The notes under the pieces are model-generated. The model was not told where the DNA came from and ran no database searches. It saw nothing but the letters and a program-made list of their open reading frames with translations. A program made the translations under genes and the position numbers. A stretch of 64,000 bases of DNA. Origin: Rhodobacteraceae bacterium HTCC2083 (GTDB taxonomy: Bacteria > Pseudomonadota > Alphaproteobacteria > Rhodobacterales > Rhodobacteraceae). Where the stretch lies: assembly GCA_000156115.1 (NCBI GenBank), contig DS995276.1:872017-936016 (forward strand), in the 5' to 3' direction. Shown here piece by piece: positions 1 to 64,000 of the stretch (position 1 is the stretch's first letter; each line of letters begins with the position of its first letter).

Positions 1-287
1 AGGATATCCGCGTCCGTCAAAAGCGCTTTTAACTGCGCTTGGCCGTCTTCCGTACGAAAATCAATTGTGACTGACTTCTTCCCACGATTGCACGAATGGA
101 AATAGGCGGCAGAAGTATCGCCCTCGCGTTCGATAAACGGCGGACCCCAGCGACGTGTATCATCGCCTTGAGGCGCTTCCACTTTTGTCACTTCTGCGCC
201 AAGATCAGAAAGGGTCTGGCCAGCCCAAGGGCCAGCCAGTATGCGCGCCAATTCGACGACTTTCAGGCCTTGAAGCGGAGCGTTCAT
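1..287 (-). CDS. CaiB/BaiF family CoA-transferase (N-terminal part)
   Basis: Only the first ~95 residues are present; the gene runs off the left edge of the window. The N-terminal pattern WAGQTLSDLGAEVTKVE followed by GDDTRRWGPPF and NRGKKSVTIDF is the standard opening of family III CoA-transferases, which move CoA between carboxylic acids such as carnitine, oxalate or itaconate. The acid used cannot be told from this part. The ATG at 287 overlaps the stop of the dsbA-like gene by 4 bp, so the two are probably translationally coupled in one transcript. Confidence 0.85.
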   Translation of the reverse strand, partial: MNAPLQGLKVVELARILAGPWAGQTLSDLGAEVTKVEAPQGDDTRRWGPPFIEREGDTSAAYFHSCNRGKKSVTIDFRTEDGQAQLKALLTDADI

Positions 288-880
288 TCCGCCAGATTTT
301 CCTCTATAATCGCAGAGAAATCAGCGTAGTTCATGTTTGAATACGGCTCACCATTGATCAAAAATGATGGGGTCGAGCCTACATCGTCGCGCTCTGCGTT
401 CTCTTGATACCAAGCGACCAAAGCCTGCGCATTGTCTGCGTCTTCAAGGCATGCATTCAACTGCGCCTCTTCCATCCCGCCTTTGAGACCGATCTTGCGA
501 AGCTCCGCAACGATCGCCGCAGGATCACCTGCGCGTGACCAAAGTGATTGTTCTTTGAACAGCAGATCCGTCATGCCGAAGAAACGATCCGGTCCCGCGC
601 AGCGCGCGATCATTGACGCCCAAAGGCCGAAACGATCAAAATAGACTTCGCGAAACACAAATTTCACTTTACCCGTGTCGACATAATCCTTCTTCAAATC
701 CTTGTAGGGACCTGCATGGAAAGACGCGCAGTGCGGGCATGTGTAGGATGCGTATTCGATGATCTCGACTTTCGCATCTGGGCTGCCTTGCACCATGTCG
801 GCGATGTCACCTTCTTGTGCGGTTGCCATGCTCAGGCTGAATAGAACCGCAGCAGCGGTGGTGACTAGGGTGCGAAGCAT
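284..880 (-). CDS. DsbA family thiol:disulfide interchange protein
   Basis: A 198-residue periplasmic thioredoxin-fold protein. Residues 1-21 look like a signal peptide ending ATA. The redox motif CPHC is at about residues 48-51, and the cis-proline loop reads TPSF near 170, as in DsbA enzymes that oxidise exported proteins. I chose the ATG at 880 because a GAGGAG ribosome site lies just upstream; a TTG at 895 in the same frame overlaps the neighbouring stop and would add five residues. It lies between a DUF721 gene and a CoA-transferase gene in a co-directional run. The exact partner (DsbB type) is not in the window. Confidence 0.9.
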   Translation of the reverse strand: MLRTLVTTAAAVLFSLSMATAQEGDIADMVQGSPDAKVEIIEYASYTCPHCASFHAGPYKDLKKDYVDTGKVKFVFREVYFDRFGLWASMIARCAGPDRFFGMTDLLFKEQSLWSRAGDPAAIVAELRKIGLKGGMEEAQLNACLEDADNAQALVAWYQENAERDDVGSTPSFLINGEPYSNMNYADFSAIIEENLAE

Positions 881-891
881 TCGGCTTCTCC

Positions 892-1398
892 TCAATTTTG
901 GGATTTGGTTAATACGTTTTGCGCAAGCCGCTCAAGGGCGTTGCGCAAATCATCGCTTTTTACACCACCGGCTGATTGCGCAGCGGCGGCTTTGATTTCG
1001 GGGGACGGCTCTGGTTTCCTGGGGGCCACAGGGCGATCAAACACAGCGCGCCCCTCAGCAAAACCAGTCGGGGCAGTTTGCGTGATTTTCACGCGACTGA
1101 TCGCGTTATAGCCATAGACCGCATTCACTTTGGCGCGGATCTGTTCCTTTTGCATCTCCAAAATCGGCGCCTGGGCACCTGTCGTGAGAAGCGTCAAAGT
1201 CGCACCGAACCCTTGGCGGCCGTAGCTCACATTCACAGGGCGCGCGATGGATGCATTGTCTTCGCCAACCACCTCTTCCCAATGGGTCAAAAGACGGGAC
1301 TGCGCAAAGCCACGGGACTCGGACGCTTTGCGAATCCGCTGCGTCAGAAGGCTCGACGTGCGAGCAAATCCTTTTGAAGGTGCGCGGCGCTGCGCCAT
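892..1398 (-). CDS. DUF721 (DciA-like) protein
   Basis: About 168 residues. The segment SRGFAQSRLLTHWEEVVGE is the hallmark of the DUF721 family; DciA members load the replicative helicase in bacteria that lack DnaC. The C-terminal half is low-complexity and Ala/Lys-rich. The start is uncertain: ATG 1398 gives the usual family N-terminus, while an in-frame ATG at 1419 has a GGAGAG site upstream and adds seven residues. It is divergent from mutY and sits just upstream of the dsbA-like gene, an arrangement I recall as common in Rhodobacterales. Confidence 0.8.
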   Translation of the reverse strand: MAQRRAPSKGFARTSSLLTQRIRKASESRGFAQSRLLTHWEEVVGEDNASIARPVNVSYGRQGFGATLTLLTTGAQAPILEMQKEQIRAKVNAVYGYNAISRVKITQTAPTGFAEGRAVFDRPVAPRKPEPSPEIKAAAAQSAGGVKSDDLRNALERLAQNVLTKSQN

Positions 1399-1492
1399 CG
1401 AATCTGTCCTACCTTGCATTTTCTTTCTCTCCGCTATCTTAGAGGGCGACGCGCTGGGTTCCAGCAAAACCGAACAAACAGGTATATAAACA

Positions 1493-2584
1493 TTGCGTGA
1501 GATCGCCGACCCTTCGACGCTTTTAGAATGGTATGACCATAATGCGCGCCTCATGCCGTGGCGCGTTAGCCCACAAGACCGGCGTGCGGGAGTGCAACCT
1601 GACCCTTACCGCATCTGGCTGTCAGAGGTGATGTTGCAGCAAACAACTGTGGCCGCCGTCAAGGAATATTTCGTGCGTTTCACGCGACGCTGGCCAAGCG
1701 TGACGGATTTAGCCGGTGCCAAAGATGCAGATGTCATGGGCGAATGGGCCGGGCTTGGGTATTATGCGCGAGCGCGCAATCTGTTGAAATGCGCGCGCGT
1801 AATTGCGGATGAGTACGATGGCATTTTCCCAAACACGCACGCAGAGCTTTTGACGCTTCCGGGCATTGGCCCCTACACCGCCGCTGCCGTGTCTTCTATC
1901 GCTTATGATCTTCCTGAAACCGTGCTCGATGGAAATGTCGAACGTGTGATGTCGCGGCTTTATGATATTCACACGCCGCTTCCAACGTCTAAGCCTGAGT
2001 TGATGGAACTTGCCCAAGCCCTTACGCCACAAAAACGCGCGGGTGATTATGCGCAAGCAGTGATGGATCTTGGGGCGACGATTTGCACGCCAAAGAACCC
2101 TGCTTGCGGGTTATGTCCATGGCGTAAGCCTTGCATCGGTCAAGCGGCTGGCACGCATTTGGAGCTGCCAAAGAAGTTACCAAAAAAAGCCAAGCCGATC
2201 CGCAAAGGCATCGCTTATATTGCGAAGCGAGTGGACGGTGCATACTTGCTGGAAACGCGCCCCGATGCAGGGCTACTTGGCGGCATGCTCGGCTGGCCCG
2301 GCACTGACTGGATCGAGGGCGAGCCTACAGAGAGACCCCCAATGAAGGCGCAATGGAAAACGCTTGCTGGCGAGGCGCGTCACACGTTCACCCATTTTCA
2401 TTTGCGTTTGGTGGTTAAAACTGCGCTGGTACCGATGGATCGTGCGTCAAAAGCTGGCGATTTTGTACCTTTGCAGGATTTTCGAGTGTCCGATTTACCA
2501 ACCGTGATGCGCAAAGTCTTTGATTTAGCCTCAGATGCGCCTAAAATCGGCCGCATGCCCAGCGCGAGGAGCAAAACGACATGA
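1493..2584 (+). CDS. mutY: A/G-specific adenine DNA glycosylase MutY
   Basis: Removes adenine mispaired with 8-oxoguanine. Of 363 residues, the helix-hairpin-helix LPGIGPYTA lies at 122-130, the catalytic Glu45 in SEVMLQQT and Asp146 in LDGNVERV. The [4Fe-4S] ligands Cys198, Cys205, Cys208 and Cys214 show C-x6-C-x2-C-x5-C spacing. The C-terminal third (about 225-350) corresponds to the NUDIX-like 8-oxoG recognition domain, with FTHFHLRL visible. The start is a TTG at 1493, only a few bases after an in-frame stop, and the next in-frame ATG would remove conserved sequence. The stop overlaps the alkB start by 4 bp (ATGA). Confidence 0.95.
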   Translation: MREIADPSTLLEWYDHNARLMPWRVSPQDRRAGVQPDPYRIWLSEVMLQQTTVAAVKEYFVRFTRRWPSVTDLAGAKDADVMGEWAGLGYYARARNLLKCARVIADEYDGIFPNTHAELLTLPGIGPYTAAAVSSIAYDLPETVLDGNVERVMSRLYDIHTPLPTSKPELMELAQALTPQKRAGDYAQAVMDLGATICTPKNPACGLCPWRKPCIGQAAGTHLELPKKLPKKAKPIRKGIAYIAKRVDGAYLLETRPDAGLLGGMLGWPGTDWIEGEPTERPPMKAQWKTLAGEARHTFTHFHLRLVVKTALVPMDRASKAGDFVPLQDFRVSDLPTVMRKVFDLASDAPKIGRMPSARSKTT

Positions 2585-3709
2585 TCTCATCTGAAACAGC
2601 CGCAAAAATGCAAAGCGCATTGCCCTTCTGGTTGTCGTTCCTGCTGATCCCCGCGATCTGGCTTGCGGCGTTTGCTGGTGGATGGTGGGTTTTGGTAATC
2701 CCTGTTATGACATGGTACCTGTTCACCGTGCTCGATATCATTGGCGGGCTGAACCTTGAGAATGTCGATCTTGAAACCGAAGAGGAACAGCTGTCGTCGT
2801 ATATCCTGCTCACGAGTGCTTGGGTGCCTATCCAGTTTCTGACAATCTTTGGGTTGATCTATTATGTTGGCCAAGCAGAGCATTTAGGCACTTGGGAAAA
2901 GATTGGTCTTTTCCTTAGCGTCGGTGTCGGCTCAGGCACGATCGGGATCAATTACAGTCACGAGTTGATGCACCAAAAGAACAAACGCGAGCGTTGGTTG
3001 GGCGATACTCTCCTGGCGATGGTGCTTTATTCGCATTTCCGGTCGGAGCATCTGCTGGTGCATCACCGCTACGTTGCGACCCCGCGCGATCCAGTTACTG
3101 CGCGTTATGGGGAAGGGTTCCATCGCTTCTTTCCGCGTGTTTTGCGCGAATGCTGGCACTCGGCCTTCAATGCTGAAAGGCAATGCTTGCGCGCAAGGAT
3201 TTGCTTGGACCGACTTAGTAACCCGTTTTCAGATATTGGACGCTTCAAGCTGGGTTCTTGCTATTGGCCTGCTGCTTGGTGGCTTCACGGGTCTTGCCCT
3301 ATTCATTTTTCAAGCTTTCATCGCGATCTGGCAGTTAGAGCTGGTGAATTACGTTGAACACTATGGGTTGACCCGCAAGCATCTGGGCGACGGTAAGTAC
3401 GAACACGTACAGCCGCGCCACTCTTGGAATGCAGCGCATAAGGCATCGAATTGGTTATTGATCAATTTGCAGCGCCATTCGGATCATCACTATAAACCTG
3501 ACCGTCGCTTTCCCTTGCTCCAGAATTATACCGAGGCTGATGCGCCACAATTGCCTTACGGCTATCCCGTGATGACAATGGCGGCGATGTATCCGCGTTT
3601 GTGGAAGCGGATCATGAACCCACGTGTGCAGCGTTGGCGGGAGATGTATTATCCCGAAATTACTGAATGGCGTGCGTATAACAAAGCGTTGAGCCCGATG
3701 CCGAAATAG
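2581..3709 (+). pseudogene. alkB: Alkane 1-monooxygenase AlkB, frame-disrupted
   Basis: Membrane di-iron hydroxylase of medium-chain alkanes. The first frame (2581 to about 3180) carries several membrane spans and the histidine boxes HELMH (127-131) and EHLLVHH (156-162). The C-terminal frame (about 3262-3709) carries NYVEHYGL and LQRHSDHHYKPDRRFP. All catalytic histidines are therefore encoded, but not in one frame. Between 3175 and 3265 the AlkB-like sequence moves through frames 1, 3, 2, 1, 3 and 2, as if one base were missing five times, mostly in short homopolymers. Either this is a dead gene or this stretch of sequence is poor. The start overlaps the mutY stop. Confidence 0.85.
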
Positions 3710-3740
3710 GGATTGCGCCGCGTGCTGCGCCGCTATGGTA

Positions 3741-3757
3741 GGGGCACTGCCCCTTTT
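3741..3757 (+). terminator. Short hairpin terminator after alkB
   Basis: GGGGC, a three-base loop ACT, then GCCCC followed by TTTT, 32 bases after the alkB stop. The stem is short, so this is a modest call. Confidence 0.45.
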
Positions 3758-3774
3758 GGCCAAAGACCAATGCA

Positions 3775-3798
3775 CTCTCGGGATATTTAAGGAAAAGG
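3775..3798 (-). repeat. Intergenic repeat, copy A
   Basis: Read on the minus strand this contains CCTTAAATATCCCGAGAG, which matches two other intergenic sites at 13512-13537 and 57571-57596 around the core CC(A/T)TAAATATCC. It lies between the convergent alkB and GMC genes, directly after the GMC stop. Confidence 0.6.
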
Positions 3799-3810
3799 GA
3801 AGCTTGGGGT

Positions 3811-5094
3811 TCAAGCGTTCAGGATCAGATCGCTTGCCTTTTCGCCGATCATGATTGCAGGCGCATTTGTGTTGCCACTGACGATTTCCGGCATAATCGA
3901 GCAATCAGCAACGCGCAGCCCCTCGATCCCGTGCACACGTAGTTTGTCATCAACGACCGACATGGTGAACGCCGAGAACTTATCCGCGCCTTTGCCGGGG
4001 TTCTCAGCAGAAAGTGGTTGAACATGAAATTGAATATCGGGCGTTTCAAGATCATCACGGGTTTTTAGGAACCCAGTCGCGAGGCTTGCCGCCATCGTCA
4101 TCGGGCCGGAGCGTGATGTGATGTACTTGAGGCCGATCTTGGCCTGCCCAAACGTCGAACCGACCTCGTCATTCAACGTTGGTTCGTGACACTTATAAAC
4201 AAGGCGCGCTTGCAGGTGATCTTGCATATTCTTGCCGACGCCTTTGAGCGGTACGACGACTTCTATGCCGTGCTCGGCCAATTGCTCAGGGTCACCGATG
4301 CCAGAAAGCATCAAGAGTTGCGGCGAATTGATTGCACCGCCGGAGATCACAATCTCTTTGCGTGCTTTGACGATCCGATCTTTCCCAGAGCGTTCTTTGT
4401 AGCGAATACCCGACGCGCGCTTGTCCTCAAAGATGATGTTTTGTGCTTGCGCATGGGTGATAATTGTCAGGTTTTCGCGCGATTTTGCAGGGCGCAGGAA
4501 GGCGGCGGCAGAAGAGCAACGTAAGCCATTTTTGGCCGTCAGCTGGAAGAAGCCGACGCCTTCTTGATCAGCACCGTTGTAATCTGGGTTAAACTTGTAG
4601 CCAGCCCCTTGTGCCGCTTCGACCCATGCGTCTGTGATAGGGCGCTGAATGCGCATGTTGGAAACCGATAGCTCACCTTGATCACTGTGGAACTCATCCG
4701 AGCCGCGCTCATTCGCCTCTGAGCGTTTGAATAACGGCAACACATCGTCCCAACCCCAGCCGACATTTCCCATTTGACGCCAGCGGTCGTAATCCTGCGA
4801 TTGTCCACGCACATAGAGCAGACCATTAAGCGAAGAAGAACCGCCTAAAACCTTGCCACGCGGCCATTCGATGGAGCGTCCGTTCAAGCCTGCGTCAGGT
4901 TCTGTTTTATAACACCAATCAACCTTAGGGTTATGGATGGTTTTGAAATAGCCAACTGGAATGTGGATCCAAGGGTTCGAATCTTTGCCACCAGCTTCGA
5001 GCAAAATAACCTTGTTCTTCGGGTCTGCGCTAAGTCGATTTGCGAGCACACAGCCTGCTGAGCCTGCGCCAACAACAATAAAATCCGCTTCCAC
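3811..5094 (-). CDS. GMC family FAD-dependent alcohol/choline dehydrogenase with internal deletion
   Basis: N-terminal FAD fold [18 protein letters not shown], the GMC signature 1 region [21 protein letters not shown] and signature 2 [15 protein letters not shown] are all present. Family members (AlkJ, BetA) are about 530 residues; this one has 427. The shortfall lies at one point, about 3955-3960, where FTMSV runs directly into VDDKLRVHG. The missing ~105 residues normally include the catalytic histidine of the HP(A/T)GT motif, so oxidase activity is doubtful although the frame stays open. The start is a GTG with GGAGGACC upstream. It faces alkB convergently, and AlkJ-type GMC enzymes act on alkanols, which fits that neighbour. 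Confidence 0.85.
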
Positions 5095-5160
5095 AGGAGG
5101 TCCTCCAACATCAATTCAAAAAAACTCTATGCAAATTAGAAATTGTAAGCTAGCCTTTTT

Positions 5161-5179
5161 TTGAAACAAAACGTCTCAA
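5161..5179. promoter_or_regulatory. Imperfect inverted repeat upstream of the TRAP operon
   Basis: Arms TTGAAAC and GTCTCAA (6 of 7 pairs) with a 5-base spacer, about 25 bases before the TRAP binding-protein start and between two divergent genes. It is a candidate operator, possibly for the IclR regulator encoded at the end of this operon. Confidence 0.4.
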
Positions 5180-5202
5180 TAATCATCAATAGGGAGAAAA
5201 TG

Positions 5203-6435
5203 ATGGGAACGAGTGATAAAATCAATCACCTAACACGGCGCGACCTTTTCAAGGTTGCGGGTCAGTATGGCATGAGCTCCACGCTTATGGCGGCTGGCGC
5301 ATTTGGTGGCGCGATGAGCCTTGCAAACTTGGCGTCTGCGGCTGAATCCACATATGAGAAGCGCTTCGCAAAAGAGCCTAAGCACACGCTTAAGTTTGGT
5401 GCGGCTGGCTTCAACGCACGTAACCTTCTGATCGAGCGCGCTGGCGCTTTGGAATTCGCGCGTGACCTCGAATCACGCTCCGACGGTGAGATTCGTGTTG
5501 AGTTCATCGGCGATAACCAGATCTGTGGTCAGGTTTCTTGCGTTGAGAAGTGTCAGCAAGGCATTGTAGACATCTACGCGGCGTCTACACAGAACTCTGC
5601 GGGTGGCGCTCCATATCTCAACGTTTTGGACTATGCGTACCAGTTCCGTAACCGCGCAGACCAGTATCACTTCCTCTATCACCCAGATTCACAACGCCTT
5701 CTGCGTGACCCATATGAAAAGCGTCATGGTCTGAAGTTCTTGTTCTCACATGCTGAACTTCGCGGCATCCAGCTGGGTCTGAAGTGGGAAGACAAAGCAA
5801 CTGTCACATCTGTTGATCAGCTTGCTGGCACAAAGAACCGCGTTACGGGGACACAGCTTGGCCGTATCGCCATGACTGCGATGAACCTAAACCCAGTACC
5901 AGTTGCTTGGGAAGAGACGCTTGACGCGCTTAAGACTGGCCTCATCGACGGTGCGGAGACATGGTCTTCTGCTGTTGCATACGCGAACATGAGCCCTGTT
6001 GTATCACAGTCCGTATACCTCGACTTCTTCTGCGGAACAGAGCACACAGCGATGAACGCAGGCGTCTTTGACAGCCTTTCCGGCGAGTTGCAGGACGTTG
6101 TTATGGAAAGCTCCTACTGGGCACAGACACACGTTCAGGCAGCAAACGAAGCAGCTCTGGTTAAGACGGTTGGTGTTTCCGATCCGATCCTTCCAGACAC
6201 AATCTTCGCGAAGAACAACGTGCGTAACGCGTTCCTCTCCAAAGAAGAGAAGCGTAAAGCTGAAGAGATGTGCTCACCTGAGTTCCAGCCTCAGCTTTGG
6301 GAAGAGTGGCGCGAGCGTCTTAACGGTTGGTCCGGTGGTCACGACACATACCAGGACATCTACAACATCTCGCGTGAAATCGACGAGAACACACTTCCAG
6401 AGAACGTGGAGCCACGTCGCTGGTGGAAAGCATAA
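5203..6435 (+). CDS. TRAP transporter substrate-binding protein (DctP family)
   Basis: Periplasmic solute receptor of a TRAP transporter, about 410 residues. The N-terminus has a twin-arginine signal, TRRDLFKVAG, then a hydrophobic Ala/Gly-rich stretch ending LASAAE, so export is probably by Tat as a folded protein. The DctP-like core includes GIVDIYAAS and a C-terminal helix-rich part. Two ATGs are adjacent at 5200 and 5203; the second is better spaced from GGGAG. It is followed by a hairpin terminator and then the two membrane subunits. The ligand is unknown; the alkB and GMC neighbours do not settle it. Confidence 0.88.
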   Translation: MGTSDKINHLTRRDLFKVAGQYGMSSTLMAAGAFGGAMSLANLASAAESTYEKRFAKEPKHTLKFGAAGFNARNLLIERAGALEFARDLESRSDGEIRVEFIGDNQICGQVSCVEKCQQGIVDIYAASTQNSAGGAPYLNVLDYAYQFRNRADQYHFLYHPDSQRLLRDPYEKRHGLKFLFSHAELRGIQLGLKWEDKATVTSVDQLAGTKNRVTGTQLGRIAMTAMNLNPVPVAWEETLDALKTGLIDGAETWSSAVAYANMSPVVSQSVYLDFFCGTEHTAMNAGVFDSLSGELQDVVMESSYWAQTHVQAANEAALVKTVGVSDPILPDTIFAKNNVRNAFLSKEEKRKAEEMCSPEFQPQLWEEWRERLNGWSGGHDTYQDIYNISREIDENTLPENVEPRRWWKA

Positions 6436-6461
6436 GTCCAAAACGGCTTATCGACTAAACG

Positions 6462-6493
6462 AGCCGGTCCAAGGAATTTGGGCCGGCTTTTTT
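6462..6493 (+). terminator. Rho-independent terminator or attenuator in the TRAP operon
   Basis: AGCCGGTCC, a 9-base loop, GGGCCGGCT and six T residues. It sits between the binding-protein gene and the membrane subunit genes, a position that commonly makes the binding protein more abundant than the permease. Confidence 0.8.
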
Positions 6494-6554
6494 GTTCCCA
6501 GACCGCGAGAAAGCGGCATAATGGGCAGAAATAATTCATAGGGGAGGGTGCCAG

Positions 6555-7400
6555 ATGTCAATCTGGTCAGACATGTCAACAATCGTCGGTTCGACGCTTG
6601 GTGGCGATATTACATTTAAAACGGTGCAGGCGTATCGCTCAGAAGCAGCTTGGTTCGTCTTTGGACCTTTGACGATTCTAGGTGCGATTGCATTTTACTA
6701 TCGCGAACGCTTTGCAGAACGTTTGGAAGACCGCCTTGGTTATTCCGCGACCAAGATCACGCACCCGATCATTTCCGTCCTCTTGCTGCTTGGAATGCTT
6801 GCTGCATTCTTGCCGCCAATGAACGATCTGTTGAACACGATCACGCTTGGCTACCTTGCGGTACTTGTCGTCTTTGGCCCAATCCTGTTGATCATGTTTG
6901 AGCGCACACCAGAACGTACAATTGTGATTTATTGCTACATCATCATGGCCTCGATCATCTTTATTGGTGTGATCCAGCGCTTTGTCTTTTCGGTGCAGGT
7001 GCCTTGGTCCACAACCATTCCACCGCTGTTGTTCATGATCATGGCGTGGTTCGGCGCGACGTTTAACATTCGCTTGCGCACGCACCTCAGCTTTTCTGAA
7101 TTCCGCACAAAGTTTGGCCCCAAGGGTCAATTATTTTGGCTAACATTCGACAATTTCCTATGGCTCGTCTTCTGCATCATCCTCGTGACAACAATGTCGC
7201 GCACGACGGTCAACACCTACGACAATTTCGCCATTGTTCTGGGCACAGACGATACGATGCGTTGGTGGTTCATGGTTACTATGCCCGTTTGTTTCATCCT
7301 GCTCGCAACCCGCGCAGTTGAGAACGTGGTGGAAGATTTCGCCAACTACAAATCAGGTGATCCCCTGATCAAACAAGCTGTTATCGGGGGGGATGTATAA
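6555..7400 (+). CDS. TRAP transporter small membrane subunit (DctQ-like, long form)
   Basis: 281 residues with about six or seven hydrophobic segments, for example around residues 33-48, 70-90 and 95-112. Typical DctQ subunits are 150-220 residues with four spans, so this is an extended variant. Assignment rests on position: it lies between the TRAP receptor and the DctM gene, whose start overlaps its stop by one base (TAATG). A strong GGGGAGGG site lies six bases before the ATG. Confidence 0.75.
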   Translation: MSIWSDMSTIVGSTLGGDITFKTVQAYRSEAAWFVFGPLTILGAIAFYYRERFAERLEDRLGYSATKITHPIISVLLLLGMLAAFLPPMNDLLNTITLGYLAVLVVFGPILLIMFERTPERTIVIYCYIIMASIIFIGVIQRFVFSVQVPWSTTIPPLLFMIMAWFGATFNIRLRTHLSFSEFRTKFGPKGQLFWLTFDNFLWLVFCIILVTTMSRTTVNTYDNFAIVLGTDDTMRWWFMVTMPVCFILLATRAVENVVEDFANYKSGDPLIKQAVIGGDV

Positions 7401-8758
7401 TGGTTGATTCAACTTGGATTACGATCATCTCGCTGATGTGTACGTTCCTGTTTATGATGGGAACACCTGTTCTACTGGTGATCTTCTATTGGGTCGTTGG
7501 CTGTAGCTTTGTCATTGACCTCACGCTCGACAACACGGGCGGTGAGCTTTTGAACGTCTTCAAGGACGGATTTGCTTTGCTTGCGATGCCACTGTTCATT
7601 CTGACGGGTGACTTGATCAACAAATCTGGTATCGCCAAACGATTGTCCGACTTCGCGTATTCCTGCCTTGGCTGGATCCGTGGTGGTCTGGCGATGGCGG
7701 CGATTGGCGCTTGCGGATTGTTCGCAGCGATCTCTGGCTCAAACTCGGCAACGACAGCCACAATTGGTTCGATGCTTCACCCTGAAATGGTCAAAGGCGG
7801 CTATGATGAGCGCTTCTCGGCAGCGACTGCGGCGGCGGGCGGTACGGTGGGTATCATTATTCCACCCTCGATCATCTTCATCGTTTATGGCTTCCTGATG
7901 AATTTGCCGATCTCTGATCTGTTCATCGCGGGTATCGTGCCGGGGTCCTTGATGGTTCTCGCTATGATGGCGACGTGCTTCGTCGTTTGCTCGATCAACG
8001 GTTGGGGCATCATCATCGCACTGTCTTTCAAGCGTGTCTTGAAAACAGCTGTTGGCGCATGGCTTGGCTTCTTCGCAATCGGTCTGGTTCTTTGGGGGAT
8101 TTACACAGGTAAGTTCTCGCCCACAGAGGCAGCTGGTGTGACCGTTGGCTTTGGTATCATCGTTGCCCTTGCCAGCTATCCGCTGAACAAAATCATGGGC
8201 ACGACGGAGGACACACCGATCGAGGATCGCTCAGTCAGTTCGATGTTTGTTGTCGAAGGCTTCACGCTGAAAGACATCCCATCGGTTGTTGTGCGCTCTG
8301 CGCAGATCTCCGGTATCTTGGCTCCATTGATTGCTGTGTCTGTTGTGATGCAGCAGATCCTGTCGCTCTTGGGCGCTCAGGAAGTGATTGGTGGCTTTGT
8401 GACAGGCATGGGTGGTTATTATCCGGTTCTGTTCACCGCGATGGCGATTGTTTTTGTGGCTGGCATGGTTCTCGAATCCCTGCCTGTCACGATCATTCTC
8501 GCACCAATCCTTGCCCCTATTGCGGCAAGCGTTGGCGTTGATCCGATCCACTTCTCGGTGATCTTCCTTGTGGGTGCATCCATTGGCTTCATTACGCCAC
8601 CCTACGGTCTGAACCTTTATGTCGCATCTGGTGTAACTGGGGTTCCGTATTTCAGACTGCTTCGGTATTCCACGATGTACCTTGTGGCGCTGATCACAGT
8701 TTGGATTACGGTCGCACTTGTCCCAGATTTGGCGCTATACTTGGTTCCAAGTAGATAA
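7400..8758 (+). CDS. TRAP transporter large permease (DctM family)
   Basis: 452 residues, multi-spanning. The DctM signatures FAAISGSNSATTATIGSM and TVGIIIPPSIIFIVYG, plus a late LVGASIGFITPPYGLNLYV, mark the ion-coupled transport subunit of TRAP systems. Its TAATG start overlaps the DctQ-like stop. An IclR regulator follows nine bases downstream, so transport and regulation are probably one transcript. Confidence 0.93.
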   Translation: MVDSTWITIISLMCTFLFMMGTPVLLVIFYWVVGCSFVIDLTLDNTGGELLNVFKDGFALLAMPLFILTGDLINKSGIAKRLSDFAYSCLGWIRGGLAMAAIGACGLFAAISGSNSATTATIGSMLHPEMVKGGYDERFSAATAAAGGTVGIIIPPSIIFIVYGFLMNLPISDLFIAGIVPGSLMVLAMMATCFVVCSINGWGIIIALSFKRVLKTAVGAWLGFFAIGLVLWGIYTGKFSPTEAAGVTVGFGIIVALASYPLNKIMGTTEDTPIEDRSVSSMFVVEGFTLKDIPSVVVRSAQISGILAPLIAVSVVMQQILSLLGAQEVIGGFVTGMGGYYPVLFTAMAIVFVAGMVLESLPVTIILAPILAPIAASVGVDPIHFSVIFLVGASIGFITPPYGLNLYVASGVTGVPYFRLLRYSTMYLVALITVWITVALVPDLALYLVPSR

Positions 8759-8767
8759 AGAGTTCTG

Positions 8768-9547
8768 ATGCCTGACGACCTTCAAAAATCAAAAGAGACG
8801 CAGATACCTACCAATCTGCGCCTCTTGCTTGTGGTTGAAGAGATCGCCAAGGCTGGCACGCCTTTGAAGCCCATGCAGCTCAGTGCAGCGCTTGGGCTTC
8901 CTAAACCAACCATCCATCGGCTTTTGCAAACAGCGGAGGCCGAAGGGTTCCTTCAACGCGATCTTGATGGCCGCTCCTATGGCCCCGGCCTGCGACTTCG
9001 CCAGATTGCCGTGCATACGATGTCATCTGAGCGTTTGCGCACAGGGCGATTGGCAATCTTGAAAGCCGTGGCAGAAGAGATTGGCGAGACCTGCAACCTT
9101 GCCACGCCTGACCGCGAAGGGATGACCTATCTCGACCGTGTGGAAACAAAATGGCCATTGCGCATTCAGTTGCCCATCGGCACGCAGGTTCCGTTTCATT
9201 GCACGGCGAGCGGTAAAATGTACCTCTCCACACTGCGCGATAGTACGCTAGAAGCAGTGCTGAATTCTCGCTCTCTGGAAGGGCTGACAGAGAAAACCAT
9301 CATCACCTCTGATGCCTTGCGCGCAGAGTTGGCAGAGACCCGCAAGCGCGGATATTCGCAAGATGACGAAGAATTTATGCTTGGTATGACAGCAGTCGCT
9401 GTCCCTGTAATCGATAGCACTGGACGCTTGATGGCGACCCTATCTGTGCACGCGCCCGGTCAGCGCCACTCAATCGCGAATCTTATTCAGTTCTTGCCCA
9501 ACCTTAAGGATGCGGCAGGAAAATTGTCTGACCTTCACAGCACCTAA
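8768..9547 (+). CDS. IclR family transcriptional regulator
   Basis: 259 residues. The N-terminal winged helix (about 15-75) includes MQLSAALGLPKPTIHRLLQ, and the C-terminal IclR effector domain includes FHCTASGKMYLS and the closing GMTAVAVPVIDSTGRLMATLSVH. It is the last gene of the TRAP operon, so it probably controls this transporter in response to the imported solute or a product of it. A candidate operator lies at 5161-5179. Confidence 0.9.
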   Translation: MPDDLQKSKETQIPTNLRLLLVVEEIAKAGTPLKPMQLSAALGLPKPTIHRLLQTAEAEGFLQRDLDGRSYGPGLRLRQIAVHTMSSERLRTGRLAILKAVAEEIGETCNLATPDREGMTYLDRVETKWPLRIQLPIGTQVPFHCTASGKMYLSTLRDSTLEAVLNSRSLEGLTEKTIITSDALRAELAETRKRGYSQDDEEFMLGMTAVAVPVIDSTGRLMATLSVHAPGQRHSIANLIQFLPNLKDAAGKLSDLHST

Positions 9548-9637
9548 CCGACAGGCGGCGCACCACCTGCTGCGCTGGCCTTCAGGCAACTTCGATGTCC
9601 TGCGCTGTAACTCTAGGCCATGAAGCCGATAACGTCG

Positions 9638-10618
9638 CTAACCTTTCCTCCATGCTTCTGGAGTTTGGTTCGTCCACAGACGAAACGCGCGAAAGAATGC
9701 GCTTGGCTCAGCATAGCCCAAACGGTGCGAAATTTCACTGACCGGCAGATGGGTTTCACGCAGTAATGTCTGCGCTCGCTCGCGTTTGAGATCCGCTTTC
9801 AGGCTACGATAACTATGCCCTTGCTGCAAAAGCTGGCGACGCAAGGTGGCCGCAGACATATCAAGCTGCTTGGCAAGCTCTGGTAGGGTTGGCCAATCCG
9901 TCAGTTCTGTCGCTTTCAGAACCTTCATCACCATACTAACAACGCCCTCATCAAACTTGTACCCGATCAGAAAGCTCCCAGGTGCGGCGCGCAAAAAACG
10001 TTTCAACGCAGCCTCGTTTCTGTTTACGGGTCGCTTGAGATAACGGGCATCAAACCTAAGTGCGCCCATCGGGGCCGCAAATTCTACAGGTGCGCCAAAG
10101 AACTGATGGTAGTCCTTTTCATGCCAAGGTGGAGCGCAAGTAAAACTGAGCGAATGCAGGGGGATACGCGCATCTGCGAGCCAGCAGGTGAGGCCATGCA
10201 AGATCACCCAATATGTGCGATACGCAAACGCGCTGCGCTCTGACGTGCTATCGTGCAGGGTAATTTGTGCGCTGCCTTTGGACATGCTGAGCGTGCCGTA
10301 GGGTTCATCAAGCGCGACCTTTAGAAACCTCAAAGCACGACGCAATGCGATTTCTACGGTTGGCGCACTCCTCACAGAATGCGCCATAAGGGTGAAGCTC
10401 CCCGGACGCATCGCGCGTGCGGCATTTCCAAAAAACTCATCGTTCATCGCCTCTGCAATACCCAGCCACAAACGACCAAATGCTTCTGGACTGATCTGTC
10501 CGCCGCTTGGGCTTTGGATCTGGGCTTTTTGCAACAACGCACTGATATCTACGTTGCCACGCCGTGCACAATCAAGCGCCTCGCTGACAAACGCATTGGA
10601 GATAAAGGTGCTAGACAT
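9638..10618 (-). CDS. AraC family transcriptional regulator
   Basis: 326 residues. Residues about 20-200 match the arabinose-binding-like domain of the OruR/ArgR-type AraC group, including the stretch starting LMAHSVRSAPTVEIALRR. The C-terminal double helix-turn-helix (about 240-325) shows LPVSEISHRLGYAEPSAFFR and FRLWTNQTPEAWR. It is divergent from the thiolase/acyl-CoA dehydrogenase pair and probably regulates it; regulators of this group often sit beside fatty-acid or aromatic CoA-ester degradation genes. Confidence 0.9.
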   Translation of the reverse strand: MSSTFISNAFVSEALDCARRGNVDISALLQKAQIQSPSGGQISPEAFGRLWLGIAEAMNDEFFGNAARAMRPGSFTLMAHSVRSAPTVEIALRRALRFLKVALDEPYGTLSMSKGSAQITLHDSTSERSAFAYRTYWVILHGLTCWLADARIPLHSLSFTCAPPWHEKDYHQFFGAPVEFAAPMGALRFDARYLKRPVNRNEAALKRFLRAAPGSFLIGYKFDEGVVSMVMKVLKATELTDWPTLPELAKQLDMSAATLRRQLLQQGHSYRSLKADLKRERAQTLLRETHLPVSEISHRLGYAEPSAFFRAFRLWTNQTPEAWRKG

Positions 10619-10726
10619 AGAGACGCTTCATGGTATTTTAGCTCACTTGATTGAATTGATTTCAGCATAGTTTGCCACCCATTGCTCGTCTATAGTCACC
10701 TCACTTACCATCTGAGGAACCGCGTC

Positions 10727-11917
10727 ATGACTGCTGTCGACCCTATCGTTATCGTATCCACTGCGCGCACGCCCATGGGTGGGTTTCAGGGTGATTTCGC
10801 CTCTGTGCCTGCGGCTCACCTTGGATCTGCTGCGATCAAAGCTGCGGTCGTGCGCGTAGACATCGCCCCCGAGGATGTTGAAGAAGTCGCCTTTGGCAAC
10901 GTGCTCAGCGCTGGCCAAGGTCAGGCCCCCGCGCGTCAAGCCGCGCTTGGTGCGGGTCTGCCGCTGTCTGCCACATGCACTACGCTTAACAAGATGTGTG
11001 GTTCTGGCATGAAAGCTGCGATGTATGCGCATGATATGCTAGTTGCCGGCTCTGCCGAAGTGATCGTCGCGGGGGGCATGGAAAGCATGTCGAACGCACC
11101 ATATCTGATGCCGAAAGCGCGCGAAGGGCTGCGTATGGGGCATGCGGAAATGAAAGATCACATGTTCTTTGATGGACTTGAGGATGCATATGACAAAGGC
11201 CGCCTTATGGGCACCTTTGCAGAAGATTGCGCCGAAAGCTTTCAGTTCACGCGCGAGGCGCAGGATGATTACGCCTTTGCCTCGCTTGATCGTGCAATTG
11301 CTGCGATTGAGGGCGGTAAGTTTGATAGCGAAGTGACACCCGTGACGCTGAAAACCCGCGCAGGCGACGCACAGATCACGACAGACGAACAACCCGCAAA
11401 GGCCAAGCGCGATAAAATCCGCGCACTTCGCCCTGCGTTTCGCAAAGATGGCACTGTGACGGCGGCGAACTCCTCTTCCATTTCCGACGGTGCTGCAGCA
11501 ATAGTGATGATGCGCGCATCTGAGGCCGAGAAACGTGGCCTTACCCCCCTCGCCCGCATGGTCGGACATGTAAGTTTCGCAGATAAACCGGGCCTGTTTC
11601 CAACAGCACCTATCGGTTCGCTCACGAAACTGTCGGAGAAAACCGGATGGGCGCTACGCGACGTGGATTTGTACGAGATCAATGAGGCCTTCGCAGTGGT
11701 CCCTATGGCCGCGATGCGTGCACTCGATTTGCCCCATGACAAGGTGAACATACACGGTGGTGCATGCGCACTTGGTCATCCCATTGGCGCATCAGCCGCG
11801 CGTATCATGGTGACCCTGATCGGCGCGCTACAAGCAAATGATATGAAACGCGGCATTGCCTCGGTCTGCATTGGCGGCGGCGAAGCAACAGCAGTCGCAT
11901 TGGAGATGATGCAATGA
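10727..11917 (+). CDS. Acetyl-CoA C-acyltransferase (thiolase)
   Basis: 396 residues. The nucleophilic Cys91 lies in LNKMCGSGMKA, the histidine in GGACALGHPIGASAAR and the second cysteine in SVCIGGGEA, the full thiolase catalytic set. Either biosynthetic or degradative use is possible; the overlapping acyl-CoA dehydrogenase points to degradation of a short or branched acyl-CoA. The ATG at 10727 is preceded by TGAGGAAC and matches the family N-terminus DPIVIVSTARTPMG. The stop overlaps the next start by 4 bp. Confidence 0.93.
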   Translation: MTAVDPIVIVSTARTPMGGFQGDFASVPAAHLGSAAIKAAVVRVDIAPEDVEEVAFGNVLSAGQGQAPARQAALGAGLPLSATCTTLNKMCGSGMKAAMYAHDMLVAGSAEVIVAGGMESMSNAPYLMPKAREGLRMGHAEMKDHMFFDGLEDAYDKGRLMGTFAEDCAESFQFTREAQDDYAFASLDRAIAAIEGGKFDSEVTPVTLKTRAGDAQITTDEQPAKAKRDKIRALRPAFRKDGTVTAANSSSISDGAAAIVMMRASEAEKRGLTPLARMVGHVSFADKPGLFPTAPIGSLTKLSEKTGWALRDVDLYEINEAFAVVPMAAMRALDLPHDKVNIHGGACALGHPIGASAARIMVTLIGALQANDMKRGIASVCIGGGEATAVALEMMQ

Positions 11918-13053
11918 TCCTGAACGAGACCCAAGACGCGATCCGCGAGATGACCCGCCAATTCGCTGAAGACGTACTTTGGCCGAACGCGGACGCACGC
12001 GACAAGTCCTGCGAATTTCCACGTGCCGAACTGTCACAGATGGGTGAACTTGGCCTCATGGGCATGCTTGTGCCCGAGGAATTTGGCGGCTCTGACACGG
12101 GCGCAGTTGCCTATGCTTTGGCGCTTGAGGAAATCGCAGCGGGCGATGGTCCTGTGTCTACGATCCTGTCGGTGCATAGCTCCGTTGGCTGCGTGCCAAT
12201 CGTGCGCTTTGGCAACGATGCGCAAAAGCAGAAATACCTCCCCAAGCTCGCATCTGGCGAATGGATCGGCGGCTTTGCTTTAACAGAACCGCAAGCAGGC
12301 TCTGATGCATCCAACCTCAAGACCAGCGCAGTGCGCGATGGCGATGAATGGGTGATAAACGGTGCGAAACAGTTCATCACGTCGGGCAAGAACGGTCAGA
12401 TGATCATCATATTCGCGGTCACAGACAAAGACGCATGCAAACGCGGCATCAGCGCGTTCATCGTGCCAACCAACACACCCGGCTATGAGGTAGTGCGCGT
12501 CGAAGACAAGCTTGGATTGAATTGTACAGACACCTGCCAGCTCGCCTTCACAGACATGCGCGTTCCTGCGGAAAATATGCTAGGGGAAGAGGGCCAGGGC
12601 TATAAAATCGCCCTCGCCAACCTCGAAGGGGGTCGCATCGGCATCGCTGCCCAAGCGGTCGGCATGGCGCGGTCTGCCCTGAAAGTTGCGCGCGATTATG
12701 CAACTGAGCGGACCTCTTTTGGGACAGCCATCGCCAATCACCAAGCGGTCGGTTTTCGCCTTGCCGATATGGCCACACAAGTGGAAGCAGCCCGTCAAAT
12801 GGTGTTGCACGCCGCTTCTTTGAAAGAGGCAAGCATACCCTGCTTGAATGAAGCCTCAATGGCGAAACTCTTCGCCTCCGAAGTTGCGGAAAAAGTCTGC
12901 TCCGACGCGATCCAAACCCTTGGCGGCTATGGCTACTTGTCAGATTACCCGGTCGAGCGAATATATCGCGACGTGCGCATCTGCCAAATCTATGAAGGCA
13001 CAAGCGACATTCAACGCCTCGTCATTGCGCGCAACTTGGATCAAGTGGCCTGA
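11914..13053 (+). CDS. Acyl-CoA dehydrogenase
   Basis: 379-residue FAD enzyme that desaturates an acyl-CoA and passes electrons to ETF. The signatures GGFALTEPQAGSDASNLKT and QTLGGYGYLSDYPVERIYRD are present, with the catalytic Glu361 in IYEGTSDIQ, the position used by short-chain (butyryl-type) enzymes. It is coupled to the thiolase by an ATGA overlap, suggesting both act in one short-chain acyl-CoA route. Substrate length is not certain. Confidence 0.93.
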   Translation: MILNETQDAIREMTRQFAEDVLWPNADARDKSCEFPRAELSQMGELGLMGMLVPEEFGGSDTGAVAYALALEEIAAGDGPVSTILSVHSSVGCVPIVRFGNDAQKQKYLPKLASGEWIGGFALTEPQAGSDASNLKTSAVRDGDEWVINGAKQFITSGKNGQMIIIFAVTDKDACKRGISAFIVPTNTPGYEVVRVEDKLGLNCTDTCQLAFTDMRVPAENMLGEEGQGYKIALANLEGGRIGIAAQAVGMARSALKVARDYATERTSFGTAIANHQAVGFRLADMATQVEAARQMVLHAASLKEASIPCLNEASMAKLFASEVAEKVCSDAIQTLGGYGYLSDYPVERIYRDVRICQIYEGTSDIQRLVIARNLDQVA

Positions 13054-13454
13054 TCTTCAGGCTCAGGGCCATCTTCCAGAAACTTGTCAAATGCGCGCTG
13101 CATATCTTTCGGTTTGGCGCTCGCTGCAAGCGTGACTTGCGTATCTGCAGCAACAATATACCCGCCTTTAAACAAGGACTGAGCTGCGCGCGCTAACCCG
13201 CCAAACATGGGTGCGCGAATAACGCCATTAGCGATCATGCTGCGATAACGCTCTGTCGCTGCGTCCTTTGAGATCCCGAGCTGCTGCGCGAACAACGCAG
13301 GCGAAGCCCGGTTTTGCGCCCGAGCAATCGCAACGGCCCAAGCGTAAAGCCGCCCGATCTTAGTTGCTTGCGCCGCTTTCGCCAATGCAGAAACTGGAAA
13401 CGCTGCATCAACAGTACCACCGATGAGGGTCGTATTAAAAGTCCGTCTATCCAT
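13041..13454 (-). CDS. Hypothetical protein with a possible Tat-like N-terminus
   Basis: About 137 residues starting MDRRTFNTTLIGG, which resembles a short twin-arginine leader, then an Ala-rich helical protein with LFAQQLGISKDAATERYRSM, perhaps a helix-turn-helix-like segment. I do not recognise a family. The 3' end overlaps the convergent acyl-CoA dehydrogenase by 13 bp. An upstream GTG/ATG at 13475 is possible; no clear ribosome site decides the start. Confidence 0.55.
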   Translation of the reverse strand: MDRRTFNTTLIGGTVDAAFPVSALAKAAQATKIGRLYAWAVAIARAQNRASPALFAQQLGISKDAATERYRSMIANGVIRAPMFGGLARAAQSLFKGGYIVAADTQVTLAASAKPKDMQRAFDKFLEDGPEPEDQAT

Positions 13455-13511
13455 AGAGCCAATATGGGAGCGCATCCACCTAATTGAGAGTCACTCGCAA
13501 AAACCTCTTCC

Positions 13512-13537
13512 TTTTTCCATAAATATCCCAGGGAGTG
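13512..13537 (+). repeat. Intergenic repeat, copy B
   Basis: Contains TTTTTCCATAAATATCCCAG, matching copies at 3775-3798 (minus strand) and 57571-57596. It lies in the gap between two minus-strand genes, followed by a GC-rich tail. Confidence 0.6.
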
Positions 13538-13585
13538 CCAGGGGTTGGCCCCTCGCTTCGGTCCGATCACACAGTAATTGGAAAC

Positions 13586-14296
13586 CTAGAGAACTTTGAT
13601 GACGTCTTTATTAATGGACAACATATAGCCCTTGCGCGCGATGTTCTTTACCAACAACTCGCTCACCATTTGATTGCCCAACCCATCGCGCAACCGCTTG
13701 ATCCGCGTTGCCCCCGCCGCCTCTTCACAATCTGACGAACTGCGACCCAATATGACGCCCTCGATCTCAGCACCCGTCATCACATCATCGTCCATGCGTG
13801 CCTCTGCGAGCACGGATAGCGTTTCCATCGCGGCATCGGTCAGTTTGAAGCCCATGTTATTAAGATAGACGGTCTTCTCTTCCCGCGAGATCAATAACGA
13901 TGACACTTGAATCCCCGACCGCTCAATCTGCGCCATACGACGGTTCAAAACGATCAACATAACCAGAAACAAAACTGCTGCGATCAGCAAAGCCGTGGCA
14001 AATATCAGCAAGACAAAAATGACAAACCTATAGGACGCCAAGGTCTCCGAAAATGACGTGCCAGATTGCGCCAAGATCTCCAAGAGTTTGATTTCTGCAC
14101 CGCTTGAGAGATCATCGTTTTCAACAAATATCTGCTCGACCCGCATGTTAAACGCATTGGCGTCCGGCAAATTCGCGAACAAGATGATTGCGGCAACCAA
14201 TAAAATGCCGACAATCGCCAATAACCCAATAACGACAATCCGATTACCTGTACGGCGCGCATCGCCTGCGCTGGCTATATCATCTAGCAAAGCCAC
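13586..14296 (-). CDS. Membrane-anchored protein with C-terminal winged-helix (OmpR/ToxR-like) domain
   Basis: 236 residues. Two strong membrane helices, about 20-42 and 90-118, bracket a ~45-residue segment likely to face the periplasm. The cytoplasmic C-terminal part (about 135-230) reads like a Trans_reg_C winged helix: LTDAAMETLSVLAEAR, then TRIKRLRDGLG, then a hairpin IARKGYMLSI at the end. That would make it a membrane-bound DNA-binding regulator with ToxR-like logic but inverted order. The domain call is inference from pattern. It forms a two-gene unit with the small secreted protein upstream (8-bp gap). Confidence 0.6.
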   Translation of the reverse strand: MALLDDIASAGDARRTGNRIVVIGLLAIVGILLVAAIILFANLPDANAFNMRVEQIFVENDDLSSGAEIKLLEILAQSGTSFSETLASYRFVIFVLLIFATALLIAAVLFLVMLIVLNRRMAQIERSGIQVSSLLISREEKTVYLNNMGFKLTDAAMETLSVLAEARMDDDVMTGAEIEGVILGRSSSDCEEAAGATRIKRLRDGLGNQMVSELLVKNIARKGYMLSINKDVIKVL

Positions 14297-14304
14297 ACTC
14301 CTGA

Positions 14305-14544
14305 TTAGTTTTCAGAGACTGACAAAACCTTGAGCAATGTCCAGCCTTTTGATGCGAGCTCCGCTTTAACTTTGGCCTTTGCCGCCTCTTTCGTGCAGGG
14401 CCCGGAAACCGCGAGCAATCCATGCTCCAAACGCAGCGGATTGTCTTGTTTGGCCTTATAAACGGCTGTGCAATCGGCGAGCGCGGCTGTGGCTACAAAA
14501 GTGATGCAACACGCCGCAATGAGTGTTTTGATTTGATGTGCCAT
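14305..14544 (-). CDS. Small secreted hypothetical protein
   Basis: 79 residues. A signal peptide runs to TAALA at about residue 23, leaving a mature protein of ~56 residues beginning DCTAVY with a second Cys in SGPCTKEAA, which could form one disulfide. The closing KGWTLLKVLSVSE resembles small envelope domains, but I recognise no family. It precedes the membrane winged-helix gene by 8 bp, so the two may work together. An ATG at 14586 would extend the leader by 14 residues. Confidence 0.55.
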   Translation of the reverse strand: MAHQIKTLIAACCITFVATAALADCTAVYKAKQDNPLRLEHGLLAVSGPCTKEAAKAKVKAELASKGWTLLKVLSVSEN

Positions 14545-14713
14545 GCCCGAAAAGATGCGCGCAAACAGGCTGCTATTCAATAACATTGGCGTTGATACGT
14601 GACGACATCCGATATCATCGCGATGATATTGCCTGCCATCGAGGGGTGCCCCCAAGTTGATCCCGTCAAGCCCGCCAAGCACTGGCAGGCACCAACCAAG
14701 TCAGGATCAAACA

Positions 14714-15157
14714 ATGCATCGCACGTTTATCTCAACAGTTATTGTCACCGCTCTAACGATCACAGGCATTTCTTCCACAATGGTACAGGCCGGTGAATAT
14801 CGCTATGCGCCACAACCCCAGCATCGCACGCAAAACCCTGTAGATCCGGTTGCGGCAACTATCGCTAGTATCGTCGCCCTCGCGATTATCGGCAAAGCGA
14901 TCGACAACAATGGTGGCTTCAAGAAAAGGTCAAAATCGAAAAACCAGCACGCAGCTCCGCAGCGCCAGCACAAGCAAAAACGCGCACATAGTGGTCACCA
15001 TCGTCATGACGGTCACCACGCAAACCGTGGACATGGTTATCGTCAACCCGGCCACAACAGTCACCGCAGCCGTCGCGCAAACAAGTGGCACCGTCATGGC
15101 AATGGTCATGGCTACAAGCATCCACATGGTCCGCGCCAACACCGTAGTCGTCACTAA
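14714..15157 (+). CDS. Histidine/arginine-rich exported protein
   Basis: 147 residues starting MHRTFISTVIVTALTITG. A signal peptide ends about residue 26 (VQAGEYRYAP), followed by a short hydrophobic segment IASIVALAIIGKAI and then ~75 residues very rich in His, Arg, Lys, Gly and Asn. This composition suggests metal or polyanion binding in the periplasm. No homologous family is recognised. AGGA lies seven bases before the ATG. It is divergent from the small secreted protein gene. Confidence 0.6.
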   Translation: MHRTFISTVIVTALTITGISSTMVQAGEYRYAPQPQHRTQNPVDPVAATIASIVALAIIGKAIDNNGGFKKRSKSKNQHAAPQRQHKQKRAHSGHHRHDGHHANRGHGYRQPGHNSHRSRRANKWHRHGNGHGYKHPHGPRQHRSRH

Positions 15158-15248
15158 CAAAAGTTGAGCAGTGAGCGGCGCTTCCCTCCGGAGTACCGCA
15201 CATAGGGAAAGCGCGCAGTTAGACATGGCTGCACGCTTTTTCATGTTT

Positions 15249-16181
15249 TCAAGTCGTATGTTTGGACACAAACTGCGCGATCAAGCTGAACGCCGCCTCA
15301 GTTTCGGGCGCATCGTCAACTACCATAGGCCACGCGTGTGGCGCAAAGTTGTGTGCATAAAACTCTGCCTCGACACCGAAACGCTCAAGCACATTGGAAA
15401 AGCTCTCGATCTCATCCCTAAAAATTTCCACTTTGCTGTAAAGGACTAGAGTCGGGGGAGCGCTTTCAAATCTACCATGTACTGGCGAGATCTCAGGAGT
15501 ATTGATCGCTGTCTGCCCAGCATACATCTTTGCGGCGCGGGTAGTCCAAGCGCGTGACAGGATCACATCCTGCGCGCTGAGTGCATCTAGAGATGGATAA
15601 GACATGCTCAGATCAAGCCAGGGGGACAACGTTACCACGCAAACGGGCATCGTCCTTTGCTGGCCAAGCAATCGATGGAGCAAAGCCAGGACCAAGCCCT
15701 CACCCGCGCTCGTCCCAGCAAGAACGATCTTGTTGGCAGCAACCCCGCTTGCACACAACGCTTCATAGGCTGCCTCAACATCATCCACGGCCGCAGGGTA
15801 GGGCGCGTTTATCGCTGTGGTATATTTCACAGAAATCACCGTTGCAGCACAGCTCATCGCAAGTCGACGTGCATCGTTTTCATTCGCGCGAGGACTACCA
15901 ACCGTATAGGCACCACCATGGAAATAGAGGATGCAGACGTTCTGCTCCCCAGACGTATTTTCTTTGAGCACGTTAGGCGTGACACGCAAACACTCGATTT
16001 AGCCCAATTTCATCGAGGTAGATGTCGCAGCCTCATAGTTCGGACCTTTTGCGGGCGCGCGCTTGTGCGTCAGCCAATTGATAAAGCGTTGCGAAGGAAT
16101 GAACTGCAACAGCGGTTTGAGCGTGCGCCGTAGCTTTTTGTTCGCAGCCCGTAGTTCTGGCGAATGAGAGTCCGGATTCAT
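15249..16181 (-). pseudogene. Alpha/beta hydrolase (HSL-type esterase) interrupted by TAA
   Basis: The N-terminal part (16181-16002) matches the opening of HSL-family esterases (LKPLLQFIPSQRFINWL). A TAA at 15999-16001 interrupts it, and the same frame then continues with the oxyanion motif FHGGAYTVG, the nucleophile region GTSAGEGL, LSPWLDLS and the C-terminal histidine in FAPHAWP. The usual GDSAGG appears as GTSAGE, another sign of relaxed constraint. A CAA to TAA change would explain the stop. A shorter protein from an internal start would lack the N-terminal cap. Confidence 0.75.
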
Positions 16182-16262
16182 GTGCAGATCACTCTGGGCT
16201 TTTCGTTCAATGTGCGAAATCTTAAGTGGAATGTACCTCGTCACAAACTTGAAAGGCACCTC

Positions 16263-16889
16263 ATGAGCACCCTAGGGCCAGATTATTCGTTTGAACAGAG
16301 AGCGCAGGCGCGAGGCCTGTCGATTGTGGCTGGCGTGGATGAGGTTGGGCGCGGCCCGCTGGCAGGCCCCGTGACGGCTGCTGCTGTCATCCTTGATCCT
16401 ATGCGCATTCCACAAGGCTTGAACGACAGTAAAAAGCTTTCCGCTAAAAAGCGACAGGCGTTGCACGATGACCTATTGCTTTGTGCGGACGTCAGCATTG
16501 CGCATGCGAGCGTCGAAGAAATTGATGAGCTGAACATCCTGCGCGCGTCGCATCTTGCAATGGAGCGTGCAGTTGCAGGGCTGAAACAGCGGCCCAATCA
16601 CCTGTTAATTGATGGCAACATGATTCCGAGGGGTTTAGCAGGTTTATCCGAGGCAATCGTGAAGGGAGATAGCCGCTCTGTGTCGATTTCTGCCGCCTCA
16701 ATTGTGGCCAAAATCTGTCGAGATTATGTCATGTGGGATTTGGGGCAACACTACCCCGGTTATGGCTGGGAAACGAATGCCGGATACCCGTCAAAAAGCC
16801 ACAAACTTGCATTGGAAAAACTTGGGGTAACCCCACACCATAGACGTTCGTTTAAACCTGTACACAACATCTTGTATCAAGAAAAATAA
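16263..16889 (+). CDS. rnhB: Ribonuclease HII
   Basis: 208 residues. The catalytic VDEVGRGPLAGPVTAAAV is at about 25-42 (Asp26, Glu27), with further conserved LNDSKKLSAKKR and SIVAKICRD blocks and the C-terminal HHRRSFKPV. It removes RNA, including single ribonucleotides, from RNA-DNA hybrids. The ATG at 16263 gives the usual N-terminus; the reading frame extends upstream without support. It lies 100 bp before ccrM, its usual neighbour in Rhodobacterales and other alphaproteobacteria. Confidence 0.95.
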   Translation: MSTLGPDYSFEQRAQARGLSIVAGVDEVGRGPLAGPVTAAAVILDPMRIPQGLNDSKKLSAKKRQALHDDLLLCADVSIAHASVEEIDELNILRASHLAMERAVAGLKQRPNHLLIDGNMIPRGLAGLSEAIVKGDSRSVSISAASIVAKICRDYVMWDLGQHYPGYGWETNAGYPSKSHKLALEKLGVTPHHRRSFKPVHNILYQEK

Positions 16890-16922
16890 CTAACTTACTG
16901 TTTAAAAAAAGAAATTGACCGC

Positions 16923-18105
<1,183 letters not shown>

Positions 18106-18407
18106 GCACACACCAGTTTTTAAGTACACCGCCGGTGCCTGTGTCCTGACTTCACGGCACCTACTGACCCCGCCTTGTCTACAGGGCGGGGGTTTTTCAG
18201 TTTCTAAGACACCTTGGACGTGTCGAATTTCGGATTGATTAATTGCATGTTTGATCGGATTGTAAAACGCGAAACAAACGCGGGCCGTATCTTTGACAGG
18301 CCATAAAGCTGGTTCAGTGTCCTGCGATCCACATGATGTTAAAAGAAGCTCACATAGCTTTCTACTGACAACATATGCATCTTGGCACGAAAGACCTGTT
18401 CGCCAAC
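18106..18407. other. Intergenic region after ccrM
   Basis: Apart from the terminator at 18168-18197 I see no convincing gene. Open frames here are short and show no recognisable protein pattern. The right end borders the C-terminal remnant of the interrupted minus-strand gene. Confidence 0.6.
18168..18197 (+). terminator. Rho-independent terminator after ccrM
   Basis: CCCCGCC, loop of nine bases, GGGCGGGG and a run of five T residues, 62 bases after the ccrM stop. Confidence 0.8.
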
Positions 18408-19160
18408 TTAAATTTCGATCAATGGCAGGGCTTCTAGATCCGACAGAAGATCATAGAGCTCGGTGCTGTCCACTTGATTGTCGGGAACAAATCGCAATCC
18501 TTCCTTACCGAGGATCGTGATATGTCCTTCCACATCAAGTTCTGCCGCGCGAAGTGTCGCTTAGATCAAGCACCTTTTCCAGTTTTTGAGAATTGGAATA
18601 ACCAGAACATAGGCTTTCCAACAGAAAATGATTAAGCTGATCAATCCCAACAGGAAAAAGAATACCAGTGAGAGGTCGAAATAGGATCTGATATCTACTG
18701 CATCCCCTTCACGAAAAGGGTTGGTGAAGGAAAAATCTATCAGTTCGAACACCAGTCTTTGTGAGACCTCTTGTGATTCCGCATTCGAGGCAACCACGGT
18801 TTCACACAACTCGTCAAAGATCTGCTCGGCCTTATCCATATTGGTTTTGCTCAAAGTAACCAAATCCCGACGTCCTATTTGTTGAAACGTAGTCAGGCTT
18901 GCAATCAACCTATTAAGAAACGGAGCGTGGATGGTTTGGCGATGCTCTGTTAACCTTGGGAAAACCTTGAGCAGGTCCAAATCCTGAAGCGCCGCGCCAA
19001 GGCTTGCGCTCTGACCTTCTGAAAGCGGGATGCCCGTTTTAAACAGCCCAAGCGTCGCGGCGCGCACCTCATTAAACGCATATTTTTCTTCACATGCCGC
19101 CTGCGCGGTACTCGCCCAGCTTACCAGTGAAAGTAGAATATAAGTCCGGAATATTCGCAA
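18408..19160 (-). pseudogene. Exported single-span membrane protein interrupted by in-frame TAA
   Basis: A 250-codon frame with one stop (18561-18563). The first 199 residues have a signal peptide (MRIFRTYILLSLVSWASTAQA), a helical middle and a strong membrane segment around 167-190. After the stop the frame continues without break for ~50 codons (ATLRAAELDVEGHITILG ... LYDLLSDLEALPLIEI), a folded-looking acidic tail. CAA to TAA would explain it. Start is TTG with AAGGTGG upstream. No family recognised; truncation after the membrane span may still leave a stable protein. Confidence 0.55.
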
Positions 19161-19268
19161 ATTTCATCCACCTTGAAGCGATCCTTTGCAGCCTTGTGCA
19201 CCTTGAAAGTGAATTTGACGTAAACTAGCCTTGGAAAATCCCAAGTTGCATTTTGGGGAGACGCTAAA

Positions 19269-19880
19269 ATGCAAAAGACCGATTTCAAGAAATACCTAAA
19301 ATCGCTTTATGTGCTAAGCGCGAAACACTTCGCAATTGTCGATGTTCCAAAGATGAATTTTATCAATATCGATGGAGCAGGTATCCCGGAAGGCCTTGCG
19401 TTTGCGGAAGCCGTTTCGTGGCTTTACTCGATCAATTATCCGTTGAAATTCCTGTCCAAGCAGATTTTGCAAAAGGACTACTTTGTTTCACCTTTGGAAA
19501 GGCTTTGGTGCGCGGACGACATGTTCGCCTACACCGAAGGTCGCAAAGAAGATTGGCTTTGGAGCATGATGATCATGCAGCCCGATTAGATAACTTATGA
19601 TATCTTTGAGCAAAGCTTAGAGAAAGCGAAAAAGGGGCTTGGGAGTGCGCCTGCGTCACTGAGGTTTGAGACTTACGATGAGGGTCTTAGTGTTCAAATC
19701 CTCCATATTGGGCCCTGTAGCGAAGAAGCCTCGACAATCGCGCGACTGCACAACAACTTCATCCCCGAAAATGGGTTAAAGGAGACAGGGCATCATCACG
19801 AGATATATCTAAGAGATCCGCGAAAGACAGAACCTGAAAAACTCAAAACAGTGCTGCGGCAGCCTGTAAAGCGGGTCTAG
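19269..19880 (+). pseudogene. GyrI-like small-molecule-binding protein interrupted by TAG
   Basis: The first half, MQKTDFKKYLKSLY onward with RLWCADDMFAY and WLWSMMIMQPD, is typical of GyrI-like domain proteins of about 200 residues. At 19587-19589 a TAG stands where the family normally has Trp (MQP-D/E-W-I-T), and the frame then continues intact: ITYDIFEQSLEKAKKGLG, VQILHIGPCSEEA, HHHEIYLRDPRKTEPEKLKT. A single TGG to TAG change is the simplest explanation. The 3' end overlaps the convergent neighbour by four bases. Confidence 0.8.
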
Positions 19881-20986
19881 CCAGCGTTCATTTCAGTGAG
19901 GCTCGTCAAACCAGTTTGGGCCATGGCGATGCTCAACTCGTCGCTAAAAACATCCCAAAGCTTGGCAAGCCCCGCTTCCCCACCCGCCGCAATCGCGAAC
20001 TGTAGCACACGTCCGAAGAACACGTAGTCCGCACCCGCGTGCAGCGCTTTCAAAGCATCCTCGCCTGAACGTAATCCACTATCAAAAAAAATCGGGTAGT
20101 CAGATCCAAGTGCTGCGCGCATCGCAGGCAGCAGACTAAAAGGCGAAGGAGCACTTTCGAGTTGGCGTGCGCCGTGGCTCGACACTTGAACAGCATCGAC
20201 GCCTGCATTGCGAAGACTCACGGCGTCTTCGACATCAAGCACCCCTTTCACAACCAGATTACCGTCCCAAGCATCGCGCAAGCGCTTGAGCGTCTCCCAA
20301 TCCGCTCGCGCGCGACTTTCGGTGCGGTCAAACTCGTAGCCATCCATCTCGAAGTTCGCCATTTGCGGTTTCCCCGCGAAGAGGGCCGATAAGGACCAAT
20401 GAGGGTGCAACGCAAAATCGATAAATTGCTTAGGGCCTATTCGAAACGGCATCTTGAACCCATGACGCAACTCACGCGGACGACGCCCTACTTCCGGCAC
20501 ATCTGCGGTCAGAACCAACGTTTCGTAACCAGCCGCTTTGGCACGTTCCACCAGTTTAAACGTGCCAACACCCTCGCCACTAAAGTAGAGTTGAAACCAT
20601 GCGTGACCCTCAGCGACTTCGATGATCTTTTCCATCGGGGTCGAGGCAACAGTAGACACGCCATGAGGCACTTCATACTTCGCAGCCAAGCGCGCGAGCA
20701 TCAGGTCAGCACCAATACCAGACAGATTGCACATGCCCATCGGCGCAATCCCAAAAGGACGCCGACAGGGTTTGCCAAACAGGGTGGTAGAGAGTGAACG
20801 CTCGCTCACATCTCGTAGAATACGCGGACGCAAAGTTGCGCCATCCAACGCTGCTCGATTGCGCAGAGCACCCGTCTCTTCCCCAGCACCTCCATCGATG
20901 TAGTCAAATATCATCCAAGGCAGGTGCCGTTTGGCAAGCCGCCGCGCATCACTTGCAGAGTGGATATGCGCGGCGGCTCTACTCAT
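19877..20986 (-). CDS. slcD: FMN-dependent alpha-hydroxy-acid dehydrogenase, probable sulfolactate dehydrogenase
   Basis: 369 residues of the L-lactate/mandelate dehydrogenase family: FDYIDGGAGEE near the N-terminus, PFGIAPMGMCN for FMN binding, the Lys in LVVKGVLDVEDA, and the catalytic His-Gly in VSSHGARQLESAPS. The general reaction is oxidation of a 2-hydroxy acid to a 2-oxo acid. Because its start overlaps the comE stop (TAATG), the likely substrate is sulfolactate, giving sulfopyruvate, as described for SlcD of Roseovarius. The substrate is inferred from context. Confidence 0.75.
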   Translation of the reverse strand: MSRAAAHIHSASDARRLAKRHLPWMIFDYIDGGAGEETGALRNRAALDGATLRPRILRDVSERSLSTTLFGKPCRRPFGIAPMGMCNLSGIGADLMLARLAAKYEVPHGVSTVASTPMEKIIEVAEGHAWFQLYFSGEGVGTFKLVERAKAAGYETLVLTADVPEVGRRPRELRHGFKMPFRIGPKQFIDFALHPHWSLSALFAGKPQMANFEMDGYEFDRTESRARADWETLKRLRDAWDGNLVVKGVLDVEDAVSLRNAGVDAVQVSSHGARQLESAPSPFSLLPAMRAALGSDYPIFFDSGLRSGEDALKALHAGADYVFFGRVLQFAIAAGGEAGLAKLWDVFSDELSIAMAQTGLTSLTEMNAG

Positions 20987-21540
20987 TAGGCTTTGACCGC
21001 TTCCATGAAGCGATGACGGATCACAACAGGATCAAGCGTGATAACAGGCAGCTTGATGTTGCCGCTGTCACACTTGCAAACAATGATCGTCATTTCGTCA
21101 CTATCAATCGCGGATTTCAGCACTGGACCAAGATCCTTGTCCTGCACTTCGATCACGGTGTCGCAGCCACACGCGCGCGCAACATCTGTCAAGTTCGTCT
21201 TCATACCCGCATAAGTCGGTTGATCACCTGTGGAGCCGTAAGAACCATTGTCGATGATCAAAAGCGTGTAGTTGCCCGTCGCGTTGTTCGCGATTGTCGG
21301 CAGCGTACCGAGGTTGGTCAAGACAGAGCCGTCCCCATCAATGGAGATCACAGGCTTGTCCTGCGCCAGCGCAAGGCCGAAACCGATGGAGGAGCTAAGA
21401 CCCATTGTGCCGAGCATATAGAAGTTACGCTCGTTATCGTCGATCATGTGCAGCTCTTGGCTGGGCAGGCCGATGTTACACACCACAAGATGCGGGTTAA
21501 GGATCGGGGCAATTTCTTTTAAGATTTCTGAACGGATCAT
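20986..21540 (-). CDS. comE: Sulfopyruvate decarboxylase subunit beta
   Basis: 184 residues. The thiamine-diphosphate-binding motif IDGDGSVLTNLGTLPTIANN is visible at about 70-90, with GTMGLSSSIGFGLALAQ before it. This is the cofactor-binding half of a split ThDP decarboxylase; with ComD it converts sulfopyruvate to sulfoacetaldehyde and CO2. The start overlaps the comD stop by 4 bp and the stop overlaps slcD, so subunits are made in a coupled way. Confidence 0.88.
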   Translation of the reverse strand: MIRSEILKEIAPILNPHLVVCNIGLPSQELHMIDDNERNFYMLGTMGLSSSIGFGLALAQDKPVISIDGDGSVLTNLGTLPTIANNATGNYTLLIIDNGSYGSTGDQPTYAGMKTNLTDVARACGCDTVIEVQDKDLGPVLKSAIDSDEMTIIVCKCDSGNIKLPVITLDPVVIRHRFMEAVKA

Positions 21541-22043
21541 TGGTCGCCGTAGCCTCCCCAGAAGTTCGCATCTGTCAGGATCGCGACAGGCTTGTTGCAC
21601 ATGAATGTGTATTTCAGAATGTTGTCGAATTCTTCGACATCTTTCTGCCAGTGGAAGTGATACGTTGGGATGTTCATCTGAGCGAGCAACGCTTTAGTGT
21701 GCACAGCCATTTCAACTTGGCATGCCACAGGCTCGCGCAATTCACCGCGGTAACTGATGATCATTGGCAAAGGCATGCGATAGAACTGTGTCAACGTCGC
21801 GAGCGTATTGATTGTCACACCAATCGCTGTGTTCTGCATGATGATCGCAGGACGTTTGCCGCCCATGAATGCACCAGCGCACAGGCCCATGCCTTCGTCC
21901 TCTTTGTTGGACGGGATGTGAAAGATGTCCTCGCGGTTCTCTACCTCTTCGATCACACCGGCCAGTTGCTTGCAGGGCACTGTTGTGACGAAAGAGACAT
22001 CGTTCGCGACAAGATCGTCTACGATCTTTTTGTCGATGTTCAT
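21537..22043 (-). CDS. comD: Sulfopyruvate decarboxylase subunit alpha
   Basis: 168 residues forming the Pyr half of the split ThDP enzyme: VSFVTTVPCKQLAGVIEE, the conserved glutamate region SNKEDEGMGLCAGA and MQNTAIGVTINTLATL. Sulfopyruvate decarboxylase and phosphonopyruvate decarboxylase halves are similar; the hpsN neighbour supports the sulfonate reading. It lies 39 bp after the zinc alcohol dehydrogenase. Confidence 0.88.
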   Translation of the reverse strand: MNIDKKIVDDLVANDVSFVTTVPCKQLAGVIEEVENREDIFHIPSNKEDEGMGLCAGAFMGGKRPAIIMQNTAIGVTINTLATLTQFYRMPLPMIISYRGELREPVACQVEMAVHTKALLAQMNIPTYHFHWQKDVEEFDNILKYTFMCNKPVAILTDANFWGGYGDQ

Positions 22044-22082
22044 GGTGTCGGTTCCTTTGTTTACGTATTCATGTCTGTTCGT

Positions 22083-23063
22083 TTATGCCCAAGGATCAAG
22101 GATGATCTTCGGGGCCGCAACCTTACCCGTACGCAGGTCTTTGAAGGCTTGAAACCCATCGCTCAGCGCGCGTTTTTCGGTCCAATCGAGAGGGCCAAGT
22201 TTGCCATCAAAGATAGCCTGCGCGGTATCGCGGAAATCTTGCATGGTGTAGGTGTAGGTGCCGATGAAGGTCACCTCCTGCAAGGTGGCATAGCGCACAT
22301 CAAAGCCCTCTGCACTATCGCCAAGACCCACATGCGCAATCACGCCGCCTGGCATCACACAGGCAGAAGCAGAGGCGCGGGTCGCACCGTAGCCGACCGC
22401 GTCAATCACGGTCTCGAAACTGCCAGATGCGTTCGCCATAGTCGCTTGTCCGCAGGTCTCAGTAAGGAAAGCACGGCGTGCATCATTCGGCTCCGCAATC
22501 GTCACATCGCGCGCACCCATGGCTTTCAGCGCCAGCGCAGCGGCAAGACCAATGGCACCGCCCCCAATCACCAGCGCGCGGCGCTCCATGCTGGGATGCA
22601 AAGCTTCCAGCGCGAGACGCGCGGTGTGCCAACTCACGGCCAAAGGTTCGGCAAGCGCGGCTTTGTCCATGGGAATAGCATCTGGCACAGTCACCAGATT
22701 GCTGTCCGGCATCGCGACATACTGTGCAAAGGCACCCTCGCGCGGAGGCATGGAAATGATCTGACGATCTGGGCAAATATTCTCGCGGCCCGCTTTACAA
22801 GCTGCGCAAGTGCCACAACTCACCAAAGGATTCACAGTGACACGGCGACCATTTTGCACGCCTCCAACAATCGTGCCAGCCGCCTCATGCCCCAAGATCA
22901 GTGGCGCGGGGCGCCGCGCGTCGTGGCCCAGATAGGCGTGCATATCAGAGCCGCAAATACCAACGGCCTCGATCTTGATCAAATGGGTGTCCGAACCTGC
23001 AACCGGGTCCGGCATATCGCGGTAATTCAGCGTTTCAACGCCATCATAAACCAGTGCTTTCAT
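22083..23063 (-). CDS. Zinc-dependent alcohol dehydrogenase (DHPS 2-dehydrogenase candidate)
   Basis: 326-residue medium-chain dehydrogenase. Catalytic zinc ligands are in GICGSDMHAYLGHDARRP and LILGHEAAG; the structural zinc loop is CGTCAACKAGRENIC; the NAD fold is VIGGGAIGLAAALALK. In dihydroxypropanesulfonate (DHPS) degraders, two alcohol dehydrogenases (HpsO, HpsP) interconvert the DHPS enantiomers through the 2-keto form, and this gene fits one of them. I do not assign which. The start overlaps the SDR stop by 4 bp. Confidence 0.7.
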   Translation of the reverse strand: MKALVYDGVETLNYRDMPDPVAGSDTHLIKIEAVGICGSDMHAYLGHDARRPAPLILGHEAAGTIVGGVQNGRRVTVNPLVSCGTCAACKAGRENICPDRQIISMPPREGAFAQYVAMPDSNLVTVPDAIPMDKAALAEPLAVSWHTARLALEALHPSMERRALVIGGGAIGLAAALALKAMGARDVTIAEPNDARRAFLTETCGQATMANASGSFETVIDAVGYGATRASASACVMPGGVIAHVGLGDSAEGFDVRYATLQEVTFIGTYTYTMQDFRDTAQAIFDGKLGPLDWTEKRALSDGFQAFKDLRTGKVAAPKIILDPWA

Positions 23064-23821
23064 TTCGCCGTAAACCCCCCATCTACCATCAAGACTTGCC
23101 CTGTAACATAGGATGACGCATCCGAGCAGAGAAACAGCAATGGCCCATCCATATCTTCCATGGTGCCATTGCGCCCAGCGCAGGTTTGCGCCGCATTGCG
23201 TGCAGCGCGCTCTGCGTCGTCAAAGACGGCTGCAGTCAGTTCCGTCGGAAAAAACCCGGGGCCAATCGCGTTGGCGGTGATGCCATCTTTGGACCACGCC
23301 TCAGCCATCGCGCGGGTCATTTGACCAACGCCGCCCTTGCTTGCCCCATAAGCAATCCCACCGGGAAAAGCGCGCGTAGTTTGAAGGGAGGCGAAATTCA
23401 CTATACGTCCCCAACCCTTCGCCTTCATCGCAGGCACCATGGCTTGACTGATGAAGAACGGCGCCGACAGGTTCAGCGCCAGCGTTTGATCCCAACCCTC
23501 TGCTGTCACATCATCCGCTGGTTCGCGCGTGTTCACACCAGCAGCGTGGATAACGATATCTGGCGCGCCAAAGGGTTGCGATATCGCATGCACCAAAGCC
23601 TCAACACCAGAGCGAGCAGCAACGTCCGCGACGATGCTCGCGGCCCCCTCACCCAGCTCAGCTTGTAGACCATCCAAAGCTTCCTTGCGACGTGCGACAC
23701 CGACAACATATGCGCCGGCAGCCGCTAGAGTCACCGCCGCACGCCGACCGATGCCAGAACTCGCGCCAGTGACACAAGCCACCTTGCCAGTCAGATCAAA
23801 AAGGTCGCGCGGATCAGACAT
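23060..23821 (-). CDS. Short-chain dehydrogenase (DHPS 2-dehydrogenase candidate)
   Basis: 253 residues of the classical SDR type: TGASSGIGRRAAVTLA for NAD(P), NFASLQTTRAFPGGIAYGASKGG with the Ser-Tyr-Lys catalytic set, and a C-terminal VTGQVLMVDGGFTAK. Together with the zinc dehydrogenase it probably racemises DHPS by oxidation and reduction at C2. One base separates it from hpsN. Function is from operon context. Confidence 0.72.
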   Translation of the reverse strand: MSDPRDLFDLTGKVACVTGASSGIGRRAAVTLAAAGAYVVGVARRKEALDGLQAELGEGAASIVADVAARSGVEALVHAISQPFGAPDIVIHAAGVNTREPADDVTAEGWDQTLALNLSAPFFISQAMVPAMKAKGWGRIVNFASLQTTRAFPGGIAYGASKGGVGQMTRAMAEAWSKDGITANAIGPGFFPTELTAAVFDDAERAARNAAQTCAGRNGTMEDMDGPLLFLCSDASSYVTGQVLMVDGGFTAK

Positions 23822-23822
23822 T

Positions 23823-25130
23823 TTAGCCCTCAGCGCTTAGGTCAAAGTTTTCGCCCGGGAAGTATTTCGCAAGGCGCACATCAGCGGCGCGCGCGTGCCC
23901 TTCCATTCCTTCAAGGCGTGAAATACGAGCTGTCGCCTCGGCCACCCGCTTGGATGCATCACGGGTTGTGCGCTGCCATGTGACGATCTTCATATATTTG
24001 TGCACGCTCAAACCGCCTGTGTAACCAGCAGCGCCAGAGGTCGGCAAAACGTGGTTCGTACCAGACGCTTTGTCGCCATAGGACACGGTCGTTTCTTCGC
24101 CAAGGAACAGAGAGCCGTAGCAAGACAGTGTATCGAGCCACCAATCGAGATCTTCGGCCTGTACTGTGAGGTGCTCTGGCGCGTATTCGTCGGAGCATTT
24201 AGCCATATCGATCCGATTTTCGCAGATGATCACCTCTGCATAGTCTCGCCACGCCGCAAATGCGTTCTCACGGTTTGTCTCTGGCAAATCGTCAATCAGG
24301 CCCGGAACCATCTCCATCACTTTTTCCGCTAATGCGCGATCATCCGTCACCAACCAAACTGGCGAATTATACCCATGCTCTGCCTGAGACACGAGATCCG
24401 TCGCCACGATATGCGCGTCTGCAGTTTTATCGGCAAGGATCAAACTGTCCGTCGGGCCCGCGATCATATCAATACCCACTCGACCAAAGAGGATACGCTT
24501 GGCTTCGGCCACGAACTGATTGCCGGGACCTACAAGAATGTTGGCTTTCGGCAACCCAAACAAACCAAAGGTCATCGCTGCAACGCCCTGAACACCGCCC
24601 ATCGCCATAATTTTATCCGCACCACAAATATGTGCCGCGTAAACAATCGCGGGTGCAATCCCAACGTCTGGGCGCGGTGGAGAGCAGGCCGTGATGTGAT
24701 GGCAACCCGCAACTTTCGCGGTGGTCACTGTCATAATTGCAGAGGCGATGTGGCTGTAGCGACCTCCTGGCACATAGCAACCAGCCGCATCAACTGGGAT
24801 CGCTTTCTGACCAGCAATAAAGCCCGGCTCAATCTCCATCTCGACATCTGTGAGCGTGGATTTCTGCTTTTCAGCAAACCGGCGAACGTTGTCATGGGCA
24901 AAGCGAATGTCCGCTTTCAGTTTTTCCGGCACCAAGGCAATCGCTGCGTCGATCTCTGCCTGAGTAAGTAACACGGACCCTTCGAAGCGATCGAACTTCG
25001 TCGCATATTCGAGCGCTTTTGCGTCGCCACCTGCTTCAATGTCATCAAGGATGCCTTTGACCGTGTCATGAACTTCGGATGCACCTGAGCTAGAGGTCAG
25101 AGTTGCCTTCTTCAAATATTCGCGAGTCAT
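23823..25130 (-). CDS. hpsN: Sulfopropanediol 3-dehydrogenase (HisD family)
   Basis: 435 residues of the histidinol dehydrogenase fold: VDAAGCYVPGGRYSHIAS, ILVGPGNQFVAEAKR, EHLTVQAEDLDWWL and SGTNHVLPTSGAAGYTGGLS. A family paralogue, HpsN, oxidises (R)-DHPS in two steps to sulfolactate. The six-gene operon with comDE makes that far more likely than histidine synthesis. It is the first gene of the operon, behind a LacI-type operator. The ATG at 25130 gives the usual MTREYLKKA start. Confidence 0.85.
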   Translation of the reverse strand: MTREYLKKATLTSSSGASEVHDTVKGILDDIEAGGDAKALEYATKFDRFEGSVLLTQAEIDAAIALVPEKLKADIRFAHDNVRRFAEKQKSTLTDVEMEIEPGFIAGQKAIPVDAAGCYVPGGRYSHIASAIMTVTTAKVAGCHHITACSPPRPDVGIAPAIVYAAHICGADKIMAMGGVQGVAAMTFGLFGLPKANILVGPGNQFVAEAKRILFGRVGIDMIAGPTDSLILADKTADAHIVATDLVSQAEHGYNSPVWLVTDDRALAEKVMEMVPGLIDDLPETNRENAFAAWRDYAEVIICENRIDMAKCSDEYAPEHLTVQAEDLDWWLDTLSCYGSLFLGEETTVSYGDKASGTNHVLPTSGAAGYTGGLSVHKYMKIVTWQRTTRDASKRVAEATARISRLEGMEGHARAADVRLAKYFPGENFDLSAEG

Positions 25131-25196
25131 GGGCGGAAATCCTATCGGGTATGAGCGTTTGATTCTTGCTCGCAACATACCTTCGGCAAATCAAAA

Positions 25197-25210
25197 TGCA
25201 AGCGCTTACA
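25197..25210. promoter_or_regulatory. LacI/GalR-type operator between hpsN and ridA-like gene
   Basis: TGCAAGCGCTTACA fits the LacI-family consensus TGNAANCGNTTNCA at every fixed position. It lies 67 bp before hpsN and 120 bp before the divergent RidA gene, so one repressor could control both directions. No LacI-type gene is present in the window. Confidence 0.65.
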
Positions 25211-25329
25211 TTTGCGTTCGGAAAATCTGCATTTGTTAGATCTCTTGCAAGGGACGATGCCGTAAGGCAAGGCTAGCGCAAACAAAGCTGACCCAGCGCG
25301 GCGGCTTGCAAACGGAAAAGGAAAAGACA

Positions 25330-25671
25330 ATGATTGAACGGATCGGCACTGGCGTGCGCTCTTCTAAGATCGTGAAACATAATGGTGTCGCCTACATCAC
25401 CGGCCAAGTCGGCGAAGGCGCGACCATTCAGGATCAAACCATAGAATGCCTGAGCCGCGTTGATGCTTTGCTGACCGAGGCGGGATCGTCGCGCGAGAAG
25501 ATGTTGCGCGTGACGATCTGGCTTGCAGATATGAGCGACTTTGACGGTCTCAACGAAGTATGGAACGCTTGGGTTCCAGCGGGACATTCCCCTGCACGCG
25601 CTTGCGGTGAAGCAAAGCTGGCACGCACAGAGTTGAAGGTCGAAGTCATCGTGGACGCGGCATACGACTAG
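25330..25671 (+). CDS. RidA family protein
   Basis: 113 residues of the YjgF/YER057c/UK114 fold: VRSSKIVKHNGVAYITGQV at the start and SPARACGEAKLARTELKVEV with the conserved Arg near the end. RidA proteins hydrolyse reactive enamine/imine intermediates; subgroup members also act in catabolic pathways. It is divergent from the sulfonate operon and 78 bp upstream of adhC. AAGGAAAAG precedes the ATG. Confidence 0.88.
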   Translation: MIERIGTGVRSSKIVKHNGVAYITGQVGEGATIQDQTIECLSRVDALLTEAGSSREKMLRVTIWLADMSDFDGLNEVWNAWVPAGHSPARACGEAKLARTELKVEVIVDAAYD

Positions 25672-25749
25672 ATCCGGCTCAACATGCTTGCTTTTAACAG
25701 ATGTGCAGTTAGCTTGACGATCGAAAAATAGAATTTGGAAGGAAAACTC

Positions 25750-26862
25750 ATGAGAACTCGCGCTGCTGTGGCCGTAGCCGCCGGACAACCGCTTGAAGTG
25801 ATGGACGTGAACCTAGAAGGCCCGCGTGCAGGTGAGGTGTTGGTTGAGATCAAAGCAACAGGGCTATGCCACACCGACGAGTTCACACGTTCCGGGGATG
25901 ATCCAGAAGGCATCTTTCCTGCGATCCTCGGCCATGAAGGTGCAGGCATTGTGATTGAGGTTGGTGAAGGCGTAACGTCGCTTGAAGTGGGCGATCATGT
26001 AATCCCGCTCTACACGCCAGAGTGTCGTGAGTGCGAGTATTGCCTTAACCCCAAGACTAACCTGTGCCAGAAGATCCGTAGCACCCAAGGCGCCGGTTTG
26101 TTGCCGGACGGCTCTACACGTTTTTCGATGCTCGATGGCACGCCTATTCACCACTACATGGGCTGTTCCACTTTTGCGAACCACACGGTTGTCCCTGAGA
26201 TTGCGCTGGCGAAAGTGCGCAAGGATGCGCCGTTTGACAAGATTTGCTACATCGGCTGTGGCGTTACGACGGGCATTGGTGCCGTGATCAACACGGCCAA
26301 GGTTGAGATTGGCTCGACAGCAATTGTCTTCGGACTTGGCGGTATTGGCCTTAACGTGATCCAAGGCCTACGCCTTGCAGGTGCAGATCAGATTGTTGGC
26401 GTTGATCTGAATGACGGCAAGGTTGAGATGGGCACGCGCTTTGGCATGACCGACTTCGTGAACCCCTCCAAAGTAGATGGAGATCTGGTCGCGCATCTGG
26501 TTGAGCTCACAGGTGGCGGAGCAGATTACACATTTGATGCAACTGGAAATGTGGGCGTTATGCGTACAGCCCTTGAGGCGGCACACAAAGGTTGGGGCGA
26601 AAGTATTATCATCGGCGTAGCCCCTGCGGGTGCGGAAATTTCGACGCGTCCGTTCCAATTGGTTACAGGTCGTTCCTGGCGCGGCACCGCCTTTGGTGGC
26701 GCATCGGGGCGCACAGATGTTCCCAAAATTGTCGACTGGTACATGGACGGTAAGATCGAGATTGACCCGATGATCACCCATAAGTTGACGTTGGACGAAA
26801 TTAACGATGGCTTCCATCTTATGCACGAAGGTAAATCCATTCGGGCTGTTGTGGAATTTTAA
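25750..26862 (+). CDS. S-(hydroxymethyl)glutathione dehydrogenase / class III alcohol dehydrogenase
   Basis: 370 residues. Catalytic zinc ligands lie in LCHTDEFTRSGDD and ILGHEGAG, structural zinc cysteines in CRECEYCLNPKTNLC, and the NAD fold in VFGLGGIGLNVIQGLRLAG. The C-terminal GRSWRGTAFGGASGRTDVP is typical of class III enzymes that oxidise the formaldehyde-glutathione adduct. A formaldehyde role is general; involvement in sulfonate metabolism is not shown. GGAAGGAAAA lies just before ATG 25750. Confidence 0.92.
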   Translation: MRTRAAVAVAAGQPLEVMDVNLEGPRAGEVLVEIKATGLCHTDEFTRSGDDPEGIFPAILGHEGAGIVIEVGEGVTSLEVGDHVIPLYTPECRECEYCLNPKTNLCQKIRSTQGAGLLPDGSTRFSMLDGTPIHHYMGCSTFANHTVVPEIALAKVRKDAPFDKICYIGCGVTTGIGAVINTAKVEIGSTAIVFGLGGIGLNVIQGLRLAGADQIVGVDLNDGKVEMGTRFGMTDFVNPSKVDGDLVAHLVELTGGGADYTFDATGNVGVMRTALEAAHKGWGESIIIGVAPAGAEISTRPFQLVTGRSWRGTAFGGASGRTDVPKIVDWYMDGKIEIDPMITHKLTLDEINDGFHLMHEGKSIRAVVEF

Positions 26863-27005
26863 TGAACTAGGTACGCGATCTGTCGCATGGGTTGCCTGTG
26901 TGGCAGGTCGCTTTGAGGCTTAGGGCGCGCGATCTCAAAATAGCCAGCGTGCTTGCCGAACAAAAGACCTTTAGAATGTGTTGCGCGATGTGGCGATTTA
27001 CTTTT

Positions 27006-27680
27006 GAACAGCCCCACTTGAGTGGTCCACATTGAGAGTTAGTGCATGATTGGCCGTTGGTACATCAGGCGGCAGCCCAATGCACTGTGTGGCCGTTTGG
27101 TGTTTTAAAATTTTCATCCAGCTTTTGATGATGATTTGGGCTTCACGTAGCGACTAGAAGATTTCGCCTTTAACAGCTCGTCTGTGATCCGCCCGTTGAA
27201 GCTTTCGCAGTACCCGTTCTCACAGGATGACCCAGGTTCGATCTAGGCTGTTTTTGCCTCAACCGTTTTTATCCAATCCCTGACAGACTAAGAGATAAAC
27301 TCCGGGCCATTGTCTGACCTGATGTCACCAGGCACGCCGCGCAAGATAAACAGGTCTGTCAGGGCGTCGACCACTTTGGTCGAGTTGAGCTTTCGTTTTA
27401 CTCGGATCACAAGGCATTCTCGGCTGCGTCCATCCATAGTGTTTAGTGTTCTGAACGCCCTACCATCGTCCGTGCGTTGGTACACGAAGTCATAGGGCCA
27501 GACGTGATTGCGATACTCAGGGCGCAGCCGGATGCTCGAGCCATCATTCAGTCAAAGCCGCCCCTTCTTTGGTTGTTTCTTTGGCAATTTAAGCCCCTCG
27601 CGCCGCCATCAACACGTCAAACCGCCATAATTTCACAAGAAACCCTTCAGGCTTGGGTCTCTTCATGGCCATCTCTGATC
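27006..27680 (-). mobile_element. Degenerate IS3-family insertion sequence remnant
   Basis: On the minus strand, an OrfA-like start (about 27672, MAMKRPKPEGF) runs into pieces of an OrfB integrase: WPYDFVYQRTDDGRAFRTLN and ILRGVPGDIRSDNGPEFIS, then SSCENGYCESFNGRITDELL and NTKRPHSALGCR. Several stops and frame changes interrupt it, and most of OrfA and the start of OrfB are missing, so it is not active. Flanks 26863-27005 and 27681-27889 show no convincing gene. Confidence 0.8.
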
Positions 27681-27889
27681 CTCTGCTGTCCTAAATATAG
27701 GCGCGGACCTCTTCAAAGGGGAAGGCTCACTACATCAAATGCCCAACTTTCTGCACCAGCAACATATTGTTTTTCCACAGAATCGGCCGTTCTTGTCGGC
27801 TATGTGCTAATAGAAAATCGTCGTAGCTTCTTAGTTCTATAATCTCCTACTAGCAGCTGGCTAACTGCTCAGTTGTCAGGTTCTTCACA

Positions 27890-28318
27890 TCAGCTGCCGC
27901 AATAGCTGCACGACTTTGGGTGCACATCAGTGATCGACGTTTCGCTTAATCGCTGAACAAGGTTTTCTTCAATCTCTCCAAGCACGTCCGCGACGCGCGT
28001 CTGAAGATCCCTCTCGATACTGCAATACATTGCTTCAGCGTCTTGTTCGCCGCCAGATACTAACCGTTCATCAAGGGCTATATAGACATCTGCAAGCGTG
28101 ATGCTGTTCGCAGGCTTGGCCAAACTCCAACCGCCTGCATGTCCTTTCACAGACGCCAGCAGACCCGCCTCGCGCAGCTTTCCCAGGACACGGCGCACGA
28201 CGACCGGGTTGGTGCCTGCGTGCTCGGCAATGTCCGCAGATGTGCGCTTTCGCTCAGGATCGCCCGCCATATGGCTGAGCGTATGCAAGGCAAGTGACAG
28301 GCGGGAATTTCGCTTCAT
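27890..28318 (-). CDS. Rrf2 family transcriptional regulator
   Basis: 142 residues. The winged helix starts RLSLALHTLSHMAGDPERK, then SADIAEHAGTNPVVVRRVL and ASVKGHAGGWSLAKP, the standard Rrf2 pattern. The C-terminus carries Cys98 or thereabouts (MYCSIE) and CSYC, but lacks the clear three-Cys cluster of IscR. It is divergent from the DUF6525 gene and ABC transporter operon and may regulate them. Confidence 0.88.
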   Translation of the reverse strand: MKRNSRLSLALHTLSHMAGDPERKRTSADIAEHAGTNPVVVRRVLGKLREAGLLASVKGHAGGWSLAKPANSITLADVYIALDERLVSGGEQDAEAMYCSIERDLQTRVADVLGEIEENLVQRLSETSITDVHPKSCSYCGS

Positions 28319-28423
28319 GTTCAGCGTTCCTTTAACATTTAAAATTAAGTAACAATAGCAGTTGCATGTGTCTAGTAACTGAGTAAGTTGCGTGATCGTT
28401 GTCGTCTTTGATGGAGAGCACCC

Positions 28424-28747
28424 GTGGCAGATTCTACTACAAATCCCGCTTTGCGAAAAGCCACCACCCGCAAGTGCACGCGTAACCTGGGAAGCACGAG
28501 CTTGCCTCGCAAACGACGCAACAGTGATCCCATGCAAACCTATGACTGCCTGCCAGCTCCTTTGCGCCAGTGGGTTGCCCAAGCGGCGCTGCCATGGTCC
28601 CCTGCCTCGGTGCGCCGCATTTGGTCCAAATCAAAGGCTAAAGGGCTTTCCGCGGAAGAAGCACTTTTTTCGCTTAATCAAGCCGAAGCACTCACGCTTG
28701 CACGGGACAAACAATCCACCACGTTCAAACTGAACTCCATTAACTGA
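28424..28747 (+). CDS. DUF6525-like small protein
   Basis: 107 residues. LPAPLRQWVAQAALPWSPASVRR with a following Lys-rich helix matches small conserved proteins of Rhodobacterales. Function is unknown. Start is GTG 28424 with GGAGAG upstream; an ATG at 28532 would remove the conserved GSTSLPRKRR segment. It lies 11 bp before the ABC binding-protein gene and is probably co-transcribed. Confidence 0.65.
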   Translation: MADSTTNPALRKATTRKCTRNLGSTSLPRKRRNSDPMQTYDCLPAPLRQWVAQAALPWSPASVRRIWSKSKAKGLSAEEALFSLNQAEALTLARDKQSTTFKLNSIN

Positions 28748-28758
28748 AGGACCTATTC

Positions 28759-30282
28759 ATGTCTTTTTTCACGCGCTTCGCATGCGCCGCGACCCTTGCC
28801 TTGAGCACTGCTTTGCCTACTTTTGCGCAAGAAGACAGCCTAACCATTTCCATCGGGTTCGGCCCCACGGCTGAGATTCCAGACCCGCGCGCTAGTTATA
28901 ACGGTTGGATATCAAATCAGACTGGCGTGACTGAAACGCTAATGGGCATCGATTACGATATGAACCTTTATCCACGATTGGCGAAGAGCATTAAACAGTC
29001 CACGCCAACGACATGGCGTGTGACTTTGCGCGATGGGCTTACCTTTCATGATGGCTCTGAGGTGACCGCACAGGCGGTTATTGACGCGATCACGCCAATC
29101 TCGGACAAAGAGCACGCAGGCCACAATGCGCGCGTCGCGAAGTTGCTTGATCTCGCAGGCATGACGAGCGACGGTGGCAACGTCATAGTGTTCGAGACCA
29201 ACAGTCCCAACGCAGCATTCCCATGGACGCTTTCTGAACCCGCAATCGCGGTGCTTGGCGCGGCATCTGAAGACTTTCCCATCAACGCAACAGGCCCATA
29301 CGTGTTCAAAGAAGCGGTTCCTGAGCAGCTTTACCGCGTCGAGGCCAACCCAGACTATCGCCTTGGTACGCCCGGTCTTGAAGAAGTCCGCATTGTCGTT
29401 TCCTCCAACCCTTCCACTGCCACTTTAGCCTTTGAAGCTGGCGAAGTTGATCTTGTAATCAACTATCCAGAGACGGATTTTGAGCGTATCCAAGAAACTG
29501 GCGCGCAAGGTTTTTCTGCACCAACTGCGCGGCTTTATTTCTATACGGTCAATGCAGCCAGTGGCCCAATGGCAAACCCGTTGATCCGCAAGGCTGTGTC
29601 CTACGCAATTGACCGTCAAGGCATTGTCAATGCGGCACTTTCTGGGGTAGGCGGCGTTCCCGCGGGCACGATTTATCCGGCAGGCAAAGGCTGGGCCGCG
29701 GACATTTCCGCGCCCTACGATTCAGCGAAAGCCGAAACGCTTTTGGCAGAGGCAGGCGCGGTCAAAGAAGGTGGCACATGGATGCTAGATGGCGCGCCTC
29801 TTGAAATCGACATTGTCACCTATTCTTCGCGCGCAGCGCTGCCACCCACAGCTGAGCTTACCCAAGCCTTCCTTGGCGCGATTGGTGTCAAAGCCAACAT
29901 CACCGTCGGAGAATGGGGTGCCAGCAATGACGCGATAGCGGCGGGCGAAGCGGATCTGTTCTTGCAAGCATGGGTCACGACCCCGCAGGGCGATCCAGGC
30001 GCGGTGCTTGAAACTTTACTGAAATCAAGCGGTGGATCCAACTCTGGCAAGTTCTCCAATGCACGTCTTGATGAACTGTTAGAGCAAGGTCGTCTGACCT
30101 TTGAGCATGACGCGCGCAAAGCGATCTACGGCGAGATTCAGCAGATTATTGCGGATGAAGCGGCCTTGATCCCCGTCTTTCATGTGAGCCAAACCAATGT
30201 TGGTGTTGCGGGCCTGTCAGGCTACCGCGTACATCCAACCGAAACCTACTGGATCACACATGAGACGAAATTGACCGAATGA
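28759..30282 (+). CDS. ABC transporter substrate-binding protein (peptide/nickel class)
   Basis: 507 residues of the SBP_bac_5 (DppA/NikA/OppA) class. A signal peptide (about 1-23, ending TFA) precedes LRDGLTFHDGSEVTAQAV and PLIRKAVSYAIDRQGIV. The ligand could be a peptide, nickel complex or opine; nothing in the sequence decides. It heads a five-gene transport operon with overlapping starts. AAGGA precedes the ATG. Confidence 0.92.
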   Translation: MSFFTRFACAATLALSTALPTFAQEDSLTISIGFGPTAEIPDPRASYNGWISNQTGVTETLMGIDYDMNLYPRLAKSIKQSTPTTWRVTLRDGLTFHDGSEVTAQAVIDAITPISDKEHAGHNARVAKLLDLAGMTSDGGNVIVFETNSPNAAFPWTLSEPAIAVLGAASEDFPINATGPYVFKEAVPEQLYRVEANPDYRLGTPGLEEVRIVVSSNPSTATLAFEAGEVDLVINYPETDFERIQETGAQGFSAPTARLYFYTVNAASGPMANPLIRKAVSYAIDRQGIVNAALSGVGGVPAGTIYPAGKGWAADISAPYDSAKAETLLAEAGAVKEGGTWMLDGAPLEIDIVTYSSRAALPPTAELTQAFLGAIGVKANITVGEWGASNDAIAAGEADLFLQAWVTTPQGDPGAVLETLLKSSGGSNSGKFSNARLDELLEQGRLTFEHDARKAIYGEIQQIIADEAALIPVFHVSQTNVGVAGLSGYRVHPTETYWITHETKLTE

Positions 30283-30962
30283 CACTAAGCGTAACCGGCC
30301 TGAGCGCAATCCGCTCAGGCCGAACCATACTTCATCCCACATCCCTGAAAATTCCACCACGAGGCCGCATCGGCCTCGTTGGTGCGTCTGGGTCCGGCAA
30401 ATCAACGCTTGGTCATGCGTTGATTGATGACTTGCGTGCGCAAGGCCATAGCGTTGCGCATGTGCCGCAAAGCCCTGATGAAGCGCTCGATCCGCTACGA
30501 TCAATGACGTTTCACTGGCGAGAGGCAGAAGCGGCGCTTGGTTTGGCGATAGGTAGTGCTGATCAGGCTGGGTTATTTCGCGCGCTCAAGATCGAAGGCG
30601 GTGATTTGCGCAAGCGACCGTGGGGCTGGAGCCGTGGGATGCAACAGCGGTTTGTGATCGCAATGGCGCTGATTGGCAGCCCAGATCTGATTGTACTGGA
30701 TGAACCAACCTCGGCGCTCGATCCGGTTGTGGCGGCGGCAACAATGGAATTACTAAGCAGTTTTCTGGATGGGAAAGAGACCGCGATGATTTTGATCACG
30801 CATGATCTGGGCCTTGCCGCGCGGCGGGTAGAAACTTTGATGGTGATGGACGCTGGAAAGCTGGTCGAACAAGGGCCGAACACAGACATTCTGGAGCGCG
30901 CGCAAACGCAAACGGCCAAATCCCTTTGCGCGCATCGCAATTGGATGTCTTTGCCGTGCTGA
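30279..30962 (+). CDS. ABC transporter ATP-binding protein (peptide/nickel class), first
   Basis: 227 residues. Walker A GASGSGKST, a signature region WSRGMQQRF and Walker [13 protein letters not shown], with switch histidine in LITHDLG. It is shorter than a typical DppD (about 320), lacking the C-terminal oligopeptide-domain extension. The start overlaps the binding-protein stop by 4 bp. Confidence 0.92.
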   Translation: MTLSVTGLSAIRSGRTILHPTSLKIPPRGRIGLVGASGSGKSTLGHALIDDLRAQGHSVAHVPQSPDEALDPLRSMTFHWREAEAALGLAIGSADQAGLFRALKIEGGDLRKRPWGWSRGMQQRFVIAMALIGSPDLIVLDEPTSALDPVVAAATMELLSSFLDGKETAMILITHDLGLAARRVETLMVMDAGKLVEQGPNTDILERAQTQTAKSLCAHRNWMSLPC

Positions 30963-31681
30963 GCCTGCGTAACCTTCATGTCAAACGCGGATCGCGAGTG
31001 ATTTTGCACGACATTTCCCTGTCTTTACCCGCTGGCAAAACCCTCGCGGTTGTTGGCGAAAGTGGCGCAGGAAAATCGACGCTGATCGCGGCAATTCTAA
31101 GTCTTCTAAAGCCTTCTGCGGGCGACGTCACATGGAACGCAGCACCGACCAACCGCGCGCGCCCCGCCTTAGTGATGCAAGAACCGCGCGCGGCGTTTAA
31201 CCCCGTATGCAGCTTGAGACGCTCTGTGATGGAGCCGGTTGTTGCGCAGGGCCTCACCTTGAAAGAAGGTCGTTTGGAGCGTCTTTGCGCAGGTTTGGAA
31301 CTGCCCCTAGAGCTACTGGAACGCCGCCCCGAACAAGTCTCAATAGGTCAAGCGCAACGCGCAGGGATTTTGCGCGCTTTAATCCCAAGTCCGCCGCTGG
31401 TGTTGTTTGACGAACCCCTTTCTGCACTTGATGCGGTCACGCAAAAACACACGGCGCGTTTGATTTCTGAGTTGCAACAGGAGGAAGGCTTCGCCGCACT
31501 CATTGTGACCCACGATCTTGGCTATGCGGTTGCCCATTCAGATCAAATCGCTGTTCTAAAAGACGGGCGCATTGAAGAAATTGCAGATGCGAAAACTTTC
31601 GCCACGAACCCGCAAAGCGCCTATTGCAAAAGCCTGCGCTATGCGGCGATTGCATTGGGCGCGCTAGAGGGTGCCGCATGA
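30956..31681 (+). CDS. ABC transporter ATP-binding protein (peptide/nickel class), second
   Basis: 241 residues starting at GTG 30956, which overlaps the previous stop by 7 bp. Walker A GESGAGKST and Walker B LVLFDEPLSALD are intact. The signature motif reads VSIGQAQR instead of LSGGQQQR, a mild divergence. It pairs with the preceding ATPase to power the two permeases. Confidence 0.9.
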   Translation: MLSLRNLHVKRGSRVILHDISLSLPAGKTLAVVGESGAGKSTLIAAILSLLKPSAGDVTWNAAPTNRARPALVMQEPRAAFNPVCSLRRSVMEPVVAQGLTLKEGRLERLCAGLELPLELLERRPEQVSIGQAQRAGILRALIPSPPLVLFDEPLSALDAVTQKHTARLISELQQEEGFAALIVTHDLGYAVAHSDQIAVLKDGRIEEIADAKTFATNPQSAYCKSLRYAAIALGALEGAA

Positions 31682-32616
31682 TCCAAGTCTTCAGCGGCCT
31701 TCTGTTGCGTGCGTTTGTCGTTCTGTCGGGCACGGCACTCTTGACCTTTGCGCTGCTTTGGAATGCCCCCGGTGATCCTGCGCAAACGATTGCGATGGCG
31801 CGTTTTGATGCGCTTTTGAGCGATGATGTGATAGAACAAGTGCGACAAGAAGTGGGCCTCGACAAAGGCTTCTGGCAGGCGTTTTGGGCGTGGCTTGGCC
31901 CACTGCTTAGGCTTGATTTGGGATATTCCGCCGTGACAGGCCGCCCCGTTGGCCCCGATCTTTGGGCCGCCGTCAACTATTCCTTCCCGCTGGCTGGTGC
32001 TGCGCTCGCGATTGGTCTGGCGATGTCTGTTCCGCTTGCGGTGATCGCCACAAAACGTCCCGGCAGTTTGCTTGATCGCTTCGCCGTCGGCATTGCATCG
32101 CTTGGCAATGCGATCCCTGCGTATTGGCTCGGGTTGATGCTTATTCTGCTCTTTGCGGTTAAGCTCGCGTGGCTTCCCGCGTTGGGCGCGAGCACCCCAG
32201 CACACGCCATTCTACCAGCACTTACTCTTGGTCTAGGCGTAGCTGCGTCGCTCACAAGGATCATTCGCTCAGGCATTCTAGAAGCCCGCGGCCAAGCGTT
32301 CCTTCCCGCCATTAGCCGTCGCGGCGTGTCCGAGCGTGCGCTTGGCAAAGATCACATAGCTCCCCATGCCGCCATTCCTGTAATTACTGTCTTTGGGTTA
32401 GAGCTTGCGTTCCTTCTCGAAGGGATCGTCTTGGTCGAGGTTATTTTTGGCCGCCCCGGTCTTGGCACTTTCCTTGTGCAGGCCATTCTCTCAAGGGATT
32501 TCTCGCATGTGCAGGCCGTCGTTGTTCTGACGGCGCTGATCTTTGTGACAGTCAATTTAGTGATCGACCTGAGCTACCGTGCCATTGATCCAAGGATCGG
32601 AGAGAACAATGCGTAG
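31678..32616 (+). CDS. ABC transporter permease (DppB/NikB class)
   Basis: 312 residues with about six membrane spans. The inner-membrane component signature lies around residues 200-225 in this class; here GVSERALGKDHIAPHAAIPV is the coupling region, followed by LLEGIVLVEVIFGRPGLG, typical of DppB-type subunits. ATGA overlap with the preceding ATPase gene. Confidence 0.92.
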   Translation: MIQVFSGLLLRAFVVLSGTALLTFALLWNAPGDPAQTIAMARFDALLSDDVIEQVRQEVGLDKGFWQAFWAWLGPLLRLDLGYSAVTGRPVGPDLWAAVNYSFPLAGAALAIGLAMSVPLAVIATKRPGSLLDRFAVGIASLGNAIPAYWLGLMLILLFAVKLAWLPALGASTPAHAILPALTLGLGVAASLTRIIRSGILEARGQAFLPAISRRGVSERALGKDHIAPHAAIPVITVFGLELAFLLEGIVLVEVIFGRPGLGTFLVQAILSRDFSHVQAVVVLTALIFVTVNLVIDLSYRAIDPRIGENNA

Positions 32617-33403
32617 CGTTATAGCGTTGGTATTCGCGACGGTTTTGCTCATGGTCGTAGGACCAATGTTTGCCCCTTATGATCCCACGACGATCAATAT
32701 CCCGAAACGCTTGTCCGCCCCGAACACTATTTTCTTGCTGGGAACAGACGCGTTCGGGCGGGATATCCTATCGCGGCTCTTACATGGCGCACAATGGTCG
32801 CTCGGTCTGGCATTTTTGATCTCTGTGATCAGCCTCGTCATTGGAACCACCATAGGGCTAATCGCGGCCCTTGGTGGACGGTTCGCGGATTGGGGCTTGA
32901 TGCGGGTGACAGACACGTTCCTTGCGTTCCCAGAACTGGTGGCCGCGATTGTGATCGCAGGGTTGCTAGGCGCAGGCTCGTGGAGTTTGATCTTCGCGCT
33001 CAGCATCACAGGCTGGATGCGCTACGCCCGCGTCGCGCGCGGGATTGGACTGTCTGTGCAAAGCCGCGGCTACGTTGTGCAAGCCAGATTGGCGGGTCTT
33101 TCGGGCATCTCAATCGCACGTTGGCATTATCTGCCGTCGCTTTTGCCCTCGCTCACAGTCGTTTGGACGGGCATGTTCGCGCGCGCAATCCTTGGGATCT
33201 CAGCGCTCGGATTCTTGGGCTTTGGCGTACAACCCCCCAATCCCGAATGGGGCGCGATGTTGTTGGATGCACGGGTTCATCTTCGCTCAACCCCGTTGCA
33301 AATGATCTGGCCGGGATTGGCTATTGTCATCTGTGTTTTGGCGATCAATCTTGCTGGCGACGCTTTGCGCGATGCGTTGAGCAAACAGGACAGCCACGAA
33401 TGA
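32609..33403 (+). CDS. ABC transporter permease (DppC/NikC class)
   Basis: 264 residues. LLGTDAFGRDILSRLLHGAQ near the N-terminus and LGFGVQPPNPEWGAMLLDAR near the C-terminus are hallmarks of DppC-type permeases. It overlaps the preceding permease by 8 bp and is followed by a broken EamA transporter gene starting on its stop codon. Confidence 0.93.
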   Translation: MRSVIALVFATVLLMVVGPMFAPYDPTTINIPKRLSAPNTIFLLGTDAFGRDILSRLLHGAQWSLGLAFLISVISLVIGTTIGLIAALGGRFADWGLMRVTDTFLAFPELVAAIVIAGLLGAGSWSLIFALSITGWMRYARVARGIGLSVQSRGYVVQARLAGLSGISIARWHYLPSLLPSLTVVWTGMFARAILGISALGFLGFGVQPPNPEWGAMLLDARVHLRSTPLQMIWPGLAIVICVLAINLAGDALRDALSKQDSHE

Positions 33404-34068
33404 AAGCCTTAGATCGGCCAACCCTCGGGATTAGTCTATGTGTACTGTCAGGGGTGTTGATGGCTGGAATGTTCATCAGCGTCAAAGCCGTCAGCGACGA
33501 CATTCCCCTCGGTCAAATCGTCTTTTTCCGCTCTTTCTTCGCGATCCTGCCATTGGTTATTTTCCTCTGGATGCGCGATGAATTTCCAAGTGGTCTCGCG
33601 ACCAAACGCCCGAGCGCGCATTTTCTGCGCGCGAGTTTCGGTGCATCGGCCTTTTTGCCTCCTTCGCCGCTGTGGCGCGTTTGAACCTAGCAGAGGCAAT
33701 CCTGATTGCGCAGCTTTCCCCAAGCTTAATGGCACTTGGCGCAGTGAAGTTTCTTTCCGAACGCCTTACCAAGTGGCGCATATGCGGGCTCGTGTTCGGA
33801 TTTGCAGGGGTCGTCGTCCTCGCTTGGCCAGAACTAAGCCTTGACGCTACAGATCGCGCGCGGTTGTTAGGCTATGCAATAAGCATTTCGGGTGCTGCGC
33901 TGTCCGCACTCGCACTACTCGTGGTGCGTCGCTTGAATAAGACGGAAAGGCCAGGCGCGATTGCCTTCTACTTTGTTTTGGTATCGATGATCGGAGGTCT
34001 GATGACGATCACATTCGGATGGATATGGCCTGACATGACAACGCTTTTGTTCTTGGTAACAGCGGGTG
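33400..34068 (+). pseudogene. EamA/DMT-family transporter, frameshifted and truncated
   Basis: Starts with an ATGA overlap on the ABC permease stop: LSGVLMAGMFISVKAVSDD and FFRSFFAILPLVIFLWM are typical. At about 33650 one base appears missing in GCCTTTTTGCC; the frame then continues as FASFAAVARLNLAEAILIAQ in the next frame. The C-terminal half stops abruptly at about 34068 after LLFLVTAG, where the sequence changes to a minus-strand DUF4143 fragment. It would have exported a small metabolite. Confidence 0.8.
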
Positions 34069-34550
34069 ACCTTAGGGCTCGTGGTGCGCTTGACCTCGAT
34101 CTTCCGGAGTGTCTGGTCCGGCAGCTTGAGGATCAGATCAATTTCGGCACCTACCGATGATCGATAGAAACTTGCCTCCGTCCCTCTGGGGGCCGCAGCG
34201 ATAAGGTTTCCGAAACAACACCCTTCCCATGATCCACCGACGACGGGATGGCCAAGCAATGCCTCGGTCGTCTCCGACCCCAAGAGCGCATGTGCGAGAC
34301 CGGCATCCCGGATATAGACCTTAGGTGACTTCTCCAGTCTCTTTCCCGCGTTGGCATGCCATGGCGACAAACGCCGCACGAGCATCAGATCAACAAGCAG
34401 ATCGAGATAACGGGCCACGCTCTGCCCAGATACCCCCAAGCCCGCCGCTATTTTCACGGTATTGAGCAGACCACCCTGCTCATGGGCCAGCATGGTCCAG
34501 AAGCCTTCCAGAGTTTGCATTCTAGCGTGGTGGGATGACAGCATCTGCAT
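34068..34550 (-). pseudogene. DUF4143-domain AAA ATPase fragment
   Basis: Only the DUF4143 C-terminal domain is present: VSGQSVARYLDLLVDLMLVR, LSPWHANAGKRLEKSPKVYI, HPVVGGSWEGCCFGNLIAAA and SVGAEIDLILKLPD. The AAA ATPase N-terminal domain is missing on one side, and the last residues are lost at the junction with the EamA remnant on the other. This places a foreign fragment inside a transporter gene. Confidence 0.75.
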
Positions 34551-34690
34551 TACGGGACTTCGATCGGCAGGTTGCGGAGATCCAGATCCACGCTGCCATC
34601 CTCAATGGCTTCACAGCACTGGGCATGCCGAAAACAGTAGCCGTAGCATAAATCCATCTGGGGTAAGGGGTACTCAACCTAAAGCCCTAT

Positions 34691-35002
34691 TTGTGCAACA
34701 ATGCCACGTGCATCACCGCAAATAACGGCGAACAAAAGCTGGATCTTATCGCGACGAAAGCCTCGCAGATCGATGTGGTGTTGGTGGATATCTACATACC
34801 CAAAGTATCTGAACTGGATGCGACGTCTGCCAATAGAAACCAACCGTCAGACCCACCCAAAAACCTGCCTGTTGTTGCGACAACTGCGGACGAGAGATGG
34901 CACAATCCAAAGCGCTGTCTCGACTTTGGTTTCAATTCGGTGCTCCCAAAGCCAGTCAGTCTAAGCCAGCTCGACAAAACGCTTAGGCAGTTTGCAGCCT
35001 GA
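34691..35002 (+). pseudogene. Response-regulator receiver domain remnant
   Basis: IDVVLVDIYIPKVSELDAT, LPVVATTADERWHNPKRCLD and SVLPKPVSLSQLDKTLR follow the receiver-domain order: phospho-acceptor Asp block, Thr/Ala block, Lys-Pro block. The N-terminal acidic pair and any kinase or output domain are missing, and spacing is poor. It is probably the tail of a former hybrid kinase. Bases 34551-34690 before it hold only a short unrecognised open frame. Confidence 0.55.
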
Positions 35003-35140
35003 CTTGGATCTAACCAGTTTCATCAAGCATGTGCCGTGGACAAATCCGCAACTCTTGATCAGGTAATAAGATACCGTCTATAGATGAATCAAAGCAAAAC
35101 TCGGGTCACGCAAAGCGGTCCAAAAAGACGAGAAGCGCAG

Positions 35141-36730
35141 ATGAGCAGACTACTTGGCCAAAAAATTTCTTCTGATTTGTCCTACGAAATAGCAGATGTC
35201 TTCCGATTTCAATTTGTTTTGTCGCCCGAAGAACTGGATCTTGCCGAATTCAAATTCCTCAAAGTAGCATCAAGACACCTTTACTATTCACCACTGCTTC
35301 ACACCTGTGAACTGCAGGATCGATCCGGTGCAATAATTGGCGTTTTAATTGGGCAGGCCTTCGGACCCGAAGGCGCACATTTGAAAGACGTCGCGACAGT
35401 CGATGTCGGGAAAAAACCGGCTGACGCGATCAAAGCGTTTCAGGCTTTCGTCGCCTCGCTTGCAGGCCGCTTTGTTGCGATCTTTAATGTGCCGAGCCGA
35501 CGCACGAACACGCATGTGTATATCGATACAGCCTCTTCGTTTTCAACGGTTTACGATAAGAAAAGCGGCATCGTCGCCTCTAGCCTTTTGCTTTGTCTCA
35601 ACCGCGATATTGATCCGAATAAACACTACCGCATTCCCAGTGCGCTATCGCAATTTGCGAACCTCGCACCCTACATTCCCGAACAGAATCCAGAGCTCTC
35701 TGATGCGGGATTTTTCTTTGGCCAGACCCCCGACAAATACGTCATGCGGATCATGCCGAACCATTATCTAGACCTCTCCAAAATGGAAACAGGCCGTTTC
35801 TGGCCCAATGACAGCATCGAACATGATCTTACCTATCAGCAAGCTGCCGAAAAATTAGTGCCACGGATTGGGCAAATCATGGGTGGGATCTAATCCAACC
35901 TTGAAGGATATTTTTCGATCTCTGGCGGACGTGATTCCAGAATTCTGCTGGCTTGTATGCCCCCGGTTGAGAGCACTAAAATGCAGATGCACTGTTATGC
36001 GACCAACTGGATGACCACGCTTGACGTAAAAGTCGCGCAAGTGATGGCGGATGCGGCGAAGAGCGACTTATTGGTGCAAATGCCGAATGGAAATCCCAAG
36101 GGCACCTATTTTCCAAGAAAACGCAGATCCTTGTTCACAGCACGACGGTTTTCGATCTCATCAGGCTTTACGGGCGTATGCGATGATTGGTGGCGGCGTG
36201 GATATGCAAAAAACCTTGCGCCTGATGTCGCATGGCTGCGCGGAAATTTCCTAGAAATTCTGACCGCGCGCTTCTGGCCAAAACGCAATTTCGATGTTGA
36301 TAAACAGGTGCTTCACCTGCTTGGTCGAATAGGCGCAAGCAAAGACGACAAGACGCACCTAAAACAAAATCTGGATTTCGTGGAGGATTGGTTCGGCTCT
36401 TTCAAAAAGTCGATTGCTCGGAACATGCATGACTTTTCCTATCAGGAACTGGCACTTGGAGCCTCCCAGCCCTTCTTTCATGGCGTAAACCAGCAGTTCT
36501 ATATTGGGCCTGCCTCGGATCGTACGATCTTTCAAACCGCCATGCGTGTATCGCCCAAAGACCGGATGAACTCTGCGCTATACGATGAAATGCTCAGAAT
36601 TTCTGATGCTCGTTTGCTAGACCTACCGCTTGCAAAGGGGGCCGTATTTCGAGCGAAAAAAGCCAAGGCAAATCCCGAAGAGTTGCTTGAGCGCGAGCTT
36701 GCTGAGTATATTCAAAGGCACCCGATTTAG
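35141..36730 (+). pseudogene. Asparagine-synthase-like PP-loop protein, interrupted
   Basis: The first part resembles a glutamine-amidotransferase-like half (LAGRFVAIFNVPSRR, THVYIDTASSFSTVYD). A TAA at 35891-35893 interrupts the frame, which continues directly with YFSISGGRDSRILLACMPP, the PP-loop of the asparagine-synthase C-terminal domain. Between about 36090 and 36230 the best protein sequence moves one frame over (ALRAYAMIGGGVDMQKTLRL) and back, so there are two more indels. An ATG at 35084 is also possible. Such proteins often modify small molecules or glycans; the target is unknown. Confidence 0.65.
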
Positions 36731-36751
36731 ATCGTGGCAAACTCTATCGAT

Positions 36752-37243
36752 TCAATCACGCATCATTGGATCGAGTCGGGCCAGAAGATCGAGAAGGGTC
36801 TCGTAATCCTCCTCACCCAATGTGCGCTTGAACTCGGCAACTATTTGTGCCGCTTGATCCGTGTAATCGTCGATCAGCTTTTGGCCAGCTTCGGTGATCG
36901 CAATGAACTGTCGACGTCTGTCCGCGACATCGCGCGTTTGCGTGATCAAGCCCTTTTTCCGCATCGTTGTCGCAATACGTGTCAGGCTGGGGAATAAGAG
37001 ACTTGCGCGATTGGCCAGTGTAGATGCATCTAGCAAACCAAATTCTGACAGCACCCGTAAAACACGCCACTGCTGTTCGGTGATTCCAGTCTCGGACAAC
37101 ATATCGCGAATGGGGCTCATCACACCCTCTCGCGCTCGGATAAGTGCGATGGGGAGCGAGCGCGATGTTGAAGGAAGCGAATTTTTCAAAATAAGGCCCT
37201 TTTTTCGTCGCCAAGTATTTAGCAAGCAGGTTAGTATTGACAA
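36752..37243 (-). CDS. hpaR: MarR family regulator of homoprotocatechuate degradation
   Basis: 163 residues: RSLPIALIRAREGVMSPIRDM, GITEQQWRVLRVLSEFG and the wing KKGLITQTRDVADRRRQFIA match HpaR, the MarR-type repressor of hpa operons. It is divergent from hpaF, with a perfect palindrome in between. Start is a TTG at 37243 with the strong site AAGGAGAG upstream; no in-frame ATG precedes the conserved region. Confidence 0.88.
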   Translation of the reverse strand: MSILTCLLNTWRRKKGLILKNSLPSTSRSLPIALIRAREGVMSPIRDMLSETGITEQQWRVLRVLSEFGLLDASTLANRASLLFPSLTRIATTMRKKGLITQTRDVADRRRQFIAITEAGQKLIDDYTDQAAQIVAEFKRTLGEEDYETLLDLLARLDPMMRD

Positions 37244-37274
37244 TAGTAGATACCTCTCCTTAACTTAACAACAA

Positions 37275-37286
37275 TTAACATGTTAA
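37275..37286. promoter_or_regulatory. Perfect 12-bp palindrome, candidate HpaR operator
   Basis: TTAACATGTTAA lies between hpaR and hpaF, just ahead of the hpaF ribosome site (AAGGA). Additional TTAAC units occur directly upstream (from 37261), so the operator may be extended. MarR proteins bind such palindromes as dimers. Confidence 0.6.
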
Positions 37287-37294
37287 GGAATATT

Positions 37295-37684
37295 ATGCCT
37301 CACTTTCACATCGAATATTCTGCCAATCTTGAAGAGAGTGTTGATATGGCGGCGCTTTGTGAAGCTATTCGTGTAAGAGCAGCAAACATTGACGCCTTTC
37401 CAATGCCCGGCATACGTGTACGCGCAACTCGGGTGGATCACTATGCAATCGCAGACGGCAGTACCAAACATGGCTTTATTGATCTGTCCGTGCGTCTTCG
37501 CGAGGGGCGCGCACAGGATGTAAAAGAAGAAGCTATTTTAACTATCTTCGATGTGGTGAAGACTTTTATGGCACCTATAATGCAAACTCGATCTGTCGCT
37601 TTGTCTGCTGAAATGCGCGATATTGATGCAAGCGTATCACCAAAGTTTGGAAACATTCGCGATCATTTGGAGGACAGTGTGTGA
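37295..37684 (+). CDS. hpaF: 5-carboxymethyl-2-hydroxymuconate isomerase
   Basis: 129 residues, tautomerase superfamily. It starts Met-Pro-His-Phe; after Met removal the N-terminal proline is the catalytic base, which fixes the start at ATG 37295. The conserved HFHIEYSANLE and MPGIRVRATRVDHYAIAD blocks are present. It isomerises the ring-cleavage product downstream of HpaD and HpaE. Its stop overlaps the GTG start of hpaE. Confidence 0.92.
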   Translation: MPHFHIEYSANLEESVDMAALCEAIRVRAANIDAFPMPGIRVRATRVDHYAIADGSTKHGFIDLSVRLREGRAQDVKEEAILTIFDVVKTFMAPIMQTRSVALSAEMRDIDASVSPKFGNIRDHLEDSV

Positions 37685-39192
37685 GCACGCTCAACGAGAA
37701 CATCACCAAGCTAGACGGCTTTCTAGAGCGGTTTCGCGACGGCGGCATCATGAACAGAATTGCAGGGCAAGACGTCTTTGGTGCGGACGGCGTATTTCAA
37801 AACACCTCCCCCGTGGATAAATCCTATATTTGTGACGTCGCCCATGGCACGGCCGCAGACATTGATGCGGCGGCAAATGCTGCCTCTGATGCTTTTGCTG
37901 AGTGGCGCGACATGCCTGCTTTGCAGCGTAAGAAAATCTTGATCAAGATTGCTGAAGGCATCGAAGCGCGCGCTGAAGAGATAGCGCTCTGTGAATGCTG
38001 GGATACGGGTCAGACTTACAAATTTATGTCCAAGGCCGCGCTGCGCGGTGCGGAAAACTTCCGCTACTTCGCGGATCAGGTTGTGCAAGCCCGCGACGGG
38101 CAGCAGTTGCAATCGCCAACCTTGATGAACGTCACAACGCGCAAACCAATCGGCCCTGTTGGGGTGATTACACCTTGGAATACGCCGTTTATGCTTTCCA
38201 CTTGGAAGATCGCACCAGCGCTCGCGGCAGGCTGCACTGTTGTTCACAAACCCGCCGAAGCCTCACCGCTGACTGCGCGTCTTTTGGTAGAGATCGCAGA
38301 AGCGGCCGGTCTGCCACCAGGTGTTCTAAACACCGTTAACGGATTTGGCGAAGGCGCGGGAAAAGCCCTGTGTGAGCATCCAAAAATCAAAGCTATTGCT
38401 TTCGTCGGCGAAAGCGCGACGGGATCACTTATCACCAAGCAAGGCGCGGATACGCTAAAGCGCAATCACCTAGAATTGGGTGGCAAAAATCCGGTCATCG
38501 TCTTTGACGATGCGGATCTGGATCGCGCTTTGGATGCGGTGATCTTTATGATCTATTCGATCAATGGTGAACGCTGCACATCCTCTTCGCGGCTCTTGGT
38601 GCAAGACACTATCCGAGAGGAGTTCGAGGCAAAGCTGATCGCAAGGGTAAACAACATCAAGGTTGGCCATCCGCTTGATCCAAAGACCGAGATTGGACCG
38701 CTCGTCACCGAAGAACACTTCAACAAAGTTACCAGCTATTTTGAAATCGCTAAGGAAGATGGTGCTACGATCGCAGCGGGTGGTGTGACAGTTGGGGATG
38801 AGGGCTACTTCATCCGTCCGACCCTGTTTACCAACGCCACCAACCAAATGCGGATTGCACAGGAAGAAATCTTTGGCCCTGTGCTGACCTCCATTCCGTT
38901 CAGGACGGAAGAAGAAGCTTTAGAAATGGCCAACGACATCGACTACGGCCTGACTGGTTATGTTTGGACGAACGATTTGACCCGCGCACTGCGTTTTACC
39001 GAAGCACTCGAGGCGGGCATGATCTGGGTGAACTCGGAGAACGTTCGACACCTGCCAACACCCTTTGGCGGGGTCAAAGCCAGCGGCATTGGGCGCGATG
39101 GCGGCGATTGGTCGTTCGAATTCTACATGGAGCAAAAACACATCGGCTTTGCGACAGGACAACACAAAATCACCAAATTAGGAGCACTCTAA
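37681..39192 (+). CDS. hpaE: 5-carboxymethyl-2-hydroxymuconate semialdehyde dehydrogenase
   Basis: 503-residue aldehyde dehydrogenase. The catalytic Cys is in NGERCTSSSRLLV and the general-base Glu in HLELGGKNPVIVFDDADL. It oxidises the semialdehyde formed by HpaD with NAD+. GTG start, overlapping hpaF by 4 bp; its TAA overlaps the hpaD ATG by one base. The family assignment to HpaE is supported by operon position. Confidence 0.92.
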   Translation: MSTLNENITKLDGFLERFRDGGIMNRIAGQDVFGADGVFQNTSPVDKSYICDVAHGTAADIDAAANAASDAFAEWRDMPALQRKKILIKIAEGIEARAEEIALCECWDTGQTYKFMSKAALRGAENFRYFADQVVQARDGQQLQSPTLMNVTTRKPIGPVGVITPWNTPFMLSTWKIAPALAAGCTVVHKPAEASPLTARLLVEIAEAAGLPPGVLNTVNGFGEGAGKALCEHPKIKAIAFVGESATGSLITKQGADTLKRNHLELGGKNPVIVFDDADLDRALDAVIFMIYSINGERCTSSSRLLVQDTIREEFEAKLIARVNNIKVGHPLDPKTEIGPLVTEEHFNKVTSYFEIAKEDGATIAAGGVTVGDEGYFIRPTLFTNATNQMRIAQEEIFGPVLTSIPFRTEEEALEMANDIDYGLTGYVWTNDLTRALRFTEALEAGMIWVNSENVRHLPTPFGGVKASGIGRDGGDWSFEFYMEQKHIGFATGQHKITKLGAL

Positions 39193-40175
39193 TGCCAGTT
39201 CCAGCCCCAAATCTGTACCCTGATTTCAACACGATCCGCCTGTCCCATGTGTGCTTAAACGTCAAAGACCTTACCGTCTCAAAAGAGTTCTACACGAACA
39301 TTCTGGGTCTTCAGGTCACAGATGAATCCGACAGCCATGTCTACCTTCGCGCGATGGAAGAACGCGGTCATCACTGCATCATTTTGCAAAAATCAGACCA
39401 GCCCGGCACGGTTGAAGTCATGGGCTTTAAGACTTTCGATGAGGAGGATCTGAACAAGGCAGAGGTCTATTTTAAAGGTAAAGGCCGCCCAACCTCATGG
39501 GTTGATCGCCCGTATCAGGGCAAAACGCTACTGACGTCTGACAACATGGGTATTCCTCTTGAGTTCTATCACAAAATGGATCGCTTAGAGCCCATTCATC
39601 AGAAATTTGCGCTCTACCGTGGGGTGAAACCACTACGCATTGATCACTTCAATTGCTTCAGCAATGATGTCGATGCGTCGGTCGAATTTTATTCTGACTT
39701 CGGGTTCCGCGTAACTGAATACACTGAGGATGACGAAAGCAAGAAAATCTGGGCAGCATGGATGCACCGCAAAGGTGGCGTACACGATATGGCCTTTACC
39801 AATGGCACAGGACCACGGATGCACCATGTCGCATTCTGGGTGCCAACACCGCTCAACATCATTGATTTACTCGATCTGATGGCAACAACAGGCTACGTCG
39901 ACAACATTGAGCGTGGACCGGGTCGTCACGGTATTTCAAACGCCTTCTTCCTTTATGTTCTGGACCCTGATGGCCATCGGATCGAGATTTATTGCTCTGA
40001 CTACCAGACAGTCGATCCCGATTTGGAGCCAATCAAATGGGACCTGCAAGATCCCCAGCGCCAAACACTTTGGGGTGCCGCTGCGCCGCGCTCCTGGTTT
40101 GAGCATGGCACGAAATTTGTAGGTGTAGAGACCAAAGAGTCGCAAATCGCAGCCAGCCCGATAATCGCGCCTTAA
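39192..40175 (+). CDS. hpaD: 3,4-dihydroxyphenylacetate 2,3-dioxygenase
   Basis: 327-residue type I extradiol dioxygenase with two vicinal-oxygen-chelate domains. The metal ligands are the His in LRIDHFNCFSND, the His of RMHHVAFWV and the Glu in DGHRIEIYCSD. It opens the ring of homoprotocatechuate next to the diol. The ATG overlaps the hpaE stop as TAATG. Confidence 0.93.
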   Translation: MPVPAPNLYPDFNTIRLSHVCLNVKDLTVSKEFYTNILGLQVTDESDSHVYLRAMEERGHHCIILQKSDQPGTVEVMGFKTFDEEDLNKAEVYFKGKGRPTSWVDRPYQGKTLLTSDNMGIPLEFYHKMDRLEPIHQKFALYRGVKPLRIDHFNCFSNDVDASVEFYSDFGFRVTEYTEDDESKKIWAAWMHRKGGVHDMAFTNGTGPRMHHVAFWVPTPLNIIDLLDLMATTGYVDNIERGPGRHGISNAFFLYVLDPDGHRIEIYCSDYQTVDPDLEPIKWDLQDPQRQTLWGAAAPRSWFEHGTKFVGVETKESQIAASPIIAP

Positions 40176-40190
40176 GGTAGGGATTATTTG

Positions 40191-41588
40191 ATGGATTGGG
40201 ATGAATACGCCCACTGGGGCAAAAAGATTGCTGATTGGAGCGCAGAGTACCACAAAGGTATCCGCGACCTGCCTGTGCGCGCGCAAACCAGCTATGGCGA
40301 GATTGCCGCGCAACTTCCTAAGGCGCCGCCCGAAACGGGTGAGCAAATGGAAACAATCATGCAGGACTTCGAGGATATCGTTATGCCAGGGATCACCCAT
40401 TGGCAGCATCCTCGTTTTTTTGCGTATTTTAATTCGAATGCGGCTGCACCCTCAATGCTCGCGGAGCTTTTGGTCACGACAATTGCTGCACAATGTATGC
40501 TTTGGCAAACTTCGCCCGCAGCGTCTGAAGTCGAAGGCGTGATGATTGATTGGTTGCGCCAAGCCATGGGTTTGGAGGACGGTTACACAGGCGTGATCCA
40601 AGACAGCGCGTCGTCCGCGACCCTATCTGCAGTGCTCACGATGCGTGAGCGCGCGCTTGAGTATACGGGCAATCAAGACGGGTTGAACAGTAAGGGCAAC
40701 CTCCGAATCTATTGTTCCGAGCAAGTGCATTCCTCAATTGATCGTGCCTGCTGGGTCGCGGGAATTGGTCAGGCGAACTTGGTTAAGATTGCAGGTACAG
40801 GCGCGCGATATAGCATGGACGTTGATGCGCTTCAGGCAGAAATTGATGCGGACCGTGCAGCTGGGCATACGCCTGCTGGCATCATCGCGATTACGGGTGG
40901 CACTGGCATTGGTGCTTGTGACGATCTTGGGGCTGTTTTGCGCGTTGCACAGGCAGAAGATTTGTACACCCACCTTGATGCAGCATGGGCTGGAGCGGCG
41001 ATGATTGTACCGGAACTTCAGCAAGATTTCTGGGCAGAGGTTAACGGCTATGACAGCATCGTTTTCAACCCACATAAATGGCTTGGCGCAAATTTCGATT
41101 GCTCTGTGCAGTTCCTACGCGATGCAGAGCCGCAGCTGAACACGCTGAAAATTGAGCCAGAGTATTTGAAAACTACGGGCGAGACTGTAGTTAATTATTC
41201 CGAATGGACGATCCCGTTGGGGCGTCGTTTTCGCGCGCTCAAGCTTTGGTTTTTGCTGCGCTCATACGGACTAGAAGAATTGAGAACACGCATTCGCAAT
41301 CATGTGCTTTGGGCGGAGGAAATCTGTGAAGACATTCGCAAGTTTGATGGATTCGAAATTGTCACTGAGCCTATTTTCAGCCTGTTCTCATTTCGCTGTC
41401 CGGGCGATGATGACATGCAACAACGCCTTGTCGATGCGCTTAATGATGATGGGCGGATCTATATCACGCAGGGTATGTTTGAAGGTCAAAGGATGATCCG
41501 GTTTCAGGTTGGGCAATTCAGCACAACGCAAGACGACGTAATGATGGCACGCGATGTTATAAAAGAAGTTTGGGAAGGTATGTCATGA
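40191..41588 (+). CDS. Aromatic-L-amino-acid decarboxylase (group II, PLP)
   Basis: 465 residues. The PLP lysine is in VFNPHKWLGANFDC, the ring-stacking His in SEQVHSSIDRACWVAGI, and the loop tyrosine in EPEYLKTT, before YSEWTIPLGRRFRALKLWF. Having both the His and the Tyr favours amine-forming decarboxylation over the aldehyde-synthase variant. Tyrosine or DOPA are likely substrates, feeding tyramine or dopamine toward 4-hydroxyphenylacetate or homoprotocatechuate. It lies 15 bp after hpaD and overlaps the next hpa gene by ATGA, so it belongs to this operon. A TTG one codon upstream is an alternative start. Confidence 0.85.
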   Translation: MDWDEYAHWGKKIADWSAEYHKGIRDLPVRAQTSYGEIAAQLPKAPPETGEQMETIMQDFEDIVMPGITHWQHPRFFAYFNSNAAAPSMLAELLVTTIAAQCMLWQTSPAASEVEGVMIDWLRQAMGLEDGYTGVIQDSASSATLSAVLTMRERALEYTGNQDGLNSKGNLRIYCSEQVHSSIDRACWVAGIGQANLVKIAGTGARYSMDVDALQAEIDADRAAGHTPAGIIAITGGTGIGACDDLGAVLRVAQAEDLYTHLDAAWAGAAMIVPELQQDFWAEVNGYDSIVFNPHKWLGANFDCSVQFLRDAEPQLNTLKIEPEYLKTTGETVVNYSEWTIPLGRRFRALKLWFLLRSYGLEELRTRIRNHVLWAEEICEDIRKFDGFEIVTEPIFSLFSFRCPGDDDMQQRLVDALNDDGRIYITQGMFEGQRMIRFQVGQFSTTQDDVMMARDVIKEVWEGMS

Positions 41589-42442
41589 ATTTTGCTAGCT
41601 TTTCTGCCGATGGGCAGAGCTTTTATGGAGCAGTTTCTGAGGGTGGCATGGTCGCGCTCAACTCTGTTTGTCCGCAGTGGCCGACATTACTGGATGTGAT
41701 CGAAGCGGGGGCGCTGAATGAGCTGGAGGAGGTCGCAACTGGGCGACCCGTGACCCATGAGGACTTTGAATTTGAGATGGTTTTGCCCAATGCCAAACGC
41801 ATTCTGTGCGTTGGCGTAAACTTCCCTGATCGCAATGCGGAGTACAAAGACGGCACCACAGCGGCGCCGAAATATATGTCGCTGTTTCCCCGATTTGCGA
41901 GTGGGTTCACGGGGCACAATCAGCCGCTTATCCGCCCCCCTGAGAACGACACACTAGACTATGAGGGCGAAGTCGCGATTGTCATTGGCAAAGCGGGTCG
42001 GCGCATCACCCAAGATGATGCGTACGACCACATTGCAGCGATTACGATTTGTAATGAGGGCACCATTCGCGACTGGGTGCGTCATGCAAAGTTCAATGTG
42101 ACGCAAGGCAAGAACTGGGATCGCTCTGCCGCGATGGGGCCATGGCTGGTGCCATTTAAGGACGCCAAGCAGCTTGATGAGGCGCGGATCTTAACACGTG
42201 TTAACGGGGAGGTGCGTCAGGACGATGTGCTCTCTCGTATGATGCATCCCATCCGTCGCGAGATCGAATATATCTCGACATTCATGACGCTTCAGGCGGG
42301 GGATATCATCGTGACAGGGACACCCACGGGCGCAGGTGCACGCTTTGATCCACCGCGCTATTTACAACCTGGTGATGTGATTGAGGTTGAAGTGAATGGC
42401 ATCGGAGCCTTGGTTAATACAGTGGCTGATGAAGTGCTATGA
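41585..42442 (+). CDS. hpaG: FAH-family isomerase/decarboxylase of the hpa pathway
   Basis: 285 residues. The fumarylacetoacetase-like C-terminal fold shows RILCVGVNFPDRNAEYK, the metal-binding LDYEGEVAIVIGKAGRRI and GDIIVTGTPTGAGARFDPP. HpaG decarboxylates 5-oxo-pent-3-ene-tricarboxylate and isomerises the product. E. coli HpaG is a two-domain protein of ~430 residues; this single-domain form is about 285, with no second copy in the window. Start coupled by ATGA. Confidence 0.82.
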   Translation: MNFASFSADGQSFYGAVSEGGMVALNSVCPQWPTLLDVIEAGALNELEEVATGRPVTHEDFEFEMVLPNAKRILCVGVNFPDRNAEYKDGTTAAPKYMSLFPRFASGFTGHNQPLIRPPENDTLDYEGEVAIVIGKAGRRITQDDAYDHIAAITICNEGTIRDWVRHAKFNVTQGKNWDRSAAMGPWLVPFKDAKQLDEARILTRVNGEVRQDDVLSRMMHPIRREIEYISTFMTLQAGDIIVTGTPTGAGARFDPPRYLQPGDVIEVEVNGIGALVNTVADEVL

Positions 42443-43239
42443 ACGAAGGTGAACACGCACAAGCAGCGGCAGATTTGCTTGCCGCAGAAAAGTCAGGCGA
42501 ACAGATAGGATTGCTGACGAAAAAGCACCCAGAGATGGGGATGGACGACGCTTATGCTGTGCAGAACGCGATTTACCGCGCCAAGCTGGCTGAGGGGCGC
42601 AAGGTGGTTGGCTGGAAGATCGGGCTGACCTCGAAAGCGATGCAATATGCGCTCAACATCGACATCCCTGACAGCGGGATCTTGTTCGATGACATGGTGT
42701 TTGAACATGGCACAACTGTGCCGAAAGGACGCTTTATCCAGCCACGGATCGAAGCGGAAATTGCCTTTGTAATGAAATCAGAAATTGGTGGAGCAGACGT
42801 TACGCGCGCCGATGTTTTAGCGGCGACGGACTACGTTGCGCCCTCGATCGAGATCCTCGACACACGTATTTTGCGCGTCGATCCAGCAAGCGGCGACACG
42901 CGCAAAGTCTATGACACGATCAGCGACAATGCCGCGAATGCGGGCATCGTTTTAGGCGACAAGCAACATGCTCCCGATGCATTTGATTTACGTTGGGTTG
43001 GGGCGATTACGTCTAGGAATGGCGAGGTTGAAGAGACAGGTCTAGGCGCTGGCGTGCTGAACGATCCTGTTGAAAGCGTCGTCTGGCTTGCGCAGCGCAT
43101 GGCACAATATGGGCAGCGCATTGAGCCCGGTCAAATCATCCTGTCGGGCAGTTTCATTCGCCCCGTCGAATGCCCCAGTGGCAGCAAGATTAACGCTGAC
43201 TTTGGCCCCTTTGGCCAAGTCGATATTTCATTCGCGTAA
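42439..43239 (+). CDS. hpaH: 2-oxo-hept-4-ene-1,7-dioate hydratase
   Basis: 266 residues of the hydratase/decarboxylase family: GWKIGLTSKAMQYALNIDIP, GRFIQPRIEAEIAFVM with metal-binding Glu residues, and YDTISDNAANAGIVLGD. It adds water to the oxo-heptenedioate before aldol cleavage. ATGA overlap with hpaG; hpaI follows 12 bp later. Confidence 0.93.
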   Translation: MNEGEHAQAAADLLAAEKSGEQIGLLTKKHPEMGMDDAYAVQNAIYRAKLAEGRKVVGWKIGLTSKAMQYALNIDIPDSGILFDDMVFEHGTTVPKGRFIQPRIEAEIAFVMKSEIGGADVTRADVLAATDYVAPSIEILDTRILRVDPASGDTRKVYDTISDNAANAGIVLGDKQHAPDAFDLRWVGAITSRNGEVEETGLGAGVLNDPVESVVWLAQRMAQYGQRIEPGQIILSGSFIRPVECPSGSKINADFGPFGQVDISFA

Positions 43240-43251
43240 AGGAAAGTCACC

Positions 43252-44034
43252 ATGCCAGCACCGCATAACCCGTTCAAAGCTGCGATCAACCAGGGCGAAT
43301 TGCAGGTCGGCTGTTGGCTTGGCCTTGCCGATGCTTATGTCGCTGAAATTAGCGCTAGTGCGGGATTTGACTGGGTCTGTGTCGATGGGGAACATTCGCC
43401 GAATGATCTACGTTCGATCATGGCGCAATTACAGGTGCTGAAAAGCAGCGAGGCGCATGCGATGGTGCGTCCGCCAGTTGGGGATACGGCGTTGATTAAG
43501 CAGTACCTCGATGCAGGGGCACAGAGCTTGCTTATCCCCATGGTTGAAAGCGGAGCACAGGCGCAGGCAATGGTGGACGCTGTGACCTATCCGCCGCATG
43601 GCGTGCGCGGGGTTGGATCTGCTCTGGCGCGTGCCTCAGACTTCTCGGGCATCGCAGATTATCTGACGACGGCACGGGACGAAATTTGTTTGATCGTTCA
43701 AGTGGAGAACCGGCTCGGGATGGAAGCTTTGGACGACATTCTAGCGGTAGATGGAATTGATGGTGTCTTCATCGGGCCTGCGGATTTAGCAGCTGACATG
43801 GGCTACATCGGTCAAGCGGGCGCGCCAGAGGTGAAGGCAGCTGTTCTGCACGCGATGGAGCGGATTGTTGGCGCGGGCAAAGCAGCAGGCATTCTGACGC
43901 TGGATGCTGAGCTGCAAAAAGACTGCCGCGCGCTCGGGGCGAGCTTTATCGCGACAGAAATTGATGTCACTTTGTTCGCAAGAAACATGCGCGCAGCCGC
44001 CAAGGACGCGAAAAGCAGACTTAACGCTTCGTGA
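43252..44034 (+). CDS. hpaI: 4-hydroxy-2-oxo-heptanedioate aldolase
   Basis: 260-residue class II HpcH/HpaI aldolase. WVCVDGEHSPNDLRSIMAQL, the metal-binding Glu in VQVENRLGMEAL and the Asp in VFIGPADLAADMGY are visible. It cleaves the final C7 intermediate to pyruvate and succinic semialdehyde. The 3' end overlaps a convergent broken gene by 14 bp, so this is the last gene of the operon. Confidence 0.93.
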   Translation: MPAPHNPFKAAINQGELQVGCWLGLADAYVAEISASAGFDWVCVDGEHSPNDLRSIMAQLQVLKSSEAHAMVRPPVGDTALIKQYLDAGAQSLLIPMVESGAQAQAMVDAVTYPPHGVRGVGSALARASDFSGIADYLTTARDEICLIVQVENRLGMEALDDILAVDGIDGVFIGPADLAADMGYIGQAGAPEVKAAVLHAMERIVGAGKAAGILTLDAELQKDCRALGASFIATEIDVTLFARNMRAAAKDAKSRLNAS

Positions 44035-44359
44035 ACTCATCGTAGGCTTCGAGCGCTTTTGCACCGTAAGCAATTGACGGACCACCACCCATATAACCGA
44101 TCATTTCAAGCGCTTCGCACAACTCTTCACGAGTCGTCTAGAGGCGCACCAAAGATTTGACGTGAAAGCCAATACAACTGTAGCAGCGGGTTGAAATCCC
44201 AATGCCCAACGCGATGAACTCTTTTGTTTTCTCGTCAAGCGCACCATTCTTCTTTGCGGCTTTCGACATTGCATTGAAGCCCGCAAACATCTCCGGCGTT
44301 TCTTTTTGTAACGCGCCAATGCGGCCCATGGTGTCGTTTAGAAATGTGGTCCAACTCAT
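44021..44359 (-). pseudogene. Carboxymuconolactone decarboxylase family (AhpD-like) interrupted by TAG
   Basis: A 112-codon frame. EFIALGIGISTRCYSCIGFHVKS carries the family CxxC-x3-His redox/catalytic motif. A TAG at 44138-44140 follows SLVRL, after which the frame continues TTREELCEALEMIGYMGGGP and AYDEFTKR, the standard family tail. One substitution such as CAG to TAG would account for it. Without the tail the fold is probably lost. Confidence 0.78.
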
Positions 44360-44398
44360 AGGGGTATCCTTCTTGGCGTTTGAATTCTTGCGTATTTC

Positions 44399-44674
44399 TC
44401 AGTTTTCCATAAAAAACTGACGGTATCCATTATTGGGATCGATCGTTTGGCTGTCGAAAGATCTCACTCTCAACTCATCAAATTGAGCACGCCCATACAT
44501 CACCAGAGTATCATTCTCTCCAAGTACAGCAACGATGTGAGCGCAAATAGGTGCGCCATGTTGACTTGCGACACAGGTGCAAGACATGGAAAATTCTTTG
44601 CCCTAACCACGCGCTGAAACGGTAAAGCTTGGATGGCTATCACCTTCATTGCGAACTTTGCAAACAGGCGTCAT
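44399..44674 (-). pseudogene. Small SWIM-like zinc-finger protein with in-frame TAG
   Basis: A 91-codon frame beginning at ATG 44674 with a very strong GGGAGGAG site. The sequence FSMSCTCVASQHGAPICAHI gives C-x-C then C-x-H spacing like a SWIM zinc finger. A TAG at 44603-44605 (after FTVSARG) splits it; TGG to TAG is possible. Translation could restart at ATG 44587, leaving 62 residues that include the finger. Family assignment is tentative. Confidence 0.4.
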
Positions 44675-44701
44675 TTCTCCTCCCAGCTTGCTACAAACGA
44701 T

Positions 44702-45469
44702 TCACCTGCTCTCATCCGACCCCATCTTCCGCTCTAACCAGCGCACAAAGAAGCTGATGATCAACACCAGTACCAAGTATTCCAAAATCAGCAGCGTATA
44801 GATCTCCAAAGGACGGTATTCAGTTACCACCAACTCATTAGCGCGGCGGGTCAACTCCTGCATACCAATTACCGATGCAAAGGCCGACATTTTCACGATA
44901 TAGATGAACTGGTTCGCCAACGGTGGCAAAATGCGGCGGATTGCTTGAGGCAGGATCACGTAGCGCATGGTTTGCGTGTAATTCAGGCCTACCGTCTTCG
45001 CCGCCTCTGTCTGTCCTTTCGCAATGGATTGGATGCCGGAGCGATAGATTTCAGCCGTAAACGCTGAATCAGAGATCGCCAAAGTGATGATCGCACCCCA
45101 AAAAGCGTCGATACTGATGTTGATGCCCATGGATTTCAGCACAACGGGGAGGCCATAGAACACCCAGAAGAGCATTGGCAATAAAGGGATCGCACGCACG
45201 AATTCGATGTAGATGCGAGAGGGGAGCCTTATCCAGCGATTAGACGACATGCCCGGCAAAGCGACCAACATGCCAATGATCATCGACATTGCAGCGGCGA
45301 TCACCGAAAGCAGGATCGTCGCACCAAAGCCATTGAGCAAAAAGCGGATGTTATTATAGCCTGCGGGCGTGCGGGGGTCGATCACGTACCAACCCCATGT
45401 ACCCGGGGCTGCGTTACAGCCAACAAGGAAGATCAGACAGCCAAACAAAAATGCGGTTTTAAATTTCAT
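44702..45469 (-). CDS. Polar amino acid ABC transporter permease
   Basis: 255 residues of the HisM/GlnP class. It begins with a hydrophobic lipoprotein-like segment LIFLVGCNAAPG, then about five spans; SGIQSIAKGQTEAAKTVGLNYTQTMRYVILPQAIRRILPP is the coupling region (shown in part: GQTEAAKTVGL). A single permease gene implies a homodimer. It is 10 bp after the ATPase gene and divergent from the binding protein. Confidence 0.9.
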   Translation of the reverse strand: MKFKTAFLFGCLIFLVGCNAAPGTWGWYVIDPRTPAGYNNIRFLLNGFGATILLSVIAAAMSMIIGMLVALPGMSSNRWIRLPSRIYIEFVRAIPLLPMLFWVFYGLPVVLKSMGINISIDAFWGAIITLAISDSAFTAEIYRSGIQSIAKGQTEAAKTVGLNYTQTMRYVILPQAIRRILPPLANQFIYIVKMSAFASVIGMQELTRRANELVVTEYRPLEIYTLLILEYLVLVLIISFFVRWLERKMGSDESR

Positions 45470-45479
45470 CGTTCCGCTC

Positions 45480-46223
45480 TCAATGCTGCAAGATTTGGCT
45501 AAGGAACTGTTTACAGCGCTCGGTCTTGGGCGCTTCAAAGAACTCTATGGGCGTGCCAGTCTCAATCACCTCACCGTGATCCATAAAGATCATCCGATCC
45601 GCCGCGCGCCGTGCAAAGCCCATCTCATGGGTGACAACGATCATGGTCATCCCTTCTTCCGCGAGATCCACAATCACTTCCAAGACTTCTGAAATCATCT
45701 CTGGATCAAGGGCCGATGTGGGTTCGTCAAAAAGCATGATTTTCGGCTCCATACAGAGCGAGCGTGCAATGGCAACGCGCTGTTGTTGACCACCCGAAAG
45801 CTCGCTTGGTTTCTTGTGCGCTTGGTCAGGAATGCGCACACGCTCGAGATATTCCATCGCACGTGCGTCGGCATCTGCCTTGCTCATTCCACGTGCTTTC
45901 ATTGGGCCAAGCGTGAGATTCTGTAGAATGCTCAAATGCGGAAACAGATTGAATTGCTGAAATACCATACCGACTTCGGAACGGATTGCATTGATGGAAT
46001 CGTTGTCGATCATCTCGATCCCGTCCACAACAATTCGACCGCTATCGTGCTCTTCCAAAGAATTCACACATCGGATCAACGTTGATTTGCCTGATCCAGA
46101 TGGACCGCAGACTACAATACGTTCGCCATGCGCGACGTTCAAATCGATACCCTTAAGCGCTTGGTAGTCCCCATACCACTTGTTGAGACCGCTAATCTCT
46201 ATCACATCACCGGGCTTGGTCAT
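45480..46223 (-). CDS. Polar amino acid ABC transporter ATP-binding protein
   Basis: 247 residues with Walker [10 protein letters not shown], signature [15 protein letters not shown], Walker [15 protein letters not shown] and the H-loop [11 protein letters not shown]. The stretch [20 protein letters not shown] is typical of GlnQ/HisP-class ATPases. AAGGAGCGCAGGA precedes ATG 46223. Operates with the permease downstream and the divergent binding protein. Confidence 0.95.
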
Positions 46224-46343
46224 TCCTGCGCTCCTTGAAGTTCGCAACATACGGCCTACAACTAAAGCTCCGAAACTTGAACGCAACACTTCTTGTCGCG
46301 CGTAACCGTTAAACACTTAAAATCTACATATCAGGAAAAGAAC

Positions 46344-47120
46344 ATGCAATTTTTCAAAAAACTGGGCGTCGTAGCCGCCTGCATGACTGCTTTGATGGGT
46401 GCGCCTGTTAGTGCGCAATCCGCCTTGAATGAAATCCTCAGTGGCGGGGTGCTAAAAGTTGGCACAACCGGCGACTGGAACCCTATGTCTGTGCGCGACC
46501 CCGCGACCAACTCATATGTAGGTTTTGACATCGATGTGATGACGCAGCTTGGCGCCGATCTGGGTGTTGAGGTTGAGTTCGTTCCAACTGATTGGAAAAC
46601 ACTCGTGAACGGCGTTGTCGCTGGCAACTACCACATGACAGGCTCCGCCTCGATAAGCCCTGCGCGCCTGAAGGCGGCTGGCTATTCCAACAGCTATATC
46701 TCTGTTGAAATGTTGCCGTTCACAACGGAAGACAAAGCCGATCGTTTCACCACATGGGACAGCATCAACAACGCTGATGTCACTGTCTCCACAACGCTTG
46801 GTACGACTTTCGAGAAGCTCGTACGTGACTGGTTTCCAAATGCGAAAATCGTGGTTGTAGAAGCGCCTGCGCGTGGCTTCCAAGAAGTGCTCTCCGGTCG
46901 TGCGGATGTGTTTATCACGTCCAACATCGAAGGTTCCACATTGCTCACAAAGTTCCCAAACTTGCGTCAAATTGGCGTCGAAGCACCACGCGCTCCGACT
47001 CCCATCGCGATGCTGTTGCCACAGACCGATCAGGTCTGGATCAACTACGTGAACTCATGGGTCGAGTTGAAAAAGACACAAGGCTTCTTCGAAACAACTG
47101 CTGCCAAGTGGGGCCTATAA
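46344..47120 (+). CDS. Polar amino acid ABC transporter substrate-binding protein
   Basis: 258 residues of the SBP_bac_3 class. The signal peptide runs to VSAQS (about residue 25), then GVLKVGTTGDWNPMSVRDP and VGFDIDVMTQLGADLGVEVE. The residues YHMTGSASISPARLKAAGYS resemble receptors of the cyclohexadienyl dehydratase-like subset. The ligand is unknown, possibly an aromatic or other amino acid given the hpa operon nearby. A terminator follows. Confidence 0.9.
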   Translation: MQFFKKLGVVAACMTALMGAPVSAQSALNEILSGGVLKVGTTGDWNPMSVRDPATNSYVGFDIDVMTQLGADLGVEVEFVPTDWKTLVNGVVAGNYHMTGSASISPARLKAAGYSNSYISVEMLPFTTEDKADRFTTWDSINNADVTVSTTLGTTFEKLVRDWFPNAKIVVVEAPARGFQEVLSGRADVFITSNIEGSTLLTKFPNLRQIGVEAPRAPTPIAMLLPQTDQVWINYVNSWVELKKTQGFFETTAAKWGL

Positions 47121-47156
47121 TCTAGGCGCCGTTTAGGCCCTAAGCGAATACCTTTG

Positions 47157-47190
47157 AAACCGCGGTGCTTTGCCAAGTACCGCGGTTTTT
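47157..47190 (+). terminator. Rho-independent terminator after the amino acid binding protein
   Basis: AAACCGCGG, a 14-base loop, CCGCGG and five T residues, 37 bases past the stop codon. Confidence 0.8.
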
Positions 47191-47196
47191 CTGTGT

Positions 47197-47690
47197 CTAA
47201 GCAATCGCGCTGATACGATATCCGATACGCGGGAATTGCACATGGACGCGGCCCAGATCAGCCTCGTCATGTGCGACCACCAGACGTGTTGTATTGGCCG
47301 CGACGAGCGTGCCCTCAACAAGTTGACGCCCTCATCCACATCAGGAGAAAGAACAACGCGCATGCCAGCCGTTAACCCCTGTGGGTCATGTGGATCGCTG
47401 TGTGTGACAGAGATTGGCTGCGCGCCGACAGCGTCTTTAATCGCATCTTCAGCGCTCAGGTCAAACATCTCTCCATGACCGGCATTGGCGATCCGTGTCT
47501 CCCATGCTTCAAGCTTAGGGAACCCCAACAAGAGCACAGGCCCCTGCACCCAGCACCCGCGCGAGAACCACACAAGATGATAGAATTGCGCATCAATCGC
47601 TGTTGCTTGATCGCCCGTCGCCAGGTTGTTGCTCAATCCTAAACGGACTTTTTCAGCGACGGGCGATTGTGGGTAACGTGCAAAATGATC
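47197..47690 (-). pseudogene. Glutathione S-transferase remnant
   Basis: Three pieces of one GST are visible: an N-terminal strand-helix YPQSPVAEKVRLGLS, a C-terminal domain AIDAQFYHLVWFSRG with LEAWETRIANAGHGEMFD, and a tail VEGTLVAANTTRLVVAHDEA then VQFPRIGYRISAIA in another frame. About 90 residues between the first two pieces are missing, and there are at least two frame breaks. A 167-residue open frame remains but mixes correct and shifted sequence. Confidence 0.7.
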
Positions 47691-47709
47691 CGTGACTTAT
47701 GCGCTAACC

Positions 47710-48219
47710 CTATGAACGCAACCGGCGGAACCAGCCCCTTTTGGGTGCATCCTCAGCACTGTCTTCCTCGCCCTCTTCTGGCGCGCCAACTGCATCCTGA
47801 AACGCCGTAAAGAACTGATCCGCCATTTTCTTGGCGAAACCATCAACAATGCGACTGCCTAACTGGGCGAGTTTGCCACCTACTTTCGCTTCAACCTCAT
47901 AGTGCAGGATCGTTTGCTCACCATCCGCTTCAAGGCGCACGTTCGCACCGCCTTTTGCGAACCCAGCAGCACCGCCTTTGCCCGCACCCGTCAGAGTCAA
48001 CCCTTCGTTCTCAACTATATCGCTCAGTTCGACTTCGCCTTTGAACGTCGCTTTCACAGGGCCAACCTTTTGCACGACCGTTGCTGTGAATCCTTCGCCG
48101 GCAGAGCCGCTCATCTCCGTGCAACCAGGTACGCAACCGGCCAGCACATCGCGATCCAACATGGCAGCAAAGACAGTCGCTGGACCTGCATTGATCACTT
48201 TTGAATCGCTCATTTTCAT
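47710..48219 (-). CDS. CoxG/SRPBCC family protein (carbon monoxide dehydrogenase subunit G-like)
   Basis: 169 residues: SKVINAGPATVFAAMLDRDV, LAGCVPGCTEM, VGPVKATFKGEVELSD and GAAGFAKGGANVRLEADGEQ match CoxG. CoxG anchors or matures molybdenum hydroxylases (CO or xanthine dehydrogenases). The C-terminus EEDSAEDAPKRGWFRRLRS is charged, with basic residues suited to membrane contact. No molybdenum enzyme is in the window; the nearby purine genes suggest xanthine dehydrogenase. AAAGAGGCG precedes ATG 48219. Confidence 0.85.
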   Translation of the reverse strand: MKMSDSKVINAGPATVFAAMLDRDVLAGCVPGCTEMSGSAGEGFTATVVQKVGPVKATFKGEVELSDIVENEGLTLTGAGKGGAAGFAKGGANVRLEADGEQTILHYEVEAKVGGKLAQLGSRIVDGFAKKMADQFFTAFQDAVGAPEEGEEDSAEDAPKRGWFRRLRS

Positions 48220-48358
48220 TGGATGCGCCTCTTTCCATGGGTTACCTTGAATGAACACCAGACAACGACGTTGCGACAATATATGCAAGAGAGTTAACAC
48301 TTGCACGGGCATGCAATGCGTGGTGGCTTTGCGCAAAGTAATGTTTGCGGGAGGTGTA

Positions 48359-49480
48359 ATGCAAAGATTTGATATTGCGGTTGTCGGCGCTGGAATTTCG
48401 GGCGCGTCTGTCGCGGCGCGTCTTGCGCGAGCGGGCAAACATGTGGCGCTGCTCGATATGGAAAGTCAGGCAGGCTATCATACGACAGGCCGCTCCGCCG
48501 CAATCTTTGCGCCAAGCTATGGACCTGCAGTGATCCGCGCCCTTGCTCGCGCGTCCCAGTCATTCTTTGAAACCCCGCCTGAAGGATTTAGCGAGACACC
48601 GCTCTTGTCCCCGCGTTTAATCATGATGCTCGCGCGCGCCGATCAACAGGCCGCCTTGGACGGATTAAGCGCGCAACTCGGAGACGATCCAACAATAAGT
48701 GTTGTGGATGAACCAGCATTGCGCGCCATAAACCCATTGGTGCGCGCTGGTTATGCAAACGGCGCGCTCCTCGATAGGGCAGGTCAGGATATAGACGTCA
48801 ACGCATTGCATCGCGGTTTTTTGCGTCAACTTACAGCCGCTAGCGGCACGATACTGCTGAATGCCGAAGTTCATACAATGACGCGCCAGCAATCTATTTG
48901 GACGCTCAACACGAAAGCAGGCGAGGTCGAAGCCGAAATTGTCGTCAATGCTGCTGGGGCTTGGGCAGATAAATTGGGTCAAATGGCGCAGGCGGAACAC
49001 ATCAGGTTGCTACCAAAGCGACGTACCGCGATGATGATTACCGCGCCACGCGAGCTTACGCCTGATTTTCCCATGACTATCGATATCGAAGAACAGTTCT
49101 ACTTGAAGCCTGAAACAGGGCGCTTGTTGATCTCACCTGCGGACGAAACGCTCTCTTATCCCTGCGATGCACAGCCCGAAGAATTGGACATCGCCATCTG
49201 CGTGGATCGCATTGAGAAAGCCTTTGATCTCAGCGTGCGCAGAATTGAAAGCAAATGGGCAGGGCTCCGCAGTTTTGTCGCTGACGGCACTCCTGTCGCA
49301 GGGTTTTCGCAACGCGTTGATGGGTTCTATTGGCTCGCAGGTCAGGGTGGTTACGGCATTCAAACGGCACCAGCGTTAAGCGCATATGCAGCTTGTGAAA
49401 TACTTGGGGAAGCGCCCGCGGCAGAGCTGGCCCTAGCAGGCGTCGATCCAAAGGACCTTATGGTTACACGTTTGTCTTAA
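48359..49480 (+). CDS. FAD-dependent D-amino-acid dehydrogenase (DauA-like)
   Basis: 373 residues of the DAO family: FDIAVVGAGISGASVAARLA for FAD, then GYHTTGRSAAIFAPSYGPAV, which resembles D-arginine dehydrogenase DauA, and C-terminal WLAGQGGYGIQTAPALS. It probably deaminates a D-amino acid or related amine; the substrate is inferred only from similarity. GGGAGGTG precedes ATG 48359. Its 3' end overlaps the convergent puuD by 4 bp. Confidence 0.85.
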   Translation: MQRFDIAVVGAGISGASVAARLARAGKHVALLDMESQAGYHTTGRSAAIFAPSYGPAVIRALARASQSFFETPPEGFSETPLLSPRLIMMLARADQQAALDGLSAQLGDDPTISVVDEPALRAINPLVRAGYANGALLDRAGQDIDVNALHRGFLRQLTAASGTILLNAEVHTMTRQQSIWTLNTKAGEVEAEIVVNAAGAWADKLGQMAQAEHIRLLPKRRTAMMITAPRELTPDFPMTIDIEEQFYLKPETGRLLISPADETLSYPCDAQPEELDIAICVDRIEKAFDLSVRRIESKWAGLRSFVADGTPVAGFSQRVDGFYWLAGQGGYGIQTAPALSAYAACEILGEAPAAELALAGVDPKDLMVTRLS

Positions 49481-50733
49481 TTACTTGCTTGCACCACATC
49501 GACAGTACCCGCGTTGCGATACCATTTCACGATCTTCGCGCGATCCTCTTCGGGCAGCTCTGTAATATTCGCGGGCGGCATTGCGTGGGACACCCCCGCT
49601 TGCAAATAGATCTCACGCGCAGCACGCGCGATATCATAGCGCGTCTCTAAAAAAACGCCCTTCGGGGCCCAACGGATACCGTCCCAGCTTGGCTCTCGAC
49701 CATGACACATGGAACAACGCCCCAACACAATATTCTCCACCTCTTCATAACCAGCAGAGGCCACCAACATCTCTTGATGCGCCGACAATGGCTGGGCCTC
49801 AGACACATCGTAATCCTGATCCCATGTGTTGGCCGTACTGAGCCACGCGATGATGATCATCAAAACCACAGTCACAGCCCAGGTCCAGTGCGGACCCTTC
49901 CCCGTGGAATGCAGCGTGTTGAAATAATGGCGGATCGTAACTCCCGTGAGGAAAATCAGCGACGCGATAATCCAAGAATACTGCGTCCCGAATGCCAAAG
50001 GATAATGGTTCGAGAGCATCAGGAAAATCACTGGCAAAGTCAGATAGTTGTTATGTGTGCTGCGCAATTTTGCGATCTTGCCGTACTTTGCATCCGGCGT
50101 GCGCCCTGCCTTGAGGTCCGCGACAACAATGCGCTGGTTCGGCATGATGATGAAGAAAACATTCGCCGTCATGATCGTTGCGGTGAACGCACCCAAATGC
50201 AAAAGCGCGGCGCGGCCAGTGAAGACCCCGTTGTATCCCCATGCCATCACTACGAGGATCACAAATAGCAAAACCATCAAAAGCGTCGGCGATTCACCAA
50301 GCTTTGATTTGCACAGGAAATCATACGCAATCCAACCGATCGTCAAAGAGCCCGCAGAAATCACGATCGCCATGAACACCGACAAATCGGCTTTCGCGGG
50401 GTCAATCAGGAATAGCTCCGCACCAGCCCAATAGACAATCATCAACAAAGCTGCGCCAGAGACCCAAGTGATATAGCTCTGCCATTTGTGCCAGATCAGA
50501 TGCTCCGGCATATTTTCAGGAGCAACAAGGTACTTTTGAATATGGTAAAACCCGCCCCCATGCACTTGCCATTCTTCGCCAAACACACCCTCGGGCGCAT
50601 GCGGCGCTTTACGCAAACCGAGATCCAAAGCGATGAAAAAGAACGACGCACCAATCCACGCCATGGCCGTGATCACATGCAGCCAACGCACTACAAACGC
50701 TATCCAATCCCAGAGTATTGCGAAATCATACAT
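49477..50733 (-). CDS. puuD: Membrane urate hydroxylase with cytochrome c domain
   Basis: 418 residues. About eight membrane spans fill the first 320 residues (VRWLHVITAMAWIGASFFFI at the start), followed by a c-type cytochrome tail with CSMCH at 340-344 and a possible axial Met in SHAMPP. PuuD oxidises urate to 5-hydroxyisourate and passes electrons to the respiratory chain instead of making peroxide. It is divergent from a LysR gene with a shared promoter, and the next enzyme, UraH, is 2 kb away. Confidence 0.93.
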   Translation of the reverse strand: MYDFAILWDWIAFVVRWLHVITAMAWIGASFFFIALDLGLRKAPHAPEGVFGEEWQVHGGGFYHIQKYLVAPENMPEHLIWHKWQSYITWVSGAALLMIVYWAGAELFLIDPAKADLSVFMAIVISAGSLTIGWIAYDFLCKSKLGESPTLLMVLLFVILVVMAWGYNGVFTGRAALLHLGAFTATIMTANVFFIIMPNQRIVVADLKAGRTPDAKYGKIAKLRSTHNNYLTLPVIFLMLSNHYPLAFGTQYSWIIASLIFLTGVTIRHYFNTLHSTGKGPHWTWAVTVVLMIIIAWLSTANTWDQDYDVSEAQPLSAHQEMLVASAGYEEVENIVLGRCSMCHGREPSWDGIRWAPKGVFLETRYDIARAAREIYLQAGVSHAMPPANITELPEEDRAKIVKWYRNAGTVDVVQASN

Positions 50734-50784
50734 TGATGCTGTCTCCCTATCTTTAGTGCCAGACTATCCACCCAGATATTTTTC

Positions 50785-50816
50785 CGCTATAATTGACATT
50801 CTACAAAGAGTGTCAA
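50785..50816 (-). promoter_or_regulatory. puuD promoter overlapped by an inverted repeat
   Basis: On the minus strand a TTGACA box (50816-50811) and an ATTATA box with 17-base spacing form a sigma-70-like promoter for puuD. On either strand the arms TTGACATTC and GAGTGTCAA (8 of 9 pairs) form an inverted repeat at 50793-50819, a likely site for the divergent LysR protein. Confidence 0.55.
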
Positions 50817-50829
50817 AAATAGCCAAACA

Positions 50830-51735
50830 ATGTCTTACTTCGATAACCTTCGCACCTTCGTGCGCATTTACGAGCTTGGTAGCATGTCCGCCGCCGCGCG
50901 TGATCAACGCATTTCGCCTGCTGTCACCTCTGCACGCATCTCGCAACTGGAATCGCATCTAGGCGTGCGTTTGTTTCAGCGTACCACGCGCTCTTTAACA
51001 CCTACGGAGCAAGGTCGCATCTTTTATGATGGCGCATGTGCTGTTCTGGAGGCGGTTGAGGCTGCCGAAGCGGGTGTCGGCGACGCCACCGAGAATCCGC
51101 GCGGCACTTTGCATATTGCGGCACCCTTGGGAGTTGGTCGTCGCCTCATCGCGCCGCATGTCCCCGAATTTACGCGCGAGTTCCCCTTGGTAGACGTGCG
51201 CCTACGCATGACAGATCGCAAGATTGACCTTACTGCCGAAGGCCTCGACATCGCTTTCTTCCTAGGGCGTCCTGAGGATTCCAATCTGCGTATTCGCAAA
51301 ATCGCCGATTGCGACCGCGTCCTTTGCGCCGCGCCCTCCTACATTGCCAAACATGGTCATCCCAAGACGGGTGCCGAGATTGATCGCGGAAAGCACAATT
51401 GTCTCAACCTCCGCTTTCCCGGTGCACGTGAGTTCCAATGGGAGCTTTCCACCCCCGATGGGCCCCGCAAGTTCGATGTCCAAGGACGGTTCGAGTGTGA
51501 CGACAGCGATGTTCTCACCGATTGGGCCTTGCAAGGCGCTGGCATCGCTTTGCGCCCCGTCTTCGAGATCGCAGATTATTTGACCTCTGGCGCATTGGTC
51601 ACTGTCTCCGAAGACACCCCACCCTTGCCTGTGCAAATGGCGTGTTTATATACCCACCGCCGCCACCAGGACCCCAAAGCGCGTTTGTTTATGGAGTTTA
51701 TGATTGAGCGGATGGAGGGGGCTGTGAAGGCGTGA
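50830..51735 (+). CDS. LysR family regulator, probably of purine catabolism
   Basis: 301 residues. N-terminal winged helix FDNLRTFVRIYELGSMSAAA and SARISQLESHLGVRLFQRTT, then a LysR substrate domain (GTLHIAAPLGVGRRLIAPHV). The subset is the CrgA/DsdC-like proteobacterial group that represses or activates divergent genes. Divergence from puuD and the inverted repeat between them suggest control of urate degradation. Confidence 0.9.
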   Translation: MSYFDNLRTFVRIYELGSMSAAARDQRISPAVTSARISQLESHLGVRLFQRTTRSLTPTEQGRIFYDGACAVLEAVEAAEAGVGDATENPRGTLHIAAPLGVGRRLIAPHVPEFTREFPLVDVRLRMTDRKIDLTAEGLDIAFFLGRPEDSNLRIRKIADCDRVLCAAPSYIAKHGHPKTGAEIDRGKHNCLNLRFPGAREFQWELSTPDGPRKFDVQGRFECDDSDVLTDWALQGAGIALRPVFEIADYLTSGALVTVSEDTPPLPVQMACLYTHRRHQDPKARLFMEFMIERMEGAVKA

Positions 51736-51918
51736 GAAGTCTGCGATTTATAGGCGAGTTCAATTCTCAGTAGATCGGCAAAGTTCTGATATCGAGCTTT
51801 ATGTTGTTTAGCTTGAGTGAGAACATATGGGTGGCACAATCTAACTCATGGCTAAGAATCTTGCAGATTAAAAGGTCGGGTTCTAGACATAAAAGCATGA
51901 CTATTTTTTGGGGTATAA

Positions 51919-52356
51919 ATGGATAATCTGATTGCACAACGCGTTGCGGCGGCTCAAGCAAACGAAAACCCATTTGTCGTGACCAAGATGAAATCTGGAT
52001 GGCTGGTTATTGGCGACGTACAGCCTTTGATGGGATATTGTGTGTTTCTTGCTGATGCTATTGTAACTTCGATAAATCACCTTTCAACGTCGGATCGAAC
52101 GCAATATTCTCTCGATATTCTACGTGCTGGAGACGCGCTTCTTGAGGTGACTGAAGCATACCGCATCAACTATGAAACTTTAGGAAACTCAGAGCCAGCA
52201 CTTCACACACACATTATTCCTCGCTACGCGAGTGAAGCCGATGAAAAGCGAAAGTATCCAGCCATGATGATGTATTCATGGAAATATGCGCCTAAATTTG
52301 ACCCGACGGTGCATGGAGAAATCGTTTCCAAGCTCCGAAGCTTCCTCAATGCCTAA
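51919..52356 (+). CDS. HIT-superfamily protein
   Basis: 145 residues. LHTHIIPRY is a histidine-triad-like motif (H-x-H-x-x-P-R), preceded by YETLGNSEPA where the HIT fold normally has NxG. HIT proteins hydrolyse or transfer nucleotides. This copy is AT-richer than its neighbours and sits alone between the LysR gene and uraH, with 183 bp of non-coding sequence before it. I see no operon partner. Confidence 0.7.
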   Translation: MDNLIAQRVAAAQANENPFVVTKMKSGWLVIGDVQPLMGYCVFLADAIVTSINHLSTSDRTQYSLDILRAGDALLEVTEAYRINYETLGNSEPALHTHIIPRYASEADEKRKYPAMMMYSWKYAPKFDPTVHGEIVSKLRSFLNA

Positions 52357-52435
52357 GTAGGCATTCAATCAATCAATTAAAACGTATAGGCGCTGTCATC
52401 TTACTCAAAATCGCTTACCCATCAAAAAAACCCAA

Positions 52436-52789
52436 TCAACTCCCCCGATACGTCGAATACCCAAACGGAGAGAGCAACAGAGGCACGTGGTAATGCGCGG
52501 CCTCTGACATACCGAACCGCAAAGGCACAACATCCAAGAAACGAGGGCTTTCAGGCGGAACACCACACGCATCAAGGTACGCGCCGCAGTGGAACACCAA
52601 CTCGTATTCACCCAGCTCGAACTCTTCAGCAGGCAAAATCTGTGCGTCGGTGCGACCGTCGTCATTCGTCACAACACTCTTCAACTTAGCGCGCGTCTCG
52701 CCCTCGATGCGGTAAAGATCAATCGCAAGCCCAGCCGCAGGGCAACCGCGTGCCGTATCCAAAACATGTGTCGTCAAATATCCGGCCAT
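52436..52789 (-). CDS. uraH: 5-hydroxyisourate hydrolase
   Basis: 117 residues of the transthyretin-like family: [20 protein letters not shown] at the N-terminus and the diagnostic C-terminal YRGS. It opens 5-hydroxyisourate made by PuuD to OHCU. Start is ATG 52789, eight bases after AGGAG; a GTG three codons earlier is less likely. It is divergent from the puuE gene. Confidence 0.95.
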
Positions 52790-52933
52790 CGCGCTCACTC
52801 CTGATTTGCTTGATTATGTCGCATCTTTCTCTATCACGACGAAAGTTTGATCAATCCGATAGTGCATTCGGCTTTTTTTGAAAAAACTTTTTCATCTTCT
52901 GGTTTATCAGAGGGAAACTAGGAGAAGATTGCA

Positions 52934-54331
52934 ATGACTCGTTACCCTCGTGATATGCATGGTTATGGTGCAACGCCACCGGCCGCGAATTGGCCCAATG
53001 GTGCAAAAATCGCAGTACAAATTGTGATGAACTACGAAGAGGGCGGCGAGAACAACATCCTGCACGGTGATGCCGCGTCAGAAGCGTTCTTGTCCGAGAT
53101 TGTTGGCGCCGCAGCCTGGCCCGGTCAGCGTCATTGGAATATGGAATCGATCTACGAGTACGGCGCGCGCGCAGGGTTTTGGCGCCTCCACCGCTTGCTA
53201 GAAAACACGCCAATCACTGTTTATGGTGTTGCGACAGCGCTAGCCCGTGCACCTGCGCAGGTCCGTGCGATGAAAGAGGCTGGCTGGGAAATTGCCAGCC
53301 ATGGTCTTAAGTGGATTGAATACAAAGACGCAAGCGCCGACGACGAAAAGGCCGACATGGACGAGGCCATTCGCCTTCACACAGAAGTCGTCGGCGAGGC
53401 CCCGCGCGGCTGGTACACAGGGCGCTGTTCTTGCAATACAATTCAGCTTGCTGCTGAAAATGGCTCTTTCAAATACGTCGCTGACTCCATCGCGGATGAT
53501 GTGCCTTATTGGATGGAATTCGGCGAACACGATCAACTCGTTGTGCCCTACACGATGGACGCTAACGATATGCGCTTCGCCACACCGCAAGGCTTCAACA
53601 CAGGCGCGCATTTCTTTGAATATCTAAAAGCTAGTTTCGATGTGCTCTACGCGGAAGGTGGTCGCATGATGTCGATTGGCTTGCACTGCCGCCTTATGGG
53701 ACGCCCCGGTCGCGCGCAGGCGCTTCAGCAGTTTCTTGAATATGCCAACAGCCACGAGGATGTGTGGTTCGCCACCCGCGAGCAAATTGCGGATCATTGG
53801 GCGGCACAAAACCCCCATGTCCGTTATGCGCGTCCTTCCGAGATGAGCCGCGAAACTTTCGTCACCAAATTTGGCTCCATCTTCGAGCATTCCCCTTGGA
53901 TCGCCCAAGGCGCGTTTGAGCTAGAATTAGGCCGCACCCACGACACAGCCATCGGCCTGCACAACGCGCTTTGCCGTATATTCCGAAGCGCTACCGAGGA
54001 ACAACGCCTAGGCGTGCTGACCGCACACCCTGATCTTGCTGGTAAACTCGCGCAGGCCAAATCGCTTACGGCAGAGAGCACGTCAGAGCAAGCTGCTGCA
54101 GGACTTGATTTCCTCACCGAGGATGAAAAAGCGACCTTCACCAAACTCAATACCGAGTACGTTACGAAACACGGCTTTCCCTTCATCATCGCTGTGCGCG
54201 ATCATGACAAGGCGAGCATCCTTGACGCCTTCAACCGACGCACCAAAAACGATCGCGACACGGAATTCAAAGAGGCCTGCAAGCAGGTCGAACGCATCGC
54301 CGACTTTCGCCTGATGGATATCCTGCCGTGA
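52934..54331 (+). CDS. puuE: Allantoinase PuuE fused to OHCU decarboxylase
   Basis: 465 residues. Residues 1 to about 300 are a polysaccharide-deacetylase-like allantoinase: RYPRDMHGYGATPPAANWPN, ASHGLKWIEYK and GRCSCNTIQLAAENG. From about 303 (MSRETFVTKFGSIFEHSPWI) to the end it is an OHCU decarboxylase (UraD) with LTAHPDLAGKLAQAK and HGFPFIIAVRDHDKASIL. One polypeptide thus makes allantoin from OHCU and opens it to allantoate. This fusion is known in proteobacteria. The stop overlaps allA by 4 bp. Confidence 0.93.
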   Translation: MTRYPRDMHGYGATPPAANWPNGAKIAVQIVMNYEEGGENNILHGDAASEAFLSEIVGAAAWPGQRHWNMESIYEYGARAGFWRLHRLLENTPITVYGVATALARAPAQVRAMKEAGWEIASHGLKWIEYKDASADDEKADMDEAIRLHTEVVGEAPRGWYTGRCSCNTIQLAAENGSFKYVADSIADDVPYWMEFGEHDQLVVPYTMDANDMRFATPQGFNTGAHFFEYLKASFDVLYAEGGRMMSIGLHCRLMGRPGRAQALQQFLEYANSHEDVWFATREQIADHWAAQNPHVRYARPSEMSRETFVTKFGSIFEHSPWIAQGAFELELGRTHDTAIGLHNALCRIFRSATEEQRLGVLTAHPDLAGKLAQAKSLTAESTSEQAAAGLDFLTEDEKATFTKLNTEYVTKHGFPFIIAVRDHDKASILDAFNRRTKNDRDTEFKEACKQVERIADFRLMDILP

Positions 54332-54816
54332 GCATGCAGATGCAAATCCAGCCAATCACCAAAGAGGCTTTCGCGCCATTTGGCGATCTGATCGATTGCA
54401 CAGGTGATCCCGACATGATCATCAATCTAGGCAAATGTGGCCGCTACCATGACCGCGCGCAGATAGACTTTGGCACAGGGCGCGCTGGCCTTAGTTTCTT
54501 CAAGGCAAAAATCCGCACGCTGCCTTATGAATTCAATTTGGTCGAGCGTCATCCGCTCGGCAGCCAAGCCTTCATTCCGATGAGCGAACATGGTTTCCTC
54601 GTTATCGTCGCACCTGATGAGAACGGCACACCCGGCGCGCCCATCGCATTCGAGACACAACCCGGCCAAGGCATCAACTTTCACAAAGGCACATGGCACG
54701 GCGTGCTTACACCGCTCGCAGGCACAGGACAGTTCGCCGTTGTTGATCGCATAGGTGATGGAAACAATTTGACAGAATTTTTGCTCAAGACCCCACATAT
54801 TGTGGTAAGGGGCTAA
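54328..54816 (+). CDS. allA: Ureidoglycolate lyase
   Basis: 162 residues of the AllA cupin: KEAFAPFGDLIDC, the region VERHPLGSQAFIPM and GQGINFHKGTWHGVLTPL. It splits ureidoglycolate to glyoxylate and urea. A GTG start overlaps puuE; in-frame ATGs at 54334 and 54340 are alternatives. The glyoxylate product is the substrate of the bhc operon 1.8 kb downstream. Confidence 0.93.
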   Translation: MSMQMQIQPITKEAFAPFGDLIDCTGDPDMIINLGKCGRYHDRAQIDFGTGRAGLSFFKAKIRTLPYEFNLVERHPLGSQAFIPMSEHGFLVIVAPDENGTPGAPIAFETQPGQGINFHKGTWHGVLTPLAGTGQFAVVDRIGDGNNLTEFLLKTPHIVVRG

Positions 54817-54871
54817 ATACGGACTGACGCAGAAGCGGTCCACACTCACAGCTATGAAGGGGAGAATACCA

Positions 54872-56200
54872 ATGGCTGATACTTCACTGGGCGCATACAG
54901 CGACCCGAATACCACTCCACCAATGGGCCAAGCCGTTCCGCTTGGCGCGCAGCACGTTTTGGCGATGTTTGCGTCTAACGTCACACCATCCATCATCGTT
55001 GCAGGTGCCGCTGGCCTAGCATTTGGTAGCGCAGAGCAAGTTTACCTGATCCAAATGGCAATGCTGTTTGCGGGTATCGCAACGCTCTTCCAAACAGTTG
55101 GTGTGGGCCCAGTCGGTGCACGTTTGCCAATTATGCAAGGTACAAGCTTTGCATTTGTTGGTGTTCTTGCTGGCATTGCGGCGACGCAAGGTCTTGGTGT
55201 TGCGCTCACAGCCTGCATCATCGGTGGGGTGATCCACTTCTTGCTTGGCTCTGTCATTCAACACTTGCGTTTCTTGTTTCCACCACTCGTGACAGGTCTC
55301 GTTATTCTGGCAATCGGCCTCTACCTTATCCCAGTTGCGATCAAATATGCAGCGGGCGGCGCGGCCTCCTTCCAGATGGAAGCAGAGAGCTTTGGCTCCC
55401 TCAAGCACTGGTCCGTCGCGCTTACTGTGATCGTAGTATCCCTGATCCTGAAGTTCTTCACCAAAGGCATCCTGTCCATGGCGGCGATCCTCATCGGTCT
55501 CTTGGCTGGCTACACACTCGCGTTTGCACTTGGCATGGTGAACTTCGCAGCGGTCGGTAAAGCAAGCTGGATTACATCCATTCAGCCGCTTCCTTATGGT
55601 TTTGAGTTCAACCTCGGCGCAGTCATCGCTGTCACGCTCGTTTCCATCGTCTCCGCGATTGAGACTGTGGGCGATGCTTCGGCAACAACCAAAGCCGGTG
55701 CAGGTCGTGAAGCCACCGACGAAGAGATCGCAGGCGCAACATACGCTGACGGTCTGGGTACAGCAGTTGCAGGCGTATTCGGCGGTTTGCCAAACACATC
55801 CTTCAGCCAGAACGTCGGTATCATCGGCATGACAGGCGTGATGTCGCGTCACGTTGTAACCATCGCTGGAGTGATTATGATCGTCTGTGGCTTGGTTCCG
55901 AAAATCGGCGCACTCATCGCCTCCATGCCTTTGCCAGTTCTTGGCGGCGGTGTGATCGTGATGTTCGGCATGGTTGCTGCCGCAGGTCTTAATGTTCTTG
56001 CAGAAGAAAAGATGACACGTCGCACGATGATCATCATCGCCGTGAGCCTTGCGTTTGGTTTAGGTCTCAACCTTGTGCCAACAGCCGTTCAGTATCTGCC
56101 AGGCGTTGTAAAGACACTCGCAACATCAGCGGTTGCTCCAACTGCTCTGATGGCGATTGTTCTGAACTTGGTTCTGCCACAGGAAATGGACGAAGCGTAA
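54872..56200 (+). CDS. NCS2 family uracil/xanthine permease
   Basis: 442 residues, about 14 spans. The NCS2 signature QNVGIIGMTGVMSRHVVTIA and the substrate loop AIETVGDASATTKAGAG point to the xanthine/urate branch of the family. GGGGAGAATACC precedes ATG 54872; an upstream ATG at 54854 is less likely. Located right after allA, it probably imports urate, xanthine or related purines. A strong terminator follows. Confidence 0.93.
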   Translation: MADTSLGAYSDPNTTPPMGQAVPLGAQHVLAMFASNVTPSIIVAGAAGLAFGSAEQVYLIQMAMLFAGIATLFQTVGVGPVGARLPIMQGTSFAFVGVLAGIAATQGLGVALTACIIGGVIHFLLGSVIQHLRFLFPPLVTGLVILAIGLYLIPVAIKYAAGGAASFQMEAESFGSLKHWSVALTVIVVSLILKFFTKGILSMAAILIGLLAGYTLAFALGMVNFAAVGKASWITSIQPLPYGFEFNLGAVIAVTLVSIVSAIETVGDASATTKAGAGREATDEEIAGATYADGLGTAVAGVFGGLPNTSFSQNVGIIGMTGVMSRHVVTIAGVIMIVCGLVPKIGALIASMPLPVLGGGVIVMFGMVAAAGLNVLAEEKMTRRTMIIIAVSLAFGLGLNLVPTAVQYLPGVVKTLATSAVAPTALMAIVLNLVLPQEMDEA

Positions 56201-56226
56201 ACACAGCTCCACTCACAAAACTAATA

Positions 56227-56258
56227 AAAGGCGCTCCGATTTGGGGCGCCTTTTTTCG
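56227..56258 (+). terminator. Rho-independent terminator after the purine permease
   Basis: AAAAGGCGCTCC, loop, GGGGCGCC and six T residues. It closes the puuE-allA-permease transcript. Confidence 0.85.
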
Positions 56259-56298
56259 TTTCATCACTATAATCTCTAACCAACTCGGGAGATATCTA

Positions 56299-56597
56299 AT
56301 GGTCGACAGCGAGGGCGCGCTCGCCTTACTCGTTGGCGAAATCAATCCAGATGTTCGCCTTGTTCCAAAGTACGGTGGCCACGTCATGTGTCCTAAAGCC
56401 GGCAATGACAAAACCTTTGTGGGCGGTTTTTCACCTACAAAGACCACGTCTCCTTAGAGTTCTCCAAAGATGCCGCGCTGAATGGCCCTGAGACCCATCT
56501 CGAAGGTTCCGGCAAGCTGCGTCGCCACCTCAAACTAAAAAGCGTCTCTGACATTTCTGCCAAAGACGCTAAATCTTTCCTCATGAAAGTGCTTTAA
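56299..56597 (+). pseudogene. DUF1801 protein with one-base frameshift
   Basis: Starts well (GGGAG before ATG 56299) with VRLVPKYGGHVMCPKAGNDK. At 56429-56433 the run of five T residues seems one short: adding a T restores GGFFTYKDHVSLEFSKDAAL and LRRHLKLKSVSDISAKDAKS to the stop at 56595-56597. DUF1801 proteins are small and of unknown biochemical role. The 3' end overlaps the convergent bhcD stop. Confidence 0.75.
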
Positions 56598-57559
56598 AAG
56601 TCGACCTCAATCGCGACGCCCTGCTCAATCGCCATGCGGACAATTGCGGCTGAAACGGCGAGGTCCTGCAAGCCAACGCCCGTCCCGTCAAACAGCGTAA
56701 TCTCTTCTTCAGAGGTTCGCCCCTCGTGCGTGCCATTGATCACTGCGCCTATCTGCGTGACATCACTCACAGCAATCAAACGCTCAGCAATCGCATGCTG
56801 CGCTTCACCAATGGACACAGACTGCGCCACCTCATCCGTAAATACGCTCGCGCGCGCCAAAAGCGCTGCTTCGACTTCTTGCTTGCCTTTGGTATCCGTT
56901 CCCATGCACGCGATATGCGTGCCAGCGCTGATATGCTCCGCCATGATCGTCGGCGCAAAAGTAGAAGTAATCGAAATCACAACATCCGCTTCACCCAGGC
57001 CATCGAGTTCGACTGCTTCAAACGGAACACCGGCCTCGTTGGCAACCTTCTCTATATTGGGCAACATCTCAGGATGATAGTTCCAGCCTATCACTTTCTC
57101 AAACGCACGCTGTTCTAAAGCGGCGCGTAATTGAAACGTCGCTTGATGCCCTGCACCGACCATGCCCATCACTTTGGCATCCGCGCGCGCCAAGTGCTTG
57201 ATCGACACAGACGATGCCGCCGCTGTCCTCAAAGCCGTAAGATAATTCCCTCCAACCATCGCTGCGACTTTGCCCGTGTCAGGATCAAACAGAAACACAG
57301 TCGACTGGTGATTGATCAACCCACGCTTCTCCAAATTATGTGGCCAATACCCACCAGCTTTCAAACCAAGCGTTCCACCAACACCATCAAATCCACCCTT
57401 AAAGCCATAAAGCGCATCCTCATGCCCAATCGCTTCACGGATCACCGGAAAGTTATACGCATCTCCCGCTGCCATCGCTGCGAACACATTCTCAACCGCT
57501 TCAAACGACGCATCCCGTGTCAATAAATCTGCAATTTCTCGCTCTGGTACGATCCACAT
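56594..57559 (-). CDS. bhcD: Iminosuccinate reductase BhcD
   Basis: 321 residues of the ornithine cyclodeaminase/mu-crystallin family: GYWPHNLEKRGLINHQSTVF, VAAMVGGNYLTALRTAAASS, MGMVGAGHQATFQLRAALEQ and CMGTDTKGKQEVEAALLARA. In the beta-hydroxyaspartate cycle BhcD reduces iminosuccinate to aspartate, regenerating the amino donor. Last gene of the bhc operon; a repeat copy and 81 bp separate it from bhcC. Confidence 0.9.
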   Translation of the reverse strand: MWIVPEREIADLLTRDASFEAVENVFAAMAAGDAYNFPVIREAIGHEDALYGFKGGFDGVGGTLGLKAGGYWPHNLEKRGLINHQSTVFLFDPDTGKVAAMVGGNYLTALRTAAASSVSIKHLARADAKVMGMVGAGHQATFQLRAALEQRAFEKVIGWNYHPEMLPNIEKVANEAGVPFEAVELDGLGEADVVISITSTFAPTIMAEHISAGTHIACMGTDTKGKQEVEAALLARASVFTDEVAQSVSIGEAQHAIAERLIAVSDVTQIGAVINGTHEGRTSEEEITLFDGTGVGLQDLAVSAAIVRMAIEQGVAIEVDF

Positions 57560-57570
57560 ATGCTCTTCCT

Positions 57571-57596
57571 ATTTCCATAAATATCCTAAGAGTTTG
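57571..57596 (+). repeat. Intergenic repeat, copy C
   Basis: ATTTCCATAAATATCCTAAG matches copies at 3775-3798 and 13512-13537. It lies between bhcC and bhcD, in the opposite orientation to the operon, ending just before the bhcD ribosome site. Confidence 0.6.
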
Positions 57597-57640
57597 CGAG
57601 CTAGCCCCCAACTCGGTCGGATTGCCTCAGCAATTCGAAA

Positions 57641-58801
57641 TCAAAACGCTTTCCCGCGTGCGGACACAGGCCAAAGTGTTTCAACCTTGCCACCGCGCAC
57701 GCCCACATACCAATCATGCACATTACACGTCGGATCACAGTGGCCAGGCACCAACTTAAGCTTGTCGTTCACCATCAAAACACCATCAGGATCGCCGACA
57801 ACCCCATGCTCATCGGAACATTTCAGATATTCGACATCGTGGCGCCCAAACACAGTGGGCAAACCACTATCCACCGATTGCGCTTTAAGGCCCGCATCGA
57901 CAATCGCCTTGTCGGCTTTGGAATGGCTCATAACCGTCGTCAGGATAAACAACGCATTTTCCCACTCGCCCTCATCAATCCGCTTGCCATCTTTGTCCAA
58001 AATCCGCCCATAGTCCGCATCCATAAACGCATACGAACCACATTGAAGTTCATTAAACGCGCCAGAATTGCTCTCGAAATAGTACGAGCCCGTGCCGCCA
58101 CCTCCAACGATGTCGCATTCAAGACCAACGGCCTTCAAACCCGCCAAAGCATCCTCCACCATGCCAATCGCAACACCCGTCTTCTCACTACGATCCGCGT
58201 AGGAATCCATGTGCTGCATAGCGCCTTGGTACGCTTGGATGCCCGCAAATTTCAGACCCTCTGCCGCATCAATCATCTTGGCAATCTCGACAACGGCCTC
58301 AGTCGTCGTCACGCCACACCGCCCAGCGCCGCAGTCAATCTCAACCAATGCTTCGATCTGCGTACCATGCTTCACAGCCGCCGCAGACAGATCCGCGACA
58401 TTCGCAGGATCATCCACACAGCACAGCACACGCGCGCCAAACTTGGGCATGCGTGCCAAGCGGTCGATCTTCGCCAGATCCGTCACCTGATTGGACACCA
58501 TCACATCCTTGATACCGCCGCGCGCAAACACTTCCGCTTCAGACACTTTCTGACAGCACACACCACACGCGCCGCCTAGGCTCTCTTGCAGCTTCGCCAC
58601 ATCTACGGACTTGTGCATTTTGCCATGCACACGGTGCCGCATCCCGTGCGATTTCGCATAATCGCCCATCTTCTTGATGTTGCGCTCTAAGGCATCCAAG
58701 TCCAGCACAAGCGCAGGTGTTTGAATGTCAGCGGCGTCCATGCCCGGCACTGCGGGAACATCGTAGCCAACTTCCAGCTCATCGAAATTGATATCTTTCA
58801 T
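57641..58801 (-). CDS. bhcC: Beta-hydroxyaspartate aldolase BhcC
   Basis: 386 residues of the D-threonine-aldolase-like alanine-racemase fold. TPALVLDLDALERNIKKMGD then HRVHGKMHKSVDVAKLQESL carries the PLP lysine; CGYC-like metal sites near the C-terminus include HDVEYLKCSDEHG and VPGHCDPTCNVHD. It joins glycine and glyoxylate to (2R,3S)-beta-hydroxyaspartate. GGAGACGATCC precedes the ATG. It is 12 bp after bhcB. Confidence 0.92.
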   Translation of the reverse strand: MKDINFDELEVGYDVPAVPGMDAADIQTPALVLDLDALERNIKKMGDYAKSHGMRHRVHGKMHKSVDVAKLQESLGGACGVCCQKVSEAEVFARGGIKDVMVSNQVTDLAKIDRLARMPKFGARVLCCVDDPANVADLSAAAVKHGTQIEALVEIDCGAGRCGVTTTEAVVEIAKMIDAAEGLKFAGIQAYQGAMQHMDSYADRSEKTGVAIGMVEDALAGLKAVGLECDIVGGGGTGSYYFESNSGAFNELQCGSYAFMDADYGRILDKDGKRIDEGEWENALFILTTVMSHSKADKAIVDAGLKAQSVDSGLPTVFGRHDVEYLKCSDEHGVVGDPDGVLMVNDKLKLVPGHCDPTCNVHDWYVGVRGGKVETLWPVSARGKAF

Positions 58802-58813
58802 AGGATCGTCTCC

Positions 58814-59767
58814 TTAGTTCAAAGTCCATGGCAGCTTGTCGAGATCGACATTACCGCCCGTAAGAATGACACCGACGCGCTTGCCCGCGAACCGGTCTTT
58901 GTTCTTTAAAATCGTGGCGAGCGGCACCGCCGAGCTCGCCTCCATCACAACGCGCAAATGCTTCCACGTCAGTTTCATCGCATCGATGATTTCCTCTTCA
59001 GACGCGGTCAGAATGTCGGTCACGTGGTTGCTCACAAAATGCCAAGTGCGTTCTTTCAACGGCACCAACAATCCATCTGCAATCGTCTTGGGCGCATCAT
59101 CCGCAATGATATACCCCGCCTTAAAACTGCGCATGGCATCGTCCGCCTGCTCAGGTTCTGCCGCGATGATCTGCACCTCAGGAGCCATATGCGAGAGCGT
59201 CAAGCAGGTGCCTGAAATCATCCCGCCACCTCCAACCGGAGCCATGGCGATATCAAGCCCATCGACCTGTTCCATAAACTCGCGCGCACAAGTCCCCTGC
59301 CCAGCGATCACACGCGGATCGTTGTAGGGATGCACGAAATCACCGCCTGTCGCCTCTTGCACCTTTGCGAATGTCGCTTCGCGCGAGGTTGTCGATGGCT
59401 CACATTCCGTGATGATCCCACCATAGCGGCGCACGGTGTCTTTCTTGGCTTGGGGTGCCGTGCTCGGCATTACCACATTGCACGGAATTCCGCGCAGCAT
59501 TGCCGCATAACTCAGACAAGACGCATGATTGCCAGAACTATGTGTCGCAACACCATGCTTCGCCTGCTCATCGCTTAGGCCAAACACTGCATTGCTCGCG
59601 CCGCGCACTTTGAACGCACCCGGCTCTTGAAAGTTCTCGCACTTAAAGAACAGCTCTGCACCTGTCAGCTCATTGAGGAATTTCGATGTGCGCACAGGTG
59701 TCCGATTGATATGCGGTTTTATCCGCTCATGCGCCTCAAGCATGTTTTCAAAAGTAGGAATATACAT
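58814..59767 (-). CDS. bhcB: Beta-hydroxyaspartate dehydratase BhcB
   Basis: 317-residue fold type II PLP enzyme of the threonine dehydratase/serine racemase group: FKCENFQEPGAFKVRGASNA with the PLP lysine, SSGNHASCLSYAAMLRGI and the Gly-rich loop PVGGGGMISGTCLT. BhcB removes water from beta-hydroxyaspartate to give iminosuccinate. The ATG at 59767 is four bases from the bhcA stop. Confidence 0.92.
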   Translation of the reverse strand: MYIPTFENMLEAHERIKPHINRTPVRTSKFLNELTGAELFFKCENFQEPGAFKVRGASNAVFGLSDEQAKHGVATHSSGNHASCLSYAAMLRGIPCNVVMPSTAPQAKKDTVRRYGGIITECEPSTTSREATFAKVQEATGGDFVHPYNDPRVIAGQGTCAREFMEQVDGLDIAMAPVGGGGMISGTCLTLSHMAPEVQIIAAEPEQADDAMRSFKAGYIIADDAPKTIADGLLVPLKERTWHFVSNHVTDILTASEEEIIDAMKLTWKHLRVVMEASSAVPLATILKNKDRFAGKRVGVILTGGNVDLDKLPWTLN

Positions 59768-59771
59768 CTGC

Positions 59772-60938
59772 TTAGGCTCCAAACCGATAGAATTCTTGCG
59801 CTGCACCCACGCCTGAGCCAAGCTTGATATCAAAACCCAAGTCCTTCATCACCATCTCCGCCACGCCAAGGCCAGACAGCATCATCGCATCCGTCAACAT
59901 CCCCAAATGCCCGATACGAAACACCTTGCCTGCAACTTCGCCAAGCCCAACACCAAACGCCATGCCATACTGCTCATCTGCACGGGTCACGATGTCGGTC
60001 GCGTTGAACCCTTCAGGGGTGCGGATGGCAGAGACACTATCGGAATATAGCTCTGGCGCGTTTGCGCAAAGCTCTAGCCCCCAAGCGTCCACAGCGTGAC
60101 GCACACCTGTCGCGATGCGCGTATGACGGGCAAAGACGTTTTCCAGCCCCTCAGCTTCGATCATTTCTAGCGAGTGCTTCAAGCCGTTCATCAAACCAAC
60201 AGGTGGCGTATAAGGAAACGCATTCGCGGCGTAGCCCTTTTCCATATCGCGGATATCAAAGAAGGTGCGCGGCAAAGTTGCGATCTCAACAGCGGCGCGG
60301 GCTTTGTCAGAGAAGCCAACAATCGCGAGACCCGCGGGCAACATAAAGCCCTTCTGCGAACCTGTCACTGCAACATCAATGCCCCAATCATCCATGCGAA
60401 AATCCATGGACCCGATAGAAGATACCCCATCCACAAAAAACAGCGCTGGATGCGCGGCAGCGTCGAGCGCTTTGCGCACGCCAGCAATATCAGACTTAAC
60501 GCCTGTCGCAGTTTCATTATGGGTCGCAAGCACTGCTTTGATGCTATGACCTGTATCGGCTTTCAAGATTGCCTCATATTCAGCCACAGGCAGGCCATCG
60601 CCCCACGCAGCTTCAACAATCTGCACGTCCAAGCCATGACGCTCACACATATCAATCCAGCGATGCGAGAACATACCGTTGCGCGCGACGAGGACCTTAT
60701 CACCAACTGACAGCGTGTTGGTCAGCGTCGTTTCCCAACCACCTGTACCAGTCGATGGGAAAATATAGATATGCGCTTTCTCGGATTTCAGAACGCGGCG
60801 AACGCCATCAAGACAAGGGTGTAGGATGCCGCCAAAAATAGGCGAGCGATGATCAATTGTGGGCATGTGGCACGCAAGACGGATCTCCTCTGGCATATTC
60901 GTTGGACCGGGTATGAAGACAGGGTTTTGAAAACTCAT
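59772..60938 (-). CDS. bhcA: Aspartate-glyoxylate aminotransferase BhcA
   Basis: 388-residue class V aminotransferase: FIPGPTNMPEEIRLACHMPT, STGTGGWETTLTNTLS and the PLP lysine in VTGSQKGFMLPAG. It moves the amino group from aspartate to glyoxylate, giving oxaloacetate and glycine; together with BhcB, BhcC and BhcD two glyoxylate become one oxaloacetate. First gene of the operon, with AGGAG before ATG 60938. Confidence 0.93.
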   Translation of the reverse strand: MSFQNPVFIPGPTNMPEEIRLACHMPTIDHRSPIFGGILHPCLDGVRRVLKSEKAHIYIFPSTGTGGWETTLTNTLSVGDKVLVARNGMFSHRWIDMCERHGLDVQIVEAAWGDGLPVAEYEAILKADTGHSIKAVLATHNETATGVKSDIAGVRKALDAAAHPALFFVDGVSSIGSMDFRMDDWGIDVAVTGSQKGFMLPAGLAIVGFSDKARAAVEIATLPRTFFDIRDMEKGYAANAFPYTPPVGLMNGLKHSLEMIEAEGLENVFARHTRIATGVRHAVDAWGLELCANAPELYSDSVSAIRTPEGFNATDIVTRADEQYGMAFGVGLGEVAGKVFRIGHLGMLTDAMMLSGLGVAEMVMKDLGFDIKLGSGVGAAQEFYRFGA

Positions 60939-60997
60939 GAGGCTTCTCCTAACAAAGGTTGGATCCTTGTTAGACAGCCTACGCACACTTGGAAATT

Positions 60998-61007
60998 TTT
61001 TCGAAAA
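60998..61007. promoter_or_regulatory. Palindrome in the bhcA-bhcR gap
   Basis: TTTTCGAAAA, a perfect 10-bp palindrome, 60 bp before bhcA. It is a candidate part of the BhcR binding region. Confidence 0.4.
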
Positions 61008-61063
61008 CAATATCAGATGTATCATAACCAGAAAAAATTGTTTACTTTCAGACTATTGATTTT

Positions 61064-61076
61064 TTCATATTATGAA
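61064..61076. promoter_or_regulatory. Palindrome before bhcR
   Basis: TTCATA, one central T, TATGAA, in a very AT-rich stretch 37 bp before bhcR. A further TTCATA begins at 61084, 20 bases on, about two helical turns. It could be an operator for BhcR autoregulation. Confidence 0.45.
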
Positions 61077-61112
61077 TGCTAATTTCATAATATTCTATTT
61101 GAGAGAATTTTC

Positions 61113-61949
61113 GTGCCCAAATTACCCGATTCTGAGATTCCTCGCACCCGTGGGCGACCGCGCGCGTTCAATGAAAAGACAGAGCAGAACACGATTAAAT
61201 CCCTTGATCGTGCACTTGGCGTTCTTAAGGAACTCGCCCAAATCGAAAGCGCGACGCTCAGTGAACTCGCCACCGCTATGAAGGAATCCCCCGCCACGCT
61301 CTACCGCGTGCTCACCACATTTGCGCTGCACGGTATAGTCGAAATGGACGAGACGGCGCAGACATGGCACATCGGGTCAGAGGCCTATCAGATCGGCTCT
61401 GCCTTCTTGCGGCGCACCAGTTTGATCGATGTCTCACGTCCCATTTTACGTAAGCTCATGCAAGAAACTGGTGAAACCGCGAACTTGGGGATTGAAAAGA
61501 ACGGCTCGGTTTTCTTCATGTCACAGATCGAAACCAATGCGCCTATTCGTGCCTTTTTCCCACCCGGCACGCTGTCTGAGATGCACGCTTCCGGCATTGG
61601 TAAAGCCCTGCTCGCACATATGGATGAAACGCAGCTCAAACGCTTTGCCGCGCGTGGGTTGCAAACGTTTACGCCCCACACATTGGCAACGCCTGAAAGC
61701 TTGGCCGCGGATATGGTGACCACACGCGAGCGCGGATATGCGCTTGATGATCAGGAAAAGAACCTTGGGATGCGCTGTATCGCAGCACCTATCCAAGATG
61801 CTTATGGTGAGGTGATTGCGGGCATCTCTGTCTCAGGGCCAACCACCCGTGTGAGCACGGATCACATCGAGACGTTGGCCAAATCTGTCATGCGTGCGGC
61901 GCAAGATGTGTCGAACGCGCTTGGGGCGAAGACTTCGGAACCATCGTAG
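61113..61949 (+). CDS. bhcR: IclR family regulator BhcR
   Basis: 278 residues. N-terminal arm with RTRGRPRAFN, an AT-hook-like sequence suited to the AT-rich intergenic region, then the winged helix ATLSELATAMKESPATLYRV and the IclR effector domain (GSVFFMSQIETNAPIRAFFP, MHASGIGKALLAHMDE). BhcR controls bhc genes in response to glyoxylate in Paracoccus. GTG start with GAGAGAA upstream; divergent from bhcA. Confidence 0.92.
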   Translation: MPKLPDSEIPRTRGRPRAFNEKTEQNTIKSLDRALGVLKELAQIESATLSELATAMKESPATLYRVLTTFALHGIVEMDETAQTWHIGSEAYQIGSAFLRRTSLIDVSRPILRKLMQETGETANLGIEKNGSVFFMSQIETNAPIRAFFPPGTLSEMHASGIGKALLAHMDETQLKRFAARGLQTFTPHTLATPESLAADMVTTRERGYALDDQEKNLGMRCIAAPIQDAYGEVIAGISVSGPTTRVSTDHIETLAKSVMRAAQDVSNALGAKTSEPS

Positions 61950-61965
61950 CCCGATACACACGTAA

Positions 61966-61996
61966 AAAGGGCGCTTCGTTTCCAAAGCGCCCTTTC
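61966..61996. terminator. Bidirectional terminator between bhcR and csp
   Basis: AAAGGGCGCTT, a seven-base loop, AAGCGCCCTTT. A-runs and T-runs flank both sides, so it can stop transcripts from both convergent genes. Confidence 0.85.
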
Positions 61997-62034
61997 TATC
62001 AATTTACTTTCACAACCCTCGAAAGGGTACTGGC

Positions 62035-62241
62035 TTATGCCAGAGCGATGTTGATCGCTGCCTCACGACCGTCACGGCCGGGCTCGATGTCGAAAGTAAC
62101 TTTCTGGTTGTCAGCAAGGCCTGTCAAGCCGGAACGCTCAACTGCAGAAATGTGTACGAACACGTCTTTGCTGCCGCCGTCTGGCGCGATGAAGCCGAAG
62201 CCTTTTGTAGTGTTAAACCATTTTACGGTGCCAGTAGCCAT
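62035..62241 (-). CDS. Cold-shock domain protein
   Basis: 68 residues. The RNA-binding motifs KGFGFIAP and DVFVHISA are both intact, in the order of CspA-family proteins. It binds single-stranded nucleic acid and eases mRNA structure. The 5' side is long and free of genes for about 240 bp up to allE, which would leave room for a regulated leader as known for CspA genes. Confidence 0.95.
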
Positions 62242-62482
62242 CGTAATTCTCCTAATATACTGCCCACGGAATGCGGCAGGTCGGCTAGTCAGTGCAAGAT
62301 CGAAACTGAGCCGTAAGAGAGGAGCAGTAGGGTCGATAGTGGTAACGTCGCATCCGTCATATACGAAAGGTGCCTTCATTTTGCAAGGGATTCGACTTTT
62401 ACGGGTAGCAGCGCACGCTAAAAAAGAATTAGAGGAACACGCGCCACAGCAGGAAAATGCGTCGATCTTTTAACCAAGGTTT

Positions 62483-63307
62483 CTACAAACCTAATGGCGC
62501 GTGACGGTTCACATCTTTGTAAAGCAAGTATCGGAATGGGCCAGGCCCACCAGCGTAACATGCTTGCGGGCAGAAGGCGCGGAGCCACATAAAATCACCC
62601 GGGCCCACTTCGACCCAATCAGAGTTGAGTTTGTACGCAGCCTTCCCCTCAAGCACATAAAGCCCGTGTTCCATCACATGGGTTTCCATAAATGGGATCA
62701 CATTTCCAGGCATAAGTGTCACAATCGTCACGTGCATATCGTGGCGCATATCGCTGGGGTCAACAAAGCGAGTCGTCGCCCAACCACCATTCGTGTCCGG
62801 CATTACAGTTGGTGCAATGTCGTTCTCATTCGCGATAATTGGATCAGGTGCATCAAGGCCATCAACAGCGACGTAAGCCTTTCTCAGCCAGTGGAACCGC
62901 GCAGTGTTTGCACCATCATTAATCAGCGTCCACTCCATCCCCGCAGGCAGATAGGCATAGCCACCCGCTTGCAGAATATGGCTTTGGCCCATGAAACTTA
63001 CAGTCACCGCGCCCTCGACGACGAACAAGACACCCTGCGCAGTCTTATCAAGCTCTGCACGTTGACTGCCGCCGCCCGACTGCACTTCCATGATGTATTG
63101 CGAGAAGGTTTCCGCGAAACCCGTCATAGGCCGCGCAATCACCCACAGGCGGGTTTTGTCCCAAAATGGCAGAAAGCTGGTAACAATGTCCCGCATCGTG
63201 CTGGCAGGCAAGAAGGCATAGGCCTCGGTAAAGACCGCTTGACTTGTCAGCATTTCCTGCTGCCCCGGATGCCCGCCACTGGGTGCGAAATATGTACGTT
63301 TTTTCAT
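62483..63307 (-). CDS. allE: (S)-ureidoglycine aminohydrolase
   Basis: 274 residues, bicupin: TYFAPSGGHPGQQEMLTSQA, QAGGYAYLPAGMEWTL in the first cupin, and FMETHVMEHGLYVLEGKAAY with metal-binding His/Glu in the second. It converts ureidoglycine to ureidoglycolate and ammonia, supplying AllA. It lies apart from allA, beyond the bhc operon and csp. ATG 63307 has GGAG six bases upstream; TTG 63319 is a weaker start. Confidence 0.92.
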   Translation of the reverse strand: MKKRTYFAPSGGHPGQQEMLTSQAVFTEAYAFLPASTMRDIVTSFLPFWDKTRLWVIARPMTGFAETFSQYIMEVQSGGGSQRAELDKTAQGVLFVVEGAVTVSFMGQSHILQAGGYAYLPAGMEWTLINDGANTARFHWLRKAYVAVDGLDAPDPIIANENDIAPTVMPDTNGGWATTRFVDPSDMRHDMHVTIVTLMPGNVIPFMETHVMEHGLYVLEGKAAYKLNSDWVEVGPGDFMWLRAFCPQACYAGGPGPFRYLLYKDVNRHAPLGL

Positions 63308-63536
63308 GACGGGCTCCAAAGGTGTGTTGTCCTAAACCTGACGGGTCAGTCCCCAAGCGCCAAGCATGTGTTTCGCTAAAGCAACCTTCTGAATTATTTG
63401 AAAATCTCTGGCTGACGTTTTGTTTTTCAATGAGAGCGTGCACAGACTTCGACTATCCAATTGGCGCATATTTCTGTTTGTTGTTTTGCGGCCTTGCACT
63501 ATCGTGCAGTTAGGTAAGGGATAAGGAGTGGGCGCG

Positions 63537-64000
63537 TTGGCAGAGCAAAGTGCAAAGCAACCGACCACCGTACGCGACAGGTTGCGTGCGCAGACCCGCG
63601 ACGTTCATGAACAACTGCATCATCATTCCACCTTCGTCGATCTGTTCAAGAACACCATTTCATTGGACGACTACAAAGCTCTCATTTTGCGGTTTTATGG
63701 CTTCTATGTTCCTCTGGAACGCGCGATTGAAAGAGTATTTGCAGGCATGAGTAATGACGCATCATCCTATTTCTACGAGACCCGGGCACATCATTTGAAG
63801 ATTGATCTGCTGGATCTAGGCTTCGATCCTTCCGAGATAAAAAACGCGCCACTGTGCGACGACGTCTTTGATGTGGTTTCAAAAACATCGCTTGGCGGTG
63901 TCCTTTATGTTATCGAAGGGTCCACACTAGGGGCCGCTCCAATCGACCGCGCAGCACAGCGTTTGCTAAGTGGAGACGTACTCGATGGACGACGCTTTTG
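63537..64000 (+). CDS. Heme oxygenase (biliverdin-producing), N-terminal part
   Basis: About 154 residues, cut by the right edge. RAQTRDVHEQLHHHSTF holds the candidate proximal heme histidine, and SLGGVLYVIEGSTLGAAPI is the distal helix of BphO-type heme oxygenases. Start is TTG 63537, eight bases after AAGGAG; a GTG at 63528 overlaps the ribosome site. In many roseobacters such genes precede a bacteriophytochrome, which would lie beyond this window. Confidence 0.85.
   Translation, partial: MAEQSAKQPTTVRDRLRAQTRDVHEQLHHHSTFVDLFKNTISLDDYKALILRFYGFYVPLERAIERVFAGMSNDASSYFYETRAHHLKIDLLDLGFDPSEIKNAPLCDDVFDVVSKTSLGGVLYVIEGSTLGAAPIDRAAQRLLSGDVLDGRRF

What the first reader, a model, noticed from the sequence alone, without database searches (positions are those of the whole stretch)
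52436..63307. Purine/ureide catabolism joined to a beta-hydroxyaspartate cycle: a purine-to-oxaloacetate island
puuD, uraH, puuE-uraD, allA, a purine permease, bhcD-C-B-A, bhcR and allE lie within 14 kb. AllA releases glyoxylate, and the bhc operon converts two glyoxylate to oxaloacetate. This offers a route in which purine carbon, not only nitrogen, feeds the TCA cycle without the usual glyoxylate carboligase route. The bhc pathway is known mainly for glycolate use; a purine role is, to my knowledge, not widely described.
Basis: partly seen in the sequence, partly recalled or inferred. Interest (0 to 1): 0.8.

Follow-up and report, generated by a model that had tools for sequence, protein, structure and literature searches.

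The report
Purine breakdown island with glyoxylate sink
In this marine bacterium the genes that break purines down to glyoxylate lie beside the genes that turn glyoxylate into oxaloacetate, and the pairing recurs in a good number of related bacteria, which suggests that purines may feed them carbon as well as nitrogen.

Summary
Confirmed. puuD, uraH, puuE-uraD, allA, a xanthine/urate permease, bhcDCBA, bhcR and an allE-type gene lie within 13.8 kb; all but puuD pass a curated NCBIfam cut-off (puuD passes Pfam's). No glyoxylate carboligase passes its cut-off here or in 110 sampled genera. The pairing is conserved: allA lies within 10 kb of bhcC in 19 of 45 genera (0.24 expected by random placement), glycolate oxidase glcF in 0 of 45. 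On a bhcABCD tree the linked state needs 17 changes. Some plasmids carry an island from xanthine dehydrogenase to bhc. In Paracoccus denitrificans, where the cycle was worked out, bhcABCD is followed within 41 bases by a xanthine permease, then 8-oxoguanine deaminase and uraH. On two Rhizobiaceae plasmids bhc adjoins glcDEF instead. Best reading: a glyoxylate-induced sink module paired with different glyoxylate sources, often purines in Rhodobacterales; a counterpart of the E. coli allantoin/gcl region. Limits: no expression or growth data; malate synthase and glcF are also present; 24 of 46 bhc genera show no purine gene nearby; in the window the two groups are convergent units; a shared BhcR operator at puuE was rejected.

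The parts
49477..50733 (-). puuD, membrane urate hydroxylase (urate oxidase domain)
   Evidence: PF06181 441 bits; weak C-terminal cytochrome c match below its cut-off
50830..51735 (+). LysR-family regulator divergent from puuD
   Evidence: LysR models, none over its cut-off among the 25 shown; a relative lies between puuD and uraH in 14 of the 19 linked genera
52436..52798 (-). uraH, 5-hydroxyisourate hydrolase
   Evidence: TIGR02962 124.8 over 87.45
52934..54331 (+). puuE-uraD fusion: allantoinase and OHCU decarboxylase
   Evidence: TIGR03212 491.7 over 424.6 and TIGR03164 208.2 over 96.25
54328..54816 (+). allA, ureidoglycolate lyase (releases glyoxylate)
   Evidence: PF04115 183.6, NF009932 172.2 over 160; overlaps puuE by 4 bases
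54854..56200 (+). NCS2 xanthine/urate permease
   Evidence: TIGR03173 436 over 414.15
56226..56254 (+). terminator-like hairpin behind the puuE-allA-permease unit
   Evidence: 13-pair stem followed by T run (pattern scan)
56541..56570 (-). terminator-like hairpin behind the bhc operon
   Evidence: 13-pair stem followed by T run (pattern scan)
56594..57559 (-). bhcD, iminosuccinate reductase
   Evidence: NF045643 579.6 over 500
57641..58801 (-). bhcC, 3-hydroxy-D-aspartate aldolase
   Evidence: NF045642 732 over 690; best solved relative 6qkb, 662 bits
58814..59767 (-). bhcB, beta-hydroxyaspartate dehydratase
   Evidence: NF045641 574.5 over 550; start placed at the Met before the matched stretch
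59772..60941 (-). bhcA, L-aspartate-glyoxylate aminotransferase
   Evidence: NF045640 718 over 650; start placed at the Met before the matched stretch
60942..61112 (.). bhcA-bhcR divergent promoter region with a palindromic candidate BhcR box
   Evidence: dyad TGAAA-N5-TTTCA found de novo in 66 of 123 distinct homologous regions, at most 3 in 10 shuffles; model; the window's own best site, near 61068, is a weaker match (11.7 bits)
61113..61949 (+). bhcR, IclR-family regulator
   Evidence: NF045644 389 over 350; 8 of 9 ligand-site positions agree with P. denitrificans BhcR (mapped by eye)
62035..62379 (-). cold-shock protein, not part of the pathway
   Evidence: CspE/CspA-type matches below their cut-offs
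62483..63307 (-). allE-type cupin: (S)-ureidoglycine aminohydrolase, family named bifunctional with allantoicase
   Evidence: NF008373 499.6 over 445; NF040771 481 over 350; NF040771 over its cut-off in 100 of 110 genera

Best explanation
The island is a purine-catabolic supercluster in which the beta-hydroxyaspartate cycle is the glyoxylate sink. The permease imports xanthine or urate. PuuD, UraH and the UraD half of the fusion turn urate into allantoin, and the PuuE half gives allantoate. The AllE-type cupin, whose family is named bifunctional, gives ureidoglycolate, and AllA splits that into urea and glyoxylate. Glyoxylate acts through BhcR to switch on bhcABCD, and BhcA-D turn two glyoxylate into one oxaloacetate with one NAD(P)H and no CO2 loss, so purines yield TCA-cycle carbon as well as nitrogen. 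The same module can also take glyoxylate from glycolate made elsewhere in the genome. The general rule proposed: bhc is a portable glyoxylate sink that has been joined repeatedly to glyoxylate sources, often purines in Rhodobacterales and glycolate oxidase in some Hyphomicrobiales. Shown here: gene content, conservation, scattered linkage, no gcl over its cut-off. From the literature (P. denitrificans): the chemistry of the cycle and glyoxylate-dependent activation by BhcR. Inferred: AllE bifunctionality in this strain, flux, induction by purines.
For: Gene set over cut-offs. gcl: best own match is acetolactate synthase; 0 of 110 genera over the cut-off and 0 of 110 at E 1e-150, with E. coli ringing as control. 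Allantoicase PF03561 in 2 of 110 and AllC over cut-off in 0 of 110, own genome none, so the AllE-type protein is the likely filler. bhcC-allA within 10 kb in 19 of 45 genera, bhcC-puuE 19 of 45, bhcC-allE 16 of 42, bhcC-glcF 0 of 45; with allE, guaD and xanthine permease counted too, 22 of 46 genera. Of the 19, 17 keep the window's relative gene order and 12 have allE beyond bhcR. The linked state needs 17 changes on a concatenated bhc tree, at least 14 forced by starred branches, shuffled mean 18.4. Several architectures. Plasmid islands with xdh, puuD, uraH, puuE, allA, permease, bhcDCBA, bhcR, allE in Leisingera (with modABC) and Ruegeria. P. denitrificans HAMBI_2443: bhcA-B-C-D, permease 41 bases on, 8-oxoguanine deaminase sharing one base with it, uraH 16 bases on, no terminator-like site in those gaps and a strong one behind uraH; its BhcC is identical over 387 residues to crystal entry 6qkb. 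BhcR as glyoxylate-dependent activator: PMC11323563, section read.
Against: No expression, growth or flux data. In the window the two gene groups are separate convergent units. glcF is nearly universal in the family (103 of 110 over cut-off, own included) and so is malate synthase G (99 of 110, own included), so glyoxylate has other sources and another sink. 24 of 46 bhc genera show no purine gene near bhc (some because contigs end), and 58 of the other 64 sampled genera have allA without bhcABCD, so the pairing is not obligatory. Outside the family, of 7 fetched loci with bhcABCD 2 have purine genes, 1 has glcDEF and 4 have neither. Of 17 plasmid regions opened from 119 records with BhcC, 7 show neither purine genes nor glcDEF, for example Tateyamaria, Aminobacter and Paracoccus Arc7-R13; two of these have a possible hydroxyacid oxidase within the stretch, Agrobacterium and Tateyamaria. 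A shared BhcR box at the puuE promoter was not supported.
Confidence: 0.74

Rival explanations
1. bhc here is a glycolate pathway, as in the literature; its place beside purine genes only reflects the shared metabolite glyoxylate, and purine-derived glyoxylate goes mainly to malate synthase or is spilled.
For: A glcD-like gene, an unassigned gene and glcF in a row in the own genome; glcF over cut-off in 103 of 110 genera; malate synthase G in the own genome and 99 of 110; bhc beside glcDEF in Rhizobium sophoriradicis, Sinorhizobium meliloti Rm41 and one genome of another family in the class.
Against: glcF lies within 10 kb of bhcC in 0 of 45 genera of the family, allA in 19 of 45; linkage was gained or lost many times; in P. 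denitrificans purine genes follow bhcD on the same strand with gaps of 41 bases or less.
Confidence: 0.17
2. The neighbourhood is an inherited arrangement without functional coupling: an ancestral order kept by descent or moved as a block.
For: 17 of the 19 linked genera keep the window's relative gene order, and some copies are on plasmids.
Against: The linked state is scattered over the bhc tree about as shuffled labels are (17 changes, shuffled mean 18.4); purine genes lie on either side of bhc, in several orders, inside and outside the family.
Confidence: 0.07
3. The cluster is for nitrogen only: bhc removes glyoxylate left over when purines are used as nitrogen source, with little gain of carbon. 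This overlaps with the best explanation and differs only in what is gained.
For: Purines are nitrogen-rich; AmiS/UreI transporter genes adjoin bhcD in Leisingera and Sulfitobacter.
Against: Not testable from sequence; the cycle ends in oxaloacetate, so removal and assimilation are the same reaction here.
Confidence: 0.3

Closest known systems
E. coli K-12 allantoin/glyoxylate region (allS-allA-allR-gcl-hyi-glxR-allW-allB-ybbY-glxK-allE-allC-allD)
   Same: Ureide genes (allA, allantoinase, allE), a purine transporter, a glyoxylate-responsive IclR-family regulator and a glyoxylate-assimilation module in one region (AllR function as told in PMC11323563).
   Different: The sink is bhcABCD and not gcl-hyi-glxR-glxK; oxaloacetate is made without CO2 loss; the regulator is of the BhcR family, described as an activator; urate steps (puuD, uraH, uraD) are included; no allC over its cut-off in the genome, and allD was not searched for.
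Beta-hydroxyaspartate cycle of Paracoccus denitrificans (glycolate assimilation)
   Same: bhcABCD order, divergent bhcR, all five over their equivalog cut-offs; 8 of 9 ligand-site residues of BhcR agree.
   Different: Described for glycolate; here the neighbours are ureide genes. In a P. denitrificans replicon the bhc genes are followed by purine genes, which the main text of PMC11323563 does not seem to mention: no occurrence of 'permease', 'xanthine' or 'urate'; its supplements were not seen.
Purine clusters of the puuE/allA type without bhc beside them
   Same: Same enzymes; allA in 103 of 110 and puuE over cut-off in 103 of 110 genera.
   Different: bhcC lies within 10 kb of allA in only 19 of the 45 genera that have both bhcABCD and allA; 58 genera have allA without bhcABCD.

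Membership tests
Beta-hydroxyaspartate cycle operon (bhcABCD-bhcR) | Four enzymes over curated equivalog cut-offs | tested here: met
   718/650, 574.5/550, 732/690, 579.6/500 bits
Beta-hydroxyaspartate cycle operon (bhcABCD-bhcR) | Order bhcA-B-C-D with divergent bhcR | tested here: met
Beta-hydroxyaspartate cycle operon (bhcABCD-bhcR) | Glyoxylate-dependent activation by BhcR | not testable with these tools
   Shown for P. denitrificans in PMC11323563; 8 of 9 ligand-site positions agree in the window's BhcR, position 143 is Pro and not Thr (mapped by eye)
Urate-to-glyoxylate purine pathway | Urate to allantoin: PuuD, UraH, UraD | tested here: met
Urate-to-glyoxylate purine pathway | Allantoin to allantoate: PuuE | tested here: met
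   491.7 over 424.6
Urate-to-glyoxylate purine pathway | Allantoate to ureidoglycolate: allantoicase, or AllC with AllE | tested here: inconclusive
   No PF03561 and no AllC match at E 1e-90 in the own genome; the AllE-type protein passes NF040771, named bifunctional; its activity is not shown
Urate-to-glyoxylate purine pathway | Ureidoglycolate lyase AllA | tested here: met
   PF04115 183.6 over 23
Urate-to-glyoxylate purine pathway | Xanthine dehydrogenase in the same cluster | tested here: not met
   Longest ORF overlapping 46-64 kb of the window is 465 aa, too short for the large subunit; not sought elsewhere in the genome. xdh genes lie near bhc on Leisingera, Ruegeria, Pseudosulfitobacter and P. 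ferrooxidans plasmids
Glycerate (gcl) route of glyoxylate assimilation | Glyoxylate carboligase over TIGR01504 cut-off | tested here: not met
   Best 341 of 711 bits, identified as acetolactate synthase
One operon joining purine and bhc genes in the window | Same strand, no terminator between | tested here: not met
   Convergent, with a terminator-like hairpin on each strand between them

The most novel reading that the evidence does not exclude
In Rhodobacterales the beta-hydroxyaspartate cycle was selected chiefly as the carbon-recovering end of purine catabolism, and glycolate use is a second job. In P. denitrificans the operon in which the cycle was discovered is a purine operon (bhcABCD, xanthine permease, 8-oxoguanine deaminase, uraH), so glyoxylate sensed by BhcR would also raise purine uptake and urate formation, and part of the bhc signal seen in algal blooms may report use of purines released by algae.
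Probability: 0.33. Interest if true: 0.77.

Novelty: new variant of a known kind. Interest (0 to 1): 0.6.

Why it matters
Purines are usually discussed as nitrogen sources for marine bacteria, and bhc genes are read as markers of glycolate use. If bhc serves purines in Rhodobacterales, then purine carbon enters the TCA cycle by a route that spares CO2, and bhc transcripts or proteins in the sea cannot be read as glycolate use alone. The P. denitrificans gene order makes this testable in a laboratory species for which bhcABCD, bhcR and glcDEF deletion strains are described (PMC11323563).

Tried and rejected
Shared BhcR operator. A palindrome found de novo in bhcA-bhcR regions (the window's own region was among those used) has its best match in the whole 64-kb window at the uraH-puuE promoter (15.4 bits at about 52874; the bhcA-bhcR site scores 11.7). 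42 distinct uraH-puuE regions score above shuffles (mean -0.75 against -10.7; 7 over 10 bits against 0.1 per shuffle). The proper control did not support it: of puuE upstream regions, 0 of 20 from genera without bhcABCD, 0 of 20 from unlinked bhc genera and 2 of 22 from linked loci pass 10 bits; over 5 bits the counts are 2, 0 and 6; p 0.064. The common part TTGAAA occurs without bhc too, so it is probably a -35 element. In the other three Planktotalea loci the second half-site is not kept, although one Marivita locus (L158) scores 17.0. Rejected as a general link.

Co-transcription in the window: rejected. Presence/absence co-occurrence: not informative, since allA and glcF are nearly universal. 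Linkage as simple inheritance: not favoured (a quick tree with SH-aLRT support only; gain and loss cannot be told apart; 'linked' means allA, puuE or uraH in the stretch, so loci with only allE or guaD count as unlinked, and some shorter stretches are counted as unlinked). Random-placement expectations ignore shared ancestry; the glcF, glcB and allA-glcF controls in the same genomes are the safer comparison. Linkage counts are lower bounds, because several contigs end near bhc. G072 is counted as bhcABCD although only bhcC and bhcD are on the fetched contig, and G026 although bhcC is cut and bhcD missing at a contig end. Positions for searches were transcribed by hand from the search tables. 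Of 80 named loci picked for BhcA likeness, 71 hold bhcABCD and 32 of these hold allA or puuE; they overlap with the unnamed set and are not an independent count.

No listed paper was seen to describe a purine-bhc link in this open-access library, but two lists were capped (30 of 173, 15 of 50) and most listed papers were judged by title and abstract start only. The 2019 Nature paper on the cycle was not looked up or read. PMC11323563 was seen as passages and two sections; PMC11166783, PMC10499878, PMC12214560, PMC9603854 and PMC8307300 as find results only. PMC9603854 reports that RedB indirectly activates allA in Rhodobacter capsulatus, without a word on hydroxyaspartate.


Full report
What is there. 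The region holds two convergent gene groups and a flanking gene. Going right: puuE-uraD (52934-54331), allA (overlapping by 4 bases) and an NCS2 xanthine/urate permease (54854-56200), with uraH divergent on the left, and beyond it a LysR gene and puuD. Going left: bhcA-B-C-D (60941 down to 56594), with bhcR divergent (61113-61949), then a cold-shock gene and an allE-type cupin (62483-63307). Assignments rest on curated models. Each group is followed by a 13-pair terminator-like hairpin in the 393 bases between them (a pattern scan), so the window shows neighbouring transcription units and probably not one operon. The window lies in a 4.02-Mb genome in 5 contigs. Among the named loci returned, the highest BhcA identities are in Planktotalea (95, 92 and 89%).

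Is the pathway complete? Urate to allantoate is covered by PuuD, UraH and the PuuE-UraD fusion. For allantoate to ureidoglycolate, neither allantoicase (PF03561) nor AllC is found in the own genome at the thresholds used. The allE-type protein passes NF040771, named bifunctional allantoicase/(S)-ureidoglycine aminohydrolase, and so does a protein in 100 of 110 genera. Its closest solved relative is entry 1sq4, 'glyoxylate-induced protein', and the E, H, H, Q positions that I recall as metal ligands of ureidoglycine aminohydrolases are kept (by eye). AllA then gives glyoxylate. No ORF long enough for a xanthine dehydrogenase large subunit overlaps 46-64 kb of the window; the enzyme was not sought elsewhere in the genome.

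Other fates and sources of glyoxylate. Glyoxylate carboligase: the best own match is acetolactate synthase, and none of 110 genera, one genome each, passes the cut-off, while the E. coli control does (in some genomes only 10 first-look candidates were scored). Malate synthase G is in the own genome and over cut-off in 99 of 110. Glycolate oxidase: glcF is over cut-off in 103 of 110 and lies 131 kb from bhcC in the own genome, behind a GlcD-like gene (519 bits, below the strict cut-off but its best family) and a gene in the place of glcE that matched nothing at E 1e-90.

Conservation. BhcC over its cut-off occurs in 45 of 110 genera. I fetched 60 stretches of up to 20 kb around BhcC matches and mapped them. 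I count 46 genera with the bhcABCD set (two, G072 and G026, incomplete at contig ends). Within 10 kb of bhcC: allA 19 of 45, puuE 19 of 45, allE 16 of 42, glcF 0 of 45, each against about 0.24 expected by random placement. Control pairs: allA-glcF 1 of 44, bhcC-glcB 1 of 46. Three more genera have allE (G061), guanine deaminase with a xanthine permease (G091) or all of these (G002) near bhc, giving 22 of 46. Of the 19 linked genera, 17 keep the relative gene order of the window as far as the stretch shows it, and 12 have allE beyond bhcR.

Outside the family. A sample of 397 genomes of the phylum gave BhcC matches at E 1e-140 in 8 genomes of other families. Of 9 loci fetched from them, 7 carry bhcABCD; 2 have purine genes beside bhc in orders unlike the window (L106, L111), 1 has glcDEF (L105) and 4 have neither. 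Named loci with purine genes beside bhc and not from Rhodobacterales by their titles (placement recalled) include Methylobacterium brachythecii L185, which may be the same genome as L106, and Ahrensia sp. L202.

Repeated joining. On a tree of concatenated BhcA-D (65 rows; 22 linked, 39 unlinked, 4 uncounted because the locus is cut or incomplete) the linked label needs 17 changes, at least 14 forced by starred branches, and shuffled labels give a mean of 18.4. The linked state is thus not one clade. Layouts also differ: allE between puuE and allA (G095, G023), purine genes on the bhcR side (L111, L165), a Methylobacterium order (L106), a Paracoccus order, and guanine deaminase with xanthine dehydrogenase on the bhcR side (Pseudosulfitobacter). 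Whether gain or loss dominates cannot be told.

Plasmids. BhcC occurs on 119 of 72,556 plasmid records at E 1e-100. I opened 17 regions from these, picked to span genera and not at random: 8 have purine genes within the stretch, 2 have glcDEF (Rhizobium sophoriradicis, Sinorhizobium meliloti Rm41), 7 have neither. In Leisingera aquaemixtae the island runs from xdhA through puuD, uraH, puuE, allA, permease, AmiS/UreI, bhcDCBA, bhcR and allE to modABC; in Ruegeria THAF33 from xdhAB to allE.

Paracoccus denitrificans. An 8984-base stretch from P. ferrooxidans (bhcA to puuD) is covered completely, in one piece at 93.6%, by a 1.73-Mb replicon of P. denitrificans HAMBI_2443 (the record bears no annotation there). 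In locus L262 bhcD ends at 10300, the permease starts at 10342, 8-oxoguanine deaminase starts at 11823 on the permease's last base, uraH starts at 13183, and a strong terminator-like hairpin follows at 13590 before puuD (permease and deaminase families identified on the P. ferrooxidans copies). The scan found no terminator-like site in the gaps between these genes; two weak ones lie inside the permease gene. The BhcC of this replicon is identical over 387 residues to 6qkb, the crystallised D-3-hydroxyaspartate aldolase (that 6qkb is from the work on this cycle is recalled). So the operon of the model species appears to read on into purine uptake and urate-forming genes. Gaps and strand suggest this; no transcript data were seen. 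Not all Paracoccus share it: Arc7-R13 has bhc without these genes.

Regulation. PMC11323563 (section read) shows BhcR to be a glyoxylate-responsive activator of bhc and places it beside IclR and AllR. Any glyoxylate source could therefore induce bhc. Mapping its Table 1 onto the alignment, the window's BhcR agrees with P. denitrificans BhcR at 8 of 9 ligand-site positions. I looked for the bhc box at purine promoters and reject it as a general link.

Comparison. The nearest known arrangement is the E. coli allantoin region, where allA, allR, gcl-hyi-glxR, allB, a putative purine transporter and allE-allC-allD lie together. The present island is built on the same plan with another sink. I file it as a variant of a ureide-plus-glyoxylate-sink region and as a full member of the bhc family by gene content; the functional feature, induction by purines, is untested.

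Noticed in passing
L089 8612-10608, L096 8612-10581, L100 9451-11363: Three genera have an allE-BhcC pair (aligned parts 5 to 44 bases apart) inside the purine cluster with no bhcA, bhcB or bhcD in the fetched stretch. A BhcC-like aldolase may join glyoxylate to glycine there without the full cycle.
   Followed up: partly
L248 2104-8234: In Sulfitobacter sp. OXR-159 a Tn3-family transposase and an IS1247-like element sit between the bhcR-side IclR gene and bhcA, so the divergent promoter is split; the regulator is annotated as a short IclR protein.
   Followed up: no
L244 13238-14212 and similar places in a number of mapped loci: A gene annotated as glyceraldehyde 3-phosphate dehydrogenase NAD-binding domain protein often follows bhcD on the same strand (my script label AspDH is arbitrary). 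It might act on a cycle intermediate.
   Followed up: no
L255 and L256: Small conjugative plasmids of Phaeobacter and Yoonia carry bhcB-bhcC with two RidA genes, an FAD oxidase and a TRAP transporter near mercury-resistance genes, with no bhcA or bhcD annotated in the stretch.
   Followed up: no
L245 4272-6771: A molybdate ABC transporter (modABC) adjoins the Leisingera island, fitting the molybdenum need of the xanthine dehydrogenase at its other end.
   Followed up: no
window 51919-52356: A 145-aa ORF with no Pfam or NCBIfam match and a stretch LHTHIIPR that recalls the HIT motif (recalled, not tested); no relative was found in the other mapped loci, three Planktotalea loci included.
   Followed up: partly
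G002 contig 1, 55332-63019: Malate synthase G lies 5.6 kb from bhcC with allE between them, so both glyoxylate sinks and a ureide gene are neighbours there.
   Followed up: no
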